Source: Methylobacterium sp.
GTDB lineage: Bacteria > Pseudomonadota > Alphaproteobacteria > Rhizobiales > Beijerinckiaceae
Direction: 5' to 3'
NCBI GenBank assembly: GCA_013823325.1
Contig: PNLY01000022.1
Coordinates: forward strand, 1 to 64,000
Length of the DNA: 64,000 bases
Below the pieces are notes generated by a model. That model saw nothing but the letters and a program-made list of their open reading frames with translations. It did no database searches and had not been told where the DNA came from. Positions 1 to 64,000 of the stretch are shown one piece after another. Each line of letters opens with the position of its first letter. Positions within the stretch are counted from its first letter, which is position 1. Position numbers and translations under genes: made by a program.

Positions 1-1
1 T

Positions 2-913
2 CCCGAGCGCCAGTCGGCCCGCCAGAGCATCCTCTCGTCCCTCAAGGGCACGACCCATATCCGCAGCCACGTCGATATCGATACCGAGCATGGACTATGG
101 GGCGTCGAGGGCGTGATGAAGACGCACGATGCCTATCGCGACATCGTCGACATCGAACTCGTCGCCTTCCCGCAATCGGGGCTGCTGCGTCGGCCGGGCA
201 CGCTCGACCTGATGGACCAGGCGATGCAGGCCGGCTGCGAGATCGTCGGTGGGCTCGACCCCTGCACGATCGACCGCGATCCGAAAGGCCATCTCGACGC
301 CGTCTTCGGGCTCTGCCAGCGCTATGGCAAGCCGCTCGACATCCATCTGCACGAGCCGAACGAGGTCGGTGCCTTCTCGCTCGACCTGATCATCGAGCGC
401 ACCCGCGCGCTCGGCATGACCGGCAAGGTCACCGTCAGCCATGCCTTCTGCCTGGGCACACCCGACCCGGCCCTGATCGATCCGCTGATCGAGGAGCTCG
501 CAGAGCTCGACATCGCGATCATGACGACGGCGCCGGCGAGCCGTCCGGCTCCTCCGGTGAAGAAGCTGCTGCAGGCGGGCGTGCGCGTCTGCTCCGGCTC
601 CGATGGCATCCGCGACACCTGGAGCCCTTACGGCAACGCCGACATGCTGGAGCGGGCAATGTTCGTCGGCCTGCGCAACAATTTCCGCCGCGACGACGAG
701 GTCCGGCTGGCGCTCGACGTCTGCACCACCGAGGGTGCCAAGGTGATGGAGATCGAGGGCTACGGGCTCGAGGTCGGCTGCGTCGCCGACCTTGTCCTGC
801 TGCCGGCCGAGTCGATCGCCGAAGCCGTCGCGACCCGTCCGCCGCAACGCCGCGTGATCAAACGCGGCAAGATCGTCGCCCGCGACGGCGTTTCGATCAG
901 GACCGCGCCGTGA
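2..913 (+). CDS. Cytosine deaminase-like amidohydrolase, 5' truncated by window edge
   Basis: Metal-dependent hydrolase of the amidohydrolase superfamily, closest in pattern to the cytosine deaminase/CodA branch; 303 residues are visible and the reading frame runs open to the left edge, so the N-terminal strand with the first HxH metal pair is outside the window. Visible family marks are RSHVDID, FPQSG, DIHLHE, VSHAFCLG and SGSDGIRDTW, which supply the later His and Asp metal ligands. The stop overlaps the GTG start of the next amidohydrolase by 4 bp, so the two are co-translated. It probably deaminates or hydrolyses a cyclic amide; the substrate is not evident. Family assignment is firm, function is inferred. 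Confidence 0.85.
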   Translation, partial: PERQSARQSILSSLKGTTHIRSHVDIDTEHGLWGVEGVMKTHDAYRDIVDIELVAFPQSGLLRRPGTLDLMDQAMQAGCEIVGGLDPCTIDRDPKGHLDAVFGLCQRYGKPLDIHLHEPNEVGAFSLDLIIERTRALGMTGKVTVSHAFCLGTPDPALIDPLIEELAELDIAIMTTAPASRPAPPVKKLLQAGVRVCSGSDGIRDTWSPYGNADMLERAMFVGLRNNFRRDDEVRLALDVCTTEGAKVMEIEGYGLEVGCVADLVLLPAESIAEAVATRPPQRRVIKRGKIVARDGVSIRTAP

Positions 914-2415
914 CCCTGCAAGCCAAGCAGCGGCCGCAAGGTCGCATCCTGATGACCGCGCGCTGGGTGGTCGGCCACAAGGACGGCCGCCACCGCCTCT
1001 ATGAGAACGGCGAGGTCGTGTTCGAGAACGGCGAGGTCGTCTTCGTCGGCCACGGCTTCCCTGGCGAGGTCGCCCGGCGCCTCGACTATGGCCATGCCTT
1101 GATCGGGCCGGGCTTCGTCGATTGCGACGCGCTCTCAGACCTCGACACCACAATCCTCGGCTATGACAACCAGCCGGCCTGGAAGAAGGGACGCGTCTGG
1201 CCGCGCAGCTATCTCGAAGCCGGCCCCTACGAGATGTACACGCGTGAGGAGCTCGCCTTCCAGAAGCGCTATGCCTTCTCCCAGCTGATCCGCAACGGCA
1301 TCACCACGGCGCTGCCGATCGCCTCGCTGTTCTACCGCGCCTGGGGCGAGACGGTGCAGGAGTTCGAGGACGCCGCGAAAGCGGCCGCCGATCTCGGCCT
1401 GCGCGCCTATCTCGGCCCGGCCTACCGGACCGGCAACCAGCTGGTCGAGGCGGATGGGCGCATCGTCACGCATTACGACGAGCCGCGTGGCCTCGCCGAG
1501 CTCGACGCCGCCATCGACTTCGCCCGGCGCCATGACGGCGCGGCCGGCGGGCTGATCCGCGCGATGCTTGCGCCCGACCGGATCGAGACCTCGACGGCCG
1601 AGCTGTTGCGCCGCACCGCCGCCGCTGCGCGCGAACTCGACATCCCCGTCCGCCTGCACTGCTGCCAGTCGAAGATCGAGTACGATCTCGTCCTCGCCCA
1701 GCACGGCATGAGCCCGCCGGAATGGCTGGAGAGCCTCGGCTTCCTGAGTGAGCGCTGCCTGCTCCCGCACGGCACTGTCGTCTCCGGCAGCCGGCTGGTC
1801 GAGCGGCCTGGCCGCGACCTCGAGATCATCCGCGATTCCGGTGCCAGCATCGTGCATTGCCCGCTGGTCTCGGGCCGGCACGGCAATGCCATCAACCATT
1901 TCGGCAGCTATCGCGCCATGGGGCTCAATATCGCCATGGGGACCGATACCGCCCCGCCGGACATGGTGATGAATCTGCAGGTCGGCATGATCCTTTCCCG
2001 CACCATGGCCGGCAATGTCGGCGCCGTGCGCTCCGAGGACTACTACGACGCCGCCACGATCGGTGGCGCCAATGCCTTGCGGCGGCCCGATCTCGGCCGC
2101 CTCCAGCCGGGCTCCCGCGCCGATATCACCGTCTTCGCATTCGACCGGCCCCATAGCGGCCAGGTCATCGATCCCATCCAGACGATGATGCTGACCGGCC
2201 ATGGCCGCGATTTTTCGACCGTGGTGATCGACGGCCGCTTCGTCATGGAGGACCGCGCCATTCCGGGCCAGGACGAGGCCGCCGACAACATTCGTGCCCA
2301 GAAGCAGTTCGAGGGCGTGATGGTGCGCTATCCGCAGCGCACCTTGGGCCATCCGCCGGTGAACGAGATCTTCTCGTCGAGCTACCCGATCGAACGCAAG
2401 GAGGACACCGCGTGA
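910..2415 (+). CDS. Divergent amidohydrolase (TRZ/ATZ-type) lacking the usual HxH motif
   Basis: A 501-residue amidohydrolase superfamily protein, sized like chlorohydrolase/guanine-deaminase relatives. It carries LHCCQ, LPHGT and GTDTAPPDM, giving the later His and Asp positions, and ends with a normal beta-sandwich return (GSRADITVF). The first-strand metal site normally written PGFxxxHxH reads PGFVDCDALSDLD, so both His are absent. Near the N terminus the heptad ENGEVVF is repeated twice in tandem. The GTG start at 910 overlaps the previous stop; an ATG at 952 is an alternative without the coupling. The 3' end overlaps the next ABC ATPase by 4 bp. It is probably a catabolic hydrolase for the ligand imported by this locus. 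Confidence 0.85.
   Translation: MTLQAKQRPQGRILMTARWVVGHKDGRHRLYENGEVVFENGEVVFVGHGFPGEVARRLDYGHALIGPGFVDCDALSDLDTTILGYDNQPAWKKGRVWPRSYLEAGPYEMYTREELAFQKRYAFSQLIRNGITTALPIASLFYRAWGETVQEFEDAAKAAADLGLRAYLGPAYRTGNQLVEADGRIVTHYDEPRGLAELDAAIDFARRHDGAAGGLIRAMLAPDRIETSTAELLRRTAAAARELDIPVRLHCCQSKIEYDLVLAQHGMSPPEWLESLGFLSERCLLPHGTVVSGSRLVERPGRDLEIIRDSGASIVHCPLVSGRHGNAINHFGSYRAMGLNIAMGTDTAPPDMVMNLQVGMILSRTMAGNVGAVRSEDYYDAATIGGANALRRPDLGRLQPGSRADITVFAFDRPHSGQVIDPIQTMMLTGHGRDFSTVVIDGRFVMEDRAIPGQDEAADNIRAQKQFEGVMVRYPQRTLGHPPVNEIFSSSYPIERKEDTA
1003..1044 (+). repeat. 21-bp in-frame tandem duplication
   Basis: Two adjacent 21-bp units (1003-1023 and 1024-1044) differ at one base and encode ENGEVVF twice inside the amidohydrolase. 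The repeat falls in the N-terminal beta-sandwich where relatives usually have one such strand, and the frame is preserved. Confidence 0.85.
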
Positions 2416-3395
2416 ACGCCCAGCCAGCGCTGCTCTCGGTCCGCGACCTGCGCATCGTCTTCGACGGGCGGCGTGGCCCGCTGACGGCGCTCGACGGCAT
2501 CTCCTTCGAGATTGCGCCGGGCGAAATCCTTGGAGTGGTCGGCGAATCCGGTGCAGGCAAGTCGCTGACCGGCACGGCGGTGATCGGCCTGCTCGATCCG
2601 CCGGGGCGCCTGGCCGGCGGCGAGATCAAGCTCTCCGGCCAGCGTATCGACAACCTGCCGGCCGAGGCGATGCGCAAGCTGCGCGGCCGCCGGATCGGCG
2701 CGATCTTCCAGGACCCGCTGACCTCGCTGCATCCGCTGCTGACCGTCGGCGAACAACTGGTCGAGACCATCACCACGCATCTGCCGGTCAGCAAGGCGCA
2801 GGCACGCAAGCGGGCGCTCGATCTCCTGAAGGAGGTCGGCATCCCCGCCGCCGAGACGCGGATCGACCATTACCCGCACCAGTTCTCCGGCGGCATGCGC
2901 CAGCGCGTCGTCATCGCGCTGGCGCTCTGCGCCGAGCCGACGCTGATCATCGCCGACGAACCGACCACGGCGCTCGACGTCTCGATCCAGGCGCAGATCA
3001 CCACCTTGCTGAAGAGGCTCTGCCGCGAGCACGGCACAGCGATCATGCTGGTGACGCATGATATGGGCGTGATCGCCGAGACGGCCGATCGGGTCGCGGT
3101 GATGTATGCCGGGCGCGTCGTCGAGATCGGCCCGGTCGAGGAGGTGACGCGCCGGCCGCGCCATCCCTATACCGCCGGTTTGATGGCCTCGATCCCGAGT
3201 GTCCATCGCCGCAATGCGCAGCTCAATCAGATCGATGGCTCGATGCCGCGGCTCAACGCGATTCCCGCCGGCTGCGCCTTCAACCCGCGCTGCGGCTTCG
3301 CCACCGACCTCTGCCGGCAGACCAAGCCCGGCCTGCCGGTCTCCGGCCATGCTGCGGCCTGCCATTTCCCGCTCCAGGAGGCGGCCCATGGCTGA
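2412..3395 (+). CDS. Oligopeptide/dipeptide-type ABC transporter ATPase (DppD-like)
   Basis: Cytoplasmic ATPase of the family-5 peptide/nickel/opine uptake systems, 327 residues. It shows Walker A GESGAGKS, signature FSGGMRQR, Walker B IIADEPTTALD and the C-terminal oligopeptide-transporter extension with its cysteine cluster (GCAFNPRC, then two more Cys). It starts 4 bp inside the upstream amidohydrolase gene and is followed after about 150 bp by its partner ATPase. The ligand is unknown. The two ATPases would act with permeases that are not in the window and probably with the binding protein at 8139-9722. Confidence 0.95.
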   Translation: MNAQPALLSVRDLRIVFDGRRGPLTALDGISFEIAPGEILGVVGESGAGKSLTGTAVIGLLDPPGRLAGGEIKLSGQRIDNLPAEAMRKLRGRRIGAIFQDPLTSLHPLLTVGEQLVETITTHLPVSKAQARKRALDLLKEVGIPAAETRIDHYPHQFSGGMRQRVVIALALCAEPTLIIADEPTTALDVSIQAQITTLLKRLCREHGTAIMLVTHDMGVIAETADRVAVMYAGRVVEIGPVEEVTRRPRHPYTAGLMASIPSVHRRNAQLNQIDGSMPRLNAIPAGCAFNPRCGFATDLCRQTKPGLPVSGHAAACHFPLQEAAHG

Positions 3396-3420
3396 GGTAT
3401 CGGCACCGCTTCCCTCAGCT

Positions 3421-3529
3421 CTCATCCTGAGGAGCCGCGCAGCGGCGTCTCGAAGGATGCTTCAGGAGGCTCCAGAACCAGCTGGACCATCCTTCGAGAC
3501 GCAGCCTCCCGCTGCTCCTCAGGATGAGG
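3421..3529. repeat. REP/BIME-like fold-back element, copy A
   Basis: About 109 bp that folds on itself: the left end CTCATCCTGAGGAG pairs with the right end CTCCTCAGGATGAG, and inner arms GTCTCGAAGGATG and CATCCTTCGAGAC also pair. A close relative lies at 6342-6453. It sits in the only gap of the ABC operon, directly before the second ATPase gene, so it will be transcribed as a long hairpin. Confidence 0.9.
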
Positions 3530-3548
3530 GCTTTGAAATGGTGGCAGC

Positions 3549-4514
3549 ATGAGCGGCGATATCATTCTCGAGGTCACCTCGGCGTCCTGCCGCTTCGACG
3601 TCTCGGCGCCGGCCCTGTCGCGGCTGTTCTCAGCTGAGCCGCGCCGCGTCCTGCGGGCGGTCGAGAACGTCTCTTTCAGCGTCCAGCGCGGCACCACCTT
3701 CAGCATCGTCGGCGAATCCGGCTGCGGGAAGTCGACGCTGGCCCGCATGGTGGTCGGCCTGCAACGGCCGACGCAGGGCCTGCTCGACTTCAAGGACATC
3801 AAGCGCGCTGACGGCTCGGTCGGGCCGCCGCGGGTGCAGATGATCTTTCAGGACCCTTACGCCTCGCTCAACCCGCGCTGGCGCGTCGGCGACATCATCG
3901 CCGAGCCGATCCGCGAACTGAAGCTGCGCAAGGACGAAAGCGAGACGGGAACCCGCGTCGGCGAACTCTTGGAGATCGTCGGCCTGTCGCGGGTGGATGC
4001 GAGCCGTTTCCCGCATGAGTTCTCCGGCGGCCAGCGCCAGCGCATCTCGATCGCAAGGGCGCTGGCGACCGAGGCCGATTTCCTGGTCTGCGACGAGCCG
4101 ACCTCGGCGCTCGACGTCTCCGTGCAGGCGCAGATCCTCAACCTGATGGTCCGCCTGCAGAAGGAATTCGGGCTGACCTATCTCTTCATCAGCCACAATC
4201 TCTCGGTGGTCCGGCATATGTCGGACCATCTCGCCATCATGTATCTCGGCCGCTTCGTCGAGAGCGGGCCGGCGGAAGAGGTCTTCGGCCGGCCGCGCCA
4301 TCCCTATACGCGGCTGCTGCTCGACACGATCCCCGATGTCGAGAAGCCGAACCGCGAGCGCCGGCCGATGTCGGGCGAGGTGCCGAGCCCGATCGCGCCG
4401 CCGCCCGGCTGCGCCTTCCATCCGCGCTGCTCACAGGCCGTCGAGCGCTGCCGTATCGAGGCGCCGGCGCTGCGCCGTGAGGGCGAGCTGGAGATCGCCT
4501 GCCACCTGGCGTGA
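3549..4514 (+). CDS. Oligopeptide/dipeptide-type ABC transporter ATPase (DppF-like)
   Basis: Second ATPase of the peptide-type importer, 321 residues. It has Walker A GESGCGKS, signature FSGGQRQR, Walker B VCDEPTSALD, switch-loop His in ISHNLS and the C-terminal Cys extension GCAFHPRC. It follows the DppD-like ATPase in the same direction, separated by the fold-back repeat. The ribosome-binding site is weak because the repeat occupies most of the leader. It ends 6 bp before the convergent dehydratase gene. It should form a heterodimer with the 2412-3395 product. Confidence 0.95.
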   Translation: MSGDIILEVTSASCRFDVSAPALSRLFSAEPRRVLRAVENVSFSVQRGTTFSIVGESGCGKSTLARMVVGLQRPTQGLLDFKDIKRADGSVGPPRVQMIFQDPYASLNPRWRVGDIIAEPIRELKLRKDESETGTRVGELLEIVGLSRVDASRFPHEFSGGQRQRISIARALATEADFLVCDEPTSALDVSVQAQILNLMVRLQKEFGLTYLFISHNLSVVRHMSDHLAIMYLGRFVESGPAEEVFGRPRHPYTRLLLDTIPDVEKPNRERRPMSGEVPSPIAPPPGCAFHPRCSQAVERCRIEAPALRREGELEIACHLA

Positions 4515-4520
4515 GACGGT

Positions 4521-6224
4521 TCAGCAGAAGTCGAAATCGACGCCTTCGTCGGCCTGGAGCACATGCTCGTCATAGAGCCGGTCATAGCCGCGGCGCTCCC
4601 GCGCGGGTGCGTGCGGCAGGGCGGCGCGGCGTGCTTCGAGCTCGGCCGCATCGACCAGCAGATCGAGCCTTCGCTCGGCGACGCTGAGCCGGATGCGGTC
4701 GCCATTGCGCACGAGCGCCAGCGGACCGCCGACTGCCGCCTCCGGCGCGACATGCAGCACGATCGCGCCATAGGCGGTGCCGGACATGCGGGCGTCGGAG
4801 ATGCGCACCATGTCCTTGACGCCCTTGGCTGCGAGCTTGCGCGGGATCGGCAGATAGCCGGCTTCCGGCATGGCCGCGGCGCTCTTGGGACCGGCATTCT
4901 GCAGGACGAGGATATCGTCCGGACCGACATCGAGATCGGGATCATCGATGCGGGCCGAGAGGTCTTCCAGTGACGAGAAGACGACGGCGCGGCCTTCATG
5001 CTCGAGCAGGCGCTTCTCGGCCGCTGCCCGCTTGACGATGGCGCCGCGCGGGGCGAGCGAGCCGAAGACTGCGACGAGCCCGCCATCGGGATCGACCGGA
5101 TCCTCACGCGAGCGGATGATCGTGCGGTCGAGTTGGTCGAGCAGGGGTTCGTCGACCAATTCGCCCAGCGTCTTGCCGGTCACGGTCATGCAATCCAGAT
5201 GCAGGAGATCACGCAGTTCCCTCAGCACGGCGGGCACGCCGCCGGCGGCGAAAAAGTCCTCCATGTAATTGTTGCCGACCGGTTTCAGGTTCACCAGCAC
5301 CGGCGTCTCGTCCGAGAGCCGGTTGAGGCGGTTGAGGTCGACCTTGATCCCGGCGCGGCGGGCGATGGCTGTGAGGTGGACCACCGCATTGGTGGAGCCG
5401 GAGATCGCCAGCAGCACGCGCCAGGCGTTCTCGATCGCCTGTTCGGTGACGATCTGGCGCGGTAGCAGCTCTTTCGTGCCGATCAGTTCGACGGCGCGCT
5501 TGCCGCTCGCCTCGGCGCAACGCAAGCGGTCGGCATGAACGGCCGGGATCGCGGCCGAGCGGGGCAGCGCCAGTCCCAGCGTCTCGGCGATACAGGCCAT
5601 GGTCGAGGCAGTTCCCATCACCGCGCAGGTGCCGGCGGTGGTGGCAAGCCGGCCTTCGACCACGTCGATCTCGGCCTGGTCGATGTCGCCGGCGCGGAAC
5701 CGGGCCCAGAAGCGGCGGCAATCGGTGCAGGCGCCCAAGCGCTCGCCCTTGTGGCGGCCGGTCGACATCGGCCCGCCGACGAGCTGGACGGTCGGCACAT
5801 TGGCCGACAGCGCCGCCATCAATTGCGCCGGCACGGTCTTGTCGCAGCCGCCCATCAGCACGACGGCGTCGATCGGCTGCGCCCGGATCATCTCCTCCGT
5901 GCCGATCGCCATCAGGTTGCGGAACTTCAGGCTGGTCGGGTTGAGGAAGACCTCGCCGAGCGAGATGGTCGGGAACTCGACGGGGAGGCCGCCGGCCATC
6001 AGCACGCCGCGCTTCACCGCTTCCAGCAGTTCGGGGAAGTGGCGGTGGCAATTGTTGAAGCCGCTATAGGTGTTGGCGATGCCGACGATCGGCCGCGCCA
6101 GCGCCTCGTTGGAATAGCCCATCGAGCGGGCGAAGGAGCGGCGGAGGTAGGCGGCGAAGTCCGGGTCGCCGTAATTGGTCAGCCCGCCGGCGATCCCGCG
6201 CCCCTTCGATTCCTCGCCCGCCAT
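4521..6224 (-). CDS. IlvD/Edd-family dehydratase (sugar-acid or dihydroxy-acid dehydratase)
   Basis: Iron-sulfur dehydratase of 567 residues that removes water from a 2,3-dihydroxy acid. The three cluster-binding cysteines lie in FNNCH, GGCDKTVPA and TAGTCAVMG, and the late GTAYGAIVLH and SDARMSG motifs are present. The start at 6224 is chosen because a GGGAGAAG ribosome-binding site precedes it; the frame stays open upstream only through the repeat region. Housekeeping IlvD usually sits elsewhere, and the context (transporter, hydrolases, gamma-glutamyltransferase) suggests a catabolic sugar-acid dehydratase of the arabonate/xylonate/gluconate type. The substrate cannot be read from sequence. 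Confidence 0.88.
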   Translation of the reverse strand: MAGEESKGRGIAGGLTNYGDPDFAAYLRRSFARSMGYSNEALARPIVGIANTYSGFNNCHRHFPELLEAVKRGVLMAGGLPVEFPTISLGEVFLNPTSLKFRNLMAIGTEEMIRAQPIDAVVLMGGCDKTVPAQLMAALSANVPTVQLVGGPMSTGRHKGERLGACTDCRRFWARFRAGDIDQAEIDVVEGRLATTAGTCAVMGTASTMACIAETLGLALPRSAAIPAVHADRLRCAEASGKRAVELIGTKELLPRQIVTEQAIENAWRVLLAISGSTNAVVHLTAIARRAGIKVDLNRLNRLSDETPVLVNLKPVGNNYMEDFFAAGGVPAVLRELRDLLHLDCMTVTGKTLGELVDEPLLDQLDRTIIRSREDPVDPDGGLVAVFGSLAPRGAIVKRAAAEKRLLEHEGRAVVFSSLEDLSARIDDPDLDVGPDDILVLQNAGPKSAAAMPEAGYLPIPRKLAAKGVKDMVRISDARMSGTAYGAIVLHVAPEAAVGGPLALVRNGDRIRLSVAERRLDLLVDAAELEARRAALPHAPARERRGYDRLYDEHVLQADEGVDFDFC

Positions 6225-6341
6225 GCCCGCTTCTCCCTCGCCTTGTTCTGAGGAGAAGCTTGCCGGGATCGCCGGCGCTGTCGAGGCCGCCTCATGCAGG
6301 GCGGCCTCGCGTTCCAAACGGAGATGCCGAAATACGCGAGC

Positions 6342-6453
6342 CCTCATCCTGAGGAGGCCCGCAGGGCCGTCTCGAAGGATGCTCCAGGAGGCTCTGGAGA
6401 GAGCTGGAGCATCCTTCGAGACGCGGGCTGGCGCCCGCTCCTCAGGATGGGGG
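6342..6453. repeat. REP/BIME-like fold-back element, copy B
   Basis: About 112 bp with the same design as the copy at 3421-3529: outer arms CCTCATCCTGAGGAG and CTCCTCAGGATGGGG, inner arms GTCTCGAAGGATGCTCCA and TGGAGCATCCTTCGAGAC. It lies between the dehydratase and gamma-glutamyltransferase genes, both on the minus strand, and would be transcribed as a hairpin. Confidence 0.9.
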
Positions 6454-6474
6454 CTGTGAGAGGTGATAGGTCGC

Positions 6475-8070
6475 TCAATACCCCAGCGCGCAGCCGTCCT
6501 TGCGCGGGTCGGAGCCGCCGGTCAGCGTGCCCTTCTCCCAGTCGATCCAGATCGCCTGGGCACCGCCCATCGGCGATTTCGGCGGCTGGACGTCAAAGCC
6601 ACGAGCCGCGAGCGCCGCACCGACGCTGTCGCGCAGGCGCCCTTCCGTCTCGACCGTGTTCGTGCCAGGCAGCGGGAAGAGGCGCGGCAGGTCGATCGCC
6701 TCCTGCAGATCGAGGCCGTGGTCGAACAGCTTCGCCAGGAAATGGGCGTGGCCCATCGCCTGATAGTGCCCGCCCATCACGCCGAAGGGCATGACGACGC
6801 GGTCGCCCTCGGCAAGCATGCCGGGGATGATGGTGTGCATCGGGCGCTTGCGCGGCGCGATCGCGTTGGGATGCCCCTGCTTCAGCACGAAGCTCTGGCC
6901 GCGATTGTGGAAGAGCACGCCCGACTTTTTGGTCATCAGCCCGCTGCCATAGGGCGAGAAGATCGAGTTGATGAAGGAGACGGCGTTGCGGTCCTTGTCG
7001 ACGACGCTGATGTAGACGGTGTCCTTGTGCTCGGCGCCGCCGGGGATGACCGGCAGTGGATCGAGCGCGCGCTGCGGGTCGATCATCCCGGCGAGCTCGT
7101 CGGCAAGCTCATTCGAGAGCAGATGCTCGACCGGCACATCGGCCTTGTTGGGGTCGGCGAGGAAGCGGTCGCGGGCGGCATAGGCGAGGCGGGTGGCCTC
7201 CAGTTCGATATGCAGGTTCTCGACCGCGAGCGGCCCGCCCTTGGGCTTGAAGCGCTCGAGGATCTTCATGATCAGCAGGGCGATCACGCCCTGGCCGTTG
7301 GGCGGGCACTCATAGACGGTGCGGCCGCGGAACGTCGCGCTGATCGGCGTGACGTATTCGCCCTCGGCGGCGGCGAAGTCGTCAGCGGTATGCAGGCCGC
7401 CGGCAGCCTGGAGGTAGTCGACCATCTCCCGGGCGATCTCGCCGCGATAGAAGGCGTCGCGTCCCTCGCGGCCGATCGCTTCGAGCGTCTCGGCGAGCGC
7501 CGGCTGGCGCTGGACCGTCCCGGCCGGCGGAGCCTTGCCGTCGACCAGGAAGGTCGCGGCGGCATTGGCGTCCTTGATCAGGAGCTCGTGCTGGGCGGCG
7601 AGGTCATAGGCGACCCGTGGCGTCAGCGCATAGCCGTCGCGGGCATAAGTGATGGCGGGGGCGAGGACCTCCGCGAGCGGCAGGCGGCCATGATCCTTGT
7701 TGAGCCGTGTCCAGGCGTCGATCGCGCCAGGCACCGTGACGACATGCGGCGAATGTCGTTCCAGAGTGGTGATGCCGGCCTTCTCGTACCAATCCAGTGT
7801 CGCGGCGGCGGGCGTGCGGCCGGAGCCGTTATAGGCGATGACATCGGTCGACCCGCCCTGCGAATAGAGCACGAAGCAGTCGCCGCCGACGCCGGTCGAG
7901 CCGGCTTCGACGACGCATTGCACGGCGCAGGCGGCGATGGCGGCGTCGATCGCGTTGCCACCGGCCTTCATGACGTCGAGCGCTGCGAGCGTCGAGGCGG
8001 GATGCGAGGTCGCCGCCATCGCATTGCGGCTGATGGCGAGGGAGCGGCCGGGAAGCTCGAGATCACGCAT
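6475..8070 (-). CDS. ggt: Gamma-glutamyltransferase family protein
   Basis: An Ntn-hydrolase of 531 residues that cleaves or transfers gamma-glutamyl groups from glutathione-like compounds. The N-terminal GVGGDCFVLYS region and the autoprocessing/nucleophile threonine of KDTVYISVVD are present, followed by SIFSPYGSG and the C-terminal GGSDPRKDG. No hydrophobic signal peptide is seen, so it may be cytoplasmic or use another route, unlike periplasmic Ggt of E. coli. The start at 8070 matches the conserved N-terminal GRSLAISRNAMAAT; the frame also runs open further upstream across the next gene, which is coincidence. It follows the binding-protein gene after about 70 bp and is probably in the same transcript. 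Confidence 0.9.
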   Translation of the reverse strand: MRDLELPGRSLAISRNAMAATSHPASTLAALDVMKAGGNAIDAAIAACAVQCVVEAGSTGVGGDCFVLYSQGGSTDVIAYNGSGRTPAAATLDWYEKAGITTLERHSPHVVTVPGAIDAWTRLNKDHGRLPLAEVLAPAITYARDGYALTPRVAYDLAAQHELLIKDANAAATFLVDGKAPPAGTVQRQPALAETLEAIGREGRDAFYRGEIAREMVDYLQAAGGLHTADDFAAAEGEYVTPISATFRGRTVYECPPNGQGVIALLIMKILERFKPKGGPLAVENLHIELEATRLAYAARDRFLADPNKADVPVEHLLSNELADELAGMIDPQRALDPLPVIPGGAEHKDTVYISVVDKDRNAVSFINSIFSPYGSGLMTKKSGVLFHNRGQSFVLKQGHPNAIAPRKRPMHTIIPGMLAEGDRVVMPFGVMGGHYQAMGHAHFLAKLFDHGLDLQEAIDLPRLFPLPGTNTVETEGRLRDSVGAALAARGFDVQPPKSPMGGAQAIWIDWEKGTLTGGSDPRKDGCALGY

Positions 8071-8138
8071 GGATTTGCTTTCGTAGAGATAGGGCCGGCG
8101 GCGGTGCCGCCGGGTTTTGGGAAGGAGGCGAAGGGCGC

Positions 8139-9722
8139 TCAGCCCTTGCGCAGATTGGTGAAGACTGGGACGCCGTCGAGCATGCCAGTCAGGTTCTTGC
8201 GATAGGCGACCGGCTGAAGGTACTGCCCGGCCGGGACGTAAGGCACGTCCTGCATCGCCTGCAGCTCGATCTCGCGGGCGATCGCCTTCTGCTCGGCCGG
8301 ATCGGCAGCGGTTAGGAAGCGGGCGCGCAGCGCTTCCATCTGCGGGCTGTCGGGCCAGCCCGGGCTGCCCTTGGCGCCATTGCCGCGTAAGGGCGAGCTC
8401 GTCGCCGGCGAGCCGAGATCGAGCCCGGCCCAATAGGTGACGTAGCAGCTCCAGCCGCCCTGCTCGACCGGGCTGCGGTTGCCGATGCGCTGCAGGACGG
8501 TGCCCCAGTCGGCGGCGACGAAGTCGACATTGACTCCGATCTTGCGCAGCGCATCGGCGGCGACATCGCAGACCAGGGCGATGCGCGGCACGTCCTGCGC
8601 CGCAAGGAACACGGTACGCTCGCCCTTGTAGCCGGCGGCAGCGAGCTCCTGCTTGAGCTTGCCGAAATCCTTCGGGCCCTTCAGGGCTTTGGCCGCGACG
8701 TCGGAGGCCATCGGCGAGTTGTTCGGGAAGAAGCCGATGCTGCCGCGCTCGACCTGCGGATCGCCGCCGCAAACCGCGTTCATGCACTCCTCCTGGTCGA
8801 TCGCCTGGAGGATGACGCGGCGGATCGCCGGGTTGTTGAAGGGCGGCTGCAGATGGTTGAGCCGGAGCTGCCCGGCCATGCCGGTCCGGTCTTTGACCTC
8901 GACGACGATGTTCGGGTCCTTCCGCAGCAGCGGCAGGAGGTCGATGATCGGCTGCTCGACCCAATCGACCGCGCCGGTCTGCAAGGCTGCGACCGCGGTC
9001 GCGGCATCGGGCATGACGGTGAACTCGACGCGGTCGAGATAGGGCGTGCGTGGGCCGGCGGTGAAGCTCGGTGTGCCCTGGCGCGGGACATAACCCTCGT
9101 GCCTGGCATAGACATGGCGGGCGCCGGCGATGCGCTCGGCGGTGAGATAGCGATAGGGGCCGCTGCCGATCGCTTCAGGAATCTGCTTGAACGGATCGGT
9201 CTGGGCGAGGCGTTCCGGCATGATCGCGGCGACGAGCGCGCTCGGGCGGGCAAGCGCCGCCGGCAACTGCGGGAAGGGAGCCTTCAGGCGGAAGACGATG
9301 GTGCGATCATCCGGCGCCGAAAGCTCGTCAGTCGCCGCCATCAGTGCCTGGCCGAAGGTGTCACGGGCACCCCAGCGCTTGATCGAGGCGACGGCGTCGC
9401 GGGCCAGCACCTTGCTGCCATCGTGGAAGACGAGGCCCGGCCGCAATGTCAGCGTCCAGCGTTTGCCATCCTCCTCGACGACATGGCCTTCGACCATTTG
9501 CGGCTGCGGCTGGAACTGGTCGTCGAGCCCGTAGAGCGTATCCCAGACCAGCAGGGCATGGGTGCGGGTCGAATAGCCGTTGGTCCAGATCGGATCGATG
9601 ATCGCGACGTCGGAATAGGGCACGAAGCGCAGGGTCTTGGCATCCTGCGCGCTGGCGAGATGCGGCGCTGCCGGCAGGAAGGTGGCAGCGGCCGAGGCTT
9701 TCAGGAACTGGCGTCGATCCAT
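8139..9722 (-). CDS. Family-5 ABC transporter solute-binding protein, Tat-exported
   Basis: Periplasmic ligand-binding protein of the DppA/OppA type, 527 residues. The N terminus MDRRQFLKASAAATFLP is a twin-arginine signal ending near ASAQD. Family marks include YDTL-like WDTLYGLD, GLVFHDGS and GSGPYRY. The start at 9722 is preceded by GAGGGG at good spacing; an in-frame codon at 9737 has no site. It is the likely receptor for the two ATPases on the opposite strand. The permease genes are not between them, so the transporter is split. It lies directly downstream of the GntR regulator gene, in the same direction. Confidence 0.92.
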   Translation of the reverse strand: MDRRQFLKASAAATFLPAAPHLASAQDAKTLRFVPYSDVAIIDPIWTNGYSTRTHALLVWDTLYGLDDQFQPQPQMVEGHVVEEDGKRWTLTLRPGLVFHDGSKVLARDAVASIKRWGARDTFGQALMAATDELSAPDDRTIVFRLKAPFPQLPAALARPSALVAAIMPERLAQTDPFKQIPEAIGSGPYRYLTAERIAGARHVYARHEGYVPRQGTPSFTAGPRTPYLDRVEFTVMPDAATAVAALQTGAVDWVEQPIIDLLPLLRKDPNIVVEVKDRTGMAGQLRLNHLQPPFNNPAIRRVILQAIDQEECMNAVCGGDPQVERGSIGFFPNNSPMASDVAAKALKGPKDFGKLKQELAAAGYKGERTVFLAAQDVPRIALVCDVAADALRKIGVNVDFVAADWGTVLQRIGNRSPVEQGGWSCYVTYWAGLDLGSPATSSPLRGNGAKGSPGWPDSPQMEALRARFLTAADPAEQKAIAREIELQAMQDVPYVPAGQYLQPVAYRKNLTGMLDGVPVFTNLRKG

Positions 9723-9803
9723 CGTTGATCCCCTCATTGTTCTGGCAGGCCCTCGGGCGTCCTCAGGAGCGCGGCGTTCTGGCGAGCCGCTGCGTGGTTG
9801 GCG

Positions 9804-10511
9804 TCAGAGCTGGGCGCTAGCCGGCAGGGTCGGTGACAGGCCTGCCGCCTGGCCACGGCTGCGCAGGAACTCGGCAAGGCGAGGCGCGGTGCGCAGGACG
9901 TGGTCGCGCATCACCGCCTCGGCATGCTCGGCATCGCCGGTCCGGATCGCCTCGACGACCTCGTCCTGGCGCTCGGTGGCATGAGCGGGCTGGGCGACAT
10001 GGTGCAGCCAGACGCGCATAGAGGGCTCGACGGCGATATGCAGCGCTGCGATCTGGGCGATCAGCTTGGGCCGTCCGCTGAGGCCGCAGATATAGGCGTG
10101 GAACTCCTGGTGCCGGCTCAGCCAGTCGGCGCCGCCGGCTGCACCGGCGCGGTGCATGCGGGCGAGATGGTCGTCGAGCTCGGCCAGTGCCGCCGCGTCG
10201 AAGCGCGGCATGGCCAGGCGCACGGCCAAGCCCTCCAGCACGGAGCGGATCTCGAAGAGCTCGTAGATCTCTTCGATGGTCAGGCCGGAGACGACACAGC
10301 CGCGATTGGGACGGATCAGGACGAGGCCTTCATTGGCGAGGCGCTGGAAGGCCTCGCGCACCGGCATGCGGCTCATGGCGAGCTCGCGCGCGATCGTCTC
10401 CGGGATCAGGCGCTCGCCCGGCTGATAGCGCCCGCTGCGGATGTCCTGCAGGATGGCGCGATAGGCCTCGTCCTGCGCCGTCGCGGCCATGCCTTTAGCG
10501 GCAAAGCTCAT
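9804..10511 (-). CDS. GntR-family (FadR/FCD subfamily) transcriptional regulator
   Basis: DNA-binding regulator of 235 residues: N-terminal winged helix (ILQDIRSGRYQPGERL, then MSRMPVREAFQRL) and a C-terminal all-helical FCD ligand domain with conserved His residues (RHQEFH). The start at 10511 has an AGGGGAAA site. It heads a minus-strand run with the binding protein and gamma-glutamyltransferase. Members usually repress a neighbouring catabolic operon and release on binding a carboxylic acid; here it probably controls the 0-10 kb locus. Overlapping palindromes lie just upstream at 10547-10569. Confidence 0.93.
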   Translation of the reverse strand: MSFAAKGMAATAQDEAYRAILQDIRSGRYQPGERLIPETIARELAMSRMPVREAFQRLANEGLVLIRPNRGCVVSGLTIEEIYELFEIRSVLEGLAVRLAMPRFDAAALAELDDHLARMHRAGAAGGADWLSRHQEFHAYICGLSGRPKLIAQIAALHIAVEPSMRVWLHHVAQPAHATERQDEVVEAIRTGDAEHAEAVMRDHVLRTAPRLAEFLRSRGQAAGLSPTLPASAQL

Positions 10512-10546
10512 CCCGTTTCCCCTGCTCCCGCCGACACGCGATCAGC

Positions 10547-10569
10547 CACTCTGTATGAGTGTATCCACT
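10547..10569. promoter_or_regulatory. Overlapping palindromes upstream of GntR gene
   Basis: CACTC-TGTAT-GAGTG (10547-10561) overlaps AGTG-TATC-CACT (10558-10569). The region is locally AT-rich and 36 bp from the GntR start, which fits an autoregulatory operator. The assignment is inference from position and symmetry. Confidence 0.45.
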
Positions 10570-10634
10570 ATTACAAAGGCAGAAACCGGCAGCGCGCAAG
10601 GGGCCTTGCGCTGTCGGGGAGCGATTGTGCTTGA

Positions 10635-11786
10635 TCAGAGCGCCGCGGCGTAGAACTCGAGATAGCGGCGCGTGACCTCGTGCCAGGAGTAGGATGCGAG
10701 GTCGAAGAGGCGCGGGCGCGTATTGCCGGGGTAACGGACGAGATCGGCATAAGCCTGCTCGACGGCAGAGGCAGCCTCGTCCGGATCGGCGAAATCGACG
10801 GTGCGGACGACAGGGAACTTGCTGGCGAGGCCAGCGAAGGCCGCATTGGGCTGGACGACCGGCACGAGGCCGGCGCTCATCGCCTCGACCAGAGCAAGGC
10901 CGAAACCCTCGAACTCCGAGGCGGAGACGAAGAGCGAGGCGCGGCTCATCACCTGCCTTGCCGCGGCATCGTCGAGGCCGAGATGAATGGTGACGTTCTG
11001 CTCCATGCCGGCGTCTGCGATCGCCTTGTGCAGCGCTCCTTCCGTCCAGTCCGAGGCGACGCCGAGCATGTCGAGCTGCCAGGATGGATCGCGCCGCGCC
11101 AGGGCCGCCATCGTCGCGATCAGCCGGTCCGGCCGCTTGTTCTTGGAGAAGCGGCCGATGCTGACCAGGCGCCGCTGCGGGTCGGGACTGGAGGCGCCGG
11201 CGAACTTGTCGAGGTCGACGCCGTTCTCGATCACCCGGACCTTGCCGGGCGCGAGCCGCTCGAACATGCGGGCATCGTTCGTGCTGCAGCCGGCGATACC
11301 GCGATAGACCTGTGCCGAGAGCCGGGTCGGGCCGTTGAACCAGAGCGTCTTCAGGCCGGCGAAGTCGCTAGTGTGGAAGAAGCCGCCATGGGTGGTGGCG
11401 ACGAGCGGCTTGCGATGCAGCAGCCAACCCAGAGCGAGCGCATCGAAGAAGAAGTCGATCGCGTGGACATGGACGAGATCGGCATCGCGCAGATGCGAGA
11501 AGACCTGAGGTGCGAGCGGATAGCGCGTCGAGCCGCGGAAGGGAATGCGGGTGACGGGGATGCCGTCGATCACCTCGCTCGCCGGCAGGACGAGTTCCGG
11601 CCGCGAAAACAGCCGGTCGAGCGTCACCACGGAAGGCTTGAGGCCGAGCGCCAGCTGCGCCCGGCAGAGATTGGCGACGACGTCTTCCAGCCCGCCGCGA
11701 TTGGGCAGGAACTGGCGCACGACATGGACGATGCGCGTGCCTACTGGCACTGCGGGCGCCGAACGATGGGAGAATGGGGCGGTCAC
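10635..11786 (-). CDS. Glycosyltransferase family 4 (GT-B fold)
   Basis: A 383-residue GT4-type retaining glycosyltransferase acting at the cytoplasmic face of the membrane on a lipid-linked glycan. It has an N-terminal acceptor domain opening with RIVHVVRQFLPNRGGLEDVV, a central SIGRFSKNKRPDRLI and the donor-binding ASEFEGFGLALVEAMSAG motif. The GTG start at 11786 overlaps the stop of the GH5 gene by 4 bp, which decides the start although the frame stays open further. It is the last gene of the five-gene minus-strand exopolysaccharide operon. The transferred sugar is unknown. Confidence 0.9.
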   Translation of the reverse strand: MTAPFSHRSAPAVPVGTRIVHVVRQFLPNRGGLEDVVANLCRAQLALGLKPSVVTLDRLFSRPELVLPASEVIDGIPVTRIPFRGSTRYPLAPQVFSHLRDADLVHVHAIDFFFDALALGWLLHRKPLVATTHGGFFHTSDFAGLKTLWFNGPTRLSAQVYRGIAGCSTNDARMFERLAPGKVRVIENGVDLDKFAGASSPDPQRRLVSIGRFSKNKRPDRLIATMAALARRDPSWQLDMLGVASDWTEGALHKAIADAGMEQNVTIHLGLDDAAARQVMSRASLFVSASEFEGFGLALVEAMSAGLVPVVQPNAAFAGLASKFPVVRTVDFADPDEAASAVEQAYADLVRYPGNTRPRLFDLASYSWHEVTRRYLEFYAAAL

Positions 11787-12811
11787 GATCTGGCCTCCCG
11801 GCCGCAGATGGCGCTTGGCCGCTTCACCTTCAAGCGTTCGATCAGCACCTTCATCTGCGGGCGCTCGCCGGTCTTGGTCGGTTCGAGATTGAAGACATAG
11901 TCCGCCGGCCACCAGGGCCCGGCCCCCCAGGCGGTCCAGCCGAGCCATTGCTGCGGGCTGGCGTCGACCTTCGCCACCATCTGCCGGAGCGCGGTCAGGC
12001 ATTCCGGCTTGTTGGACGCGGCAAACTCGCCGAGGAAGCCGCGACGGCCATTGGCCTTGAGCCAGGCGGTGACGTCGTCGATCGCCTTCAGTGCGCCGGC
12101 CGCGGCCGAGCATTCCGGGGCGCGGCCGGAATAGTCGGCGTCGAGATATTGGTGGAAGTCGTAGGCATAGCGGTCGAGCGGATCGAGGACGCCAAGAAGA
12201 TCGCGGCCATTGTTGCCGACCGGGAGATCGGAGGTCCAGCTATGGGCGCCGCCGAAGGCGGTGCCCGTGACCAGCAGGAGCTGTTTCGCGCCGGCCTTGC
12301 GGATCGCGGCGATGGCGATGTTCTGGATCTTCGCCCAGTTCGCGCTGGTGATGTCGTATGGCTCGTTCATCAGCGAGAAAACGAGTCTCGGCCGGTCGCG
12401 ATAGTGCTCTGCGAGCCTGCGCCAGACATCGGCCAGCGCCTCGGCCTGAAGCTCCTTCGAGCCGAGCTGCTTCTTGGCGTAATAGCCGTAATTATGCAGG
12501 TCGATGATCGCGATCAGCCCGGCCTCGTTGATCCGCCTGACGGTCTGGTCGAGATAGGCCAGCTCCATGATGTCGAGCCCGCCGTTGAGATCAGGCTGGA
12601 TGCGCTCCCAGCGGAAGGGCAGGCGGATGGCGCTGGCGCCGAGCTTGCCGAGCCGCTGGATCGCGGCTTCGCTCGGATAGGTGTAGTCGGTGTCGACCTT
12701 GCCGGGCGTGTCGCCGAATTCGGCGCCCGACAGGTTGACGCCGCGCAGGCAGGTCTCCGCCTGTGCCGGCGTGGCGGCGAGCAGGGCCAAGGCGAATATG
12801 GCCCGCTTCAC
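11783..12811 (-). CDS. Secreted glycoside hydrolase family 5 (endoglucanase-like)
   Basis: A 342-residue GH5 enzyme with a Sec signal peptide (MKRAIFALALLAATPAQAE). The acid/base Glu150 is in FSLMNEPYD and the nucleophile Glu262 in GFLGEFAAS; HNY at 106-108 is the conserved active-site His-Asn region. GH5 includes endo-1,4-glucanases and mannanases. Inside a polysaccharide operon such enzymes usually trim or release the growing chain in the periplasm, as CelC/BcsZ-type hydrolases do in cellulose systems. It overlaps both neighbours by 4 bp. The exact linkage cleaved is unknown. Confidence 0.92.
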   Translation of the reverse strand: MKRAIFALALLAATPAQAETCLRGVNLSGAEFGDTPGKVDTDYTYPSEAAIQRLGKLGASAIRLPFRWERIQPDLNGGLDIMELAYLDQTVRRINEAGLIAIIDLHNYGYYAKKQLGSKELQAEALADVWRRLAEHYRDRPRLVFSLMNEPYDITSANWAKIQNIAIAAIRKAGAKQLLLVTGTAFGGAHSWTSDLPVGNNGRDLLGVLDPLDRYAYDFHQYLDADYSGRAPECSAAAGALKAIDDVTAWLKANGRRGFLGEFAASNKPECLTALRQMVAKVDASPQQWLGWTAWGAGPWWPADYVFNLEPTKTGERPQMKVLIERLKVKRPSAICGREARS

Positions 12812-14592
12812 GGCGCGACGATCCGCATGAGCGCATCCAGCAGCCGGCGCCCGGCTGCAAGATGCGTAAAATTGTGGTCGGCGTCGGCGAGCATGGTCAG
12901 CGAGGCATTCGGATAGGCGGAAAGGCCCTTGCCGGCCTCGCCGAAATAGGTCTCGAGCTCAGCCAGGCCGACATCGCCATCGGCATAGAGCAGCGAGAGT
13001 TGGACATTTCGCGCCGCGAGCGTGGCGAAATGACGATGGCACTGATGATGGAGCCGGCCATGCTTGGTCAGGCGCCCGAGAACGGGCGCGAGCTTGACCG
13101 AGAGCCGCTTGCGATAGCGCCAGATCAGATAGCGCCCCGCCGGTCCGACGCGGAGCTTGCCGGTGAGCAGGCGGCGCAGCCCGTCCTTGCGGGCGAGCGT
13201 CGCGCCGAGATCACCGGCGCTGCGATGGGCATAGCGGATCGCATCCTCGACGCTCTCGTCGGGGTCCCAGACGAAGCGTTCATTGTTGACGATGACGAGG
13301 CGGCGGATGCGCGCGTCGACGACGGCGGCGTGGAAGGCGGCATAGGCGCCGCTGCAGCGCCCGATCAGGACGGGCGCATCGAAGCCGCGCGCATGCATGG
13401 CGTCGATGGCGAGGCGGACATCGTCGATCTGCGCCTGCGAATAGAGGATTTCCTCCGGGCCATCGGCAGCGATCCCGCTGTCGCCGACGCTGCTGGCGTC
13501 GAAGCGCAATGAAGCGACGCCGCGCCGGGCGAAGGCGCGCGCCTGGATGACGCTGACCCGGGCCCAGCCGATATGGTAGTCGCGCCCGGCATTGACGAAG
13601 ATGATGGGCTCGCGTGCCGCCGGCCCGAGCGGCTCGCAAAGCACGCCGAAGAGCCGGCCATCCGGGCCGAAGCGGATCGGCCGCTCGACGAAACCGTCGC
13701 CGAGCAGGCCCTCGGCCGGGCCAGGCAATTGGGCCGTCCCGGTCACCGCGGAGCCGGCGGCGGCAGGCGCCGCCTGCTCGGCGATCCAGTCGACGATCCC
13801 CGTGATCGTCGCCTTGGGCGGACGAGCCGCGGTCGGGTCGGTGGTTAGCGTCTCGTAGCCGTCATAGTCGCGCTGCCTCACCGCGGCGCCGAGGCCGGTG
13901 AGCGCCTCCGCCAGGGCCGCATCGCCACCATGGCCTGGCCGCGACAATAGCAGCACCTGCTCGGATGGCGCCTGTTGGAGCGCGCTTGTGCCGAGCGTCG
14001 CGATCGCCGGCAGGCGGCCGGGCGCGATGCGCAGGCCCGCCACGGCGCAGCGCGTATCGTCGTCCGGGTCGGTGCCGATGCCGATGCGATCGGAGACGAT
14101 GCGCGTCCAGGCCGAGAGCTCGCGCAGATAGCGCTTGCCGTTGCCGACCGGGGCCATCAGCACGCTGGCGGCGATCGGAGCGAGTTCTTCGGCGAGCTTG
14201 AGCGCCAGCGTCCCGCCGAGCCCCTGGCCGAGCAGGACGAGGCGCTCGCAGCCGCTGGCGCGCCGCAGCAGCTCGGCGGCGGCGCGGATCGTCTCGAACC
14301 AGTCGTCCAGCCCTTGCACATCGGCAGCCTCATGGGCGTCGCCCTGGCCGGGATAGTCGAAGCGCAGGCAGGCAATGCCCTTGTCCGAGATTGCCTGCGC
14401 CAGGCTGCGCCAGGTCGCGCGCAGGCAGAGCTCCTCATAGCCGATGGCGCCGAGCATCAGCACAGCGACCGGGGCGTGGCCGGCATGGAGCATGCCCATG
14501 CTGCGGCCTAAGGTCACCGGCGTGCCGAAGGGCGAGGGAGCCATGCTCGTCTCGCCGGCCGGGTCGATACGATAGGCTGCGGCTACCGTCAT
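12808..14592 (-). CDS. Double-domain alpha/beta hydrolase with non-serine nucleophile elbows
   Basis: A 594-residue protein made of two alpha/beta-hydrolase domains (about 20-275 and 300-590). In the first, the GxSxG elbow reads G-Q-G-L-G, with Gly124 in place of the nucleophile, so this half should be inactive. In the second it reads G-R-C-S-G, placing Cys413 at the nucleophile position, with an Asp near 538-540 and His573 completing a plausible triad. Cysteine at this site recalls the exosortase-A-system-associated hydrolase 1 family, also found in EPS loci, but no exosortase gene is present here. It lies between the flippase and GH5 genes with 4-bp overlaps on both sides. It may add or remove an acyl substituent of the glycan. 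Confidence 0.85.
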   Translation of the reverse strand: MTVAAAYRIDPAGETSMAPSPFGTPVTLGRSMGMLHAGHAPVAVLMLGAIGYEELCLRATWRSLAQAISDKGIACLRFDYPGQGDAHEAADVQGLDDWFETIRAAAELLRRASGCERLVLLGQGLGGTLALKLAEELAPIAASVLMAPVGNGKRYLRELSAWTRIVSDRIGIGTDPDDDTRCAVAGLRIAPGRLPAIATLGTSALQQAPSEQVLLLSRPGHGGDAALAEALTGLGAAVRQRDYDGYETLTTDPTAARPPKATITGIVDWIAEQAAPAAAGSAVTGTAQLPGPAEGLLGDGFVERPIRFGPDGRLFGVLCEPLGPAAREPIIFVNAGRDYHIGWARVSVIQARAFARRGVASLRFDASSVGDSGIAADGPEEILYSQAQIDDVRLAIDAMHARGFDAPVLIGRCSGAYAAFHAAVVDARIRRLVIVNNERFVWDPDESVEDAIRYAHRSAGDLGATLARKDGLRRLLTGKLRVGPAGRYLIWRYRKRLSVKLAPVLGRLTKHGRLHHQCHRHFATLAARNVQLSLLYADGDVGLAELETYFGEAGKGLSAYPNASLTMLADADHNFTHLAAGRRLLDALMRIVAP

Positions 14593-15971
14593 CGGCCGGC
14601 TCCTTCGCTGGCGCGGCCGGGCGGCAGCGGGTCTGGCTTATCTTCAGGCGCGCCGCCGAACAGGAAGGGCCGGAAGAAGGCGGTCGCCATGTTGTCGATC
14701 CGCCATTTCTGCTTGATCCAGTACCAGGCGGCGAGGCTGGAGGCGGTGCTGAAGATTAGCCCGGCGATGGCGATACCCATCAGCCCGCCGACCCGCGCCA
14801 GCGCGTAGAGCAGGCCGAGATAGAGGACGAACATGATCGCCCGCGCGATCAGGAAAAAGCGCTCGCCGCCGCCGATCATCAGCAGCCAGGAGCCGGGGCC
14901 GAAGAAGGCGAGCGAGACTGACATCACGCAGAGCGCGACCAGCACGTTCTCGTGCTGGACGAACTCCGGATTGAACAGATGCAGAATGAAAGGCGCGACG
15001 ACAGCGAGCGCGAGCGCGCCGAGCAAAGAGATGCAGAAGCTGGCGAAGGAGAGCCGCCCGATCAGCAGTTGCGCGCCGGCCGTGTCGGATTTCTGGAAGC
15101 GGGCGGCGATCATCGGGATGCCGACCGTGTCGATCGCCGCCAGCGGCAGCAGGAGCAGCATCGAAATGCGCAGCGCGACGAAATAGAAGCCGGCTTCGTT
15201 GAGGCCGAGCAGCGCGCCGATCAGGATGGTCTCAAGATAGGCAGAGGCCGAGTTCAGCACGTTGTTGGCGATGAAATAGCCGCTTTCGCGGCGCCATTCG
15301 CCATGAGTTTCCGGCGGTACCTGGTCGCGTGCCCTGAGCCAGCTCACCCCTTCGTCCTGGAGGAAGCAAACGCTCTGGTAGAGCGTCGTCGCGGCCAGCA
15401 GGCCGGTGACGATCGCCATCGCGCCCGCGCCCCCGCCCAGGAGGCCGGCGAGCCCGGCGCCGGCGATCAGCAGGATCGAGCTGCCGCGCCAGACGATCTC
15501 GCGCGGCACCAGCGACATGTTGATCCGGCCATGGATGCGGAAATAGTTCTGGAGGTATTCGCTGAGCGCGAAGATCGCCGCGAAGACGAAGGCAAGCCAG
15601 AGATAGTGATAGGTCGGCGGCAGCCGCTCGGCGAAGAGCCAGAGCGGCAGCGCCGCCGCCAGCAGCACGAAGCAGCCGAGCGCGAGCCAGCGCGCGTTGA
15701 CGCCCAGCAGCGCCTGGTTGAGCGGATGGCCGCTCGCTTCGGCCCGGCGGTAATGCTTCACCACCAGGATCTGTTGGCCGAGCACGGCGATCAGCCCGAG
15801 CGCGCTGCCGATCGAGAACAGGAAGACATAGAGCCCGTATTCCGAGGTCGGCAGGAAATGGCTCGCGGCCAGCAGCACCAGGAAGCTGAGCAGCGTGCTG
15901 CTGAAGCGCGACGAGAAGGCCGGCAGGAAGCGGCCGGCGCCGTTCCAGGCGAGATCGAGCAGTTCCCTCAC
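14589..15971 (-). CDS. Polysaccharide flippase-like membrane protein (MOP superfamily)
   Basis: A 460-residue integral membrane protein with about 12-14 hydrophobic segments, starting with FSSTLLSFLVLLAASHFLP and continuing as pairs of helices to the C terminus. The arrangement fits Wzx/oligosaccharide flippases, which move lipid-linked repeat units across the inner membrane. It overlaps the upstream glycosyltransferase and the downstream hydrolase by 4 bp. Together with the polymerase-like and chain-length genes across the divergent promoter it makes a Wzx/Wzy-type pathway likely. Confidence 0.88.
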   Translation of the reverse strand: MRELLDLAWNGAGRFLPAFSSRFSSTLLSFLVLLAASHFLPTSEYGLYVFLFSIGSALGLIAVLGQQILVVKHYRRAEASGHPLNQALLGVNARWLALGCFVLLAAALPLWLFAERLPPTYHYLWLAFVFAAIFALSEYLQNYFRIHGRINMSLVPREIVWRGSSILLIAGAGLAGLLGGGAGAMAIVTGLLAATTLYQSVCFLQDEGVSWLRARDQVPPETHGEWRRESGYFIANNVLNSASAYLETILIGALLGLNEAGFYFVALRISMLLLLPLAAIDTVGIPMIAARFQKSDTAGAQLLIGRLSFASFCISLLGALALAVVAPFILHLFNPEFVQHENVLVALCVMSVSLAFFGPGSWLLMIGGGERFFLIARAIMFVLYLGLLYALARVGGLMGIAIAGLIFSTASSLAAWYWIKQKWRIDNMATAFFRPFLFGGAPEDKPDPLPPGRASEGAGR

Positions 15972-17194
15972 GGCTGCGCCTCCCGCGGCTGCAGGAGGGC
16001 GGTCCCGGCCGGCTTGCCGGCGAGGCCGTCGAAGACGGCGCCATAGGCGGCGGCGATCCGGTCCGGGCTGTAGCGGGCGGCGGCGGCGAGCGCACTGGCC
16101 GATTGCGTGGCGACGAGCGCCCGATCCCTCGCGTAGGCGATGATCTGCTCGGCCAGCGCGGCATCGTCGCCCGGCGCGAACAGGGCGCCGTTGACGCCCG
16201 GCTGGATCGTCTCGGGAATACCGCCGGACCTGGCGCCGATCACCGGAACGCCATGGGCGAAGGCCTCGATCACAACCCGCCCGAACGGCTCGCGGAACAG
16301 CGAGGGGACGGCGAGGACGTCGATGTCAGGCAGGAACGCGTCCGGCTTGGTCCAGCCGAGGAAGCGGGTGTTCTGCGCCGGGAAGCGCTCGGGCAGCGCC
16401 TTGGCATAGTCGCTCTGGCCGGTGCCGGCGATCAGGAACTCGACAGACTGGCCTGCGAGCCGCTGCGCCGCCGCGGCCAGCGTGTCCAGCCCCTTGATGG
16501 GATCGTGGACGCCGATGAAGCCGATGCGCAGCGGGCGCTCGGCCGGCGGCGCCGTGCGGGGCAGGGCGCCGGGCACAGGCGCGATCGCGCCGGGAATGGC
16601 GTGCGTCGTCGCGTTGGGGAAATAGCCGTGCTCGGTGTGGCGGCCGATGATGAAGTCGGTCTCGCCGATCACCGCGTCGACGAAGCGCGAGTTCAGCTTC
16701 TTGCCATAGGAGGTCACCTGGCAGGAGCTGCAGGCGCGCCCACAATTGTCGTTGCCCTTCCACATGCTGCCCTTCCAGCAGAGCAGGAAGGTGCTGCGCA
16801 GGATATGGGCGACCGGTACGCCGCAGCTCTTCGCCGCCGCCCAGGTTGCGACATTGATGTTCTCGATCGAGTCCGTCAGCACGATGTCCGGCCGCAGGCG
16901 CCTGATCTCGCGGCGCATGACGATGAAGGCGCGCGGATTGAAGTTTTCCAGCGCATGCCAGATCGCCTTCTTCCAGCCCGGACGCGGCAGGCGGTAGTTC
17001 CAGTCGATGTTGAGCGAGCGCAGGCGGTGCACCGGCACGCCGTCATAGGTCTCGTGCTTGTCCTCGCCGGAGACGTTGACGACGGTCAGGTCATGGCCGG
17101 CCGCGAGCAGCAGCTTGGCGACGATCATCGCCGAGATCGGCCCGCCGCCGTCGATGAAGGGCGGGAACGCTGCACAGGCCATCAGGATACGCAT
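15968..17194 (-). CDS. Glycosyltransferase family 4, first gene of the EPS operon
   Basis: A 408-residue GT-B glycosyltransferase. The N terminus MRILMACAAFPPFIDGGGP has the Gly-rich acceptor loop; the C-terminal half carries FIGVHDPIKGLDTL and the donor site PSLFREPFGRVVIEAFAHG. The middle holds a Cys-rich stretch (CWKGSMWKGNDNCGRACSSC) seen in several GT4 proteins of rhizobial EPS loci. The start at 17194 was chosen by homology to the N-terminal strand; the frame runs further upstream without similarity. It is the first gene of the minus-strand operon, divergent from the chain-length gene across a 424-bp gap. Confidence 0.88.
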   Translation of the reverse strand: MRILMACAAFPPFIDGGGPISAMIVAKLLLAAGHDLTVVNVSGEDKHETYDGVPVHRLRSLNIDWNYRLPRPGWKKAIWHALENFNPRAFIVMRREIRRLRPDIVLTDSIENINVATWAAAKSCGVPVAHILRSTFLLCWKGSMWKGNDNCGRACSSCQVTSYGKKLNSRFVDAVIGETDFIIGRHTEHGYFPNATTHAIPGAIAPVPGALPRTAPPAERPLRIGFIGVHDPIKGLDTLAAAAQRLAGQSVEFLIAGTGQSDYAKALPERFPAQNTRFLGWTKPDAFLPDIDVLAVPSLFREPFGRVVIEAFAHGVPVIGARSGGIPETIQPGVNGALFAPGDDAALAEQIIAYARDRALVATQSASALAAAARYSPDRIAAAYGAVFDGLAGKPAGTALLQPREAQP

Positions 17195-17618
17195 GCTGTC
17201 TGGACTCGTCCTCGTCACGGCGCCTTTGCCGGCCGGCCTTTCCCAAGGGCAGGAATAGCCGGCGCGAGCTAAGCAAAGGTTGGCGTGACCGCGGGATTTC
17301 TTCCTGTTGTAAACGAGGCGTGAACGGGATCGCACAAGCCGCGTGCAAGCTGGCGAGACAGTGCGCCGTTCAAGTGGATTTTCATAAATATTGAACTATC
17401 ACCTGCGGTCCCGGAACGGAATGTTCTTTCGAACTGCTTTGGTTGCTTAGTTAATTTTCCGGGAGGGGAAAGCTCGAATACTTGATCGGAATCGTAATGA
17501 TTCCGTTACCGGAATGTTAACCACGGATCGTCAGGATGCGCGGTGGAATTCCAGCCGAGACCGTCGGCGCGTCCGGCCGCGGATGCGCCGGGCCGGGCGG
17601 GATCGAGGAGGCTTGTGG
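17195..17618. promoter_or_regulatory. Divergent promoter region of the EPS locus
   Basis: A 424-bp non-coding stretch between the two divergent EPS transcription units. It is AT-rich around 17380-17400 and 17445-17460, unlike its surroundings, and contains a perfect inverted repeat CGGAATC-GTAAT-GATTCCG at 17487-17505, followed by a further CGGAAT at 17510-17515. No gene is supported here. The symmetry suggests a regulator site; no specific factor can be named. Confidence 0.55.
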
Positions 17619-19610
17619 GTGTCGGCTGCGTTGGAGGCGGGAGGACGTGATGGCGCGTCGGCGGAAGGCCGCGCCTCCGCTGCTTTCAGCCTGTCCGAAC
17701 TGCTCAAGCTGTTGCGCCGCCGCCGTCGGCTGGTGATCGCCAGCGCTGCCGTCTGCCTGCTGTTTGCACTCGCTTATCTCGCGGTGCAGGTCCCGGTCTA
17801 CCGCGCCACCGCCGAGCTGCTGGTCGATCCGCAGGCGCTGCAGGTCGTCGGCAAGGACATCGTGCGCACCGACACCTCCGCCTCGATCGATTTCGCCAAT
17901 GTCGACAGCCAGGCCCTGGTGATGACCTCCACCGGCGTGCTGCGGCAGGTCATCGACGAACTCGACCTCGAGAACGATCCCGCTTTCGTCCGGCCGCCGG
18001 GGCTGGTCTCTCGCCTGCTCGGCCGCCTGGTGCAGCCGACGCCGGAGCAGCGCCTGGCCCAGGCGGTCGATGCGCTCAAGCGCGCGATCGTGATCCAGCG
18101 CGTCGACAACTCGCTCGTCTTCCGTATCACCGTCTCGCATCCGCAGGCGCAAAAGGCCGCCGACATCGCCAATGGCCTGGCGCAGGTCTATTTCCGCCAG
18201 GGCAATGACGGGCGCCGTGCCGTGGTCGAGCGTGCCAACACCTCGCTGATCGGTCAGATCGCCGGCCTGCGCACGCAGCTCGACGAAGCCGAGCGCGCGG
18301 TCCAGAACTTCCGCAGCCAGCACAGCCTGGTCAGCACCGGCGAGGGCGGTCTGATCATCTCGCAGCAATTGCGCGATCTCTACGGCCAGATCAGCCAGGC
18401 GGAGGCCGAGCTTGCGCGCCAGCAGGCCAGGCGCGACCAGCTCGCCCGCTATCAGAGCCGCGATCCCCTGTCCGACACGCTGCCGGAGGCGCTCACCTCC
18501 TCGGTGGTGACCTCGCTCAGGGGGCAATACGCACAGAGCGCGCGCGAAGCGGCGAGCCTTGCCCAGACCCTTGCGCCGCAGCATCCGCGCCTGATCGAGA
18601 TCCGGGCCGAGCTCGCCGAAACGCGCAGGCTGCTGTCCGGAGAACTCGCCCGGCTGCGTTCGACGGTGCAGGAAAGCTATCGCCAGACCGAGGCCAACCT
18701 CGGCAATCTCAGGAAGCGGGCGACGGAGCTGACCAAGTCGCAGGAGGTCAGCGGCGCCGCGCAGATCAAGCTGCGCCAGCTCGAGAGCGAAGCCGAGGCA
18801 GTGCGCACGGTCTACAGCGCCTCGCTGCAGCGGGCCAAGGAACTGGAGCAGCAGAAGCGGATCGAGACCAATAATTCGCGCATGCTCTCGGAAGCGGTTG
18901 CGCCGGCACAGCCGACCAAGCCGCCGGCCCCGCTTGTCCTCGCCGCGGCCCTGCTCTTCGGCGCCTGCGCCGGCCTCGGCCTCGCCTATCTCCTGGAATG
19001 GCTGCCGTCGTCGCGGATCCTGCCCGAGCGGTTGAAGCCGCTGGCGCCGTTGACGCCCGAAGCCGCCGGCCAGGCGATCGGTGTCGGCACCGTGGTGTCG
19101 CTGCCGGGCGACACCGCTCGCCGCGAGGAGGCGCTCGCGCCGGTGACGCGCCTGCTACAGCGGACGCTGGGCTCGCATCTGCCGGCCTCGGTGATGATCG
19201 CCGGCTCGGTCGACGACGCGACGCTGGCGGCGCTCGCCGAGCATCTCGCCAACAGCCTGGCGGCGCATGGCGAGAGCGTGCTGCTCTGCCAGGACGGCTC
19301 GGGCCGCGACATGAACATCCGCCGGATTGAGCCGGCCGCCTCGACCACGGCCCGGCCGGGGCGGCGGCGCAATTTCATCATCATGCGGCAAACCCCGTCT
19401 TCGGACGGCAAGGCCGGCGCCCGTCCGGATGCGATCGTCCTCGCCTCGTCCCTCGCGGGCGAGACGCCGCGCAGCCTGGTCGACCAGGCTGCGGCGATCG
19501 ATCCGGCCGGCGAGCACATCGTCGCGCTCGTCGTCCCCGAGACGACCGGCGCAGGCGCGCGCGGCCTGGCGTCGCGCTGGCTACGCCGTCCGGCGCAGGC
19601 CGCGGCGTGA
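17619..19610 (+). CDS. Exopolysaccharide chain-length/transport protein (Wzz/GumC type) with relict kinase domain
   Basis: A 663-residue inner-membrane polysaccharide co-polymerase. It has a first membrane helix near residues 35-55 (VIASAAVCLLFALAYLAV), a long periplasmic coiled-coil Wzz domain, and a second helix (LVLAAALLFGACAGLGLAYLL) near 445-465. The C-terminal cytoplasmic part of about 190 residues is laid out like a BY-kinase, but where Walker A should be it reads MIAGSVDDATLAALAEHLAN, with no GKS/T, and no Tyr cluster follows. The GTG start at 17619 has a GAGGAG site 8 bp upstream; the longer frame from 17514 adds only Arg-rich residues. Its stop overlaps the polymerase gene by 4 bp. 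Confidence 0.88.
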   Translation: MSAALEAGGRDGASAEGRASAAFSLSELLKLLRRRRRLVIASAAVCLLFALAYLAVQVPVYRATAELLVDPQALQVVGKDIVRTDTSASIDFANVDSQALVMTSTGVLRQVIDELDLENDPAFVRPPGLVSRLLGRLVQPTPEQRLAQAVDALKRAIVIQRVDNSLVFRITVSHPQAQKAADIANGLAQVYFRQGNDGRRAVVERANTSLIGQIAGLRTQLDEAERAVQNFRSQHSLVSTGEGGLIISQQLRDLYGQISQAEAELARQQARRDQLARYQSRDPLSDTLPEALTSSVVTSLRGQYAQSAREAASLAQTLAPQHPRLIEIRAELAETRRLLSGELARLRSTVQESYRQTEANLGNLRKRATELTKSQEVSGAAQIKLRQLESEAEAVRTVYSASLQRAKELEQQKRIETNNSRMLSEAVAPAQPTKPPAPLVLAAALLFGACAGLGLAYLLEWLPSSRILPERLKPLAPLTPEAAGQAIGVGTVVSLPGDTARREEALAPVTRLLQRTLGSHLPASVMIAGSVDDATLAALAEHLANSLAAHGESVLLCQDGSGRDMNIRRIEPAASTTARPGRRRNFIIMRQTPSSDGKAGARPDAIVLASSLAGETPRSLVDQAAAIDPAGEHIVALVVPETTGAGARGLASRWLRRPAQAAA

Positions 19611-20863
19611 CCAGGCCGGCGGCGATGGCCGATGGCCTCGATCCGGCCCGTCCGATGCCGGTCCTGCCGCTCGTGCTGCTGATCGGCGCGCTCACCTTCA
19701 ACATGGCGTTGTGCTTCATCAACACCAACGTCATGGGCATCAACGACACCATGGTGATGGGCTGCGAGGTCGTGCTGGTCGCGGCCGCGCTCTATCTCGG
19801 CCTCGGCCGCAACGCCGCGCCCTATCTGCTGCTGGCGGTCTTCATCTCCTACGCCGCCATGCTGATGGCGATGCGCCCGCTGCTCGATCCCAAGGCGGTG
19901 CGCGACTTCCTGATCCCGGTCGCCTTCTATCTGCTCGGCAAGAGCTGCAACGACCCGCGCCTGGCCGATCGCGCCGCCCTGATCAGCGGGATCATCGTTG
20001 TCGTCTTCGGCCTGTTCGAGTTCTTCGCGCTGGACCTCTACGTCACCTATTTCAACATCATCAAATACTATGTCGCGCGCGGCACGGTGGCGCCGAGCGA
20101 CGTCAGCAGCCAGACCGGCGCGCTCTTCGCCAGCGGCCTGCGTCCGGATTCGCGCACCTTGCTGCCTTTCCTCGGGCCGCACCGTGCCTCCTCGGTCTTC
20201 CTCGAGCCGATCTCGACCGGCAATTTCGGCGCGATCCTCTATATCTGGGCGTTGAATCGCCCGCAGATGGCCAAGCGCTGGCTGACCATGGCCGCCGGCA
20301 TGACCGCGATCGTGCTCAGCGACTCCCGCTTCGGCGCCAATGTCTGCATCGTCGCGACGGTCGCCTGGCTGGTCGCGCCGATCACGCCGCGCTTCGTCTG
20401 GCTGGCCGCCCCCTTCGTCATGCTGATCGGCTTCGCCATCTACGGCTTCGTCAGCGCCGAGGTGAACTGGCAGAACAATTTCGCCGGCCGCATGCTCTGG
20501 ACGTCGCGGCTGATCACCTCGCTCTCGCCGGCCGCAGTCTTCGGCCTGTCGCCGGACAAGCCCTTCCTGTCGGATTCCGGCTATGCCTATTCGCTGAACC
20601 AGATCGGGCTCTTCGGCGTCATCGGTTTCTGGAGCCTGTTCATCTTCGCGCCGGAGAAGTCGCCGCGAGCCTGGCGCTTCAAGGTCTGCGTCGCGACCTA
20701 TATCTGCCTGCTGATGATCGTCAGCGACTCCGTCTACTCGATCAAGACGGCGGCCCTGCTCTGGTTCATGAGCGGATCGAGTGATGGCGATGCCGGAGCT
20801 GAGCCTGCGCCGGTGGCCGAGCGCAGCGTGGCCCCCAATTATTCAACCGCCACAGCTGGGTGA
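19607..20863 (+). CDS. O-antigen/EPS polymerase-like membrane protein (Wzy-like)
   Basis: A 418-residue membrane protein with roughly ten hydrophobic helices and a long periplasmic-type loop near 160-215 containing LPFLGPHRASSVFLEP, the place where O-antigen ligase/polymerase family members keep their catalytic loop. It shares little direct motif identity, as is usual for Wzy. The GTG start at 19607 overlaps the chain-length gene stop. The polymerase call rests mainly on topology, loop and position; an O-acetyl or other membrane role is less likely. Confidence 0.75.
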   Translation: MTRPAAMADGLDPARPMPVLPLVLLIGALTFNMALCFINTNVMGINDTMVMGCEVVLVAAALYLGLGRNAAPYLLLAVFISYAAMLMAMRPLLDPKAVRDFLIPVAFYLLGKSCNDPRLADRAALISGIIVVVFGLFEFFALDLYVTYFNIIKYYVARGTVAPSDVSSQTGALFASGLRPDSRTLLPFLGPHRASSVFLEPISTGNFGAILYIWALNRPQMAKRWLTMAAGMTAIVLSDSRFGANVCIVATVAWLVAPITPRFVWLAAPFVMLIGFAIYGFVSAEVNWQNNFAGRMLWTSRLITSLSPAAVFGLSPDKPFLSDSGYAYSLNQIGLFGVIGFWSLFIFAPEKSPRAWRFKVCVATYICLLMIVSDSVYSIKTAALLWFMSGSSDGDAGAEPAPVAERSVAPNYSTATAG

Positions 20864-20877
20864 TTTCTCTAGAAATC
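20862..20877. promoter_or_regulatory. Perfect 16-bp inverted repeat at the end of the polymerase gene
   Basis: GATTTCT-CT-AGAAATC begins on the stop codon of the polymerase gene and opens the 287-bp leader of the carrier-protein operon. The 2-nt spacer is too short for a normal hairpin loop, so a protein-binding site is more likely than a terminator. Confidence 0.45.
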
Positions 20878-20980
20878 GAGTATTCGCTGCAATCAGCCGT
20901 TTACCACACCTCCAGACACCAAGGCTCGAAGCGCTTACGCCAGTCATTCTATGGCCGGCGCAAGGTAACTTTAAATTTTA

Positions 20981-20998
20981 TGCGTTAGGCCTGACGCA
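20981..20998. promoter_or_regulatory. 18-bp near-palindrome in the leader of the carrier-protein operon
   Basis: TGCGTTAGGCCTGACGCA is symmetric except for one pair. It follows an AT-rich run (TAACTTTAAATTTTA, 20966-20980) that could hold a promoter, 153 bp upstream of the carrier-protein start. It is a possible operator for the aminoacyl-carrier-protein operon. The rest of the 20864-21150 gap shows no gene. Confidence 0.4.
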
Positions 20999-21150
20999 AC
21001 GAACAACACGGCGTCAAACCAACCGACCCAAGCGTCACGGACGGCGATCGCGAGCGCCCTGCGCCAGCGTATGCCGCTGCGCGTCGAGGGCGGAGCCAAA
21101 ACGGGGCTGCACCGCAGCAGCGATGGCATCAGACAGGGCAGGACCGAAAG

Positions 21151-21396
21151 ATGAAGACCAGGATCCGCGAAATCCTCAAGACCACCGGCAAGCTGCCGGT
21201 CGATGTCGCAACCCTCGCCGACGAGGCCGATCTCTACAATGCCGGCCTCACCTCCTTCGGCACCGTCGAGCTGATGATGGCGCTCGAAGAGGCTTTCGAG
21301 GTCGAGTTCCCCGACAACATGATGAACCGGCGCAACTTCGCCTCGATCGCCGCGATCGAGAACGCGATCCGCACCATCCAGAGCGAGCACGTCTGA
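21151..21396 (+). CDS. Acyl-carrier-protein-like aminoacyl carrier protein
   Basis: An 81-residue four-helix carrier protein. Ser35 in AGLTSFGTVELM is the expected 4'-phosphopantetheine attachment site, and acidic residues follow in helix 2 (MMALEEAFEVEFPD). It is not the housekeeping AcpP, whose site reads DSLDTVEL. It is the first gene of a tight five-gene run and is three genes from an amino acid:[carrier protein] ligase, so it is the probable acceptor of an activated amino acid. Its stop and the next ATG overlap as TGATG. A phosphopantetheinyl transferase is not in the window. Confidence 0.92.
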   Translation: MKTRIREILKTTGKLPVDVATLADEADLYNAGLTSFGTVELMMALEEAFEVEFPDNMMNRRNFASIAAIENAIRTIQSEHV

Positions 21397-22631
21397 TGAC
21401 GACGCTCGCCCGCCTGGCCGATGCCGGCTATCAGCTGACCGCCGAGACATCGGGCGCCAGCGCCGAGGCGCAGAAGGCGATGATCGCCAAGGCGCGCAAG
21501 ATCGCGAAAGTCGCGGCCGAGCACGCCGGCGATGTCGACGCCAGGTCGCGCTTCCCGCACGAGGCCTTCGAGGCCCTGAAGCGCGAGCGCCTGCTGGGGA
21601 TCATGATCCCGGCGGCCCATGGCGGCGAGGAGGCCAGCCACGCGACCATCGCCGAGATCTGCTCGGTGCTGGCCCAGGCTTGCGCATCGACCGGCATGAT
21701 CTACGCAATGCACCAGATCAAGGCGTCGAGCCTGGTCGTGCATTGCAATGACGATCCCTGGCATGCCTCCTTCATGGCGCGCATCGCCCGCGAGCAGCTG
21801 CTGCTCGCCTCGGCCACCACCGAAGGCGGCGGCGTCGGCGGTGATTTGCGCTCGTCGATCTGCGGCGTGGTGCGCGAGGGCGACGATTTCACCCTCGACA
21901 AGGAAGGCTGCCTGATCTCCTACGGGGCGCAGGCCGACGCCATCCTGATCACCTCCAGGCGCACGCCCGAGGCGCCGCCTTCCGACCAGGTCATGTCCGT
22001 CCTGACCAAGGACCAGTACACGCTGGAGCGCAGCGCCGCCTGGGACACGATGGGCATGCGCGGCACCTGCTCCGACAATTTCACCTTCTCGGGGCGCGCT
22101 CCGGCCGCGCAGATCATCCCGGTGCCCTTCGCCGAGATCGCGGCGCAGTCGATGCTGCCCAACGCGCATCTGCTCTGGGCCTCGGTCTGGTACGGCATCG
22201 CGGCCGAGGCCGTCGCCCGCGCCGAAGGCTTCGTGCGCAGCGAGGCGCGCAAGCGCCCGGGCTCGACCCCGCCGAGCGCCCTGCGCCTGGCCGAACTGCT
22301 CGCCCGGCTGCAGCAGTTCAAGGCGTTGATCGTCGCCGGCCTCGATCGCTATGAGCGCGCCCGCGGCGATGCCGACGAGCTCTCCTCGATGGGTTTCGTC
22401 GTCGCGATGAACAGCATCAAGGTCGTGGCCTCGCAGAGCGTCGGCGAGATCGTGATGCAGGCCTTCCTGATCTGCGGCATCCAGGGCTATCGCAATGACA
22501 GCCCGGCGAGCCTGGCCCGTTTGATGCGCGATGCGCTCTCGGCGCCGATCATGATCAACAACGACCGAATCCTCGGCAACACCTCCAACCTGCTGGCGGT
22601 CTACAAGCACGACCCCAGCCTTTCCAGGTGA
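21396..22631 (+). CDS. Acyl-CoA dehydrogenase family flavoprotein
   Basis: A 411-residue member of the FAD-dependent acyl-CoA dehydrogenase family, with N-terminal helices ([20 protein letters not shown]), a middle beta domain ([13 protein letters not shown], then [13 protein letters not shown]) and C-terminal helices ending [19 protein letters not shown]. The usual catalytic Glu near the C terminus is not obvious. In carrier-protein systems such enzymes oxidise acyl or aminoacyl groups while held on the carrier, for example prolyl-S-PCP to pyrrolyl-S-PCP; that role is inferred here from position. The start at 21396 overlaps the carrier-protein stop. Confidence 0.88.
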
Positions 22632-22635
22632 TCGC

Positions 22636-23556
22636 ATGTGCCAGAACTGCCCCCAGCCGCAGGGCTTCCTTGCGGAACTGATCGATAGCGGCCTGCTGAT
22701 CGACACCGGCGTCGACGGCCTGTATGGCCGCAGCGGCTTGTTCGAGGAGGTCATCGCCCGCTTCGACGACCTGATCACCCGCCATGGCGGGAAGGACGGC
22801 GCCGAGGTCGTACGCTTCCCGCCGGCGATGAGCCGCAAGCATTTCGAGAAGAGCGGCTATCTCAAGAGCTTCCCGCAACTCGCCGGCACCGTGCATTCCT
22901 TTGCCGGCGACGAGCGTGCCCATGCCCAGTTGCTGCACAATTTGGCTGACGGCGTCGACTGGACCGACGGGCAGATCTCGACCGAGGTCGTGCTGACCCC
23001 GGCCGCCTGCTACCCGCTCTATCCGGTTGTCGCCAAGCGTGGCGCGCTGAAGGCGGAAGGCGCGCTGTTTGATCTCCAGTCCTATTGCTTCCGGCACGAG
23101 CCCTCGAAGGACCCGGCCCGGATGCAGCTCTTCCGGATGCGCGAATATGTCCGCTTCGGCACGCCCGAGCAGGTCACCGAATTCCGTGCGACCTGGCTGG
23201 AGCGCGGCCAGGAGATGATGGCCTCGCTCGGTGTGCCCTTGAATCTCGACGTCGCCAACGATCCGTTCTTCGGCCGCGCCGGGCGCATGCTTGCCAACAA
23301 CCAGCGCGACCAGCGCCTGAAGTTCGAGCTGCTGATCCCGATCGAGAGCGAGGAGAAGCCGACCGCCTGCCTCTCCTTCAACTACCATCAGGACCATTTC
23401 GGCACGACCTGGGGCATCCAGACCGCTGCCGGCGAGACTGCGCACACCGCCTGCGTCGGCTTCGGCATGGAGCGGGTCGCGCTCGCTCTGTTCAAGCACC
23501 ACGGCTACGACGTCGAGCGCTGGCCGGCCGCGGTCCGCAACGTGCTCTGGCCGTGA
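22636..23556 (+). CDS. Amino acid:[carrier protein] ligase (seryl-tRNA-synthetase-like)
   Basis: A 306-residue class II aminoacyl-tRNA synthetase catalytic core without a tRNA-binding arm, as in the aaCP ligases described from Bradyrhizobium and Agrobacterium. These activate a small amino acid with ATP and load it on the phosphopantetheine of a carrier protein. Zinc ligands expected in the family are present as Cys125 (TPAACYP), Glu170 ([10 protein letters not shown]) and Cys273 (HTACVGFG); motif 2 includes CFRHE and motif 3 [11 protein letters not shown]. It lies 4 bp after the dehydrogenase gene and overlaps the DUF1839 gene by 4 bp. Family assignment is strong; the amino acid loaded (Gly or Ala in known members) is not readable with certainty. 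Confidence 0.93.
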
Positions 23557-24575
23557 GCACGATGACGGCCCAGCAAAAGATCGCCGCGCCCGCCGCCATG
23601 GCGGGCCGGCTCCTGCCGGTCGATCCGCTCGCCTATGACAGGCATGCCATGCATGCCGGCGAGCGGCATTGGCCGCAGACCAATTGCTATGCCGATCTCT
23701 GGATCGAGATCCTGCATGCGCTTGGGCTGGAGCCGGCGGCTGCCTTCGGCTTCACGATCACCCAGGATTTCGAGGGCGACCAGTTCACCTTCTTCAAGCC
23801 GCCGCTCGACGATCTCGAAGCGCTCTACGGCCTCAAGGTGACCGAGCTTGCGCTCTATGACGAGCTGATCGGCCATATCGAGCAGCAGATCGGCCTCGGC
23901 CGCCTCGTCCTGCTCGAACTCGATTCCTTCTACATGCCCGATACCCGCGGCGTCTCCTATCGCGACAGCCACGGCAAGACGACGATCGCGGTGAACCGGC
24001 TCGACCGCGCCGCTCGCGAGCTCGACTATTTCCATAATGACGGCCTGCACCGGGCCGAAGGCGAGGATTTCGACGGCCTGTTCCGGCTGCTGCCGGGGCA
24101 GATGCGCGAGGACACGCTCTTCCCCTATGCCGAGATGGTGCGCCTGCCGCAGCGGCGGCCGGATGAGGCGGCCTTGCGCGCGACGGCGCTGAAACTGCTC
24201 GCCCGCCATGTCGCGCGCCGGCCGAGCGACAATCCCGTCGCGGCCTTCCGCGTCGTTGCGACCACGCAGGCCGAAGCGCTGGCCGAGCGGCCGGGTGCGG
24301 CCTTCCATCACTACGCCTTCAACACGCTGCGCCAGCTCGGCGCCAATTTCGAACTGCTCGCCAGCCATCTCTCCTGGCTTGGCCAGAGCGTGGATGGACT
24401 GGATGCTGCCCGCGATGGCTCCCTGCGAATCGCCGAGGGTGCCAAGGTGGCGCAGTTCCATCTTGCCAGGGCGATGAAGCAGAAGCGCTTCGACCGCTTC
24501 GACGCGACGCTTGCGGGACTCATCAGCGAGCACGATCAGGTCAGCGAGGCGCTTAGGCAGCGCTTCCCCGGCTGA
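23553..24575 (+). CDS. DUF1839 family protein
   Basis: A soluble 340-residue protein of unknown function, recognised as DUF1839 from the conserved N-terminal [16 protein letters not shown] and the region [21 protein letters not shown] and [10 protein letters not shown]. No signal peptide or membrane segment is present. DUF1839 genes accompany aaCP ligases in other rhizobia, so it may accept or process the aminoacyl group on the carrier protein. The GTG start at 23553 is chosen because it overlaps the ligase stop; an ATG at 23562 is equally possible. It ends 3 bp before the glycosidase gene. Confidence 0.85.
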
Positions 24576-24578
24576 GCC

Positions 24579-27062
24579 ATGGCCCGCATCGTCGCGCGTA
24601 GCGGAGAACGGGTAGAGCCGCTCGCGGGCTGGTCCTGGCTCGCGACGGCTGCCAATGCCGCCGCGACGCCCGCCGATCTGTCTGAGGGCGGCGACTGGCA
24701 GGAAGCCGCGGTGCCCGGCACGGTCGCCGGCACGTTGCGCGCGCTCGGTCGGCTCGATGATGCCAGCGCCAATGCGATCGGCCAGCAGGATCACTGGTAT
24801 CGGACACGGCTGACGGAAGCCCTGAATGGACGCTTGCGTTTCGAGGGGCTGGCGACCGTCACGGAAATCTGGGTCGGTGGCGTCAAGCAGGCCGACAGCG
24901 CTTCGATGTTCGTCCCCGTCGACCTCGCTGTCGATTGTCCGGCCGGAACCGAGATCGCGCTGTGCTTCCGTGCGCTGGCACCGAAGCTTGCCGCCGCGCC
25001 CCGCCGCTCCCGCTGGCGGCCGGCGATGATCCAGCCCAACGGCCTGCGCTGGTTCCGCACCAGCGCGCTCGGCTCGATGCCGGGCTGGTGCCCGCCCGGC
25101 CTGCCGATCGGACCGTATCGTCCCGTGCTGCGGATCGAGAGCGAGGCGAATGCGCCGAAGATCGAATCCGTCGATCTGCGCACCCGCTATGATGGGCAGA
25201 CCGGCACCGTCGCGCTATCGGTCACGCTGGCCGCGAACTCGCGGCTGCCGCTTAGGGCGGTCATGCGCTGCGCCGGCGGCGAGACGGCCTTGCACGCAGA
25301 TGGTGACGGTCAATTAGCCGGAACATTGTCGCTCCCCGGCATCGCGCCCTGGTTCCCGCATACCCATGGCGAGCCGGTGCTGCACGATCTCACCCTACTG
25401 CTCGATGGCGAGACGGTCGAACTCGGCCGCGTCGGCTTCCGCTCGCTCGAGGTTGACCGCGGCGACGATGGCGAGGGCTTCGGCCTGATCGTCAACGGCG
25501 TACCGGTGTTTTGCCGCGGCGCCTGCTGGAGCAATGCCAATGTCACCACGCTGGCCGGTGGCCGCGGGTCTTACGAGCCCTGGCTCCGGCTGGCGCGCGA
25601 TGCCGGCATGAACATGATCCGCCTGCCGGGCGTGATGACCTATGAGGACGACGCCTTCTTCGCGCTCTGCGACGAGCTTGGCATCATGGTCTGGCAAGAG
25701 ATGATGCTGGCCAATTTCGACTATCCGCAGGGCGATGCCGGCTTCCGCGCCGCCATCAAGGCGGAAGCCGAGGCACTGCTGGATTGCACACAAGGCTCGC
25801 CCAGCCTCGCGGTGCTCTGCGGCGGCAGCGAGGTCTTCCAGCAATCGGCGATGCTAGGCGCGCCGCCGGAAGCCTGGTCCGGCCCGATCTTCGACGAGGT
25901 CCTGCCGGAGGCGGTCGCCACTTTCAGGCCCGACATCGCCTATGTCCCGAACTCGCCCTCGGGCGGGCCGCTGCCCTTCGTCGCCGACAAGGGCGTGACG
26001 CATTATTACGGAGTCGGCGCCTATATGCGCGGTCTCGACGATGCCCGCCGCGCCAATGTCCGCTTCGCCGCCGAGAGCCTCGCCTTCGCCAATGTGCCGG
26101 AAGAGGTCTCGCTGCGTTCCGGCAAGCCGCCGGCGATCACCCATCATCCCGACTGGAAGCGCGCCGTGCCACGCGATGCCGGCGCCTCCTGGGATTTCGA
26201 GGATGTGCGCGACCATTATCTCGAACGGCTCTACGGCCTCGAACCGGCGCGTCTGCGGCGCGAGGACCCGGAGCGCTATTTCGCCCTATCACGCGCAGTT
26301 GTCGCCGAGGTGATGGAGGAGACCTTCGCCGAATGGCGCCGGCCAGCCTCGCCGACGCGAGGGGCGCTGGTTTGGCTGCTGCAGGACCTCCAGCTCGGCG
26401 CCGGCTGGGGCGTCATCGCCAGTGACGGCGAGCCGAAATCGGCCTGGCACGGGCTCGCCCGTGCTTTCCGTCCGGTCCAGCTCACGCTCACCGACGAGGG
26501 CGTCAACGGGCTCAGCCTGCATGCCCTGAACGAGCGTCCGGAGCCGCTGGCTGCCACCGTCGAGCTGACCTGCTGGCGCGCAGGCGAGGTCGCGGTGATC
26601 AAGGCGAAGCGCGAGATCGCGCTCGCTCCGCGCGCGGCGGTGACGCTCTCGGCCTTCGACCTGATCGGCCGCTTCTTCGACATCGCCTATGCCTATCGCT
26701 TCGGCCCGCCCGGCCACGACGTGACCTCGGCCGTGCTGCGCGATGCCGCGAGCGGCGCGGTGCTGGCCGAAGCCTTCCACTTTCCGCTCGGGCGCGGCCA
26801 TGAACGCCATCAGTGCGGGCTTGCCGCAAAGCTGGAGCGCGAAGGCGACGACTGGAGCGTGGTGATCTCGACCCAGCGCTTCGCGCAATCGGTCGAGATC
26901 GTCGATCACGCCTGGCGGCCGGAGCGGAGCTGGTTCCATCTCGCGCCAGGCGAGCCGCGACGGGTCCGTCTGCTCCGCCGCGTAGGCGCGAGCGGCGAGC
27001 CGTCAGGTGAGGTTCGCGCGGTCAACGCACTCGACCGGGGCGGCTACGCGGCGGGGGCGTGA
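24579..27062 (+). CDS. Glycoside hydrolase family 2 protein (beta-mannosidase-like)
   Basis: An 827-residue GH2-type enzyme. It has an N-terminal jelly-roll sugar-binding domain, an Ig-like domain, a TIM barrel beginning near FCRGACWSN, and C-terminal beta domains. The acid/base Glu418 lies in LCGGSEVFQQ, where beta-mannosidases have GNNE, and the likely nucleophile Glu499 is in RFAAESLAFANVP. No signal peptide is seen, so it would act in the cytoplasm unless exported otherwise. It is the last gene of the carrier-protein operon, which links that operon to glycan metabolism. Substrate and anomeric specificity are inferred only from family. Confidence 0.85.
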   Translation: MARIVARSGERVEPLAGWSWLATAANAAATPADLSEGGDWQEAAVPGTVAGTLRALGRLDDASANAIGQQDHWYRTRLTEALNGRLRFEGLATVTEIWVGGVKQADSASMFVPVDLAVDCPAGTEIALCFRALAPKLAAAPRRSRWRPAMIQPNGLRWFRTSALGSMPGWCPPGLPIGPYRPVLRIESEANAPKIESVDLRTRYDGQTGTVALSVTLAANSRLPLRAVMRCAGGETALHADGDGQLAGTLSLPGIAPWFPHTHGEPVLHDLTLLLDGETVELGRVGFRSLEVDRGDDGEGFGLIVNGVPVFCRGACWSNANVTTLAGGRGSYEPWLRLARDAGMNMIRLPGVMTYEDDAFFALCDELGIMVWQEMMLANFDYPQGDAGFRAAIKAEAEALLDCTQGSPSLAVLCGGSEVFQQSAMLGAPPEAWSGPIFDEVLPEAVATFRPDIAYVPNSPSGGPLPFVADKGVTHYYGVGAYMRGLDDARRANVRFAAESLAFANVPEEVSLRSGKPPAITHHPDWKRAVPRDAGASWDFEDVRDHYLERLYGLEPARLRREDPERYFALSRAVVAEVMEETFAEWRRPASPTRGALVWLLQDLQLGAGWGVIASDGEPKSAWHGLARAFRPVQLTLTDEGVNGLSLHALNERPEPLAATVELTCWRAGEVAVIKAKREIALAPRAAVTLSAFDLIGRFFDIAYAYRFGPPGHDVTSAVLRDAASGAVLAEAFHFPLGRGHERHQCGLAAKLEREGDDWSVVISTQRFAQSVEIVDHAWRPERSWFHLAPGEPRRVRLLRRVGASGEPSGEVRAVNALDRGGYAAGA

Positions 27063-27101
27063 AGACTCGATCAGATTTCGGCCTGATTGAAGCGCGCATC
27101 T

Positions 27102-27188
27102 GTCATTGCGAGGAGCGGAGCGACGAAGCAATCCAGGGGCCACGGAGCTCCACATCCCCCTGGATTGCTTCGCTGCGCTCGCAATGAC
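27102..27188. repeat. Fold-back intergenic repeat of the GTCATTGCGAG type
   Basis: About 87 bp with long inverted arms: GTCATTGCGAGGAGCGGAGC and a matching right arm ending GCGCTCGCAATGAC, with inner arms GAAGCAATCCAGGGG and CCCCCTGGATTGCTTC. It is a different family from the two repeats near 3.4 and 6.4 kb. It fills the gap between the convergent GH2 and lyase genes, where its hairpin may serve as a two-way terminator. Confidence 0.9.
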
Positions 27189-27211
27189 GGATGAGGCGGA
27201 TTGAGGTTCGC

Positions 27212-28666
27212 TTAGCCCTCCGCATCGACCAGCGCTTCGATCTCGCTACGCCTTGCCTCGACATGCCGCAGCAGCGGATCGAGATGCGGGACGCGATCGC
27301 CGGCCGCGGCGAAGGGGACGGCCTCGCGCAGCAGAGCGAAGAGCTTGCCGGTGACCGCGCCGAGCGGCGTCGCCTTGCGGCTCTCCACGGCCTGGGCCGC
27401 AACCATCAGCTCGAGCCCGGCGATCGACTTGCACAGGCCTGCGACCTCCATCGTCTTGCGCGCCGCGAAGGTCGCCATGCCGGCGCGGTCGAGATTGCCG
27501 TTGGAATGGCTGGAGCTGGCGAGTTCCTGCACGACGGGAGCCGTCGCCAGCCGCGCCTCCGAGGTGATCGCCTTGTGGAATTGGGCGAGGCCGTTGAAGC
27601 CGGGCAGGCCGACGCCGTCCTCCTCGATCAGCCCGACCGTCAGGCCCGACCAGACGGAATCGACCTGCTTGGCGACGCGCTCGGCCGAAGCCGTGACCAC
27701 CGGTGCGAAGGCGAGGCGGGCGATGTCTAGGGCCATCGACAGCGAGACCGTGTCGAAATTGGCGACCGAGACCAGCGAACGCTCCTCTAGCGAGACGATC
27801 GGGTTATTCTGGCTGGAGCGGAACTCCGTCTCGATCTGGCGCCAGGCGAAATCCAGGCTGTCCGCCGCCGTGCCGTGCAGCAGCGGCAGCGAGCGAAAGC
27901 TGAGCGGGTCCTGCAGATGGCGCGGTCCGCCCTTGGCGAAGAGGTAGCTGCCATCGAGATAGCCGCGGATCCGGCGGCCATGTCGCTCCAGCCCGGCGAA
28001 GGGGCGCGAGCGCAAGGCAGCCTCGGATACGATCGAGGGGTTGGCGGCGAAGCCCTCCATGCTGAGCGCGGCGATCAGGCTCCAGAGGTCGAGGCTGCGC
28101 TGCAGCTCGGCCATGGCCAGCGCCGCGATGCCGAGCGCCAGCGCGCTGGAATTCAGCAGCGCCAGCGCTTCGCCAGCCTGCAGCTCGAGATCGCCGTAGA
28201 GCGCCAGCGCGAGATCGGTGATCGGCGCCATATCGCTCTGGCCCATCGAGCCCCAGACGTGAACCTCGACCCGGCTGTCGCTGTTGAGGGCCTCGGTCAG
28301 CCGCTCGGCCAATAGCGGGCGCACGCCGAGGCGCCCGCTCGCCATCGAGTTGAGCAGGACGAGCATCATCGCCCGGACGGCCTCGGGCGAGGCGAGGGGG
28401 CCGTGCGCGACATTGTGGGTGAGCAGCAGGCGGCGGTTGAATTCGCCGACGCGCTCCGGCGCCAGCGGCACGCCGGTCTTGGCGCCAACGCTGGTGGTGA
28501 CGCCATAGACCTTCTCGCCGCGCGCCACGGCGCCGTCAATGATGGTGCGGGCGGCTTTCATCCGCTCGACCGCTTCCGGCGTGACGGCGATGGGCGCCTT
28601 CTCCCTAGAGACACGGACGATCTCGTCGATCGTCAGGTCGAAGCCGGTGATGTCGACATGGCTCAT
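27212..28666 (-). CDS. HAL/PAL-family aromatic amino acid lyase homologue lacking the MIO triad
   Basis: A 484-residue homologue of histidine/phenylalanine ammonia-lyases. The fold is recognisable from YGVTTSVG (Tyr54, the catalytic tyrosine position), the active-site region GSMGQSDMAPITDLAL at 139-154, SSQNNPIVS and the long C-terminal helices. Active members build the MIO electrophile from Ala-Ser-Gly in GSxGASGDLAP; here the equivalent reads GSMGQSDMAP, one residue shorter, so MIO cannot form in the known way. The DNA was read on the minus strand and confirms these codons. It probably has another reaction, or a non-catalytic role. The ATG at 28666 starts it; it is divergent from a fumarase-like gene pair. 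Confidence 0.85.
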   Translation of the reverse strand: MSHVDITGFDLTIDEIVRVSREKAPIAVTPEAVERMKAARTIIDGAVARGEKVYGVTTSVGAKTGVPLAPERVGEFNRRLLLTHNVAHGPLASPEAVRAMMLVLLNSMASGRLGVRPLLAERLTEALNSDSRVEVHVWGSMGQSDMAPITDLALALYGDLELQAGEALALLNSSALALGIAALAMAELQRSLDLWSLIAALSMEGFAANPSIVSEAALRSRPFAGLERHGRRIRGYLDGSYLFAKGGPRHLQDPLSFRSLPLLHGTAADSLDFAWRQIETEFRSSQNNPIVSLEERSLVSVANFDTVSLSMALDIARLAFAPVVTASAERVAKQVDSVWSGLTVGLIEEDGVGLPGFNGLAQFHKAITSEARLATAPVVQELASSSHSNGNLDRAGMATFAARKTMEVAGLCKSIAGLELMVAAQAVESRKATPLGAVTGKLFALLREAVPFAAAGDRVPHLDPLLRHVEARRSEIEALVDAEG

Positions 28667-28833
28667 GATCGCTCGTCCTGTCCTTCGGCGCATTTGCGCT
28701 CGCTTGCTCAATAAAGCGAAGCTTCGAGGCGGGGAGGGGCGCGGCCTCGATTTCACTTCGCGAAACGCTGCGCAGGGCGCCGAGCCGAGTTCCGTCATTC
28801 GACTAGTTTCACGCCCTCGAACGGGCGGGGCGC

Positions 28834-29703
28834 ATGGCAATCACCTACGAGCTGGTCAAGGAGGTCACCGCCAATCTCTATGATTGGTCGCTGCGCCGTA
28901 TTCCTGAGTCCTCCAAGGCCGAGTTCCGCAAGGCGCTGGCGAGCGAAACCGAGCCGCAGGCCCGCCAGACGCTCGCCTTCATGCTCGACAGCGCCGAGCG
29001 GGCCGAGACGACTGGCAAGTTCCTCTGCTCCGATGCCGGGGTGCCGAGCTACTCGATCAAGATCGGCTCCGGCGCCCGCATGGAGGGCGACATCCGCCAG
29101 GCGATCGTCGACGGCTTCGCCGAGCTCACCCGCACAATCCAGCCGCCGCTGCTGCGCTTCGTCACCAACCCGCTGACCAATGAACGCAGCTTTCACGGCA
29201 AGGACATGCCGCTGGTCTCCTGGGACCTCGTCGGCGAGGGCGATTATCTCGACATCACCTGCGCGCCCAAGGCGCTTGGCGGCGGACGCTGGGCCGCGAT
29301 CGAGATACTGGTCAGCCCGAGCCTCGACGAGATCGAGCGCTGCATCCTTGAGATCGTATTGCGCGCCGGCGGCCAGCATTGCCCGCCGGTGGTGATCGGC
29401 GTCGGCATCGGGGGCACCTTCGACCATGCGGCCAAGCTCTCCAAGGACGCGACCTTGCGCCCGTTCGGCGAACGCAATTCCGAGCCGATGGTCGCGGAGA
29501 TGGAGGAGCGCCTGACCCGCGCCGTCAACCAGATGGGTTTCGGCCCGATGGGCGTCGGCGGCGCGACCACGACCTTCGGCGTCCACATCGAATACGCCTC
29601 CGGCCATGGCTTCACCCCGGTCGCCGTCTCGTTCAATTGCTGGATCAACCGGCGGACGCGGGCACGGATCTACAATTCCGGCGTGGTGGAGCGGATCGAA
29701 TGA
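28834..29703 (+). CDS. Class I fumarate hydratase/tartrate dehydratase alpha subunit
   Basis: Iron-sulfur hydro-lyase subunit of 289 residues, matching the two-subunit TtdA-type class I fumarases. The three cysteines for a [4Fe-4S] cluster lie in FLCSDAGVPSY, DITCAPKALGGG and HCPPVVIGVGIGG. It catalyses reversible hydration of a dicarboxylate such as fumarate, mesaconate or tartrate with the beta subunit that follows. The beta-subunit ATG overlaps this gene's stop by 4 bp. Separate subunits distinguish it from fused FumA. The neighbours (lyase homologue, oxidoreductase, IclR) suggest a catabolic rather than TCA-cycle role. Confidence 0.92.
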   Translation: MAITYELVKEVTANLYDWSLRRIPESSKAEFRKALASETEPQARQTLAFMLDSAERAETTGKFLCSDAGVPSYSIKIGSGARMEGDIRQAIVDGFAELTRTIQPPLLRFVTNPLTNERSFHGKDMPLVSWDLVGEGDYLDITCAPKALGGGRWAAIEILVSPSLDEIERCILEIVLRAGGQHCPPVVIGVGIGGTFDHAAKLSKDATLRPFGERNSEPMVAEMEERLTRAVNQMGFGPMGVGGATTTFGVHIEYASGHGFTPVAVSFNCWINRRTRARIYNSGVVERIE

Positions 29704-30335
29704 CGAGTCTGTCTCCCATCCGCCTGACCCTGCCGCTGACGCCAGAAGCGGCCCGCGCGCTTAAGGTCGGCGATGTCGTGCTGCTCGACGGCGATGCCGT
29801 CGCGACGGTCGGCATGCCCACCCAGAAGCGCATGGTCGCGGGGGTCGAGGCTGGGGGCGAGCTGCCGCTTTCGCTGCGCAACGGCACCTTCTTCCATATG
29901 GGTGTGAGCTATGAGGACGATGGCGGCCGACCCGGGGCGGTCCATTACGTCAATCCGACGACGTCGAGCCGCTTCAACCATCTGATGCCGACGCTGATCC
30001 GGGGCCTGCGCCTGACCGCGACCGGCGGCAAGGGCGGGCTCTCGCAGGACAGCGTCGACGCGATGCGCGAGGTCGGCTGCGTCTATTTCTCCTTCGTCGG
30101 CGGCGCCTCGGCCCTGCTGAGCGAGGGCGTCGAGGCGGTGACCGATTGCGCCTGGCGCGACCTGATCATGCAGTTCCGCCTGAACCGGCTCCGGCTCAGC
30201 GGTTTCGGGCCGGTGATCGTCGCGATCGATGCCAACGGCAACTCGATCTATGAGCGCCTGATGTCGTCGGCCCGCGAACGCCTGCCGGAGATCATGCGCT
30301 CGCTCCGCCCCTCACAGAACAACGAGACCGACTGA
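29700..30335 (+). CDS. Class I fumarate hydratase/tartrate dehydratase beta subunit
   Basis: A 211-residue partner of the alpha subunit, with the swivelling beta/beta/alpha domain of class I fumarases. Recognisable parts are LKVGDVVLLDG, the conserved TATGGKGGLSQDSVDAM and the VYFSFVGGASAL strand. The ATG at 29700 overlaps the alpha-subunit stop as ATGA. The stop overlaps the oxidoreductase start as TGATG, so three genes are translationally coupled. Confidence 0.92.
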   Translation: MTSLSPIRLTLPLTPEAARALKVGDVVLLDGDAVATVGMPTQKRMVAGVEAGGELPLSLRNGTFFHMGVSYEDDGGRPGAVHYVNPTTSSRFNHLMPTLIRGLRLTATGGKGGLSQDSVDAMREVGCVYFSFVGGASALLSEGVEAVTDCAWRDLIMQFRLNRLRLSGFGPVIVAIDANGNSIYERLMSSARERLPEIMRSLRPSQNNETD

Positions 30336-31318
30336 TGCAAGCGATCGAGATCACCAAGCCGGGCGGCCCCGAGGTCCTGGCTTTCTGCGACCGCCCCGTG
30401 CCGACGCTCGGCCCCGGCGACGTCCTGATCCGCGTGCGCGCGGCCGGCGTCAACCGGCCCGACATCCAGCAGCGGCGTGGCCTCTACCCGCCGCCGCCCG
30501 GCGCCACCGACCTGCCCGGGCTCGATGTTTCCGGCGTGGTCGAGGCCGTCGGTGCCGAGGTCGCCTGGCCGAAGGTCGGCGATTCCGTCTGCGCGCTCGC
30601 AAATGGCGGCGGCTATGCCGAGTTCTGCGCCGTGCCGGCCCTGCAATGCATGCCACTGCCGGAGGGCTTCTCCTTCGCTGAGGCGGCGGCGCTGCCGGAG
30701 GTGTTCTTCACCGCCTGGAACAATGTCGTCTGGCTCGGCCGGCTCGCCGATGGCGAGACCCTGCTAGTCCAGGGCGGCACCAGCGGCGTCGGCATGGCGG
30801 CGATCCAGATCGCCAGGCAATTGCGTGGCGCCCGCGTGATTGCGACCGCCGGGTCCGCTGAGAAACGCGCCGTCTGCCTGGAGATCGGCGCCGATTTTGC
30901 CGTCGATTACCGCGCCGACTGGGTCGCGGAGATCGAGGCGGCGATCGGCAAGGAGAAGGTCGATGTCGTCCTCGATGCGCAGGCCGGCCCCTATACCGAA
31001 AAGCAGCTGCAATTGCTGGCGCCCGATGGCCGCGTCGTGCTGATCGCCAGCCATCTCGGCCAGATGGCCGAGGTCAATGTCCGCAATATCGTCCGCCGCC
31101 GGCTGACCCTGACCGGCTCGACTCTGCGGCCGCGCGATGCCGCCTATAAGGGGCGGATCGCGGCCAAGCTGGTTGAGAAGGTCTGGCCGCTCTTGGAGAG
31201 TGGGGCGATCCGCAGCCATATCTGCGCGAGCTTCGACTGGCGCGATGTCCGCGACGCGCACGCGCTGATGGATGCCGGCGACCAGGTCGGCAAGGTCGTC
31301 CTGACCATGCCGGAATAG
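30335..31318 (+). CDS. NAD(P)H:quinone oxidoreductase (zeta-crystallin/PIG3-type MDR)
   Basis: A 327-residue medium-chain dehydrogenase/reductase of the zinc-free quinone oxidoreductase branch. It has the GroES-like N-terminal half (GVNRPDIQQRRGLYPPPPG), the nucleotide-binding VQGGTSGVGMAAIQIA and a C-terminal SFDWRDVRDAHALMDAG. No structural-zinc cysteine cluster is seen. It reduces quinones or enoyl compounds with NADPH in the cytoplasm. It is the third coupled gene of the fumarase-like operon; an enoyl reductase role in the same pathway is possible. Confidence 0.9.
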   Translation: MQAIEITKPGGPEVLAFCDRPVPTLGPGDVLIRVRAAGVNRPDIQQRRGLYPPPPGATDLPGLDVSGVVEAVGAEVAWPKVGDSVCALANGGGYAEFCAVPALQCMPLPEGFSFAEAAALPEVFFTAWNNVVWLGRLADGETLLVQGGTSGVGMAAIQIARQLRGARVIATAGSAEKRAVCLEIGADFAVDYRADWVAEIEAAIGKEKVDVVLDAQAGPYTEKQLQLLAPDGRVVLIASHLGQMAEVNVRNIVRRRLTLTGSTLRPRDAAYKGRIAAKLVEKVWPLLESGAIRSHICASFDWRDVRDAHALMDAGDQVGKVVLTMPE

Positions 31319-31351
31319 TCCGGCCGGCTGCGCGAATAACTATCCCGTCGC

Positions 31352-31361
31352 GAGAATTCTC
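31352..31361. promoter_or_regulatory. 10-bp palindrome upstream of the IclR gene
   Basis: GAGAATTCTC lies 43 bp before the IclR-type regulator start in an 85-bp gap. It could be an autoregulatory operator half; a short perfect palindrome alone is weak evidence. Confidence 0.3.
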
Positions 31362-31403
31362 ATCTAGAACAGCGGTTCGTGCTCGCTTAGCCGGATCCGC
31401 CGC

Positions 31404-32207
31404 GTGTTCTCCTTCGCGCCCGTCCAGTCCGTTCTCAAGGCGCTGCGGCTGCTGACCGAGGTCAACCGCTGTAGCGTCGCGACCGTGGGCGAATTGCATC
31501 GCCGCACCGGCATGCCGAAGCCGACGATCGTGCGCCTGCTCGAGACGTTGATCGAGGCCGGCTATGTCGTGCGCGACGAGCGCATGCGCGGCTATCTCGT
31601 CACCTCGCAGGTGGCGCATCTGAGTTCGGGCTTCCATGGTGCGCCGCTGGTGATCGAGGCGGCGCGGCCCTGGGCGACGGCGCTGACGCGCCAGATCAAA
31701 TGGCCCTGCGCCGTCTGCCTGCTCGACTACGATGCCGTGGTCGTGCGCTTCTCGACGATCCCCGACAGTCCGATCTCGCCCTTCCATGCGACGCTCGGCT
31801 ACCGTCTCAACTTGGGTGGCCGGGCGCTCGGGCGCGCCTATCTCGCCTTCTGTCCCGACGAGGAACGTGAGGTGCTGCGCGCCGCGATGCGTGGCTCGGC
31901 CGAGCCCGAGAACAGCAGTCTCAGCGACGAGGACGTCGAGCGCATGATCGAGCAGGCGCGCTGGCGCGGTTATACCGAGCGTGATCCAGCTGCCGAACCG
32001 AAGAATTCCGCGACGATCGCGGTGCCGATCAAGCTCGGCGAGCGCGTGCTTGCAACCTTCGGCGTCACCTTCTTCCGCGCCGCGGTGTCCAACCCCGAGG
32101 ACAAGGCCAGGATCATCCATCCGCTGAAGAAAGCGGCTTCGAATATCGAGGCCCAGCTGGAGGCGCTCTCGCAATCCATGGGCGTTGCGTTTCAAGGCGA
32201 GAAATAG
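31404..32207 (+). CDS. IclR-family transcriptional regulator
   Basis: A 267-residue regulator with an N-terminal winged helix (SVLKALRLLTEVNRCSVATVGEL, then MPKPTIVRLLETLIEAGYV) and a C-terminal IclR effector domain (LGYRLNLGGRALGRAYLAF, with late ISATVAVPI-like SATIAVPIKLG). It starts at GTG 31404. It lies between the fumarase-like operon and a TctC-type binding protein, both on the same strand, and probably controls one or both in response to a small aromatic or carboxylic acid. Confidence 0.92.
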   Translation: MFSFAPVQSVLKALRLLTEVNRCSVATVGELHRRTGMPKPTIVRLLETLIEAGYVVRDERMRGYLVTSQVAHLSSGFHGAPLVIEAARPWATALTRQIKWPCAVCLLDYDAVVVRFSTIPDSPISPFHATLGYRLNLGGRALGRAYLAFCPDEEREVLRAAMRGSAEPENSSLSDEDVERMIEQARWRGYTERDPAAEPKNSATIAVPIKLGERVLATFGVTFFRAAVSNPEDKARIIHPLKKAASNIEAQLEALSQSMGVAFQGEK

Positions 32208-32247
32208 CGGCGCTTTCCGAAGGGGCGCGCACCAGCCGTGCCTAGTG

Positions 32248-32281
32248 TCCGGACAACCGCTGCAAAGCGATCTTGTCCGGA
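32248..32281 (+). promoter_or_regulatory. Inverted repeat reaching into the TctC-like gene's ribosome-binding site
   Basis: TCCGGACAA (32248-32256) pairs perfectly with TTGTCCGGA (32273-32281), spaced by 16 bp. The right arm runs into the GGAGG ribosome-binding site at 32279-32283. The left arm contains the 8-bp palindrome GTCCGGAC. It may be an IclR operator or an RNA hairpin that hides the ribosome-binding site. Confidence 0.45.
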
Positions 32282-32291
32282 GGAAACCTCA

Positions 32292-33278
32292 ATGATGCGG
32301 CCGATCTCTCGCCGTGGCTTCATGGCGTCGCTTGCAGGCGCCAGCGCGCTGGCTGCCGGCGGGCGGGCTCTTGCCGACATTTGGCCGAGCCGGCCGGTCA
32401 CCATCGTCGTGCCGTTCCCCGCCGGCGCCTCGACCGATGTCGTCGCCCGTCTTCTGGCGGAAAAGCTGCGCAGCGAGCTCGGCCAGGGTTTCGTCGTCGA
32501 GAACAAGACGGGTGCCGGCGGCAATATTGCCGCGACCGGCGTCGTCCGGGCCGCGGCGGACGGCTATACGCTGCTGTTCTCGTCCTCGGGGCCGCTCGCC
32601 ACCAACAAGCTGCTCTACAAGAAGCTCACCTTCGATCCGCTCGCCGATTTCGCTCCAGTCGCATTGCTCGGCGACGTCCAGGGCATCGTCGCGGTGCATC
32701 CCTCGCTGCCGGTCAAGTCCTTCGCCGAGCTCGTGGCCTACGGTAAGGCCAATCCGGGCAAGCTCACCTTCGGCAGCCCCGGCTTCGGGCTGATGGGCCA
32801 TGTCACCGGCGAGCTGATCCAGCGCAAGGCCGATTTCCAGATGACGCATGTGCCCTACCGCGGCTCGGCCCCGCTCTCGACCGACCTGCTGGCCGGCACG
32901 GTCAACGTCGCCATCGACTTCATCCCGGCCTATATCCCGCATGTCAAAAGCGGCGCCATCCGCGCGCTCGCGGTGACCAGCGACCAGCGCGCGCCGCAAT
33001 TGCCTGATGTGCCGACCCTGGTCGAGGCCGGTCTGCCGGACGTCAACGCGACCGGCTGGTTCGCGATGGTCGGGCCGAAGGGACTGCCCGAGCCGATCAT
33101 CGCGCGCATCGCTGCGATCACGCGGGCCTATGTCGAGAGCGCGGAAGGGCGCGAGAAGCTCGCGACGATCGGCGTGCGTTCGCTGAGCGGCGATGCGGGG
33201 GCCGTGAAGGCTGCGCAGACCCAGGAGGTGGCGAAGTGGGCGGATGTCGTGAAGGCTGCGGCGATCTCGCTGGATTGA
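32292..33278 (+). CDS. Tripartite tricarboxylate transporter substrate-binding protein (TctC/Bug family)
   Basis: A 328-residue periplasmic binding protein. It has a twin-arginine-type signal (MMRPISRRGFMASLAGASAL) and Bug-family marks PVTIVVPFPAGASTDVVARL, GYTLLFSSSGPLATN and VPYRGSAP. The ATG at 32292 is preceded by CGGAGGAAA. Bug proteins bind carboxylates and similar small anions. The TctA/TctB membrane genes are absent from the window, as is common for orphan Bug proteins. A hairpin terminator follows the stop. Confidence 0.93.
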   Translation: MMRPISRRGFMASLAGASALAAGGRALADIWPSRPVTIVVPFPAGASTDVVARLLAEKLRSELGQGFVVENKTGAGGNIAATGVVRAAADGYTLLFSSSGPLATNKLLYKKLTFDPLADFAPVALLGDVQGIVAVHPSLPVKSFAELVAYGKANPGKLTFGSPGFGLMGHVTGELIQRKADFQMTHVPYRGSAPLSTDLLAGTVNVAIDFIPAYIPHVKSGAIRALAVTSDQRAPQLPDVPTLVEAGLPDVNATGWFAMVGPKGLPEPIIARIAAITRAYVESAEGREKLATIGVRSLSGDAGAVKAAQTQEVAKWADVVKAAAISLD

Positions 33279-33666
33279 TCCGAGAGTTACGAAACGGGAG
33301 CTTGGCCTGAGGTTCGCCTAGGCCAAGCCCCTGTTTTCCATTTGGTTATGACTCGTCGAGCTGCGTGACGTGGCCAAGGTGGCGATTGGGCCATGCAGCC
33401 GACCTTCGATCACGGCCGGAAAGCAGACATAACCGGGCGACCGTTGCTGACTGACCGCTATCGGCTCTCAGCGGGCATTCGCAAGAGTCCCTGCTCACCA
33501 AGCGAGCTACGGGCTGGTCAGTGCACCCCGATTTCCTCCCCTGGGCCAATTTGTCGCCCCGAGCCTGCCCTGCCCCTAACTCGCCATTAACCTCAATCGT
33601 TCATTTCCTCAGAGGAGTAGTGGCTTCGCGCGGGCTGTAGCCGCTGCGGTGCGAGGGTGACACACC
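33279..33666. other. 388-bp intergenic region before motA
   Basis: No supported gene. The left end holds a probable terminator (33300-33337). The right half includes AT-richer sequence around 33580-33605 and must carry the motAB promoter, but no promoter elements can be assigned with confidence. A 65-codon frame at 33393-33590 has no ribosome-binding site and no recognisable similarity. Confidence 0.6.
33300..33337 (+). terminator. Probable intrinsic terminator after the TctC-like gene
   Basis: Nine-base-pair perfect stem GCTTGGCCT / AGGCCAAGC (33300-33308 with 33320-33328) and an 11-nt loop, followed by CCCTGTTTT. It begins 22 bp after the stop. The T tract is short, so the strength is uncertain. 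Confidence 0.6.
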
Positions 33667-34524
33667 ATGCGGCTGATCGTCGGCGCAATCATTGTCTTCG
33701 TCTGCGTCTTCGGCAGTTACGCGGCCATGGGTGGCCATCTCGAGGTCCTTTGGCAGCCGTTCGAGTTCGTCATCATTCTCGGTGCAGCGATCGGTGCCTT
33801 CGTCATCGGCAATCCCCCGCCGGTGCTCAAGGCCGTGCCGTCCATGCTCGGCACGATCCTGAAGGGTTCCAAGTACAAGCAGGAATGCTATGTCGAACTG
33901 CTGGGGATGCAGTATTCACTGTACAAGCTCGTGAAGCAGAAGGGCATGCTCGCGGTCGAGCAGCACATTGAAAATCCGAGCGAGTCGACGCTGTTCAATG
34001 CCTTCCCGACGTTCGCTGCGAACCATCATGCGGTCGAGTTCGTCTGCGACTACATGCGCATGTTAACGCTGGGCGCCAACAACGTCCACGAGATCGACGC
34101 TCTCATGGACGAGGAACTGGAGACGCACCACCAGGAGCAGGAGCGTCTCGTTTCGGCCATGCAGTCGATCGCCGACGGAACACCGGCGCTCGGCATCGTT
34201 GCCGCCGTGCTCGGCGTGATCAAGACGATGGGGGCGATCAAGGAGCCGCCGGAGGTGCTGGGACACCTGATTGGCGGCGCGCTCGTCGGCACCTTCTTCG
34301 GCGTCTTCGTCGCCTACGGCTTCTTCGCGCCGATGGCGGCATCGCTCAAGAGCACCTTCGAGGCGGAAGCCAAATACTTCCTGTCGCTCAAGGCCGGCCT
34401 CCTCGCCCATATCAGCGGCCAGCCGCCGGTGATGGCGGTCGAGTTTGCCCGCAAGGCCCTGATGAGCGACGTCCGCCCGACCTTCAGCGAAGTGGAAGCG
34501 GCAACCGCCAAACTGGCCGCCTAG
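33667..34524 (+). CDS. motA: Flagellar motor stator protein MotA
   Basis: A 285-residue inner-membrane stator subunit that forms the proton channel with MotB. It has two N-terminal helices (LIVGAIIVFVCVFGSYAAMGG and FEFVIILGAAIGAFVIG), a cytoplasmic torque loop, and two C-terminal helices containing TPALGIVAAVLGVIKTMG and GGALVGTFFGVFVAYGF, with the conserved prolines. Length and arrangement are those of the alphaproteobacterial long MotA. A GAGGG ribosome-binding site precedes the ATG. MotB follows after 29 bp. No other flagellar gene is in the window. Confidence 0.96.
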   Translation: MRLIVGAIIVFVCVFGSYAAMGGHLEVLWQPFEFVIILGAAIGAFVIGNPPPVLKAVPSMLGTILKGSKYKQECYVELLGMQYSLYKLVKQKGMLAVEQHIENPSESTLFNAFPTFAANHHAVEFVCDYMRMLTLGANNVHEIDALMDEELETHHQEQERLVSAMQSIADGTPALGIVAAVLGVIKTMGAIKEPPEVLGHLIGGALVGTFFGVFVAYGFFAPMAASLKSTFEAEAKYFLSLKAGLLAHISGQPPVMAVEFARKALMSDVRPTFSEVEAATAKLAA

Positions 34525-34553
34525 GTCAGGCCCAATCTCCAGCAGGGACTTAG

Positions 34554-35423
34554 ATGACCAAGCCCGCTCAGCAGATCATCGTCAAGAAGGTCAAGAAGGC
34601 CGCGCATGCTCACCATGGCGGCGCCTGGAAGATCGCCTATGCCGACTTCGTGACCGCCATGATGGCGTTCTTTCTGCTGATGTGGCTGATCAGCATGACG
34701 ACGCAGGAGCAGAAGGAAGGGCTGGCGGAGTATTTTGCGCCGGGGGCCGTGAGCCCCAGCACCAGTGGCGCGGGCGGCATGCTCTGGGGTAGCGCCCTCG
34801 ACAAATCAGGCAGCAAGCCGCTGACGCCACGCGAGGTGGCGATGGGGACCACCAAGCAGGAAGACAAGGCGCGCCAGACCAAATCTGGAGCCGCCGACCG
34901 CGAGATCGACCGCACGGCTGCCGCCCAGCAGGCCAGCCACAGCGCGATCGCCAGCCTCCGGCAGACGCTCCAGAGCATGCCCGAAATCGCCGATCTGTCG
35001 CGCAACATCGTGATCGAGCCGACCAAGGAGGGGCTGGATGTCGCCCTGATGGACGAGAACGGCCGCTCCATGTTCCCCGAGGGCTCGGTCCAACCCTACC
35101 CGAGCACCCGCCGCGTGCTGGAGGCGCTCGCGCCCACTCTGCGCCGCCTGCCCAACCGCCTGGCGATCACCGGCCATACGGCCGCCGTGCGCCCGGGCGC
35201 GGCGGCGGGCGTCGATCCCTGGAGCCTTACGACCGGGCGCGCGCTCGCCGTGCGCGAGATCCTGTCAGGTGCAGGGTTCCCCAACGACCGCTTCGCTTCG
35301 GTGGTGGGGCGCGCCGATACCGAGCCGGTCTTCCCCGACAATCCCTACATCTCGCCAAACCGGCGGGTCAGGATCACTCTGCTCAGTGAAGAGCCGCCCT
35401 TGCCTCCGAACCTCTTACGCTGA
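34554..35423 (+). CDS. motB: Flagellar motor stator protein MotB
   Basis: A 289-residue stator subunit that anchors the motor to peptidoglycan. A single membrane helix near residues 29-48 carries the proton-accepting Asp31 (YADFVTAMMAFFLLMWLI). A plug/linker region follows and the C-terminal OmpA-like peptidoglycan-binding domain includes LAITGHTAAV and a late NRRVRITLL. It is co-directional with motA and ends about 80 bp before a convergent gene. Confidence 0.96.
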   Translation: MTKPAQQIIVKKVKKAAHAHHGGAWKIAYADFVTAMMAFFLLMWLISMTTQEQKEGLAEYFAPGAVSPSTSGAGGMLWGSALDKSGSKPLTPREVAMGTTKQEDKARQTKSGAADREIDRTAAAQQASHSAIASLRQTLQSMPEIADLSRNIVIEPTKEGLDVALMDENGRSMFPEGSVQPYPSTRRVLEALAPTLRRLPNRLAITGHTAAVRPGAAAGVDPWSLTTGRALAVREILSGAGFPNDRFASVVGRADTEPVFPDNPYISPNRRVRITLLSEEPPLPPNLLR

Positions 35424-35502
35424 ACGCTCGCCTCGGCCGCCTCACGGTCAAATGCCCTCAATGGGGCGCGAGCTAACTGTCGCACCGGTCTCTGGCGTTC
35501 GA

Positions 35503-36432
35503 TCAGGCGGCCGCCTCCAGCCCCAATAGCTCCGCCGCATGCTCGCCGGTCAGCCGCTTGATCTCGGCCGCCGTAAATTGCAGGTCGAGCAGGTGGCCGA
35601 CGATTTCGCGATAGCCGTCGATCGGGCGCGGCGAGCCCGTGAGGCCGAGATCCGAGCAGAGCACGGTGTTCTCGACGCCGGCGACGTCGATCACCCGGCG
35701 CAGCTCCGGCGGCTCGAACTTCTTCGACTTGCCCTCGACGAACATGCAGATCGAGTGCTCCATCACCGCGCCGAGCGAGACGAGGTCGCGGATCTCCGCA
35801 TCGCTGCAATTGTTGACCATGTAGGTCGGGTGGTTGACCAAGAGCTTCCCGACGCCGCGTGCCTTCGCCTCCTCGAACACGGCGAAGAGCTCGGGCGTCG
35901 AGAGATGCCCGCCGGCTAGGATGATGTCGCCGGCCGCGATCAGGTCGAGGATCAGCTTGACGTCGTCGGTGAGCTTGCCGTCGGCACCGAGCGGCGTCAG
36001 TGGGATCGGATCGAGCATCTTCTGCGCGGTCTTCGGGAAGGTCTTCACCGCCCCGGAGGCGAGCACGTCGATATGGTTCTTGGCCGAGAGCGTCGGCATC
36101 CAGACGATTCTGCCGCCGAGCTTGATGGCGTGGTCGACCGCATGCGGGTTGAAGCCGCCCGAGGCGTTGTTGAGCGCGATGCCGGAGAACAGCCTGACGC
36201 CGGTATCCGGCACCAGCTTCTCCAGCAGGATCGAATGGGCGGTGCCGAGATAGAAATGGTCCTTGTAGACGACGGCGCGGAACTTCGCCGCGGCGGCATC
36301 CAGCATCGCCTCGTGATGGTCGAGGATGCGCGGCATCGCGGCGGGGCCGCTATGGCAGTGCAGGTCGACGGCGCCGATGAGGAGATCGGCGATCTGGCGG
36401 CTGCGGGCGTCGGTGGTCTGGGTGGCGGTCAT
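35503..36432 (-). CDS. DUF6282 family metal-dependent hydrolase-like protein
   Basis: A 309-residue TIM-barrel protein of the amidohydrolase-like DUF6282 group. A first-strand metal motif VDLHCHSGP is present, with YKDHFYLG, ILAGGHLS, LLVNHPTYM and a late CSDLGLTGSP giving the further His and Asp ligands. The ATG at 36432 has a GAGGG site; an earlier TTG is less likely. It follows the cupin gene on the minus strand after 11 bp, so the two are co-transcribed with the upstream aldolase gene. The reaction is unknown; a cyclic ester or amide hydrolase is plausible. Confidence 0.82.
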   Translation of the reverse strand: MTATQTTDARSRQIADLLIGAVDLHCHSGPAAMPRILDHHEAMLDAAAAKFRAVVYKDHFYLGTAHSILLEKLVPDTGVRLFSGIALNNASGGFNPHAVDHAIKLGGRIVWMPTLSAKNHIDVLASGAVKTFPKTAQKMLDPIPLTPLGADGKLTDDVKLILDLIAAGDIILAGGHLSTPELFAVFEEAKARGVGKLLVNHPTYMVNNCSDAEIRDLVSLGAVMEHSICMFVEGKSKKFEPPELRRVIDVAGVENTVLCSDLGLTGSPRPIDGYREIVGHLLDLQFTAAEIKRLTGEHAAELLGLEAAA

Positions 36433-36443
36433 GTCGGGAGCCC

Positions 36444-37361
36444 TCAAGCGGTTTCGCCGGGCATCGGATAATCCGCGGCGTTGATGACCCAGCCGGGCTT
36501 CTGCGAGAAGTCGAGGCGGGGCGGCGAGAAGATGTCGATCATCTGGTTCAGCCCGGGCAGGACCGAGCGCGAGGTGTGGATCGAGGGCGGCGGGATCACG
36601 GTCAGCGACGGCGCTGCCATCAATTCATGCTCGTCCTCGCGCCAGATCCGCATGTCCGGCGTCCACGGCCAGCGGATGTCGTGGATGTAGCCGCCATCGA
36701 TCACGAGGGAGCCCTGCTCGAAATCGTCATGGTGATGCGGCGAGAGCGCGGTGACGTCGCGCAGGCCGAGGCGCGGGTCGAGCATGTTCACCATCAGCGT
36801 CGTGCAGCGGAAGATGCGCCCGAAGCGGCCTTCGCCGCCGCCGGCTTCGAGGCTGTAGGCGCGGACCTTGAAGCCGCCACGCGGCTCCGGCCAGGGCTCG
36901 AGCAACGCGACATTGGCATGGGGCTGCGCATAGGAAGCGGCGTTCGAGCAGGCCGCCGCCAGATCGGCCGCGACGCTGGAGAAGATGCGGATGACGCGCC
37001 CGGCGCCCTTCAGCGTGATGCGCGATGCACCCGGCGGCACGAAGACGATCGAGCCGCCCGCGACCTCGACCGTCTCGGCCCCGGCCGTGACCGTCGCGCT
37101 AAGCTCCTTCTCCGGCAGGATCAGGCAGTATTCGTCCGGCTGCGCCGCGCGCGCCAGCACGGCGCCCGGCTGCACGTCCGAATAGGCGACGATGAAGTTC
37201 TGGCCGCGGGCTAGCCAGGTGCGCTCGTTTTCGCCCGTCTGCTGCGGTTCTTCGGCATAGAAACGGGCATAGTCGGCGCCGGCATAGGCCTTGACCGGGG
37301 CGGCCTTGGCCGCGGCCGGAGCGGCGAGCTTCGAGCGCGGATCGCTGGAGGGATAGCTCAC
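36444..37361 (-). CDS. Cupin-domain protein
   Basis: A 305-residue protein with two beta-barrel halves. The first half has GGSIVFVPPGASRI, typical of a cupin motif 2. The second carries a metal-site-like SPHHHDDFEQGSLVIDGGYIHDI (His cluster plus Glu) and a later IPPPSIHTS His. It may be a metal-dependent isomerase or dioxygenase. The GTG start at 37361 is supported by AGGAGAAA upstream; the longer frame would overlap the aldolase gene heavily. It lies 13 bp after that gene. No precise function can be given. Confidence 0.75.
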   Translation of the reverse strand: MSYPSSDPRSKLAAPAAAKAAPVKAYAGADYARFYAEEPQQTGENERTWLARGQNFIVAYSDVQPGAVLARAAQPDEYCLILPEKELSATVTAGAETVEVAGGSIVFVPPGASRITLKGAGRVIRIFSSVAADLAAACSNAASYAQPHANVALLEPWPEPRGGFKVRAYSLEAGGGEGRFGRIFRCTTLMVNMLDPRLGLRDVTALSPHHHDDFEQGSLVIDGGYIHDIRWPWTPDMRIWREDEHELMAAPSLTVIPPPSIHTSRSVLPGLNQMIDIFSPPRLDFSQKPGWVINAADYPMPGETA

Positions 37362-37374
37362 GGGTCGGTTTCTC

Positions 37375-38175
37375 CTATCGCGAGCCTGGGTTCTCGACCC
37401 GGCTCCTGGCTGTCTGCATCTGCGCCAGGGCTTCACTCGCCGCCTTGCGCAGAAAACCCTGGTCGGAGGAGAGGATGAAGGCGCTGGCGCCGCGCTCGGC
37501 GAACCCCGCGGATTCCTCGCCATTATCGGTCATCACGCAGACCGGCTTGCCGGCCTTCTTCGCGGCCCGCAGAATCGTGTCGACGGCGTCGCGGACCTCA
37601 GGCGCATCGCGGGTCGGCGCACCGAAGGCGACGGTGAGGTCACCGCGGCCGATGAAGACGGCATCGAGCCCATCCACGGCAAGGATCGCGTCGATCTCAG
37701 CCAGCGCCGCTGGGTCCTCGATCATGGCGATCGTCGCCACCGCCGCATCGGCGGCATCGACGAGGTCCCACATCTTGCTGCCGCCATAGCGGCCGGCGCG
37801 GGTGACGCCGGAGAAACCGCGCTTGCCGCCGCGATAGCGGCAGGCGGCGACGAGCGCCTGCGCATCCGCGGCGCTCGCGACATGCGGGGCGAGGATGCCG
37901 ACCGCGCCGCAATCGAGCGAGGCCTGGATCGCGTCGCTGGTCAGCGTCGGCACGCGCACCACCCCGGCGACGCCGGCCGCACGAGCGGCCAGCAGCACGA
38001 GGTCGGTGGTGACGCGGTCGAAGGGCGCGTGCTCCTGGTCGACGACGATGAAGTCGAAGCCGGTATTGCCGAGGATCTCGGTCGCATGCGGGCTTGGCGT
38101 CTTGACGAAGCTCCCCGCGAGGAAGGCACCGCTGACGAGGCGCTGACGGAAGCTGGACTGGGCGGATGTCTGCAT
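37375..38175 (-). CDS. HpcH/HpaI-family aldolase
   Basis: A 266-residue class II pyruvate-type aldolase with a metal-dependent TIM barrel. Motifs are VVDQEHAPF (catalytic His), VRVPTLT, DCGAVGILAPHV and MIEDPAAL with IGRGDLT later, which supply the metal Glu and Asp. It cleaves a 2-keto-3-deoxy or 4-hydroxy-2-oxo acid to pyruvate and an aldehyde. It is first in a three-gene minus-strand unit with the cupin and DUF6282 genes. The substrate is unknown. Confidence 0.93.
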   Translation of the reverse strand: MQTSAQSSFRQRLVSGAFLAGSFVKTPSPHATEILGNTGFDFIVVDQEHAPFDRVTTDLVLLAARAAGVAGVVRVPTLTSDAIQASLDCGAVGILAPHVASAADAQALVAACRYRGGKRGFSGVTRAGRYGGSKMWDLVDAADAAVATIAMIEDPAALAEIDAILAVDGLDAVFIGRGDLTVAFGAPTRDAPEVRDAVDTILRAAKKAGKPVCVMTDNGEESAGFAERGASAFILSSDQGFLRKAASEALAQMQTARSRVENPGSR

Positions 38176-38359
38176 GGTCTGCCGTGCCGATGTCGATGAT
38201 CGGATGATGGCACTCCCGTTCCCGGATATGGCTGGAAGTCCCGGCGTTTCACATCTCGAAATCAGCCGAGGCGCGCGCCCCCTGCGTCAGAAAGCCGTCA
38301 GGATCGCCCTGGGATCCGGCGGGGAAAAGTCGGATACGACACTCGGGGGAGGGCATCCG

Positions 38360-39370
38360 ATGAAGACACGCCTGTTGCTGATCGCCGGCCTGATGGCCGC
38401 CTGCGCCATGCCGGCCGCCGCCGGCACGCTCGAGACCGCAAGGAGCCGCGGCGAGATGATCTGCGGCGTCAGCCCGGGCGTCGCCGGCTTCTCGGTGCCG
38501 GACGAGGCCGGACGCTGGGGCGGCTTCGACGTCGATATCTGCCGGGCCGTGGCTGCCTCCGTGTTCGGCGATGCCGGCAAGGTCCGCTACACCCCGCTCA
38601 GCCCGAAGGACCGTTTCGTCAGCCTGCAGAGCGGCGAGATCGACATGCTCTCCCGCCAGGCGACCTGGACCCTGTCGCGCGATACCCAGATGGGCCTGCG
38701 CTATGTCGGCATCGGCTATTACGACGGCCAGGGCTTCATGGTCCGCAAGTCGCTGAACATCAAATCGGCGAAGGAGCTGAACGGCGCCTCGGTCTGCGTG
38801 CCGACCGGCACCACTACCGAGCTCAACATCGCCGATTACTTCCGCGCCAACGGCATGAAGTTCGAGGGCGTCGCCTTCGAGGCCGGCGACCAGGTCGCCA
38901 AGGCCTTCGAATCCGGCCGCTGCGACGTCTTCAGCAACGACGTCTCGGCGCTCTCGGCCTATCGGCTGAAGCTGGTCAACCCGACCGAATATGTCATCCT
39001 GCCAGAGCTGATCTCGAAGGAGCCGCTCGGCCCGGTCGTGCGCCAGGGCGACGAGACCTGGACCAGCATCGTGCGCTGGTCGCTCTATGCCATGCTCGTC
39101 GCCGAGGAGCTCGGCGTCACCTCCGCCAATGTCGAGGAGCAGAAAAAAACTGGCTCGCCCGAAGTGCAGCGCCTGCTCGGCGTTACCGGCAATCTCGGCG
39201 AGTCGATGGGGCTGAAGCCGGATTGGGCGCTGCAGATCATCAAGCAGGTCGGCAATTACGGCGAGGTCTATGAGCGCAATGTCGGCTCGGGCTCGAAGCT
39301 TGGGATCGAGCGCGGCCTGAACAAGCTCTGGACGCAAGGCGGCTTGCAATACGCGCCGCCGGTGCGCTGA
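38360..39370 (+). CDS. General amino-acid ABC transporter binding protein (AapJ/BztA type)
   Basis: A 336-residue periplasmic solute-binding protein with a Sec signal (MKTRLLLIAGLMAACAMPAAAG). Family motifs are GVSPGVAGFSVPD, GFDVDICRAVAA, DMLSRQATWTLSRD, VCVPTGTTTELNIAD and a late YGEVYERNVG. The AapQMP membrane and ATPase genes are not present, so this copy is an orphan receptor. The next gene starts on its stop (TGATG). The ligand may be a substrate of the dehydrogenases that follow rather than a standard amino acid. Confidence 0.93.
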   Translation: MKTRLLLIAGLMAACAMPAAAGTLETARSRGEMICGVSPGVAGFSVPDEAGRWGGFDVDICRAVAASVFGDAGKVRYTPLSPKDRFVSLQSGEIDMLSRQATWTLSRDTQMGLRYVGIGYYDGQGFMVRKSLNIKSAKELNGASVCVPTGTTTELNIADYFRANGMKFEGVAFEAGDQVAKAFESGRCDVFSNDVSALSAYRLKLVNPTEYVILPELISKEPLGPVVRQGDETWTSIVRWSLYAMLVAEELGVTSANVEEQKKTGSPEVQRLLGVTGNLGESMGLKPDWALQIIKQVGNYGEVYERNVGSGSKLGIERGLNKLWTQGGLQYAPPVR

Positions 39371-40428
39371 TGCCGATATCGGGCCGCTATCCCGCGCAGG
39401 CGCTGAGCCGCTTCGCCGCCGCCCTGCTGGAGGCGGCCGGGGCGCCGCCCGACAATGCCGCGCTGGTGGCGCAGGCCCTGGTCGATGCCGATATCGAGGG
39501 CCTGGCCTCGCACGGCCTGCTCCAGCTGCCGATGTATCTTGAGCGGATCGAGCGAGGCTCGGTCGATCCCACAGCCAAAGGCGAGATCGTCGTCGATGCC
39601 GGCGCGCGCCTGACGCTCGATGCCGGGAACGGGCTCGGCCATGTCACGGCCGAGCATGCCTGCGAGATCGCGATCGCCCGTGCCGCCGAGCACGGCGTCG
39701 CCGTCGTCGCGGTTCGCAACGCCTTCCATTTCGGCGCGGCCGGGCGCTTCGCCCGCAGAATCGCGCTCGCCGGCAAGATCGGCATCGTCATGGCCAATAC
39801 CCGTCCGATGTTGCCGGCCCCGGGCGGGGCCGAGGCGGTCGTCGGCAACAACCCGCTGGCGATCGCCGTGCCGGCCGGCGGCGAGCCGATCGTGCTCGAC
39901 CTCGCCATGAGCGCCGGCGCGATGGGCAAGGTCCGGCTGGCGGCGAACAAGGGCGAGCCCATTCCCGAAGGCTGGGCCCAGACAGCCGAAGGGCTGCCGA
40001 CCCGCGACGCGGCCGAGGCGATCAAGGGCGTGCTCCTGCCGGCGGCGGGCGCGAAGGGGTTTGGTTTCGCTGTGATGGTCGATCTTCTCGCCGGCGGCCT
40101 GTCGGCCGGCGGCGTCGGCGCCGAGGTGCAGCCGCTCTATGGCGATCTCTCCCGGCCCTATGGCAGCGCCAGCCTTATCATGGCGATCGAGATTGAAGGC
40201 TTCAGGCCCCTCGCAGACTATGAGGCGGCGGCAGCGGGCTTCGCGGATCGCATCCGGCAGTCGAAGCCGGTTCCGGGCGCTGCTCCGATCCGCTTGCCCG
40301 GAGATCGGGCTGCCGAAGCGCGAAAGCGTTTTGATGGGAGCTGCGCGCTGGCCGCGGAGACGCTTGCGGCCTTGCATCGCCAGGCCCACCGCCTCGGCAT
40401 TGCGATCCCGGAGAGTCTTGGCGGCTGA
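39370..40428 (+). CDS. Ldh-family (malate/lactate/sulfolactate type) dehydrogenase
   Basis: A 352-residue NAD(P)-dependent oxidoreductase of the LDH2/MDH2 family. It shows DIEGLASHGLLQLPMYLERI with the catalytic His, the VRNAFHFGAAGRFAR loop, GNNPLAIAVPA and GAKGFGFAVMVDLLAGGLSAG. It oxidises a 2-hydroxy acid or reduces a 2-oxo acid. It is translationally coupled to the binding-protein gene, suggesting that this gene product acts on the imported compound. Relatives act on malate, lactate, ureidoglycolate or sulfolactate; the choice is not clear here. Confidence 0.92.
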   Translation: MPISGRYPAQALSRFAAALLEAAGAPPDNAALVAQALVDADIEGLASHGLLQLPMYLERIERGSVDPTAKGEIVVDAGARLTLDAGNGLGHVTAEHACEIAIARAAEHGVAVVAVRNAFHFGAAGRFARRIALAGKIGIVMANTRPMLPAPGGAEAVVGNNPLAIAVPAGGEPIVLDLAMSAGAMGKVRLAANKGEPIPEGWAQTAEGLPTRDAAEAIKGVLLPAAGAKGFGFAVMVDLLAGGLSAGGVGAEVQPLYGDLSRPYGSASLIMAIEIEGFRPLADYEAAAAGFADRIRQSKPVPGAAPIRLPGDRAAEARKRFDGSCALAAETLAALHRQAHRLGIAIPESLGG

Positions 40429-40452
40429 GGCTTATCAAGGATCGTCGGGGTA

Positions 40453-40499
40453 AAACCAGGCTGGTTTAATTGATATGCAAAACTGATTCTCGTATATCA
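40453..40499. promoter_or_regulatory. Two inverted repeats upstream of the SDR gene
   Basis: AAACCAG-G-CTGGTTT at 40453-40467 is a perfect 15-bp palindrome. Four bases later TGATAT (40471-40476) and ATATCA (40494-40499) form a second inverted repeat over 17 bp. The 121-bp gap is markedly AT-rich compared with its neighbours. These look like operator and promoter elements of the SDR gene; the regulator is unknown. Confidence 0.5.
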
Positions 40500-40549
40500 A
40501 ACAATGATCATCGGCATCTGGCCGATCGATGGGAAGAGAGGGCCGCATC

Positions 40550-41335
40550 ATGCCAGCGCAATCGTCTCGTGCTCCAGCCCTCTCCGGCAAGGTCGCGATC
40601 GTCACCGGCGGCGGCACCGGCATCGGCCTGGCGATCGCCCGGATGTTCGTCGATGAGGGTGCGCAGGTGGTGATCGCCGGGCGCTCCCAGGCATCGCTCG
40701 ACAAGGCCGCCGCCGGGATCGGCGCGCATGCCATTGCCGCCGACGTTTCGCAGGAGGCTGATGCCGGCAGGCTCGCCAAGGAGACGGCCACGCGCTTCGG
40801 CGGCGTCGACATCCTCGTCAACAATGCCGGCGTGACCGGGCAGGTCGCCAATGCCGAGGATCTCGACATCGCCCAATGGGATGAGACCATGGCGATCAAT
40901 ATCCGCGGGACGATCCTGTGCATCAAGTATTGCGTGCCATTGATGCGGGCTCGCGGCGGCGGCTCGATCATCAACATGTCGTCGCTGATGGGCCTGCGCG
41001 GCTATCCGATGCGCAGCGCCTATACCGCGACGAAGTTCGCGGTGATCGGCATCACCGAGGCCGTGGCGCAGGAGGTCGGCATCCACGACATCAGGGTCAA
41101 TGCGCTCTGCCCGGGCGCGGTCAATGGCGAGCTGATGCAGCGCGTCATCGCCGCCCGCGCCGCGAAGGAGGACCGGCCGGCCGAAGAAATCATCAAGGTC
41201 AACTATACAGACAAGGCCGCGCTGAAGCGCTGGGTCGAGCCGGAGGAGGTCGCGCGCGCCGCTCTGTTCCTGGCGAGCGACCAGTCCTCTTCGGTCACCT
41301 CCGAGCGCATCAAGGTCGATGCCGGCCGGATGTGA
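40550..41335 (+). CDS. Short-chain dehydrogenase/reductase
   Basis: A 261-residue classical SDR. The cofactor motif TGGGTGIGLA, NNAG, the catalytic SAYTATK (Tyr and Lys) with an upstream Ser, and the PG region CPGAVNG are all present. It uses NAD(H) or NADP(H) to interconvert an alcohol and a ketone. The ATG at 40550 follows an AGAGAGG site; an earlier frame start is unlikely. It has its own upstream region with palindromes, so it may be regulated apart from the preceding dehydrogenase. It is convergent with the chemoreceptor gene. Confidence 0.93.
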   Translation: MPAQSSRAPALSGKVAIVTGGGTGIGLAIARMFVDEGAQVVIAGRSQASLDKAAAGIGAHAIAADVSQEADAGRLAKETATRFGGVDILVNNAGVTGQVANAEDLDIAQWDETMAINIRGTILCIKYCVPLMRARGGGSIINMSSLMGLRGYPMRSAYTATKFAVIGITEAVAQEVGIHDIRVNALCPGAVNGELMQRVIAARAAKEDRPAEEIIKVNYTDKAALKRWVEPEEVARAALFLASDQSSSVTSERIKVDAGRM

Positions 41336-41364
41336 TCCGGCCGGGTCTGCGATCCGCTTCGCGT

Positions 41365-42885
41365 TCAGGCTGCCCGGCTATGCTGTTGCGAGGCCGCTGC
41401 GGACGGCCTGTGATCGCCCTGCGTGCGGAAGGTTGACACGAGCTGGCTGAGGCGCTCGATCTGCGTCAGCAGCATGCGCGCCGAGCTTGCGCTCTGCTCG
41501 GCGAGCACGGAATTCCGCTGCGTGATCTCGTCCATATGGCTGACGGCCTGGCTCATCTCCTCGATGCCGCTGGCCTGCTCGCCAGCCGCGGCCGCGATCT
41601 CGCCGACGGTCGTTGAAACCCGGCCGGAAGCGCCGACGATCTGTTCCAATGTGTCGCCCGCGAGCCTGACCAATCGCACGCCCTCGGTCACCTCAGCGCC
41701 GGAGGTGCCGATCAGGCCGGTGATATCCTTGGCGGCGTCGGCGGAACGCTGAGCGAGGGCGCGGACTTCCGCAGCGACGACCGCAAAGCCGCGCCCGGCA
41801 TCGCCGGCCCGCGCCGCCTCCACGGCCGCGTTCAGCGCCAGCAGGTTGGTCTGGAAGGCGATGCCGTCGATCACGCCGATGATCTCGGAGATCTTGCTGG
41901 AGGCGTCCTCGATCCGCGCCATCGCCGCGATCGCCTCCCGGATGATGCCGCCGCCCGTGCGCGCGACCGCCGTCGCCTCGTCGGCGAGGGCAGTCGAGGC
42001 GCGCGAGGCCTGGGCCGAGCTCTTCACCGAGGCGGCGAGCTCCTCGGTCGTCGCCGCAGTCTGCTCCAAGGCGGAAGCCTGTTCCTCGGTGCGCTGCGAC
42101 AGATCGGCGGCACCGTCGCTGATTTCCTGCGAGGAGGCGGCGATGGCAGTCGAGCTTGCCTTGATCGTCGCGATCATCTCGCCGAGCTTCGCCATGGCGT
42201 CGTTGAAATGCGTGCCGATCATCGCGTATTCGGCCGGCATGTCCTGGGCGATGCGGAAGGAGAGATCGCCGCTCGCCAGCGCCGCCATGCCCTCGCTGAC
42301 CAGGGTGATCGCCCGCTCGCGCTCGGCCGCCTTGGCCTGCTCGCTGGCGCGCGCCTGCGCTTCCACCCTCAGGCGGGCCGCTTCCGAGGCTTCGAGATAG
42401 ACCGAGATGGCGTAGTCCATGTCGAGCAGGCAGGCCTTGACGACCGCGGCGATCTCCGCGGCCCGCTCATCCGCCCCCGGCAATTTGGAGCCGAAACGGC
42501 TCTTCGGCCAGCGCGCTTCCAGCACTTTCCCGATCAGTTGCGACAATAGCAGCGCGTAGCCGCCGATATACCAGCGCGGCTCCAGCCCGATCCGGGCATG
42601 GACCTCACCGACGCGGGTGACCGCCACGACATAGTCCTGGTCGAACTGCCCCGTGGCGATCCCAGTCCAATGCGCGACCTGCCTCGTCTTGGCGCCGCCG
42701 AGCTGCGCTTCGCTGCGGAAGAGGGCCATCGTCTCCGGAAAGGCCCTGATCTGTGAATAGAAGGCGTCGAGCGCGCCAGGAAGCGCCGCGACGATCGTCG
42801 GCCCGAGATCGCGGAGCCGTTGCCGTGCCTGTCCGTCCAGCTGCAGGAATTCGAGCCGCCGGGCGAGATCGTCGGACGCAGACAT
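41365..42885 (-). CDS. Soluble globin-coupled chemoreceptor (HemAT-like)
   Basis: A 506-residue cytoplasmic methyl-accepting chemotaxis protein. The N-terminal protoglobin sensor domain (about 1-165) has the proximal haem His96 in [25 protein letters not shown]-like stretch ([18 protein letters not shown]) and a C-terminal signalling domain with the hairpin tip [31 protein letters not shown] sequence follow. There are no membrane helices. It should sense oxygen or another gas and signal to CheA. The ATG at 42885 has a GAGGAAG site; an in-frame ATG at 42951 has none. No che genes are nearby. Confidence 0.92.
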
Positions 42886-43052
42886 CACTTCTTCCTCAAC
42901 GCATCGCCGCTCTGGGCGCAGATTCCGTTGGAGAAGCTCTGGAGCCGACATGATTAACAGTTCATGCCGACGGAAAGGCCGGATGGCGATTCAGATGGTC
43001 GCACGGCCCCCGGATTGATCTGCGTCAACCCGTGGCGGCGTCGCGGCGTGGC

Positions 43053-43952
43053 TCAGTCCTGCTGCACGCTGCCACGCAGCCCGCGGGGGCTCGGCATCAG
43101 CGCTGCGATCCGGGCATCGCTCTTCGGCGGCGCGATGAAGGTCCGCGCCAGCCTCTTGGGCATGTCGAGATCGAAAGGCCGGCTCGGCGGCAGCGTCGCA
43201 TGGCTGACGAGATGCGTGGCCGGGCCGGCGGATGCGGCGGTGGCCGGAGCCTCCGGCGCGAAGGCCAGCGGCGCGTTGGCGAAGGAGGTCGGAACGGAGG
43301 AGGCGCTGGCTGCGAGCGGCGCCGGCTCGTTGACCGCGGCGAGCTGGTAGCTCGGCTCCTCGATGCGGCGGCGCTCGGGGCGCTCGCCCTTGACATAGAA
43401 GGCGTTGCCGCCCGCCACCGTCACGTAGTGCATGTTGGCGTAGGAGAAGCGCAGCCCGGCCATGTGGAAATGCTTGGCGTTGCCGACGGCTTCGTTGCGT
43501 TTGCCATTGAGGATGGCTTCGGCGGCGGCCTCGGCCTTGGGCAGGTCGCGCGCCGCCATCTGGCGGGTCAGCACGCCCGGCGCGAACTGGCGCGGCGCGC
43601 CGACGACGCCGCAGATCGTCGAGGGATAGCTTGGCGATCCCACCCGGTTCATCACGACGGTTCCGACGCCGAGCAGGCCTGATTCGCTCGACCGGTTCGA
43701 TTCGAAATACATGGCACGGACCAGGCATTCCTTCTCGCGCGGATCGGCCTTGGCCAGCTCGATCGCGCGCTTGCGGGCCTCATGCGGCTGCTTGGCCGCG
43801 GGGGCTGCCGTCGACGCGGTCTGGACGGGCGAAGTGCTGCAGGCACCCAGCACCGGCGCGGCCAGAGCCATCAGAAGCGGGATCGCTGCGCGGCCGTGGC
43901 GGTTCTCTCCGGTGGAACGGACGGCATTGGCAGCGATCACGGTCCGCTTCAT
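43053..43952 (-). CDS. SleB-like cell wall hydrolase, probable lipoprotein
   Basis: A 299-residue protein with an N-terminal signal ending in a lipobox-like VLGAC near residues 34-38, so it may be lipid-anchored. The hydrolase_2/SleB domain lies at about 70-195, with ECLVRAMYFESNRSSESG (catalytic Glu), GVGTVVMNRV, YPSTICGVV and the late HFHMAGLRF. The remaining third is Ala/Pro-rich and low-complexity. In Gram-negative alphaproteobacteria these enzymes act on peptidoglycan in envelope remodelling rather than in spores. No operon partner is evident. Confidence 0.88.
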   Translation of the reverse strand: MKRTVIAANAVRSTGENRHGRAAIPLLMALAAPVLGACSTSPVQTASTAAPAAKQPHEARKRAIELAKADPREKECLVRAMYFESNRSSESGLLGVGTVVMNRVGSPSYPSTICGVVGAPRQFAPGVLTRQMAARDLPKAEAAAEAILNGKRNEAVGNAKHFHMAGLRFSYANMHYVTVAGGNAFYVKGERPERRRIEEPSYQLAAVNEPAPLAASASSVPTSFANAPLAFAPEAPATAASAGPATHLVSHATLPPSRPFDLDMPKRLARTFIAPPKSDARIAALMPSPRGLRGSVQQD

Positions 43953-44225
43953 GCGGTGACCTCCTGATTACGGGATCTCGGCTGCCGCAATCAGCGAGCC
44001 ATCGTCACCGGCAAGGAAACCCGAACCTCTTACCAGAAAGTTAATTTCGGAAGGAAGAGGCAAAGATGACACGGCCGAAATGGGGGGATGGGCGCGCATT
44101 CCCCCGCACCGAGCGCACCCCAATCACAACGCCATCGCGGCCCCGGATCGCGAGGATCTGGTTCGCCGAGCCGCCTGTCGGCATCTCCGGCGACAAGGCG
44201 GCGCCGGCTGTTCGTCCTGCCAGTC

Positions 44226-45533
44226 TCAGTTCAATGACATTGCCCTGGGTAGCCAGAGCGCCAGATCCGGCCAGGCCAGCAGCATGGCGATCAGCAGGAA
44301 GGGGGCGAGCAGGAAGGGCAGTACGCCGCGATACATCGCGCCCAGGCTGATCTCCGGCGCCTGGGTGCGGATGACGAAGAGGTTCATCCCCACCGGCGGA
44401 TGGATCAGCCCGATCTCGACGACGATGACCAGCAGCACGCCGAACCAGATCGGATCATAGCCGGTCGACAGCACCAGCGGCAGCAATACGGGCACCGTGA
44501 CCAGCACCATGCCTATGCCTTCGAGGAAGCAGCCGAGGAAGATGTAGAAGGCGATCAGCAGCAGCATCACCGCGAGCGGTGGCAGGCCCACTGCGGCGAT
44601 CGACTTCACCACGGATTGCGCCATACCGGTCTGCACGACGAAATAGGAGAAGATCGTCGAGCCCAGCACGATCAGCACGAGATTGGCGGTGATCCGCGTC
44701 GTCTCGGTGAAGGCGGTCGCGACGTCGCCGCGGGCGAAGCCCCTGCGCAGCAGGCCGAGCAGCAGCGCGCCGAAGGCGCCAACGGCGGCGGCCTCCGTCG
44801 GGCTGAACCAGCCGAGATAGATGCCGCCGAAGGTGACGAGGAAGAGCGCGGCTACGTCCCAGATGCTGAGGACGAGCCGGAACGCCTGCGCCTTGCTCTC
44901 GCTCGGCAGCTTGGGCGCTGCCTCTGGGCGAATGCGCACCCAGAGCCAGACCGTCAGCAGATAGAGCCCGGTCAGCACGAGGCCGGGGATCAGCGCGGCG
45001 GCGAAGAGCTTGATGATCGAGAGCTGGGCGATGATGCCGTAGATCATCAGGATCAGCGAGGGCGGGATCAGGATGCCGAGCGTGCCGCCGGCCGCGACCA
45101 CGCCAGCCGCCAGCGCCGGCGAATAGCCGGCCTGCAGCATTTGCGGAATCGAGATCCGGCTCATCGTCGCCGCCGTCGCCAGCGAGGAGCCGCAGACCGC
45201 GCCGAAGGCGGCGGAAGCCCCGACAGCCGCCATGGCGAGCGAGCCGCGCATGCCGGCGAAGATCGCATTGCTCGCCCGGAACAGGTCGCCCGAGAGCCCG
45301 GCCATTGTCGCCAGCGCGCCCATCAATGTGAACAATGGCAGGACGGAGAGGGTATAGGCCGAGGAGAGCTCGAGCGGCACCGCGCCGAAGACCAGGCGTG
45401 CCTTGGCGAAGCCATCGATCGCAGCATAGCCGACGAAGCCGGTGAGGCCGAGCGCGACGCCGACCGGAATCCGCGCCAGGATCATGCCGACCAGGGTCGC
45501 CATACCGATCAGGCCGATGGAGGTCGCGCTCAT
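44226..45533 (-). CDS. dctM: TRAP transporter large permease (DctM type)
   Basis: A 435-residue membrane protein with about 12-13 helices of the TRAP-T DctM family. Typical marks include FGAVCGSSLATAATMSRISIPQM, GTLGILIPPSLILMIYGI, FSPTEAAAVGAFGAL and GLIHPPVGMNLFVI. It uses a sodium gradient to import the acid bound by the DctP component. It overlaps the DctQ gene by 4 bp and closes the seven-gene minus-strand operon that begins at 50792. Confidence 0.95.
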   Translation of the reverse strand: MSATSIGLIGMATLVGMILARIPVGVALGLTGFVGYAAIDGFAKARLVFGAVPLELSSAYTLSVLPLFTLMGALATMAGLSGDLFRASNAIFAGMRGSLAMAAVGASAAFGAVCGSSLATAATMSRISIPQMLQAGYSPALAAGVVAAGGTLGILIPPSLILMIYGIIAQLSIIKLFAAALIPGLVLTGLYLLTVWLWVRIRPEAAPKLPSESKAQAFRLVLSIWDVAALFLVTFGGIYLGWFSPTEAAAVGAFGALLLGLLRRGFARGDVATAFTETTRITANLVLIVLGSTIFSYFVVQTGMAQSVVKSIAAVGLPPLAVMLLLIAFYIFLGCFLEGIGMVLVTVPVLLPLVLSTGYDPIWFGVLLVIVVEIGLIHPPVGMNLFVIRTQAPEISLGAMYRGVLPFLLAPFLLIAMLLAWPDLALWLPRAMSLN

Positions 45534-46078
45534 GAGGCGGCTCCGTTGTTGCCGTGCAGAGCCGGAGGATGAGGGGCCGCGGTGTCAGCGGCAGTGCGCG
45601 GGAAGGCACGGACCTGGCCGACCGCGCGGCCGAGCACCACAAAGACCGAGACGACCAGCGCCAGCTCGATCGCGAGCAAGAGCAGGAAAATCGGCACCGG
45701 CAGGTCAGGCTTCTGGTCGCCGAAGCGATAGGCGTCGACGAGCGGCTGCATCAGGGTCACCGCCAGCAGCGTAAGGAAGGCGAGCGTCGCGATCTCGCCG
45801 GCGAGCCGCATCGCAGCCAGGGTTCGGGGACGAACCATCGTATCAAACAGGTCGACCTTGATCTGCTCGTCGCGGCGAAAGCACTCGGGCAAGGCGAGGA
45901 AGGCGACGAGCACCAGCGTGACCTCGACGAGGTCGAGCGTGCCGTGCAGCGGCTTATTGAAGGCAAGCCGGGCGCCGATGTCGACCATCGTCCAGAGCAC
46001 CATGACCGCGAGCGCCAGCGCCCCGGCTATGGTCAGGAGCCGCACCGGGTCGAGGCGGCGGAGCTTGCCGGGGCTCAT
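45530..46078 (-). CDS. dctQ: TRAP transporter small permease (DctQ type)
   Basis: A 182-residue protein with four hydrophobic helices (LLTIAGALALAVMVLWTMVD, LVEVTLVLVAFLALPE, TLAFLTLLAVTLMQ, FLLLLAIELALVVSVFVVLG) as in DctQ. It forms the membrane complex with DctM. It overlaps the DctP gene upstream and the DctM gene downstream by 4 bp each. Confidence 0.93.
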   Translation of the reverse strand: MSPGKLRRLDPVRLLTIAGALALAVMVLWTMVDIGARLAFNKPLHGTLDLVEVTLVLVAFLALPECFRRDEQIKVDLFDTMVRPRTLAAMRLAGEIATLAFLTLLAVTLMQPLVDAYRFGDQKPDLPVPIFLLLLAIELALVVSVFVVLGRAVGQVRAFPRTAADTAAPHPPALHGNNGAAS

Positions 46079-47115
46079 TTGGCGGCACTCACGGCGGCGC
46101 GCAGCTCGTCATAGAACTGCTTGGCCTTGATACCCTTGGCCTCGACCCTGGCGATGACGCTCGCGGTGACCGGCTTGGCCAGCTCCTCGAACGCTCCGCG
46201 CTCGGCGCCGCTGAGCTCGGGGATCTCGGCATTGGCGGCGCGCAGATAGGCACGGCCTTCCGCCTCGGCCTGATCGTAGATCGCGCCGACCTTGCGAGCG
46301 GCGGCCGGACCCGTCGTGTCGTCGATCAGCTTGCGCAGGTCCTCGGGCAGCAACTTGTACTTCTCGGCGTTCATCACCAGCGCGAAAGTGCCGGCGGCGG
46401 CGTCGAGCTCCGTCACCGACTTGACGCTCTCGGCCATCTGGAAGGACTTCGCCGCCTCGTAGTTGAAGAACATGCCGGCGATCGTGCCCTTCGAGAGCGA
46501 GTCGGACAGCTCCGCCGGAGGGACGGCGGCAGGCGTCGCGCCCCAGGCTTCCAGCATGGCCGAGGCGATCGGGCCGTTATGGCGCATGCGCAGGCCGCGC
46601 ATCCCGGCGGGGGTCTTCACCGCCGGCCGGTTGAAGAACAGGCTCAAGGTCGGCGTCGCGATGAAATAGAGCGGCCTGGTGCCCTCGTGCTCGGCCGCGA
46701 GCTTGCCGGAAAACTCGGTCAGGATGCCCGAGGCCTCGGCCGTGCTCAGCGCCTTGGCGCTGGCCCCTTCGCCGCGGTTGAAGGCGTAGGGCAGATGCGA
46801 GATCTCGGTCAGCGGAAAGCGGCCGGGCAGGGCGCCGTGCAGGAAGAAGGCGATGTCGGCCACGCCGGTGCGGGCAAGGTCGTATTGCCGCGGCATCGGG
46901 CCCATCTGCGCGGCCGGGAAGATGGCGAGCTTGAGCCGGCCATTCGAGCGCTGGGCCAGCTCCGCGCCCCAGGCTTCCAGCTGCTTGTGCATCTGGTGGT
47001 TCGGCGGCAGGTAATGCGAGACCTTCAGCTCGATGGTCTGCGCGAGGGCTCCAGCGCTCGCCAGCGAAACCGCCAACGCCGCGCCGAGCAAGGCACCGAT
47101 CACTCCCTGTTTCAT
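46075..47115 (-). CDS. dctP: TRAP transporter substrate-binding protein (DctP type)
   Basis: A 346-residue periplasmic receptor with a Sec signal (MKQGVIGALLGAALAVSLASAGALAQ, shown here only in part by its hydrophobic core). Family features are LKVSHYLPPNHQMHKQ, the FPAAQMGPMPRQYD region and RGLRMRHNGP, with the conserved Arg that binds the ligand carboxylate. The ATG at 47115 has a GGGAGGA site. It follows the monooxygenase gene by 43 bp, so ligand uptake is transcriptionally linked to ring oxidation; an aromatic or ring-derived acid is the likely cargo. Confidence 0.94.
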   Translation of the reverse strand: MKQGVIGALLGAALAVSLASAGALAQTIELKVSHYLPPNHQMHKQLEAWGAELAQRSNGRLKLAIFPAAQMGPMPRQYDLARTGVADIAFFLHGALPGRFPLTEISHLPYAFNRGEGASAKALSTAEASGILTEFSGKLAAEHEGTRPLYFIATPTLSLFFNRPAVKTPAGMRGLRMRHNGPIASAMLEAWGATPAAVPPAELSDSLSKGTIAGMFFNYEAAKSFQMAESVKSVTELDAAAGTFALVMNAEKYKLLPEDLRKLIDDTTGPAAARKVGAIYDQAEAEGRAYLRAANAEIPELSGAERGAFEELAKPVTASVIARVEAKGIKAKQFYDELRAAVSAAK

Positions 47116-47158
47116 CGTATCCTCCCCGTTCTGTGGTCTTGTCTCTTGTGCTTTGGTC

Positions 47159-48820
47159 CTAGGCGGCCGTGGCCGGTATCCCGATCGCGGCCTCGAGCTT
47201 CCTGCGGCCGGTGACGATGGCGAGCAGCGCCTCGCAATCGGCCGGGAGTGCATCGCCGCGCCAGGCGACATGCTGGTCCGGCCGGATCAGGGCGAAGCGC
47301 GCGCCATAGCGGGCGGGCAGGCGGCGATCGCCCGGCAGCAGCAGCTTCAGCGGCACGCCGAGACGGCGTGCCGCGGCGATCAGCGGCGCTGCCTCCGCGC
47401 CATCCCCGGCCGTGGCGAGCAGGGTGAAGCCCTGGCCGAAATGGTCGTAGAGCGAGGAGCCGTCGGCGAGCCAGAGATGCGGCGCCAGGCAGCCCGGATG
47501 AGCCGAGGGCACATAGAGCATGAAATGCTCGACCGGCGGGGCGCTGCCATCTGGGATGATGATCGGAGAATCCTCGTAGCGCATGCCGAGCACGATCCCG
47601 AGCGTGCGGAACTCGCGCAGCTTGGTCGCCTCGATGATCTCGCCGACTTCGCGCCTTGTGGCATCGCCAAGCGGTCCCGGCTCCTCCAGCCCCGGCCGGA
47701 CGAGCTGGTTGCCGACGGCGCCGTAGTTGATCACGGCTTCGGCGATGGTGCGTTCATGCACCTTGCGCCGCTCGGCGGCATAGCTCGCCAGCAGTTCCGG
47801 GCCGCCCCAGCCTTGCAGCACCGCCGCCAGCTTCCAGCCGAGATCGACGGCGTCGCCGATGCCCATGTTCATGCCGAAGCCGCCGAAGGGTGGGTGGAGG
47901 TGGCAGGCGTCGCCGGCGAGGAAGACCCGGCCCTTCTCGTAGCGGTCGGCGACCAGGCGATGCGCGACCCAGGGATCGCGGCCGACGATCTCGATCTCGA
48001 GGTCGGAGAGGCCGGTGCCGCGGCGGATCAGCTCGACGGGATCGACGCTGGCCGGGTCGACGTCGTTGGCGAGCTTGGTCGCCATGAAGAACCACAGGCC
48101 CTCGTTGTCCATCGGGCCGAGCAGCGAGGGGACCTCCTCGTTGACCATCCAGTACATGATCGCCGGGCCATGGGCGTGGCGTGAGGCCAGCTCCGGCGCG
48201 CGGAAGATGACGTTGTAGTTCTTGGAGAAGGCGCCTTCGCCCTCCATCCTCGCGCCGATCGCCTCGCGCACCGAACTGCGTGCGCCGTCGGCGCCGATCA
48301 GATAGGCGCTCGCAACCTCGCGCTCGGCGCCGCTGGTCACGTCCCTCAGGCGCGAAACTATGCCGCTTCCGTGATCGGCGAAGGAGATGAGCTCGGTATT
48401 GAAGCGGATCTCGACGCCGGGCAGCGATACAGCATGCCGGCGCAGCACTTCCTCCAGCACATATTGCGGCACCCATTGCGCCTCTTCCGAATAGAGGTCG
48501 TTGCGAGCGCGGCTGCCGTTCAGCGCATTGCCGAAGCGGGCGAGTTCGGGGCCGTTCATCCGCGTCGCAAACACGACGTTTGAAGGATAGTCCGGCGGGA
48601 TCGGCGAGGCGGCCCGCAGGGCGTCGGCGATGCCCCAGCGGCGCAGATGCTCGCGGCTGCGGACATTGGTGGTCTTGGCGCGCGGGGAATAGCCGACGCG
48701 GTCGTTGCGCTCGACAACGAGGCAGGAAATGCCGCGCTGGCCGAGCTCGATCGCAGCCGCGAGGCCGACCGGCCCGGCGCCGGCGATCAATACGTCGATG
48801 TCCTTGCCGGTCTTGGTCAC
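47159..48820 (-). CDS. FAD-dependent aromatic monooxygenase (PheA/MhpA type)
   Basis: A 553-residue group A flavoprotein hydroxylase. The N-terminal FAD motif is VLIAGAGPVGLAAAIELGQRG. The middle motif is YLIGADGARSSVRE, and the third FAD motif is RVFLAGDACHLHPPFGGFGMNMGIGDA. A C-terminal thioredoxin-like domain completes the phenol hydroxylase layout. It uses NAD(P)H and O2 to hydroxylate a phenolic ring. The GTG start at 48820 has a GGGGAG site. It is placed between a fumarylacetoacetate-hydrolase-like gene and the TRAP genes in an aromatic degradation operon. The exact substrate is not readable. Confidence 0.93.
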   Translation of the reverse strand: MTKTGKDIDVLIAGAGPVGLAAAIELGQRGISCLVVERNDRVGYSPRAKTTNVRSREHLRRWGIADALRAASPIPPDYPSNVVFATRMNGPELARFGNALNGSRARNDLYSEEAQWVPQYVLEEVLRRHAVSLPGVEIRFNTELISFADHGSGIVSRLRDVTSGAEREVASAYLIGADGARSSVREAIGARMEGEGAFSKNYNVIFRAPELASRHAHGPAIMYWMVNEEVPSLLGPMDNEGLWFFMATKLANDVDPASVDPVELIRRGTGLSDLEIEIVGRDPWVAHRLVADRYEKGRVFLAGDACHLHPPFGGFGMNMGIGDAVDLGWKLAAVLQGWGGPELLASYAAERRKVHERTIAEAVINYGAVGNQLVRPGLEEPGPLGDATRREVGEIIEATKLREFRTLGIVLGMRYEDSPIIIPDGSAPPVEHFMLYVPSAHPGCLAPHLWLADGSSLYDHFGQGFTLLATAGDGAEAAPLIAAARRLGVPLKLLLPGDRRLPARYGARFALIRPDQHVAWRGDALPADCEALLAIVTGRRKLEAAIGIPATAA

Positions 48821-48846
48821 GGTTCTCTGCTCCCCATGATCTGCTG

Positions 48847-49731
48847 TCAGGCCGCGGCCCGCTCGGCCGCTTCCTGCGCGATCGGGTTGACGAGGAGTCC
48901 GATGCCTTCGACCTCGACCTCGCAGACATCGCCGGGCTTCATGAAGAGCTGCGGCTTGCGCGCCACGCCGACGCCGGCCGGCGTGCCGGTGACGATGACG
49001 TCGCCGGGCTCCAGCGTGATCGCCTCGCTGATGATCGCGATCAGGCTCGCGACGTCGAAGACCATGTCGTCGGTGCTGGCGCTTTGCACGGTCTCACCGT
49101 TCAGCCTGGTCGTGAGCCTGAGGCCGCGGGCGCCGGGCGGGAGCTCGTCCGCCGTGACCAGCGCCGGGCCGAAGGCGCCGGTGCCGTCGAAATTCTTGCC
49201 GACGGTCCATTGCGGCGCCTTGAACTGGTAGTCGCGCACCGAGCCCTCGTTGAAGACGGCGTAGCCGGCGACATGGTCGAGCGCGTTTGCCTTGGAGACA
49301 TGCTTGCCGCGCCGGCCGATCACCGCCGCGATCTCGCCCTCATAGTCGAGCTGGTCGGAGAGATCAGGCCGGATCAGCGGCGCTTTGTGGCCGATCAGGC
49401 TGGTGGCGAAGCGGCCGAACAGCGTCGGGTAATCCGGCTGCTTGAAGCCGCTCTCGGCCGAATGGTCGGCGTAGTTCAGCCCGACGCAGATGATCTTGCC
49501 GGGGCGCGGCACTACCGGCAGGAAGGTCGTGCGCTCTGGATCGAGCACGGCCGCGGCCGGCGCGGCATCGAGGGCCTTGGCGATTGCCGTGCGGGCGGCC
49601 TCGCCGCCGAGGAGGAAGGCGAGCATGTCAGCGGGCAGCCCGGGGCCGGCCTTGGCGAGATCGATCAGCTCCTGCCCGCGATAGGCGGCGAGAACAGGCT
49701 TGCCGTCGCTCAGGATGGTGGCGAGACGCAT
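48847..49731 (-). CDS. Fumarylacetoacetate hydrolase family protein
   Basis: A 294-residue FAH-fold enzyme. Metal-site motifs are QLDYEGEIAAVIG (Glu/Glu) and the Asp and Lys of FDGTGAFGP with upstream TVGKNFDG; GTPAGVGVARKP is the C-terminal signature. Family members hydrolyse C-C bonds in ring-cleavage products, or isomerise or decarboxylate them. An AAGGAGAAG site precedes the ATG. In this operon it would act after the VOC extradiol-type dioxygenase. Acylpyruvase or 2-hydroxyhepta-2,4-diene-1,7-dioate isomerase activity is possible. Confidence 0.93.
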   Translation of the reverse strand: MRLATILSDGKPVLAAYRGQELIDLAKAGPGLPADMLAFLLGGEAARTAIAKALDAAPAAAVLDPERTTFLPVVPRPGKIICVGLNYADHSAESGFKQPDYPTLFGRFATSLIGHKAPLIRPDLSDQLDYEGEIAAVIGRRGKHVSKANALDHVAGYAVFNEGSVRDYQFKAPQWTVGKNFDGTGAFGPALVTADELPPGARGLRLTTRLNGETVQSASTDDMVFDVASLIAIISEAITLEPGDVIVTGTPAGVGVARKPQLFMKPGDVCEVEVEGIGLLVNPIAQEAAERAAA

Positions 49732-49791
49732 GAGTCTTCTCCTTTCTCGGACGCCTCCAGCCGGTGCGGCGAGGCGACGAACGCGGTGTCG

Positions 49792-50217
49792 TCAGGCGGC
49801 GCCGAACAGCACGGCGAGCCGCCGCTCGGCGAAGAGCCAGGTGCCGTCCGGCTCCCTGGCATAGCGGTCGGCGTATTCGGCGATGAGCAGCGGCACGGCC
49901 GAGCCTTCGCCCGGCCCGTCATGGCGGTAGAGCGTCAGCACGACCCAGCCGCGCGCTGCATCCGGAGCGACGGGCTCGATCAGGATGTTGCTCTGGACAT
50001 GGCGCGAGCGGCGCTCGCTCATCGCCGCGCGCTGGCGGCCCCATTCGGCGATGGCCGCGCGGCCGATCTTGTCGGGGCCGACTCCGTAAAGTGCCGCCTC
50101 CCCGGCGAAGAGCTCGCCGACCTTGTCCGCCTCGCCATGGTCGATCAGCCAGGCGTGACGCTGGATCAGCTGCTCGATCGCGAGCTGGTCCTGGAGAGCG
50201 AGCACGGCGCCGCTCAC
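49792..50217 (-). CDS. NTF2-like (SnoaL-type) protein
   Basis: A 141-residue single-domain alpha+beta barrel protein. The opening LAIEQLIQRHAWLIDHGEADKVGELF and the late TWLFAERRLAVLFG fit the SnoaL/ring-hydroxylating-dioxygenase-beta fold. The GTG start at 50217 overlaps the stop of the VOC gene by 4 bp, which fixes the short form; the longer frame runs antisense-like with no similarity. Such proteins act as small isomerases, hydratases or accessory subunits. Its catalytic role is not clear. Confidence 0.82.
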   Translation of the reverse strand: MSGAVLALQDQLAIEQLIQRHAWLIDHGEADKVGELFAGEAALYGVGPDKIGRAAIAEWGRQRAAMSERRSRHVQSNILIEPVAPDAARGWVVLTLYRHDGPGEGSAVPLLIAEYADRYAREPDGTWLFAERRLAVLFGAA

Positions 50218-50792
50218 ACCGGCAGCCCGAGATCGGGCGTCTCGGCCGGCTGATAGTCGCCCCGACGCATCGCGACATGGAGCGCGTCGAAGCTCTTGCC
50301 GGCCTTGTGGTCCTGATGGACCCGCTCCGGATCGAAGAAGGTGCCGATCGGGTTTTCGGCGAAATCCGGCGAGGAGCGCATCCATTCGCTCGACTGCCGC
50401 CAGTCGCCGTAGGTGTCGCATTGCAGCTCGACGAAATTGCCCTCGGGATCCTTGTAGTAGATCGAGATCGTCATGCCGTGGTCGAGGCTGAAGGCAGGCC
50501 GGATGCCCTCGTCGCGCAGCCGGGCATAGGACGACATCAGGTCGGCGAAGCTCTCATACTCGAAGGCGCTGTGGTGGATGCCGTTATGGCTGCGCTTGTC
50601 GGGATCGTCGCCGAGCCCGGGCGCCGACAGGAAGGCGACGCGATGATTGGCCTCGTCATTGGTCGTCCAGGCATTGTTGGCGTCCTGGAAGGTCGGACGG
50701 GCGCCGACGACCATGCCGTACCACGCCACCATCTCGGCGAGCCGGCTCGTCTTGAAGGTGACGTGATGGAATGCGGGCTTGATGATCTCCAT
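50214..50792 (-). CDS. VOC-family extradiol dioxygenase-like protein
   Basis: A 192-residue vicinal-oxygen-chelate protein and first gene of the operon. Two beta-alpha-beta-beta-beta modules provide metal ligands in FHHVTFKT (His), NGIHHSAFEY (His) and GNFVELQCD (Glu), the His-His-Glu set of type I extradiol dioxygenases. It is shorter than classical two-domain enzymes and resembles one-domain catechol-type dioxygenases. It is expected to cleave the dihydroxylated ring made by the FAD monooxygenase. A GGGAGGAACGC site precedes the ATG at 50792. Confidence 0.9.
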   Translation of the reverse strand: MEIIKPAFHHVTFKTSRLAEMVAWYGMVVGARPTFQDANNAWTTNDEANHRVAFLSAPGLGDDPDKRSHNGIHHSAFEYESFADLMSSYARLRDEGIRPAFSLDHGMTISIYYKDPEGNFVELQCDTYGDWRQSSEWMRSSPDFAENPIGTFFDPERVHQDHKAGKSFDALHVAMRRGDYQPAETPDLGLPV

Positions 50793-50903
50793 GCGTTCCT
50801 CCCGAAAGGGCCGTCTCCCGGTGCTCCGAGGCGGCCGCTGCTTGTTCGTGAGGAATGGCTAATCCCCACATAGATACCTGAACAGATGGAAAAATTGCAG
50901 GAG

Positions 50904-50922
50904 CGATAGCAGATCGGTATCG
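50904..50922. promoter_or_regulatory. LysR-type box between the VOC operon and the LysR gene
   Basis: CGATA-N9-TATCG, with inner form ATAG-N7-GTAT, lies in the 156-bp divergent gap, 27 bp before the LysR start. LysR-family proteins commonly bind ATAC-N7-GTAT-like sites (T-N11-A) in the intergenic region of the operon they control. Assignment is inference from position and form. Confidence 0.5.
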
Positions 50923-50948
50923 TTCAAATCGTGCGCGGGGGCGGGCCG

Positions 50949-51854
50949 ATGAAGCTTCATCATTTCGAGGAGGTGGTGGCGATCGCCGAGCGCGGCAGCA
51001 TGCGGGCCGCGGCCCGGCATCTGCAGATCGCCCAGCCGGCGCTGACGCGCAGCCTCGCTCTGCTGGAGCGCGAGCTCGGCGCGCCGCTGTTCGAGCGCCG
51101 TGCCCGCGGCGTCGTCGCGACGCCGCTGGGCGAGGCCTTCGTCGCTCGCGCCAGGTCGATCCTGACCGAAATCCGGCGCACCCGCGAGGAGGTCGAGCAG
51201 CTCAGGGGCGCCGGCACCGGCACGGTCACGGTCGGGCTCTCGATCGCGGCGCATCTTGCCTTGCTGCCGCCGAGCCTGCGCCCGTTCCGCGCCCGCTACC
51301 CGGACATCAGGCTGCATATCATCGAGGGCTTCTATCCGACGCTCGAAGAGCGGCTGCGCGACGGCACGGTCGACTTCTACATTGGCCCCGACGGCGGCGC
51401 GCAACCGGTGCCCCAGCTCAGCCGCGAGGTGCTGTTCCACAACCGCCGCATCGTCCTGTGCCGCGCCGGCCATCCGCTGGCGGCGGCGACCTCCCTGCGC
51501 GAACTCGTCGGCCAGGACTGGGTCACGACCTCGATCACCGCCGATGCCAGCGACGAGATCAACGACTTCTTCGCCCGCCACCATCTGCCGCCGCCGCGCC
51601 TGGCGGTGCGCAGCCAGTCGGCCCTGACCTTGCTGACCTGCCTCGCCAACAGCGACCTGCTGGCGATGGTCCCGGCGCAATGGGAGCGCTTCGAGATGAC
51701 CGGGAAGGCGCTGATCACGATCAAGGTCGAGGAAGAGCTGACGGCGCCGCCGCTGGTTCTCGTTCGGCGCTCCGATCTGCCGCTGACCCCCGCAGCACTG
51801 CATCTGCTCGACCTGATGCGCCGGGCCACGTCGCGCCTGGCGGGGGAGGCATAG
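50949..51854 (+). CDS. LysR-family transcriptional regulator
   Basis: A 301-residue activator with an N-terminal helix-turn-helix (FEEVVAIAERGSMRAAARHLQIAQPALTRS, in part) and a C-terminal periplasmic-binding-like effector domain starting GTVTVGLSIAAH. It is divergent from the VOC/FAH/monooxygenase/TRAP operon and probably activates it in response to the aromatic substrate or an intermediate. The ATG at 50949 is preferred over a GTG 18 bp earlier on alignment with the family N terminus. Confidence 0.93.
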   Translation: MKLHHFEEVVAIAERGSMRAAARHLQIAQPALTRSLALLERELGAPLFERRARGVVATPLGEAFVARARSILTEIRRTREEVEQLRGAGTGTVTVGLSIAAHLALLPPSLRPFRARYPDIRLHIIEGFYPTLEERLRDGTVDFYIGPDGGAQPVPQLSREVLFHNRRIVLCRAGHPLAAATSLRELVGQDWVTTSITADASDEINDFFARHHLPPPRLAVRSQSALTLLTCLANSDLLAMVPAQWERFEMTGKALITIKVEEELTAPPLVLVRRSDLPLTPAALHLLDLMRRATSRLAGEA

Positions 51855-51974
51855 CCGCGAGCTCGCAGTCGCTTCGGCGCCGTGCTTTTGAGATGGCATT
51901 TGCGGGCGTGCCGGCATGATCGCGACAGCTTGTCACTCCCTGTTGATCTCCGCTCGAATTCGTGTAATTAAATG

Positions 51975-51988
51975 ACCGACCGGTCGGT
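51975..51988. promoter_or_regulatory. PaaR-type (TetR) operator upstream of the thiolase-paa operon
   Basis: ACCGACCGGTCGGT is a perfect 14-bp palindrome 38 bp before the thiolase start, in an AT-rich leader. It has the form of known PaaR/TetR sites (CCGACCGNTCGG) of phenylacetate regulons. A second copy lies at 63074-63087 before the divergent end of the other paa operon. The TetR gene at 59834-60430 is the likely binder. Confidence 0.75.
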
Positions 51989-52026
51989 TGATAAAAACAA
52001 GGCGACGGATTTCGGGGAGAGAGATC

Positions 52027-53232
52027 GTGGCGGACGCCTTTATTTGCGATGCGGTTCGCACCCCCGTCGGCCGCTATGGCGGAGCGCTTTCGAGCGTGCG
52101 TGCCGATGATCTCGCGGCGATCCCCCTTGCGGCGCTGATGCAGCGCAATCCGTCCGTCGACTGGGCCGGGGTCGACGACGTCATCTTCGGCTGCGCCAAC
52201 CAGGCCGGCGAAGACAATCGCAACGTCGCGCGCATGGCCGTGCTCCTATCCGGGCTGCCGGTCGACGTGCCCGGCACCACGGTCAACCGTCTCTGCGGCT
52301 CGGGGCTCGATGCGCTCGGTCTCGCCGCCCGCTCGATCCGGGCCGGCGACTGCGATCTGATGCTCGCCGGTGGCGTCGAGAGCATGTCGCGCGCACCCTT
52401 CGTCATGCCGAAGGCCGATGCCGCCTTCTCGCGCGCCAATGCGATCTACGACACCACGATCGGCTGGCGCTTCGTCAACCCGAAGCTAAAGAAGGCCTTC
52501 GGCATCGATTCCATGCCCGAGACGGCTGACAATGTCGCCGCCGATTTTGGCGTCTCGCGCGCCGATCAGGACGCGTTCGCGCTGCGCAGCCAGCAGCGCT
52601 GGGCTGCCGCGCAAGCCGCCGGCCGTTTCGCCGACGAGATGGCGCCGGTGTCCGTGCCGCAGAGGAAGGGTGATCCCCTCATCGTCGACCGTGACGAGCA
52701 TCCGCGCCCGGAGGTGACGCTCGATCAGCTGGCCAAGCTGAAAGGCGTCAACGGTCCCGATCTCAGCGTCACTGCCGGTAACGCATCCGGCGTCAATGAC
52801 GGCTCGGCGGCGCTGATCGTGGCGAGCGAGAAGGCGGCGAAAGCCAACGGCCTGACGCCGCGCGCCCGCGTGGTCGCCATGGCCGCGGCCGGTGTCGCAC
52901 CGCGCATCATGGGCATCGGCCCCGTGCCGGCGGTGCGAAAGGTGCTGCAGCGCGCCGGGCTGGAACTCGGGCAGATGGACGTGATCGAGCTCAACGAGGC
53001 CTTTGCGGCGCAGGGGCTCGCGGTGCTGCGCGAGCTCGGCCTGCCGGACGACGCGCCGCAGGTGAACCCGAATGGCGGCGCCATCGCGCTCGGCCATCCC
53101 TTGGGCGCGAGCGGCGCCCGGCTGGCGACGACGGCGATGTGGCAACTCCAGCGCAGCGGCGGGCGTTTTGCCCTGTGCACGATGTGTGTCGGGGTGGGGC
53201 AGGGAATTGCAGTGATCCTCGAGCGCGTCTGA
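52027..53232 (+). CDS. paaJ: Acetyl-CoA acetyltransferase / 3-oxoadipyl-CoA thiolase
   Basis: A 401-residue thiolase with nucleophile Cys90 ([12 protein letters not shown]), His in [16 protein letters not shown] and the second Cys in [10 protein letters not shown]. Size and N terminus ([18 protein letters not shown]) match PcaF/PaaJ, which cleave 3-oxoadipyl-CoA to acetyl-CoA and succinyl-CoA in the last step of phenylacetate and beta-ketoadipate breakdown. The GTG at 52027 follows GGGGAGAGAG. It heads the paa plus-strand operon, under the TetR-type site. It could also be shared with a protocatechuate pathway elsewhere. Confidence 0.92.
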
Positions 53233-53260
53233 CGCGCGAACCGGAACAGGAGGCGAGCCG

Positions 53261-54265
53261 ATGTATGCCCAGATGGTCAAGACCGAGGCGAAGCGGGTCC
53301 GCAGCCTCGACGAGATGGAGCCGCAGGAGCGTGCCTTCCAGGAGCGCATCGACGCCGGCCAGAAGATCGAGCCGAAGGAGTGGATGCCGGAGGATTATCG
53401 CAAGACGTTGATCCGCCAGATCAGCCAGCACGCCCATTCCGAGATCGTCGGCCAATTGCCCGAGGGCAACTGGATCACGCGTGCCCCGACGCTTGAGCGC
53501 AAGGCGATCCTGCTCGCCAAGGTGCAGGACGAGGCCGGCCACGGCCTCTATCTCTACTGCGCCGCGGAGACGCTCGGCATCAGCCGTGACCAGATGTACG
53601 AGCAGCTCCATTCCGGCAAGGCGAAGTACTCCTCGATCTTCAACTATCCGACGCTGAGCTGGGCCGATATCGGCGCGATCGGCTGGCTGGTCGACGGCGC
53701 CGCGATCATGAACCAGGTCCCGCTGCAGCGCTGCTCCTATGGCCCTTACGCCCGCGCCATGGTGCGCATCTGCAAGGAAGAAAGCTTCCATCAGCGCCAG
53801 GGCTTCGACATCATGACCGTGCTCGCCAAGGGCACGCCGGAGCAGAAGGCGATGGCGCAGGATGCGCTTGATCGCTGGTGGTGGCCGTCCCTCATGATGT
53901 TCGGCCCTTCCGACGATGCCTCCGTTCATTCGGCCCAGTCGATGGCCTGGAAGATCAAGCAGAACTCGAATGACGAGCTGCGCCAGAAATTCGTCGACCA
54001 GACCGTGCCCCAGGCCAAGTATCTCGGCCTCACCGTTCCCGATCCCGCGCTGAAGTGGAACGAGGCGAAGGGTGGCCATGATTTCGGCGAGCCCGACTGG
54101 ACCGAGTTTTTCGCGGTGATCGCCGGCGAGGGCCCGTGCAATCGCGAGCGACTGGAGGCGCGGCGCAAGGCCTGGAACGACGGCGCCTGGTTCCGCGACG
54201 GACTCACCGCCCATGCGGAGAAGCAGGCAGCAAGGCGCCAAGCCGCCAGGATCGCTGCCGAGTAA
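53261..54265 (+). CDS. paaA: 1,2-phenylacetyl-CoA epoxidase catalytic subunit PaaA
   Basis: A 334-residue diiron ferritin-like subunit of the ring-epoxidising multicomponent oxygenase. Metal ligands are seen as the Glu of [14 protein letters not shown], ExxH in [11 protein letters not shown] and the later [11 protein letters not shown]. The C-terminal [20 protein letters not shown] is characteristic of PaaA. It works with PaaB, C and the reductase PaaE to convert phenylacetyl-CoA to its 1,2-epoxide. It is spaced 28 bp from the thiolase gene with an AGGAGG site. Confidence 0.97.
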
Positions 54266-54286
54266 CGCGCCGGCCGAAGGGAGCTG

Positions 54287-54574
54287 ATGATGTCGAACGA
54301 ATGGCCCCTCTGGGAGGTCTTCATCCGCGGCCAGCATGGCCTCAACCACCGCCATGTCGGCAGCCTGCATGCGCCGGATGCCGAAATGGCGATTCTCAAT
54401 GCCCGCGATGTCTATACGCGCCGCAACGAGGGCGTCAGCATCTGGGTGGTGCGCTCGGCCGACATCGTCGCCAGCGCGCCCTCCGACAAGGGGCCGCTGT
54501 TCGATCCCGCCAACGCCAAGGTCTACCGGCACCCGACCTTCTTCGATGTGCCGGACGAAGTGGGACATATGTGA
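54287..54574 (+). CDS. paaB: Phenylacetyl-CoA epoxidase subunit PaaB
   Basis: A small structural subunit of 95 residues. Typical sequence: WPLWEVFIRGQHGLNHRHVGSLHA, then DVYTRRNEGVSIWVVR (given in part). It bridges PaaA and PaaC in the epoxidase complex. Two tandem ATGs occur at 54287 and 54290; the second may be used. Its TGA overlaps the PaaC ATG as TGATG. Confidence 0.96.
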   Translation: MMSNEWPLWEVFIRGQHGLNHRHVGSLHAPDAEMAILNARDVYTRRNEGVSIWVVRSADIVASAPSDKGPLFDPANAKVYRHPTFFDVPDEVGHM

Positions 54575-55353
54575 TGAACGCCCCGGCCTCTTCCTCTGCG
54601 GTTTCTTCGGCGGTCGCAGAGTTCGCGCTGCGCATGGGCGACAACTGCCTGATCCTCGGCCATCGCAATTCGGAATGGTGCGGCCATGCCCCGGCGTTGG
54701 AAGAGGACATCGCACTCGCCAACACCGCGCTCGACCTGATCGGCCAGACCCAGCTCTGGCTCGGGCTCGCCTGCGAGGCCGAGGGCAAGGGCCGCACGCC
54801 CGACGAGGTTGCCTTCCTGCGTGATGTCTCCGGCTACCGCAATCTCCTGCTGGTCGAGCAGCCAAACGGCGATTTCGGCCGCACGCTGATGCGGCAATAT
54901 CTGTTCGACGCCTGGCATCTGCCGCTGCTGAAGGCGCTGATCGGTTCGGCCGACAGGCGCATCGCCGAGATCGCCGAGAAGGCCTCGAAGGAGGTCGCCT
55001 ATCATCTCGAGCGCAGCGCCGATCTGGTCGTGCGCCTCGGCGACGGCACGGCTGAAAGCCATGCCCGCATGCAGGCGGCCGTTGATTTCCTCTGGCCCTA
55101 TACCGGCGAGATGTTCCTCGCCGATGCGGTCGACGAGGAACTCGCGGCATCAGGCCTCGCCCCGGAGCCCGGTTCGCTGAAAGCGGCCTGGCAGGACCAT
55201 GTCGGCCGGACCCTGGCCGAGGCGACGCTGAAAGCGCCGGAAAAGAGCTTCGCCCAGAAGGGCGGCCGGCGCGGCGTTCATTCCGAGCATCTCGGCTACA
55301 TCCTCGCCGAGATGCAGTTCCTGCAGCGCGCCTATCCCGGCGCCAGCTGGTGA
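54574..55353 (+). CDS. paaC: Phenylacetyl-CoA epoxidase structural subunit PaaC
   Basis: A 259-residue ferritin-like, non-catalytic partner of PaaA. It is recognised from FALRMGDNCLILGHRNSEW, ALEEDIALANTALDLIGQ and LRDVSGYRNLLLVEQPNGDF. The start is fixed by the overlap with paaB. It is followed by paaD after 10 bp. Length is close to the family norm of about 250 residues. Confidence 0.96.
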   Translation: MNAPASSSAVSSAVAEFALRMGDNCLILGHRNSEWCGHAPALEEDIALANTALDLIGQTQLWLGLACEAEGKGRTPDEVAFLRDVSGYRNLLLVEQPNGDFGRTLMRQYLFDAWHLPLLKALIGSADRRIAEIAEKASKEVAYHLERSADLVVRLGDGTAESHARMQAAVDFLWPYTGEMFLADAVDEELAASGLAPEPGSLKAAWQDHVGRTLAEATLKAPEKSFAQKGGRRGVHSEHLGYILAEMQFLQRAYPGASW

Positions 55354-55363
55354 GGAGGCGCTG

Positions 55364-55867
55364 ATGGACGCCGCCACCATCTCCCGCCCGGCCGTCGCCG
55401 AGATCTGGTCATGGCTCGGCGAGATTCCGGATCCCGAGATCCCGGTGATCTCGCTGGTCGATCTCGGCATCATCCGCGACGTCGCCTGGGCCGATGATCT
55501 GCTGGAGGTGACGGTGACGCCGACCTATTCCGGCTGCCCGGCGACCGGCGTCATCAACTTCGAGATCGAGCGGAGCCTGCGCGAGCACGGCATCGAGAAG
55601 CTCGTCCTGAAGCGGCAATTGTCGCCGGCCTGGACCACCGCCTGGATCAGCGCCGAGGGCCGCGCCAAGCTGCGCGACTACGGTATCGCCCCGCCGGTCG
55701 AAGGCACCGCCGCCTGCGCCGGTGCACTGCGGCCGCTCGAAGTCAGCTGCCCACGCTGCGGCTCGTTGCGGACCGAGCGCATCAGCCAGTTCGGCTCGAC
55801 GCCGTGCAAGGCGCATTTCCGCTGCACCGACTGCCTGGAACCGTTCGACTACTTCAAGAGCATCTGA
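55364..55867 (+). CDS. paaD: PaaD, iron-sulfur/maturation protein of the phenylacetyl-CoA epoxidase
   Basis: A 167-residue MIP18/DUF59-type protein. It contains IPDPEIPVISLVDLGI and the TYSGCPA motif of metal-sulfur cluster assembly factors. A C-terminal zinc-ribbon-like set of cysteines is CPRCGS and CTDC. It is needed for assembly of the oxygenase complex rather than for catalysis. It lies between paaC and paaE with 7-10 bp spacing. Confidence 0.95.
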   Translation: MDAATISRPAVAEIWSWLGEIPDPEIPVISLVDLGIIRDVAWADDLLEVTVTPTYSGCPATGVINFEIERSLREHGIEKLVLKRQLSPAWTTAWISAEGRAKLRDYGIAPPVEGTAACAGALRPLEVSCPRCGSLRTERISQFGSTPCKAHFRCTDCLEPFDYFKSI

Positions 55868-55874
55868 GGGACCG

Positions 55875-56948
55875 ATGGCCCGCTTCTTTCCGCTGGAGGT
55901 CGCCGATATTCGCCGCGAGACGCGCGATGCGGTGGTCGTCACTCTCGCGCCACGCGCGGAGGACCGCGCCGCCTTCGACTTCACCCAAGGCCAGTACCTG
56001 ACCTTCCGCAGGGACTTCGAGGGCGAGGAGCTGCGCCGCTCCTATTCGATCTGCGCCGGCAAGGATGAGGGCATCCTCAAGGTCGGCATCAAGCGCGTCG
56101 ATGGCGGCGCCTTCTCGACCTGGGCGAACGAGGAACTGAAGCCCGGCGACGTGGTCGAGGCGATGCCGCCGATGGGCGCCTTCCATGTGCCGCTGAAGCC
56201 GGAGGAGAAGCGGCATTATCTCGGCTTCGCCGGCGGCAGCGGCATCACGCCGGTGCTCTCGCTGATCAAGACGACATTGGCGCGCGAGCCGGGGTCGCGC
56301 TTCACGCTGGTCTACGGCAACCGCTCGGTCAGTTCGATCATGTTCCGCGAGGAGCTGGAGGACATCAAGAACACCCATCTCGGCCGCTTCAACGTCGTGC
56401 ATGTGCTGGAAAGCGAGGCGCAGGAGGTCGAGCTCTTCTCTGGGCGCATCGACGCCGAGAAATGCGCCAGACTGTTCAAGGGCTGGATCAACATCGCCGC
56501 CATCGACATGGCTTTCATCTGCGGCCCGGAGCCGATGATGCTGGCGATCGCGGCGGCGCTGCGCGAGCACGGCCTTCGCGACGACCAGATCAAGTTTGAG
56601 CTGTTCGCCTCCGCGCCACGCCGCGGCAAGCATGTCGTCAGGACCGCCGCCGACACCGGCAAGGCCGCGACCTGCACCGCGACGATCACCCTCGATGGCA
56701 CGACGCGCGTGATCGAGATGGCCAAGACCGGGCAGACCATCCTGGAGGCGGCGCTCGGCGCCAGTCTCGATGCGCCCTATGCCTGCAAGGCGGGCGTGTG
56801 CTCGACCTGCCGCGCCATGGTCGTCGAGGGCGAGGTCGAGATGGCGACCAACCATGCCCTGGAAGACTACGAGGTCCGCCAGGGCTATGTGCTGAGCTGC
56901 CAGTGCTATCCGCTCTCCGATCGGGTGGTGGTGACCTATGACCAGTGA
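55875..56948 (+). CDS. paaE: Phenylacetyl-CoA epoxidase reductase PaaE
   Basis: A 357-residue NADPH-dependent reductase feeding electrons to PaaA. It has an FAD-binding barrel (LRRSYSICAG), an NAD(P)-binding domain (GFAGGSGITPVLSL, FICGPEPMM) and a C-terminal plant-type [2Fe-2S] domain (ACKAGVCSTCRAMVVEG and a late SCQC). The ATG at 55875 is 7 bp after paaD. The 3' end overlaps the next gene by 11 bp. Confidence 0.96.
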   Translation: MARFFPLEVADIRRETRDAVVVTLAPRAEDRAAFDFTQGQYLTFRRDFEGEELRRSYSICAGKDEGILKVGIKRVDGGAFSTWANEELKPGDVVEAMPPMGAFHVPLKPEEKRHYLGFAGGSGITPVLSLIKTTLAREPGSRFTLVYGNRSVSSIMFREELEDIKNTHLGRFNVVHVLESEAQEVELFSGRIDAEKCARLFKGWINIAAIDMAFICGPEPMMLAIAAALREHGLRDDQIKFELFASAPRRGKHVVRTAADTGKAATCTATITLDGTTRVIEMAKTGQTILEAALGASLDAPYACKAGVCSTCRAMVVEGEVEMATNHALEDYEVRQGYVLSCQCYPLSDRVVVTYDQ

Positions 56949-57702
56949 CACCGACACCATGCCGCTCGAAGCCTATCTGGCGCAGGGCGGCAAGCTGACC
57001 ACGCCCGAGAACGCGCCGCCGCGCTATCGCGGCGAATTGCTCAGGCTGATGGCGACCTTCGTCGACAGCGAGCTCGCCGGGGCCGCCGGCTTCGCGGATA
57101 TCATCAACCAGGGGCCGGGCATCAAGGAGCGCATCGCCGCCTCCCGCATCGTGCTTGAGAAGCTCGACCATGCCGAGCGCGTGCTCGCCGTGATGGGCGA
57201 ATTCGGCGCCGACATCTCGCGCTATGCCAACCATCATCCCTGGGCCGAGCGCGTCGCGCGCGACAGCGATCTCGGCGCGGCCCGTCACGGCGCCGACATG
57301 CGGCTCGCCGTGCTGCACTACCCGCTGCAGGGCTGGCTCGACGCGGTCGTGATGAACGTGCTGATGGGCCAGGCCGTGGTGATCCAGATCGAGGAATTCG
57401 CCGGGCTTTCCTACCAGCCGCTCGGCGAGATTTTCCGCGCCATCCTGCCCCGTGAGCGCCGGCACAGGGAGCTCGGCGAAGAGGGCTTGCGGAAATTGCT
57501 GCAGGAACCGGCCAACCGGCCGCAGGTCGCTGCTGCGCTCGCCTATTGGCGCCCGCGCGTCGCCGCGAGCTTCGGCCGCGGCAGCTCGGCGCATTTCGAA
57601 ACGCAGAGGAAGTTCGGCCTGCGCCGTACCGGCAATTCCGAGCTCGCCGCCGCCTGGGAGCGGCAGGTGGACGATTTGCTGCGTGTCATCGGTCTGGCCT
57701 GA
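56938..57702 (+). CDS. Extra PaaA/PaaC-like ferritin-fold protein in the paa operon
   Basis: A 254-residue protein of the phenylacetic acid catabolic (PF05138-like) ferritin fold. It is distinct from PaaA and PaaC. Possible metal ligands are Glu45, Glu74, His78, Glu152/153 and the ExxH pair Glu173-His176. The first His spacing (E74-x3-H78) differs from PaaA's ExxH, so a diiron centre is possible but unproven. It starts inside the paaE 3' end and precedes paaZ by 63 bp. E. coli paa clusters have no equivalent. It may be an alternate subunit, a regulator of the epoxidase, or a separate oxygenase. Confidence 0.8.
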   Translation: MTSDTDTMPLEAYLAQGGKLTTPENAPPRYRGELLRLMATFVDSELAGAAGFADIINQGPGIKERIAASRIVLEKLDHAERVLAVMGEFGADISRYANHHPWAERVARDSDLGAARHGADMRLAVLHYPLQGWLDAVVMNVLMGQAVVIQIEEFAGLSYQPLGEIFRAILPRERRHRELGEEGLRKLLQEPANRPQVAAALAYWRPRVAASFGRGSSAHFETQRKFGLRRTGNSELAAAWERQVDDLLRVIGLA

Positions 57703-57765
57703 CCGGCACATCGAATTGACGACGGCGACAAGCCGCACATCGCGATCGACAAGGAATCTCAAGGG

Positions 57766-59826
57766 ATGAATGCGCCAGTGAAGACCGTCCGCCAGCTCGA
57801 ATCCTATATCGCCGGAGACTGGGTCCGCGGCGCCGGCAAGGCCGTGCCGCTGCTCGATGCGGCGACTGGCGCGGAGGTCGCGCTGATCGACGCCAGTGGC
57901 CTCGACATGAAGCGCGCGCTGAACCATGGCCGCGAGGCGGGCGGGCCGGCGCTGCGCAAGCTCAGCTTCCACGAGCGCGCCTTGATGCTGAAGGCGCTCG
58001 GCCAGGCGCTGATGGAGGCGAAGGAAGAGTTCTACGCCCTCTCGACAGCGACCGGCGCGACCCGCACCGATAGCTGGATCGACATCGAGGGCGGCGTCGG
58101 CACCTTGCTGTCCTATGCCTCGAAGGGCCGGCGCGAGCTGCCGAACACGCGCACCCTGGTCGACGGCGACGTCGAGGCGCTCTCGCGCGACAATACCTTC
58201 TCCGGCCAGCACATCCTGACGCCGCTGGAAGGCGTCGCGATCCACATCAACGCCTTCAATTTCCCGTGCTGGGGCATGCTGGAGAAGCTGGCGCCGACGC
58301 TGCTCGCCGGCATGCCGGCGATCGTCAAGCCGGCGAGCCAGACCGCCTATCTGACCGAGTTGATGGTGCGCAGGATCATCGCGACCGGCATCCTGCCCAG
58401 GGGCGCGTTGCAACTGATCAGCGGCTCGGTCGGCGACCTGCTCGACCATGTCGATTGCCAGGATGTCGTGACCTTCACCGGCTCGGCCGCCACCGGCCGC
58501 AAGCTCCGGGCGCACAAGGCGATCGTCGAGAATTCCGTGCGCTTCACCATGGAGGCGGATTCGCTCAACGCCGCCATCCTCGGTCCCGACGCCGTCGCGG
58601 GAACCGAGGAGTTCGACCTCTTCGTCAAGGAGGTCGCCCGCGAGATGACGGTGAAGGCCGGGCAGAAATGCACGGCGATCCGGCGCGTGATCGCGCCGCG
58701 CGCCGCGGTCGAGCCGCTGATCAAGGCGCTCGGCGATCGGCTCGCCAAGACCGCGCTCGGCAATCCTGGTGAGGAGGCGACCCGGATGGGGCCGCTTGCC
58801 AGCCTCGCGCAGCGCGACGAGGTCCGCGCCCGCATCGCGGAACTGCAGGGAGATGCCGAGATCGTCGCCGGCGATCCCAGCCAGGCGAAGCTGACCTCGG
58901 GCGATGCTGAGGCCGGCGCGTTCCTGAGCCCCGTGCTGCTTTATTGCGACAAGCCCGGCTCGGCCAAGGCCGTGCACGATGTCGAAGCCTTCGGCCCGGT
59001 CAGCACGATCATCCCTTACGAGACTGCCGAGGAGGCGGTGGAGCTGGCCCGGCGCGGCAAGGGCAGCCTCGTCGCCTCGGTCTTCACCAACGATGCCGCC
59101 TTTGCGCGCGAGGCCGTGCAGGCGCTCGGGCCATGGCATGGCCGCGTCATGCTCGGCAACCGCGTCAGCGCCAAATCCTCGACCGGCCATGGCTCGCCCC
59201 TTCCGGTGCTGGTCCATGGCGGTCCCGGCCGCGCCGGCGGCGGCGAGGAGCTGGGGGGCATGCGCTCGGTCAAGCACTACATGCAGCGCACCGCCGTCCA
59301 GGGCGCGCCCTGGCTGTTGTCGGAGGTCACCGGCCGCTGGATGCAGGGCGCGAAGACGCGTCAGGACGGCATCCACCCCTTCCGCAAGTCGCTGGCCGAA
59401 CTGGAGATCGGCGACCAGCTCGTCACGGCCTCGCGCACGGTGACGCTGGAGGACATCGAGCACTTCGCCCATTTCACCGGCGACACCTTCTACGCCCATA
59501 TGGACGAGGAAGCCGCCAAGGCGAACCCGTTCTTCGACGGGCGCGTCGCGCATGGCTATCTGATCGTGTCGTTTGCAGCCGGTCTCTTCGTCGATCCGGC
59601 GCCGGGGCCGGTGCTCGCCAATTACGGGGTCGATGCGCTGCGCTTCCTCACCCCGGTCAATCCGGGCGACAGCTTGCAGGTGACGCTGACCTGCAAGCAG
59701 ATCAACCCGCGTGAGACCGAAGATTACGGCGAGGTGCGCTGGGACTGCACGGTGACCAACCAGGAGGCCCAGCTCGTCGCGCAATACGACGTGCTGACCA
59801 TGGTGGCGAAGAGCTGGCCGGCGTGA
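57766..59826 (+). CDS. paaZ: PaaZ, bifunctional oxepin-CoA hydrolase / 3-oxo-5,6-dehydrosuberyl-CoA dehydrogenase
   Basis: A 686-residue fusion. The N-terminal NADP-dependent aldehyde dehydrogenase domain (about 1-515) has the catalytic Glu in FTMEADSLNAA and Cys in AGQKCTAIRR. The C-terminal MaoC-like hydratase domain (about 530-685) has HFTGDTFYAHMDE with the Asp/His pair and HGYLIVSFAAG. It hydrolyses the oxepin-CoA ring and oxidises the aldehyde. Length matches E. coli PaaZ. It ends 7 bp from the convergent TetR gene, with no room for a separate terminator. Confidence 0.97.
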   Translation: MNAPVKTVRQLESYIAGDWVRGAGKAVPLLDAATGAEVALIDASGLDMKRALNHGREAGGPALRKLSFHERALMLKALGQALMEAKEEFYALSTATGATRTDSWIDIEGGVGTLLSYASKGRRELPNTRTLVDGDVEALSRDNTFSGQHILTPLEGVAIHINAFNFPCWGMLEKLAPTLLAGMPAIVKPASQTAYLTELMVRRIIATGILPRGALQLISGSVGDLLDHVDCQDVVTFTGSAATGRKLRAHKAIVENSVRFTMEADSLNAAILGPDAVAGTEEFDLFVKEVAREMTVKAGQKCTAIRRVIAPRAAVEPLIKALGDRLAKTALGNPGEEATRMGPLASLAQRDEVRARIAELQGDAEIVAGDPSQAKLTSGDAEAGAFLSPVLLYCDKPGSAKAVHDVEAFGPVSTIIPYETAEEAVELARRGKGSLVASVFTNDAAFAREAVQALGPWHGRVMLGNRVSAKSSTGHGSPLPVLVHGGPGRAGGGEELGGMRSVKHYMQRTAVQGAPWLLSEVTGRWMQGAKTRQDGIHPFRKSLAELEIGDQLVTASRTVTLEDIEHFAHFTGDTFYAHMDEEAAKANPFFDGRVAHGYLIVSFAAGLFVDPAPGPVLANYGVDALRFLTPVNPGDSLQVTLTCKQINPRETEDYGEVRWDCTVTNQEAQLVAQYDVLTMVAKSWPA

Positions 59827-59833
59827 GCGCCGC

Positions 59834-60430
59834 CTATTTCATCGCCGCGGCGCCGTCGAGGAAAAGTGCGGTGACCATGTCGGCATAGCCCTCGCGGCTG
59901 AGCGCACCGCTCGGCCGGAACCAGGTGTAGACCCAGTTCAGGATGCCGAAGAGCGACATGGTGACCGGCGTTACACCGGCGCTGCTTTTCGCCAGCGCCG
60001 GGTTGATGTCGACCAGCACGTCCGAGAACGCCTTGACGATGCGGCGCTCCATCTCGCGCAGTTCCAGCCTCTGGGCGTCGGTCAGCGAGCCGGTGCCGTT
60101 GAGCAGGACCTGGTGGAAATTCGCAGCGGTGCGGTAGTTCTCGAGTACGCCGCCGATCAGGTGGCGCAAGCGTGCCCGCGGCTCGAGATCGGGCCGGTCG
60201 GCCTCGATGATCGCCGCCTCCAGCTCGACGAGATGGGTGCGGCCGATGTCGAAGATCAGCAGGTCCTTGCTCGGATAATAATGGTAGAGCAGCGCCTTGG
60301 AGACGTTGTTCTCCTGGGCGATCTGCGCCATCGAGGCGCGCTCCATGCCGAGCTTGGCGAAGACGGCTGCGGCGCTGTCGAGGATGCTGCGCCGCTTCTC
60401 GTCGAAATCCGCAGCCCTGGTGCGGGCCAT
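59834..60430 (-). CDS. paaR: TetR-family regulator, probable PaaR
   Basis: A 198-residue TetR repressor with the N-terminal helix-turn-helix (FAKLGMERASMAQIAQENN, SKALLYHYYPSKDLL) and a variable helical ligand domain. It is the last gene of the paaG-paaI-paaK-TetR minus-strand operon. PaaR-type repressors release DNA on binding phenylacetyl-CoA. Two matching palindromes at the outer ends of both paa operons support that role here. The symbol is assigned from context. Confidence 0.88.
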   Translation of the reverse strand: MARTRAADFDEKRRSILDSAAAVFAKLGMERASMAQIAQENNVSKALLYHYYPSKDLLIFDIGRTHLVELEAAIIEADRPDLEPRARLRHLIGGVLENYRTAANFHQVLLNGTGSLTDAQRLELREMERRIVKAFSDVLVDINPALAKSSAGVTPVTMSLFGILNWVYTWFRPSGALSREGYADMVTALFLDGAAAMK

Positions 60431-60436
60431 CGCCTG

Positions 60437-61747
60437 TCATCCTTTCGGCCGGTTGTCGACGACGCGCCTGGCCTTGCCGGCCGAACGCTCGACCGAATCG
60501 GGGTCGCCGACCTCAATCTTGGTGCTCACCCCCACCACGCTTTTGATGTGGTGCGCAAGCTCCTTGGCTGACGAGGCACGGGCGGCCGCATCGGCGGCGT
60601 GCGGCATCGCCTCGACATGGACGACCATGTCGTCCATCCGGCCGGCGCGCACGAGCTCGATCTGGAAATGCGGGGCCAGGCCGCCGCATTTCAGCAGCTG
60701 TTCCTCGATCTGCGTCGGGAAGATGTTGACGCCGCGCAGGATCATCATGTCGTCGCTGCGGCCGGTGATCTTCTCGATCCGGCGCATGGCCCGCGCCGTG
60801 CCGGGCAGCAGCCGCGTCAGGTCGCGCGTGCGGTAGCGGATGATCGGCAACGCCTCCTTGGTCAAGGAGGTGAAGACGAGCTCGCCCATCTCGCCATCGG
60901 GCAGGACCGCGCCGGTCTCGGGATCGATGATCTCCGGGTAGAAATGATCCTCCCAGACATGCAAACCGTCCTTGGTCTCGACGCATTCGCTGGCGACGCC
61001 CGGGCCGATCACCTCTGACAGGCCGTAGATGTCGACGGCGTGCATGTCGAAATCCTGCTGGATCTCCTCGCGCATCGCATTGGTCCACGGCTCGGCGCCG
61101 AAGATGCCGACCGCTAGCGAGGAGCTGCGCGGGTCGATGCCCTGGCGCCGGAACTCGTCGAGGATCGACAGCATGTAGGACGGCGTCACCATGATGATGC
61201 GCGGCTTGAAGTCCTGGATCAGGCAGACCTGGCGCTCGGTCATGCCGCCCGAGATCGGGATCACCGTGCAGCCGAGCTTTTCGGCGCCGTAATGGGCGCC
61301 GAGCCCGCCGGTGAACAGGCCATAGCCATAGGCGACATGGCAGATGTCGCCGGGCCGCCCGCCCGCCGCCCGGATCGAGCGGGCGACGCAGGTTGCCCAC
61401 ATCTCGATGTCGTTCCGGGTGTAGCCGACGACGGTCGGCTTGCCGGTCGTGCCCGACGACGCGTGGATGCGGGCGATCTTCTCCCGCGGCACCGCGAACA
61501 TGCCGAACGGATAGGTGTCTCGCAGGTCCTTCTTCACCGTGAAGGGGAACTTGGCGAGATCGGACAGCGTCCTGAGATCATCCGGATGGACGCCGGCCTC
61601 GTCGAACCTCGCCCGGTAATGCGGCGAATTGCGATAGGCATGGTCGAGCGTCGTCTTCAGCCGCTTGAGCTGGAGCGCCGAGATTTCGTCCCGGGAGGCG
61701 GTTTCGATGGGATCGAGATCGCCCGGTCGGGGCGAAAGGTCTTCCAT
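60437..61747 (-). CDS. paaK: Phenylacetate-CoA ligase
   Basis: A 436-residue AMP-forming ligase that makes phenylacetyl-CoA from phenylacetate, ATP and CoA. Motifs are the phosphate loop HASSGTTGKPTVVGYT, YGYGLFTGGLG, DIYGLSEVIGPG and the late ITGRSDDMMILRGVNIFP hinge, all typical of PaaK. A GGAGG site lies upstream of the ATG. It is 6 bp upstream of the TetR gene in the same transcript. Confidence 0.97.
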   Translation of the reverse strand: MEDLSPRPGDLDPIETASRDEISALQLKRLKTTLDHAYRNSPHYRARFDEAGVHPDDLRTLSDLAKFPFTVKKDLRDTYPFGMFAVPREKIARIHASSGTTGKPTVVGYTRNDIEMWATCVARSIRAAGGRPGDICHVAYGYGLFTGGLGAHYGAEKLGCTVIPISGGMTERQVCLIQDFKPRIIMVTPSYMLSILDEFRRQGIDPRSSSLAVGIFGAEPWTNAMREEIQQDFDMHAVDIYGLSEVIGPGVASECVETKDGLHVWEDHFYPEIIDPETGAVLPDGEMGELVFTSLTKEALPIIRYRTRDLTRLLPGTARAMRRIEKITGRSDDMMILRGVNIFPTQIEEQLLKCGGLAPHFQIELVRAGRMDDMVVHVEAMPHAADAAARASSAKELAHHIKSVVGVSTKIEVGDPDSVERSAGKARRVVDNRPKG

Positions 61748-61784
61748 GGGTGTCCTCCGCTTTGTCTTGTTTCGGCCGGAACGT

Positions 61785-62231
61785 TCAGCCCGGCGCGGCT
61801 ATCGGCGTGCCCTTAACGGTGCGGGAGTGGCCGCGGAATTCCGCGACATGCTCGCCGTTCTGGTTCGTCACCTTGATGTCGTAGATGCCGCCGCGGCCGA
61901 TGCGCGAGACTTCGCGCGCGCTTGCGGTGAGGCGGTCGCCCTCGAAGGCCGGGCGCAGGAAGGTCACCGAGCAATGCTGCGCGACGGTGTTCTGGTTGTA
62001 GCTGTTGCAGGCGAAGGCGAAGGCCGAATCCGCCAAGGTGAAGATGTAGCCGCCATGGCAGGTCTTGTGCCCATTGGTCATCGCGGCCGTGACGGTCAGC
62101 GACAGCCGCGCCTCGCCCGGCCCGACCGCATCGAGGCTCATGCCGAGGCTGCGGGAGGCGAGGTCCTTCTCCCACATCGCTGCGGCACAGGCGCGGGCGA
62201 CGGCGACCGGATCGGAAAAGTCGAGGCTCAT
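61785..62231 (-). CDS. paaI: Phenylacetyl-CoA thioesterase PaaI
   Basis: A 148-residue hotdog-fold thioesterase. The active-site region is CHGGYIFTLADSAFAFACNS with the conserved Asp. It hydrolyses dead-end or excess CoA intermediates of the pathway. Its start overlaps the paaG stop as ATGA, so the two are translationally coupled. Confidence 0.95.
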   Translation of the reverse strand: MSLDFSDPVAVARACAAAMWEKDLASRSLGMSLDAVGPGEARLSLTVTAAMTNGHKTCHGGYIFTLADSAFAFACNSYNQNTVAQHCSVTFLRPAFEGDRLTASAREVSRIGRGGIYDIKVTNQNGEHVAEFRGHSRTVKGTPIAAPG

Positions 62232-63013
62232 CGTCCGCTGAACTTCGGCTGGCGCTTGTCGAGGAAGGCGAGGACGCCCTCGGCATAGTCGGCGCTGCGG
62301 CCGGCGCGGCGCTGCAAATCGCGCTCGAGATCGAGCTGCTGGTCGAGCGTGTTGCCGGCCGAGGCCTGGATCGCCTGCTTGATCAGGCCGAGGCCAAAGG
62401 TCGGACCCGCGGCGAGCTTCTTGCCGAGCGCCTCGGCCTCCCTCATCAACTCGGCGTCGTCGACGGCGCGCCAGATCAGGCCCCAGGCGGCAGCGGTCTC
62501 CGCCGTCAGGGTCTCTGCCGTCAGGGCGAGCGCCTTGGCGCGGGCTTCGCCGAGCAATTGCGCGAGGCTCCAGGTGCCGCCGGAATCGGGGACGAGGCCG
62601 ATCTTCGCGAAGGCCTGGATGAACTTCGCCGAGCGGGCCGCCAGCACGATGTCACAAGCGATCGCGATATTGGCGCCCGCGCCGGCCGCCACGCCGTTGA
62701 CCGCGCAGACGACCGGCTTGTCGAGGCTCCGGATCAGCCGGATGAGGGGGTTGTAGAAGGTCTCGATCGTGTGGCCGAGATCCGGCGCCGTCTCCTTGCG
62801 CGGGTCGCGATCGCCCAGGTCCTGGCCGGCGCAGAAGCCACGCCCGGCCCCCGTCAGCAGGACAGCGCGGACGTCGCTCTCGTCATGCGCACGCTGGAAA
62901 CCGGCGCGCAGGGCCAGATGCATTTCTTCGTTGAAGGAATTGAGCTTGTCGGGACGATTGAGCGTCAGCCGCAGCAGGCCGTCGGCGAGCTCTACCTTGA
63001 CCGTGTCGGACAC
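62228..63013 (-). CDS. paaG: PaaG, ring-1,2-epoxyphenylacetyl-CoA isomerase
   Basis: A 261-residue enoyl-CoA hydratase/isomerase family enzyme. Motifs are GRGFCAGQDLGDRD, CAVNGVAAGAGANIAIACD and KIGLVPDSGGTWSLAQLLG. The acidic residues Asp and Glu around GLVPDSGG fit the isomerase PaaG, which turns the epoxide into oxepin-CoA, better than a classic hydratase. The GTG at 63013 follows GGGAGGAAGG; an ATG at 63028 overlaps that site. It is first in the paaG-I-K-R operon. PaaF and PaaH are not here. Confidence 0.92.
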   Translation of the reverse strand: MSDTVKVELADGLLRLTLNRPDKLNSFNEEMHLALRAGFQRAHDESDVRAVLLTGAGRGFCAGQDLGDRDPRKETAPDLGHTIETFYNPLIRLIRSLDKPVVCAVNGVAAGAGANIAIACDIVLAARSAKFIQAFAKIGLVPDSGGTWSLAQLLGEARAKALALTAETLTAETAAAWGLIWRAVDDAELMREAEALGKKLAAGPTFGLGLIKQAIQASAGNTLDQQLDLERDLQRRAGRSADYAEGVLAFLDKRQPKFSGR

Positions 63014-63073
63014 GAGCCTTCCTCCCATATCGTCGCGGCCTTGGGCCGTCGCTCCAAAAAATTCCTTGCATAG

Positions 63074-63087
63074 TCCGAACGGTCGGT
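63074..63087. promoter_or_regulatory. PaaR-type (TetR) operator upstream of paaG
   Basis: Read on the minus strand the site is ACCGACCGTTCGGA, matching the site at 51975-51988 at 12 of 14 positions. It lies 61 bp before the paaG start, in a locally AT-rich stretch that may hold the promoter. It supports common control of the two convergent paa operons. Confidence 0.7.
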
Positions 63088-63241
63088 CAATTATTAATCC
63101 AACAAGGCGATGGCGCCCCGTCCGATCCACGGGAGAGCTTCACGCCCAAGGGAACGACGGCGACTGCGCTCTGATCTTCAGCCGCGCGGCGACGAACCAA
63201 AAAAGTGCCTCGGCACCAAAAACGGGAACGTGGAGGAAACA

Positions 63242-64000
63242 ATGAAGTTCGGACTTCTCGGCTGCGCGTTCGCGCTGACGCTCGGCCTGGCTGGCCCGGC
63301 CTCGGCCGACATCAAGATCGGCGCCTCGGTCTCCGAGACCGGCCCGGCCTCCTCGCTCGGCGATCCCGAGGCCAAGACCCTCAAATTGCTGGTCGACGAG
63401 ATCAATGCCGCCGGCGGCGTACTCGGTCAGAAGATCAAGCTTTTCCTCTATGACGATGGCGGCGACCCGAACAAGGCGCGCACTTTCGCCACGCGCCTGG
63501 TCGAGGACGACGAGGTCGTCGCCATCGTCGGCGGCTCGACAACCGGCACCACCATGTCGATCATCTCGGTCGCCGAGAACGCCAAGATCCCGTTCATCTC
63601 GCTGGCAGGCGCGATCGAGATCATCGACCCGGTCAAGCCCTTCGTCTTCAAGACGCCGCACACCGACCGGATGGCCTGCCGCAAGATCTTCGAGGACATG
63701 AAGGCCAAGGGCTACAGCAAGATCGCGCTGATCTCCGGCTCGGACGGCTTCGGCGCCTCGATGCGCAAGCAGTGTCTGCAGGTCATCGGCGAGTTCGGCA
63801 TCACCGTGCTGGCCGAGGAGACTTACGGCCCGAACGACGCCGACATGACCCCGCAGCTCACCAATATCCGCTCCAAGGGCGAGGTGCAGGCGATCCTCAA
63901 TCCCGGCTTCGGCCAGGGACCAGCGATCGTGACCCGCAATTATGGCCAGCTCGGCATCAAGACGCCGCTCTACCAGTCGCATGGCGTCGCCTCGAAGAGC
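63242..64000 (+). CDS. Branched-chain amino-acid-type ABC transporter binding protein, 3' truncated
   Basis: The first 253 codons of a periplasmic LivK/family-4 type solute-binding protein; the frame runs open to the right edge. It has a Sec signal (MKFGLLGCAFALTLGLAG, cleavage near ASAD) and the type I fold: IGASVSETGPASSLGDPE, then DDGGDPNKARTFATRL, IVGGSTTGTTM and LISGSDGFGASMRKQ. A GGAGGAAAC site precedes the ATG. Genes of this type near paa operons often import phenylacetate or related aromatic acids; here it lies divergent to paaG and may share its regulation. The remaining transporter genes lie beyond the window. Confidence 0.93.
   Translation, partial: MKFGLLGCAFALTLGLAGPASADIKIGASVSETGPASSLGDPEAKTLKLLVDEINAAGGVLGQKIKLFLYDDGGDPNKARTFATRLVEDDEVVAIVGGSTTGTTMSIISVAENAKIPFISLAGAIEIIDPVKPFVFKTPHTDRMACRKIFEDMKAKGYSKIALISGSDGFGASMRKQCLQVIGEFGITVLAEETYGPNDADMTPQLTNIRSKGEVQAILNPGFGQGPAIVTRNYGQLGIKTPLYQSHGVASKS

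Follow-up and report, generated by a model that had tools for sequence, protein, structure and literature searches.

A gene cassette in Methylobacterium sp. appears, on balance, to encode a carrier protein (CP)-dependent pathway that N-aminoacylates an amino sugar, in most cases part of a surface polysaccharide of the Wzx/Wzy type. The cassette lies in a 64,000-nucleotide stretch of contig PNLY01000022.1, referred to here as the window (Table 1). What we observed in favor of the pathway is gene content, gene order, cooccurrence, a fold match, active-site conservation, and enrichment near polysaccharide genes. The glycan hypothesis itself is not new: a note added in proof printed in 2010 (PMC2922099) predicted that this operon joins an amino acid by an amide bond to a surface amino sugar, with DUF1839 as the ligase. 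New here are the two-domain alpha/beta-hydrolase as a sixth cassette component; as judged from a predicted model, the structural likeness of DUF1839 to CcbD, AziU2/U3, and CtaG; and genome counts for the linkage to polysaccharide genes.

Table 1. Cassette genes and adjoining polysaccharide genes in the window
Feature	Position	Strand	Basis or remark
GT4 glycosyltransferase GT4a	10635..11840	-	PF00534, PF13439; start picked within longer open frame
GH5 glycosidase, apparent signal sequence (by eye)	11783..12811	-	PF00150
Two-domain alpha/beta-hydrolase	12808..14592	-	Best NCBIfam TIGR03101 (N-half), TIGR03100 (C-half), both below cut-off
Wzx-like flippase	14589..15971	-	PF01943
GT4 glycosyltransferase GT4b	15968..17335	-	PF13692, PF00534
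Wzz/Wzc-like chain-length determinant	17514..19610	+	PF02706, PF13807
Putative Wzy-like polymerase	19607..20863	+	Position; no Pfam match
Dedicated carrier protein (CP), 81 aa, phosphopantetheine site Ser35	21151..21396	+	PF00550, NF005480
Acyl-CoA-dehydrogenase-fold flavoprotein, apparently without canonical catalytic Glu	21396..22631	+	PF02771, PF00441
aaRS-derived amino acid:[carrier protein] ligase (aaCP ligase), Zn ligands Cys125/Glu170/Cys273	22636..23556	+	NF005479
DUF1839, predicted CcbD-like papain-fold amide synthetase	23553..24575	+	PF08893
GH2 beta-mannosidase-like glycosidase	24579..27062	+	PF22666

The genes for CP, the flavoprotein, the ligase, DUF1839, and GH2 are spaced by −1, 4, −4, and 3 bases and therefore very likely form a single operon (21151 to 27062). 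An earlier note on this DNA had described five codirectional genes, and all five were identified by profile matches. The start given there, 20981, is not coding; the CP gene begins 287 bases after the end of the putative polymerase gene.

CP scored 113.9 bits against NF005480 (cut-off, 72), and the ligase scored 510.8 bits against NF005479 (curated cut-off, 357). Active-site conservation was counted in tblastn alignments over 122 sequences, which may run across a stop codon, which leave out sequences without coverage of a position, and which take some genomes twice (e.g., L058 and L188 are apparently the same contig). On this count, the carrier Ser named earlier is kept in all 108 loci aligned there, and the ligase Zn ligands, also described as intact, are kept in 114 of 114. 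Among solved chains, CP comes closest to those of the Agrobacterium Atu2571 type (92 bits), with only 27 bits for the carrier present in structure entries with Bll0957. The solved chains nearest to the ligase are 4h2w and 3mey; these comparisons match CP and the ligase segment by subtype. Gly, Ala, or Ser is tabulated as a substrate for its relatives (PMC9437257).

DUF1839 matched PF08893 at 417.4 bits (gathering cut-off, 22.5), and its predicted model has a pLDDT of 88.0. Against the PDB at E ≤ 0.001, the model retrieved only chains of CcbD, AziU2/U3, and CtaG, far above other solved structures, and it has the overall CcbD/LmbD fold; the CcbD match was made on the predicted model at 12% identity. 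At the sequence level, by contrast, a search at E ≤ 10 with a profile of 24 DUF1839 sequences missed the chains of CcbD, AziU, and CtaG alike. Cys45, His140, His161, and Glu122 are near-invariant in the tblastn alignments, and a C(T/S)H triad is described for DUF1839 in PMC10318531. We predict DUF1839 to be a CcbD-like CP-dependent amide synthetase. CcbD itself is an amide synthetase that depends on a CP and transfers the amino acid held there to an amino sugar. The CcbD/LmbD systems load by a stand-alone A-domain, whereas the window cassette has an aaRS-like ligase, and their product is a soluble antibiotic (lincosamide). The donors and acceptors of CtaG (closthioamide) and of AziU2/U3, which belong to the azinomycin pathway, differ from those proposed here, and neither is known to have a glycan context.

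The flavoprotein, previously called an acyl-CoA dehydrogenase, does have that fold by Pfam and by fold search, but the canonical catalytic base is apparently missing. At the two positions that we take to be those of the catalytic Glu, placed by hand alignment to acyl-CoA dehydrogenase reference motifs, Glu is absent in 112 of 112 aligned loci, and the residues found are Ala/Ser/Cys/Thr and Ile/Val; the model has low confidence around the second position. Because both positions are altered and dehydrogenases and monooxygenases come out level in the fold search, the earlier proposal of a dehydrogenated aminoacyl group is unsupported, and alpha,beta-desaturation by this enzyme is unlikely. The remainder of that proposal, aminoacyl transfer from carrier to glycan, is supported by the fold shared by DUF1839 and CcbD, by the enrichment of the cassette near Wzz-type genes, and by the adjoining GH2.

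The two-domain hydrolase was found in 69 of 69 genomes with DUF1839 and in 2 of 72 without it, although Fisher values for gene cooccurrence ignore the relatedness of the genomes. Its N-half mostly lacks a Ser nucleophile, and its C-half carries a Cys nucleophile (GxCxG) that is kept in 62 of 62 aligned loci. The best NCBIfam matches of the halves are the XrtA/EPS-associated hydrolases 1 and 2 (TIGR03100 and TIGR03101), from which the window protein differs in being a fusion, in scoring below both cut-offs, and in the usual absence of the N-half Ser. The gene sits inside the adjacent polysaccharide block, where the earlier note missed it.

GH2 is closest in sequence to solved beta-mannosidases. 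That the operon ends in a GH2 glycosidase had been noted before, and its Glu418 and Glu499 (acid/base and nucleophile, located by eye in the alignment with 5n6u) are kept in 107 of 107 aligned loci. Conserved gene order with GH2 or EPS genes had been named as a check on the glycan proposal; GH2 adjoins the cassette nearly universally, in named alpha- and betaproteobacteria, whereas adjacency to EPS genes is enriched but not universal. A GH2 enzyme with no evident signal sequence is hard to place in the assembly of a polysaccharide, which counts against the polysaccharide reading.

Polysaccharide genes do lie upstream of the operon, as stated earlier, but the polymerase is so named by position only, because Pfam gives no match for the gene and its NCBIfam match, to MreD, is weak and below cut-off. 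Of 12 same-genus genomes with DUF1839, 11 have it at E ≤ 1e-20, compared with 0 of 25 without; two further genomes, one lacking DUF1839, gave weak matches at 30%. GT4a (E ≤ 1e-50) was found in 12 of 15 DUF1839 genomes versus 0 of 46 others. Of 58 genomes, at least 33 carry Wzz within 20 kb of the cassette, where random placement would give 1.4; these figures use 150 of 183 matches, which makes 33 a lower bound. Among the matches listed, Wzz was absent from this interval in 25 of 58 genomes, with family counts of 0/7 (f200), 0/3 (f92), and 1/6 (f24); the enrichment nonetheless spans several families. Polysaccharide genes remain near the cassette though gene orders and strands vary. For four annotated plasmid cassettes (two from Azospirillum and one each from Phyllobacterium and Mycetohabitans), the deposited tables, from which many genes are missing, list no nearby Wzx, Wzy, Wzz, or GT4, and none of the window's polysaccharide genes matched them. 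A GT9 glycosyltransferase does lie about 8 kb from one of these cassettes, and the annotated region around another ends near an ArnT-type gene. A further point against the proposed pathway is that neither an amino-sugar gene nor a deacetylase gene was found to be conserved; the one deacetylase query (E ≤ 1e-8) hit no locus but its own in 115 sequences, and L199 weakly in a set searched later. The linkage between cassette and polysaccharide genes is real but not universal.

According to PMC2922099, an Agrobacterium operon around Atu2571 (the carrier) and Atu2574 likewise combines an ACP, a redox enzyme, an aaCP ligase, a conserved uncharacterized protein, a glycosidase, and liposaccharide genes, with the same predicted role as the window cassette; from this gene set, we infer that Atu2574 is the DUF1839 protein. 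The text of that note names no alpha/beta-hydrolase, gives no structural model, and predicts that the redox enzyme monooxygenates. Bll0957-type aaCP ligase loci (L198 to L202) share the ligase and a flavoprotein (5/5) and a divergent carrier (4/5) with the cassette; unlike it, they matched DUF1839 and GH2 in 0/5 loci and the two-domain hydrolase in 0/5 genomes.

In the proposed pathway, the aaRS-like ligase would activate a small amino acid (candidates Gly, Ala, and Ser) and load it onto the dedicated carrier, where the flavoprotein may oxidize the aminoacyl group. DUF1839, given its fold and conserved residues, would take the acyl group onto Cys45 and deliver it to the amine of a sugar, following the ping-pong mechanism of CcbD. 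The cooccurrence and Cys nucleophile of the hydrolase suggest that it acts on the same carrier-bound intermediate, either in a second acyl transfer or in proofreading, and GH2 may trim or recycle the glycoside. It is conceivable, if somewhat short of an even prospect, that rhizobia, Bosea, and Burkholderiaceae have a whole class of surface polysaccharides N-aminoacylated by a dedicated set of enzymes, namely an aaRS-derived loader, a lincosamide-synthetase-like amide synthetase, and a constant Cys-nucleophile hydrolase acting as a second acyl-transfer step. If true, an aminoacyl group would join the known chemistry of rhizobial and related surface glycans. The pathway offers a testable role for tRNA-synthetase relatives without a settled job, and the CcbD fold link and six-gene partner list define a concrete reaction for reconstitution from purified proteins.

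The product could instead be a small conjugate of amino acid and sugar, similar to a lincosamide or mycothiol and either diffusible or intracellular, with polysaccharide genes linked by island inheritance only. CcbD, AziU2/U3, and CtaG all act in small-molecule pathways, a soluble glycoside suits a cytosolic glycosidase, and several cassettes lack annotated Wzx/Wzy/Wzz nearby, one adjoining an MFS transporter. Against this stand the Wzz enrichment in several families, the persistence of nearby polysaccharide genes despite differing orders and strands, and the observation that GT4a was not found without DUF1839 among 61 genomes (E ≤ 1e-50); we consider such a conjugate unlikely. Aminoacylation of a nonsugar amine on a protein, polyamine, or amino lipid is more doubtful still. 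CtaG links an acyl group to a diamine, and many rhizobial loci have EF-P close to the cassette (43 matches in a search of 115 sequences), but all 43 matches fall within L060 to L122, with none in the flanks searched of Bosea, Azospirillum, Mycetohabitans, Cupriavidus, or Caballeronia loci, and the retention of GH2 throughout points to a glycoside.

A role for DUF1839 as a thioesterase or peptidase, which would release the amino acid and make the cassette product a free modified amino acid, is very improbable. The papain-like fold would allow it, hydrolysis being common among papain-like enzymes according to PMC10318531, but the glycosidase would then be left without explanation; the nearest solved folds are those of nonpeptidases, and CcbD makes an amide.

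The cassette formed one tight run of five genes with intergenic gaps of −4 to 4 bases. An earlier note on this DNA had named Ser35 of the carrier and the Zn ligands of the ligase and assigned families for these genes; both were borne out by family matches and by residue counts across aligned loci. For conservation of the gene set, GH2 included, that note proposed a search. We compared 88 loci, 8 from plasmids and 80 retained out of at least 588 that the genome scan gave, and 85 of them had all five genes; so did 19 of 20 further loci, the other one, L173, showing no GH2. The exceptions among the 88 were L059, where the contig ends; L168, where a Rhizobium plasmid of conjugative type carries DUF1839 alone, with ligase, carrier, and GH2 not found within 10 kb; and L071 of Roseibium denhamense, where the other four genes are present but the locus has no ligase between flavoprotein and DUF1839. 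A second DUF1839 gene lay close to the cassette at L162 and L183. The aromatic amino acid lyase gene following GH2 in the window was matched in 3 of 80 named loci, all from Bosea.

Features of the cassette, its surroundings, and compared loci (L numbers)
Feature	Position	Strand
Carrier protein, acyl-CoA-dehydrogenase-fold protein, aaCP ligase, DUF1839, GH2 (in order)	21151-27062	
Wzz/Wzc-like gene	upstream of cassette	same as cassette
Putative polymerase gene, without Pfam match	upstream of cassette	same as cassette
GT4, GH5, two-domain alpha/beta-hydrolase, Wzx, second GT4	10635-17335	opposite to cassette
Two-domain alpha/beta-hydrolase	12808-14592	-
Aromatic amino acid lyase	27212-28690	-
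Conserved block before carrier gene	20890-20985	
AT-rich motif	20964-20980	
Lone DUF1839	L168:9962-10948	
Cassette lacking ligase at the locus	L071:8759-11005	
Second DUF1839, Cupriavidus	L162:14986-15939	opposite to cassette
Second DUF1839, genome G977	L183:12256-13185	opposite to cassette
Polysaccharide deacetylase and sugar-transfer-associated ATP-grasp protein	L187:14591-15283 and 17165-18385	
EF-P	L111:4597-5163	-
Class II tRNA-synthetase homologue	L088:5207-6271	
Radical SAM protein	L110:6272-7324	

Across an even sample of the class (385 genomes, own genome included), DUF1839 was found in 5 genomes, directly after the ligase in 5/5, and the ligase exceeded the cut-off in 10. DUF1839 thus accompanies the ligase, which also occurs without it. 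Two loci with a ligase of the Bll0957 type (L201 and L202, the latter from a same-genus genome without DUF1839, G010) also lie near Wzc-like genes.

A Wzz gene lay within 20 kb of the DUF1839 cassette in at least 33 of 58 DUF1839 genomes, versus 1.4 expected under random placement (largest value in 200,000 simulations, 9). By taxonomic family, among the matches listed, the proportions were 10/12 (f20), 9/10 (f213), 4/4 (f16), 4/4 (f259, outside the class), 2/5 (f1), 1/4 (f11), 1/6 (f24), 1/2 (f207), 1/1 (f221), 0/7 (f200), and 0/3 (f92). At E ≤ 1e-50, the first GT4 gene of the opposite-strand block (10635-11840) had matches in 12 of 15 DUF1839 genomes versus 0 of 46 others. Within the genus, the putative polymerase was found in 11 of the 12 genomes that have DUF1839 and in 0 of the 25 that lack it; G044 and G059 gave weak matches at 30%. 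The same polysaccharide genes recurred close to the cassette, differing in order and strand from locus to locus, and in G516 they continued into it on one strand; other loci carried glycosyltransferases of the WecG, GumK, or Bac_transf type. The simplest reading is that the cassette is a portable tailoring module serving different glycans. The adjacency to exopolysaccharide genes described in the earlier note was borne out by the Wzz counts but not at four annotated plasmid cassettes, near which the incomplete annotation shows no Wzx, Wzy, Wzz, or GT4 gene. These four keep alive the alternative, which we consider unlikely, that the cassette makes a soluble product.

The hydrolase behaves as a sixth component. 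At E ≤ 1e-20 among 61 relatives, it was found in 15/15 with DUF1839 versus 0/46 without (12/12 versus 0/25 within Bosea's genus), and in a second genome set in 54/54 versus 2/26. Its presence on different contigs from the cassette in G046 indicates that the link is not mere proximity. In the two hydrolase-bearing genomes without DUF1839, G191 and G376, carrier, ligase, and hydrolase share a strand and span ~5 kb; DUF1839, GH2, and the flavoprotein were not matched in the surrounding 20-kb stretch. The trio could represent the system in a minimal form. At L196, an unassigned 1.7-kb piece separates hydrolase from ligase. In the window protein and two distant ones, the N-terminal half matched EPS-associated hydrolase 2 and the C-terminal half hydrolase 1, all below the cut-off. 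The nucleophile elbow of the C-terminal half was Cys in 62/62 aligned loci; that of the N-terminal half was Gly (49), Arg (14), or Ser (4) in 67. In the cassette of G460 (L187), polysaccharide deacetylase and ATP-grasp genes adjoin the hydrolase gene.

Profile and fold matches of the flavoprotein (predicted model pLDDT, 75.4) were divided between acyl-CoA dehydrogenases and flavin monooxygenases. The positions that we take to be the two catalytic Glu sites, located by hand alignment to motifs of canonical dehydrogenases, were Ala/Ser/Cys/Thr and Ile/Val in 112/112 aligned loci; judged from these residues, the dehydrogenase base is apparently missing. A glycyl group has no beta-carbon. A 2010 note added in proof (PMC2922099) likewise favored monooxygenation by the redox enzyme. 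The same text groups the ligase paralogue with an ACP, the redox enzyme, a glycosidase, liposaccharide genes, and the conserved protein Atu2574, and predicts that an amino acid is joined by an amide bond to an amino sugar of the cell surface; the earlier suggestion that an aminoacyl group may decorate a glycan is nearly the same. A 2022 review (PMC9437257) still gives the role as unknown. Our analysis adds the predicted DUF1839 fold, which matches the lincosamide amide synthetase CcbD; a hydrolase of the Cys type as a constant partner; the possibility of a three-gene form; the polysaccharide-linkage counts; and the flavoprotein's apparent lack of a dehydrogenase base.

In the gap before the carrier gene, a block kept across the six Bosea loci compared consists of GTTTACCACA followed by the AT-rich motif, of which the window has a single copy when up to 3 mismatches are allowed. 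The block may act as a promoter dedicated to the cassette or as an operator. Upstream of the cassette, many Rhizobium-group loci carry EF-P, a class II tRNA-synthetase homologue, and a radical SAM protein, the latter two presumably EpmA- and EpmB-like; EF-P was near the cassette in 43 of 115 sequences searched.
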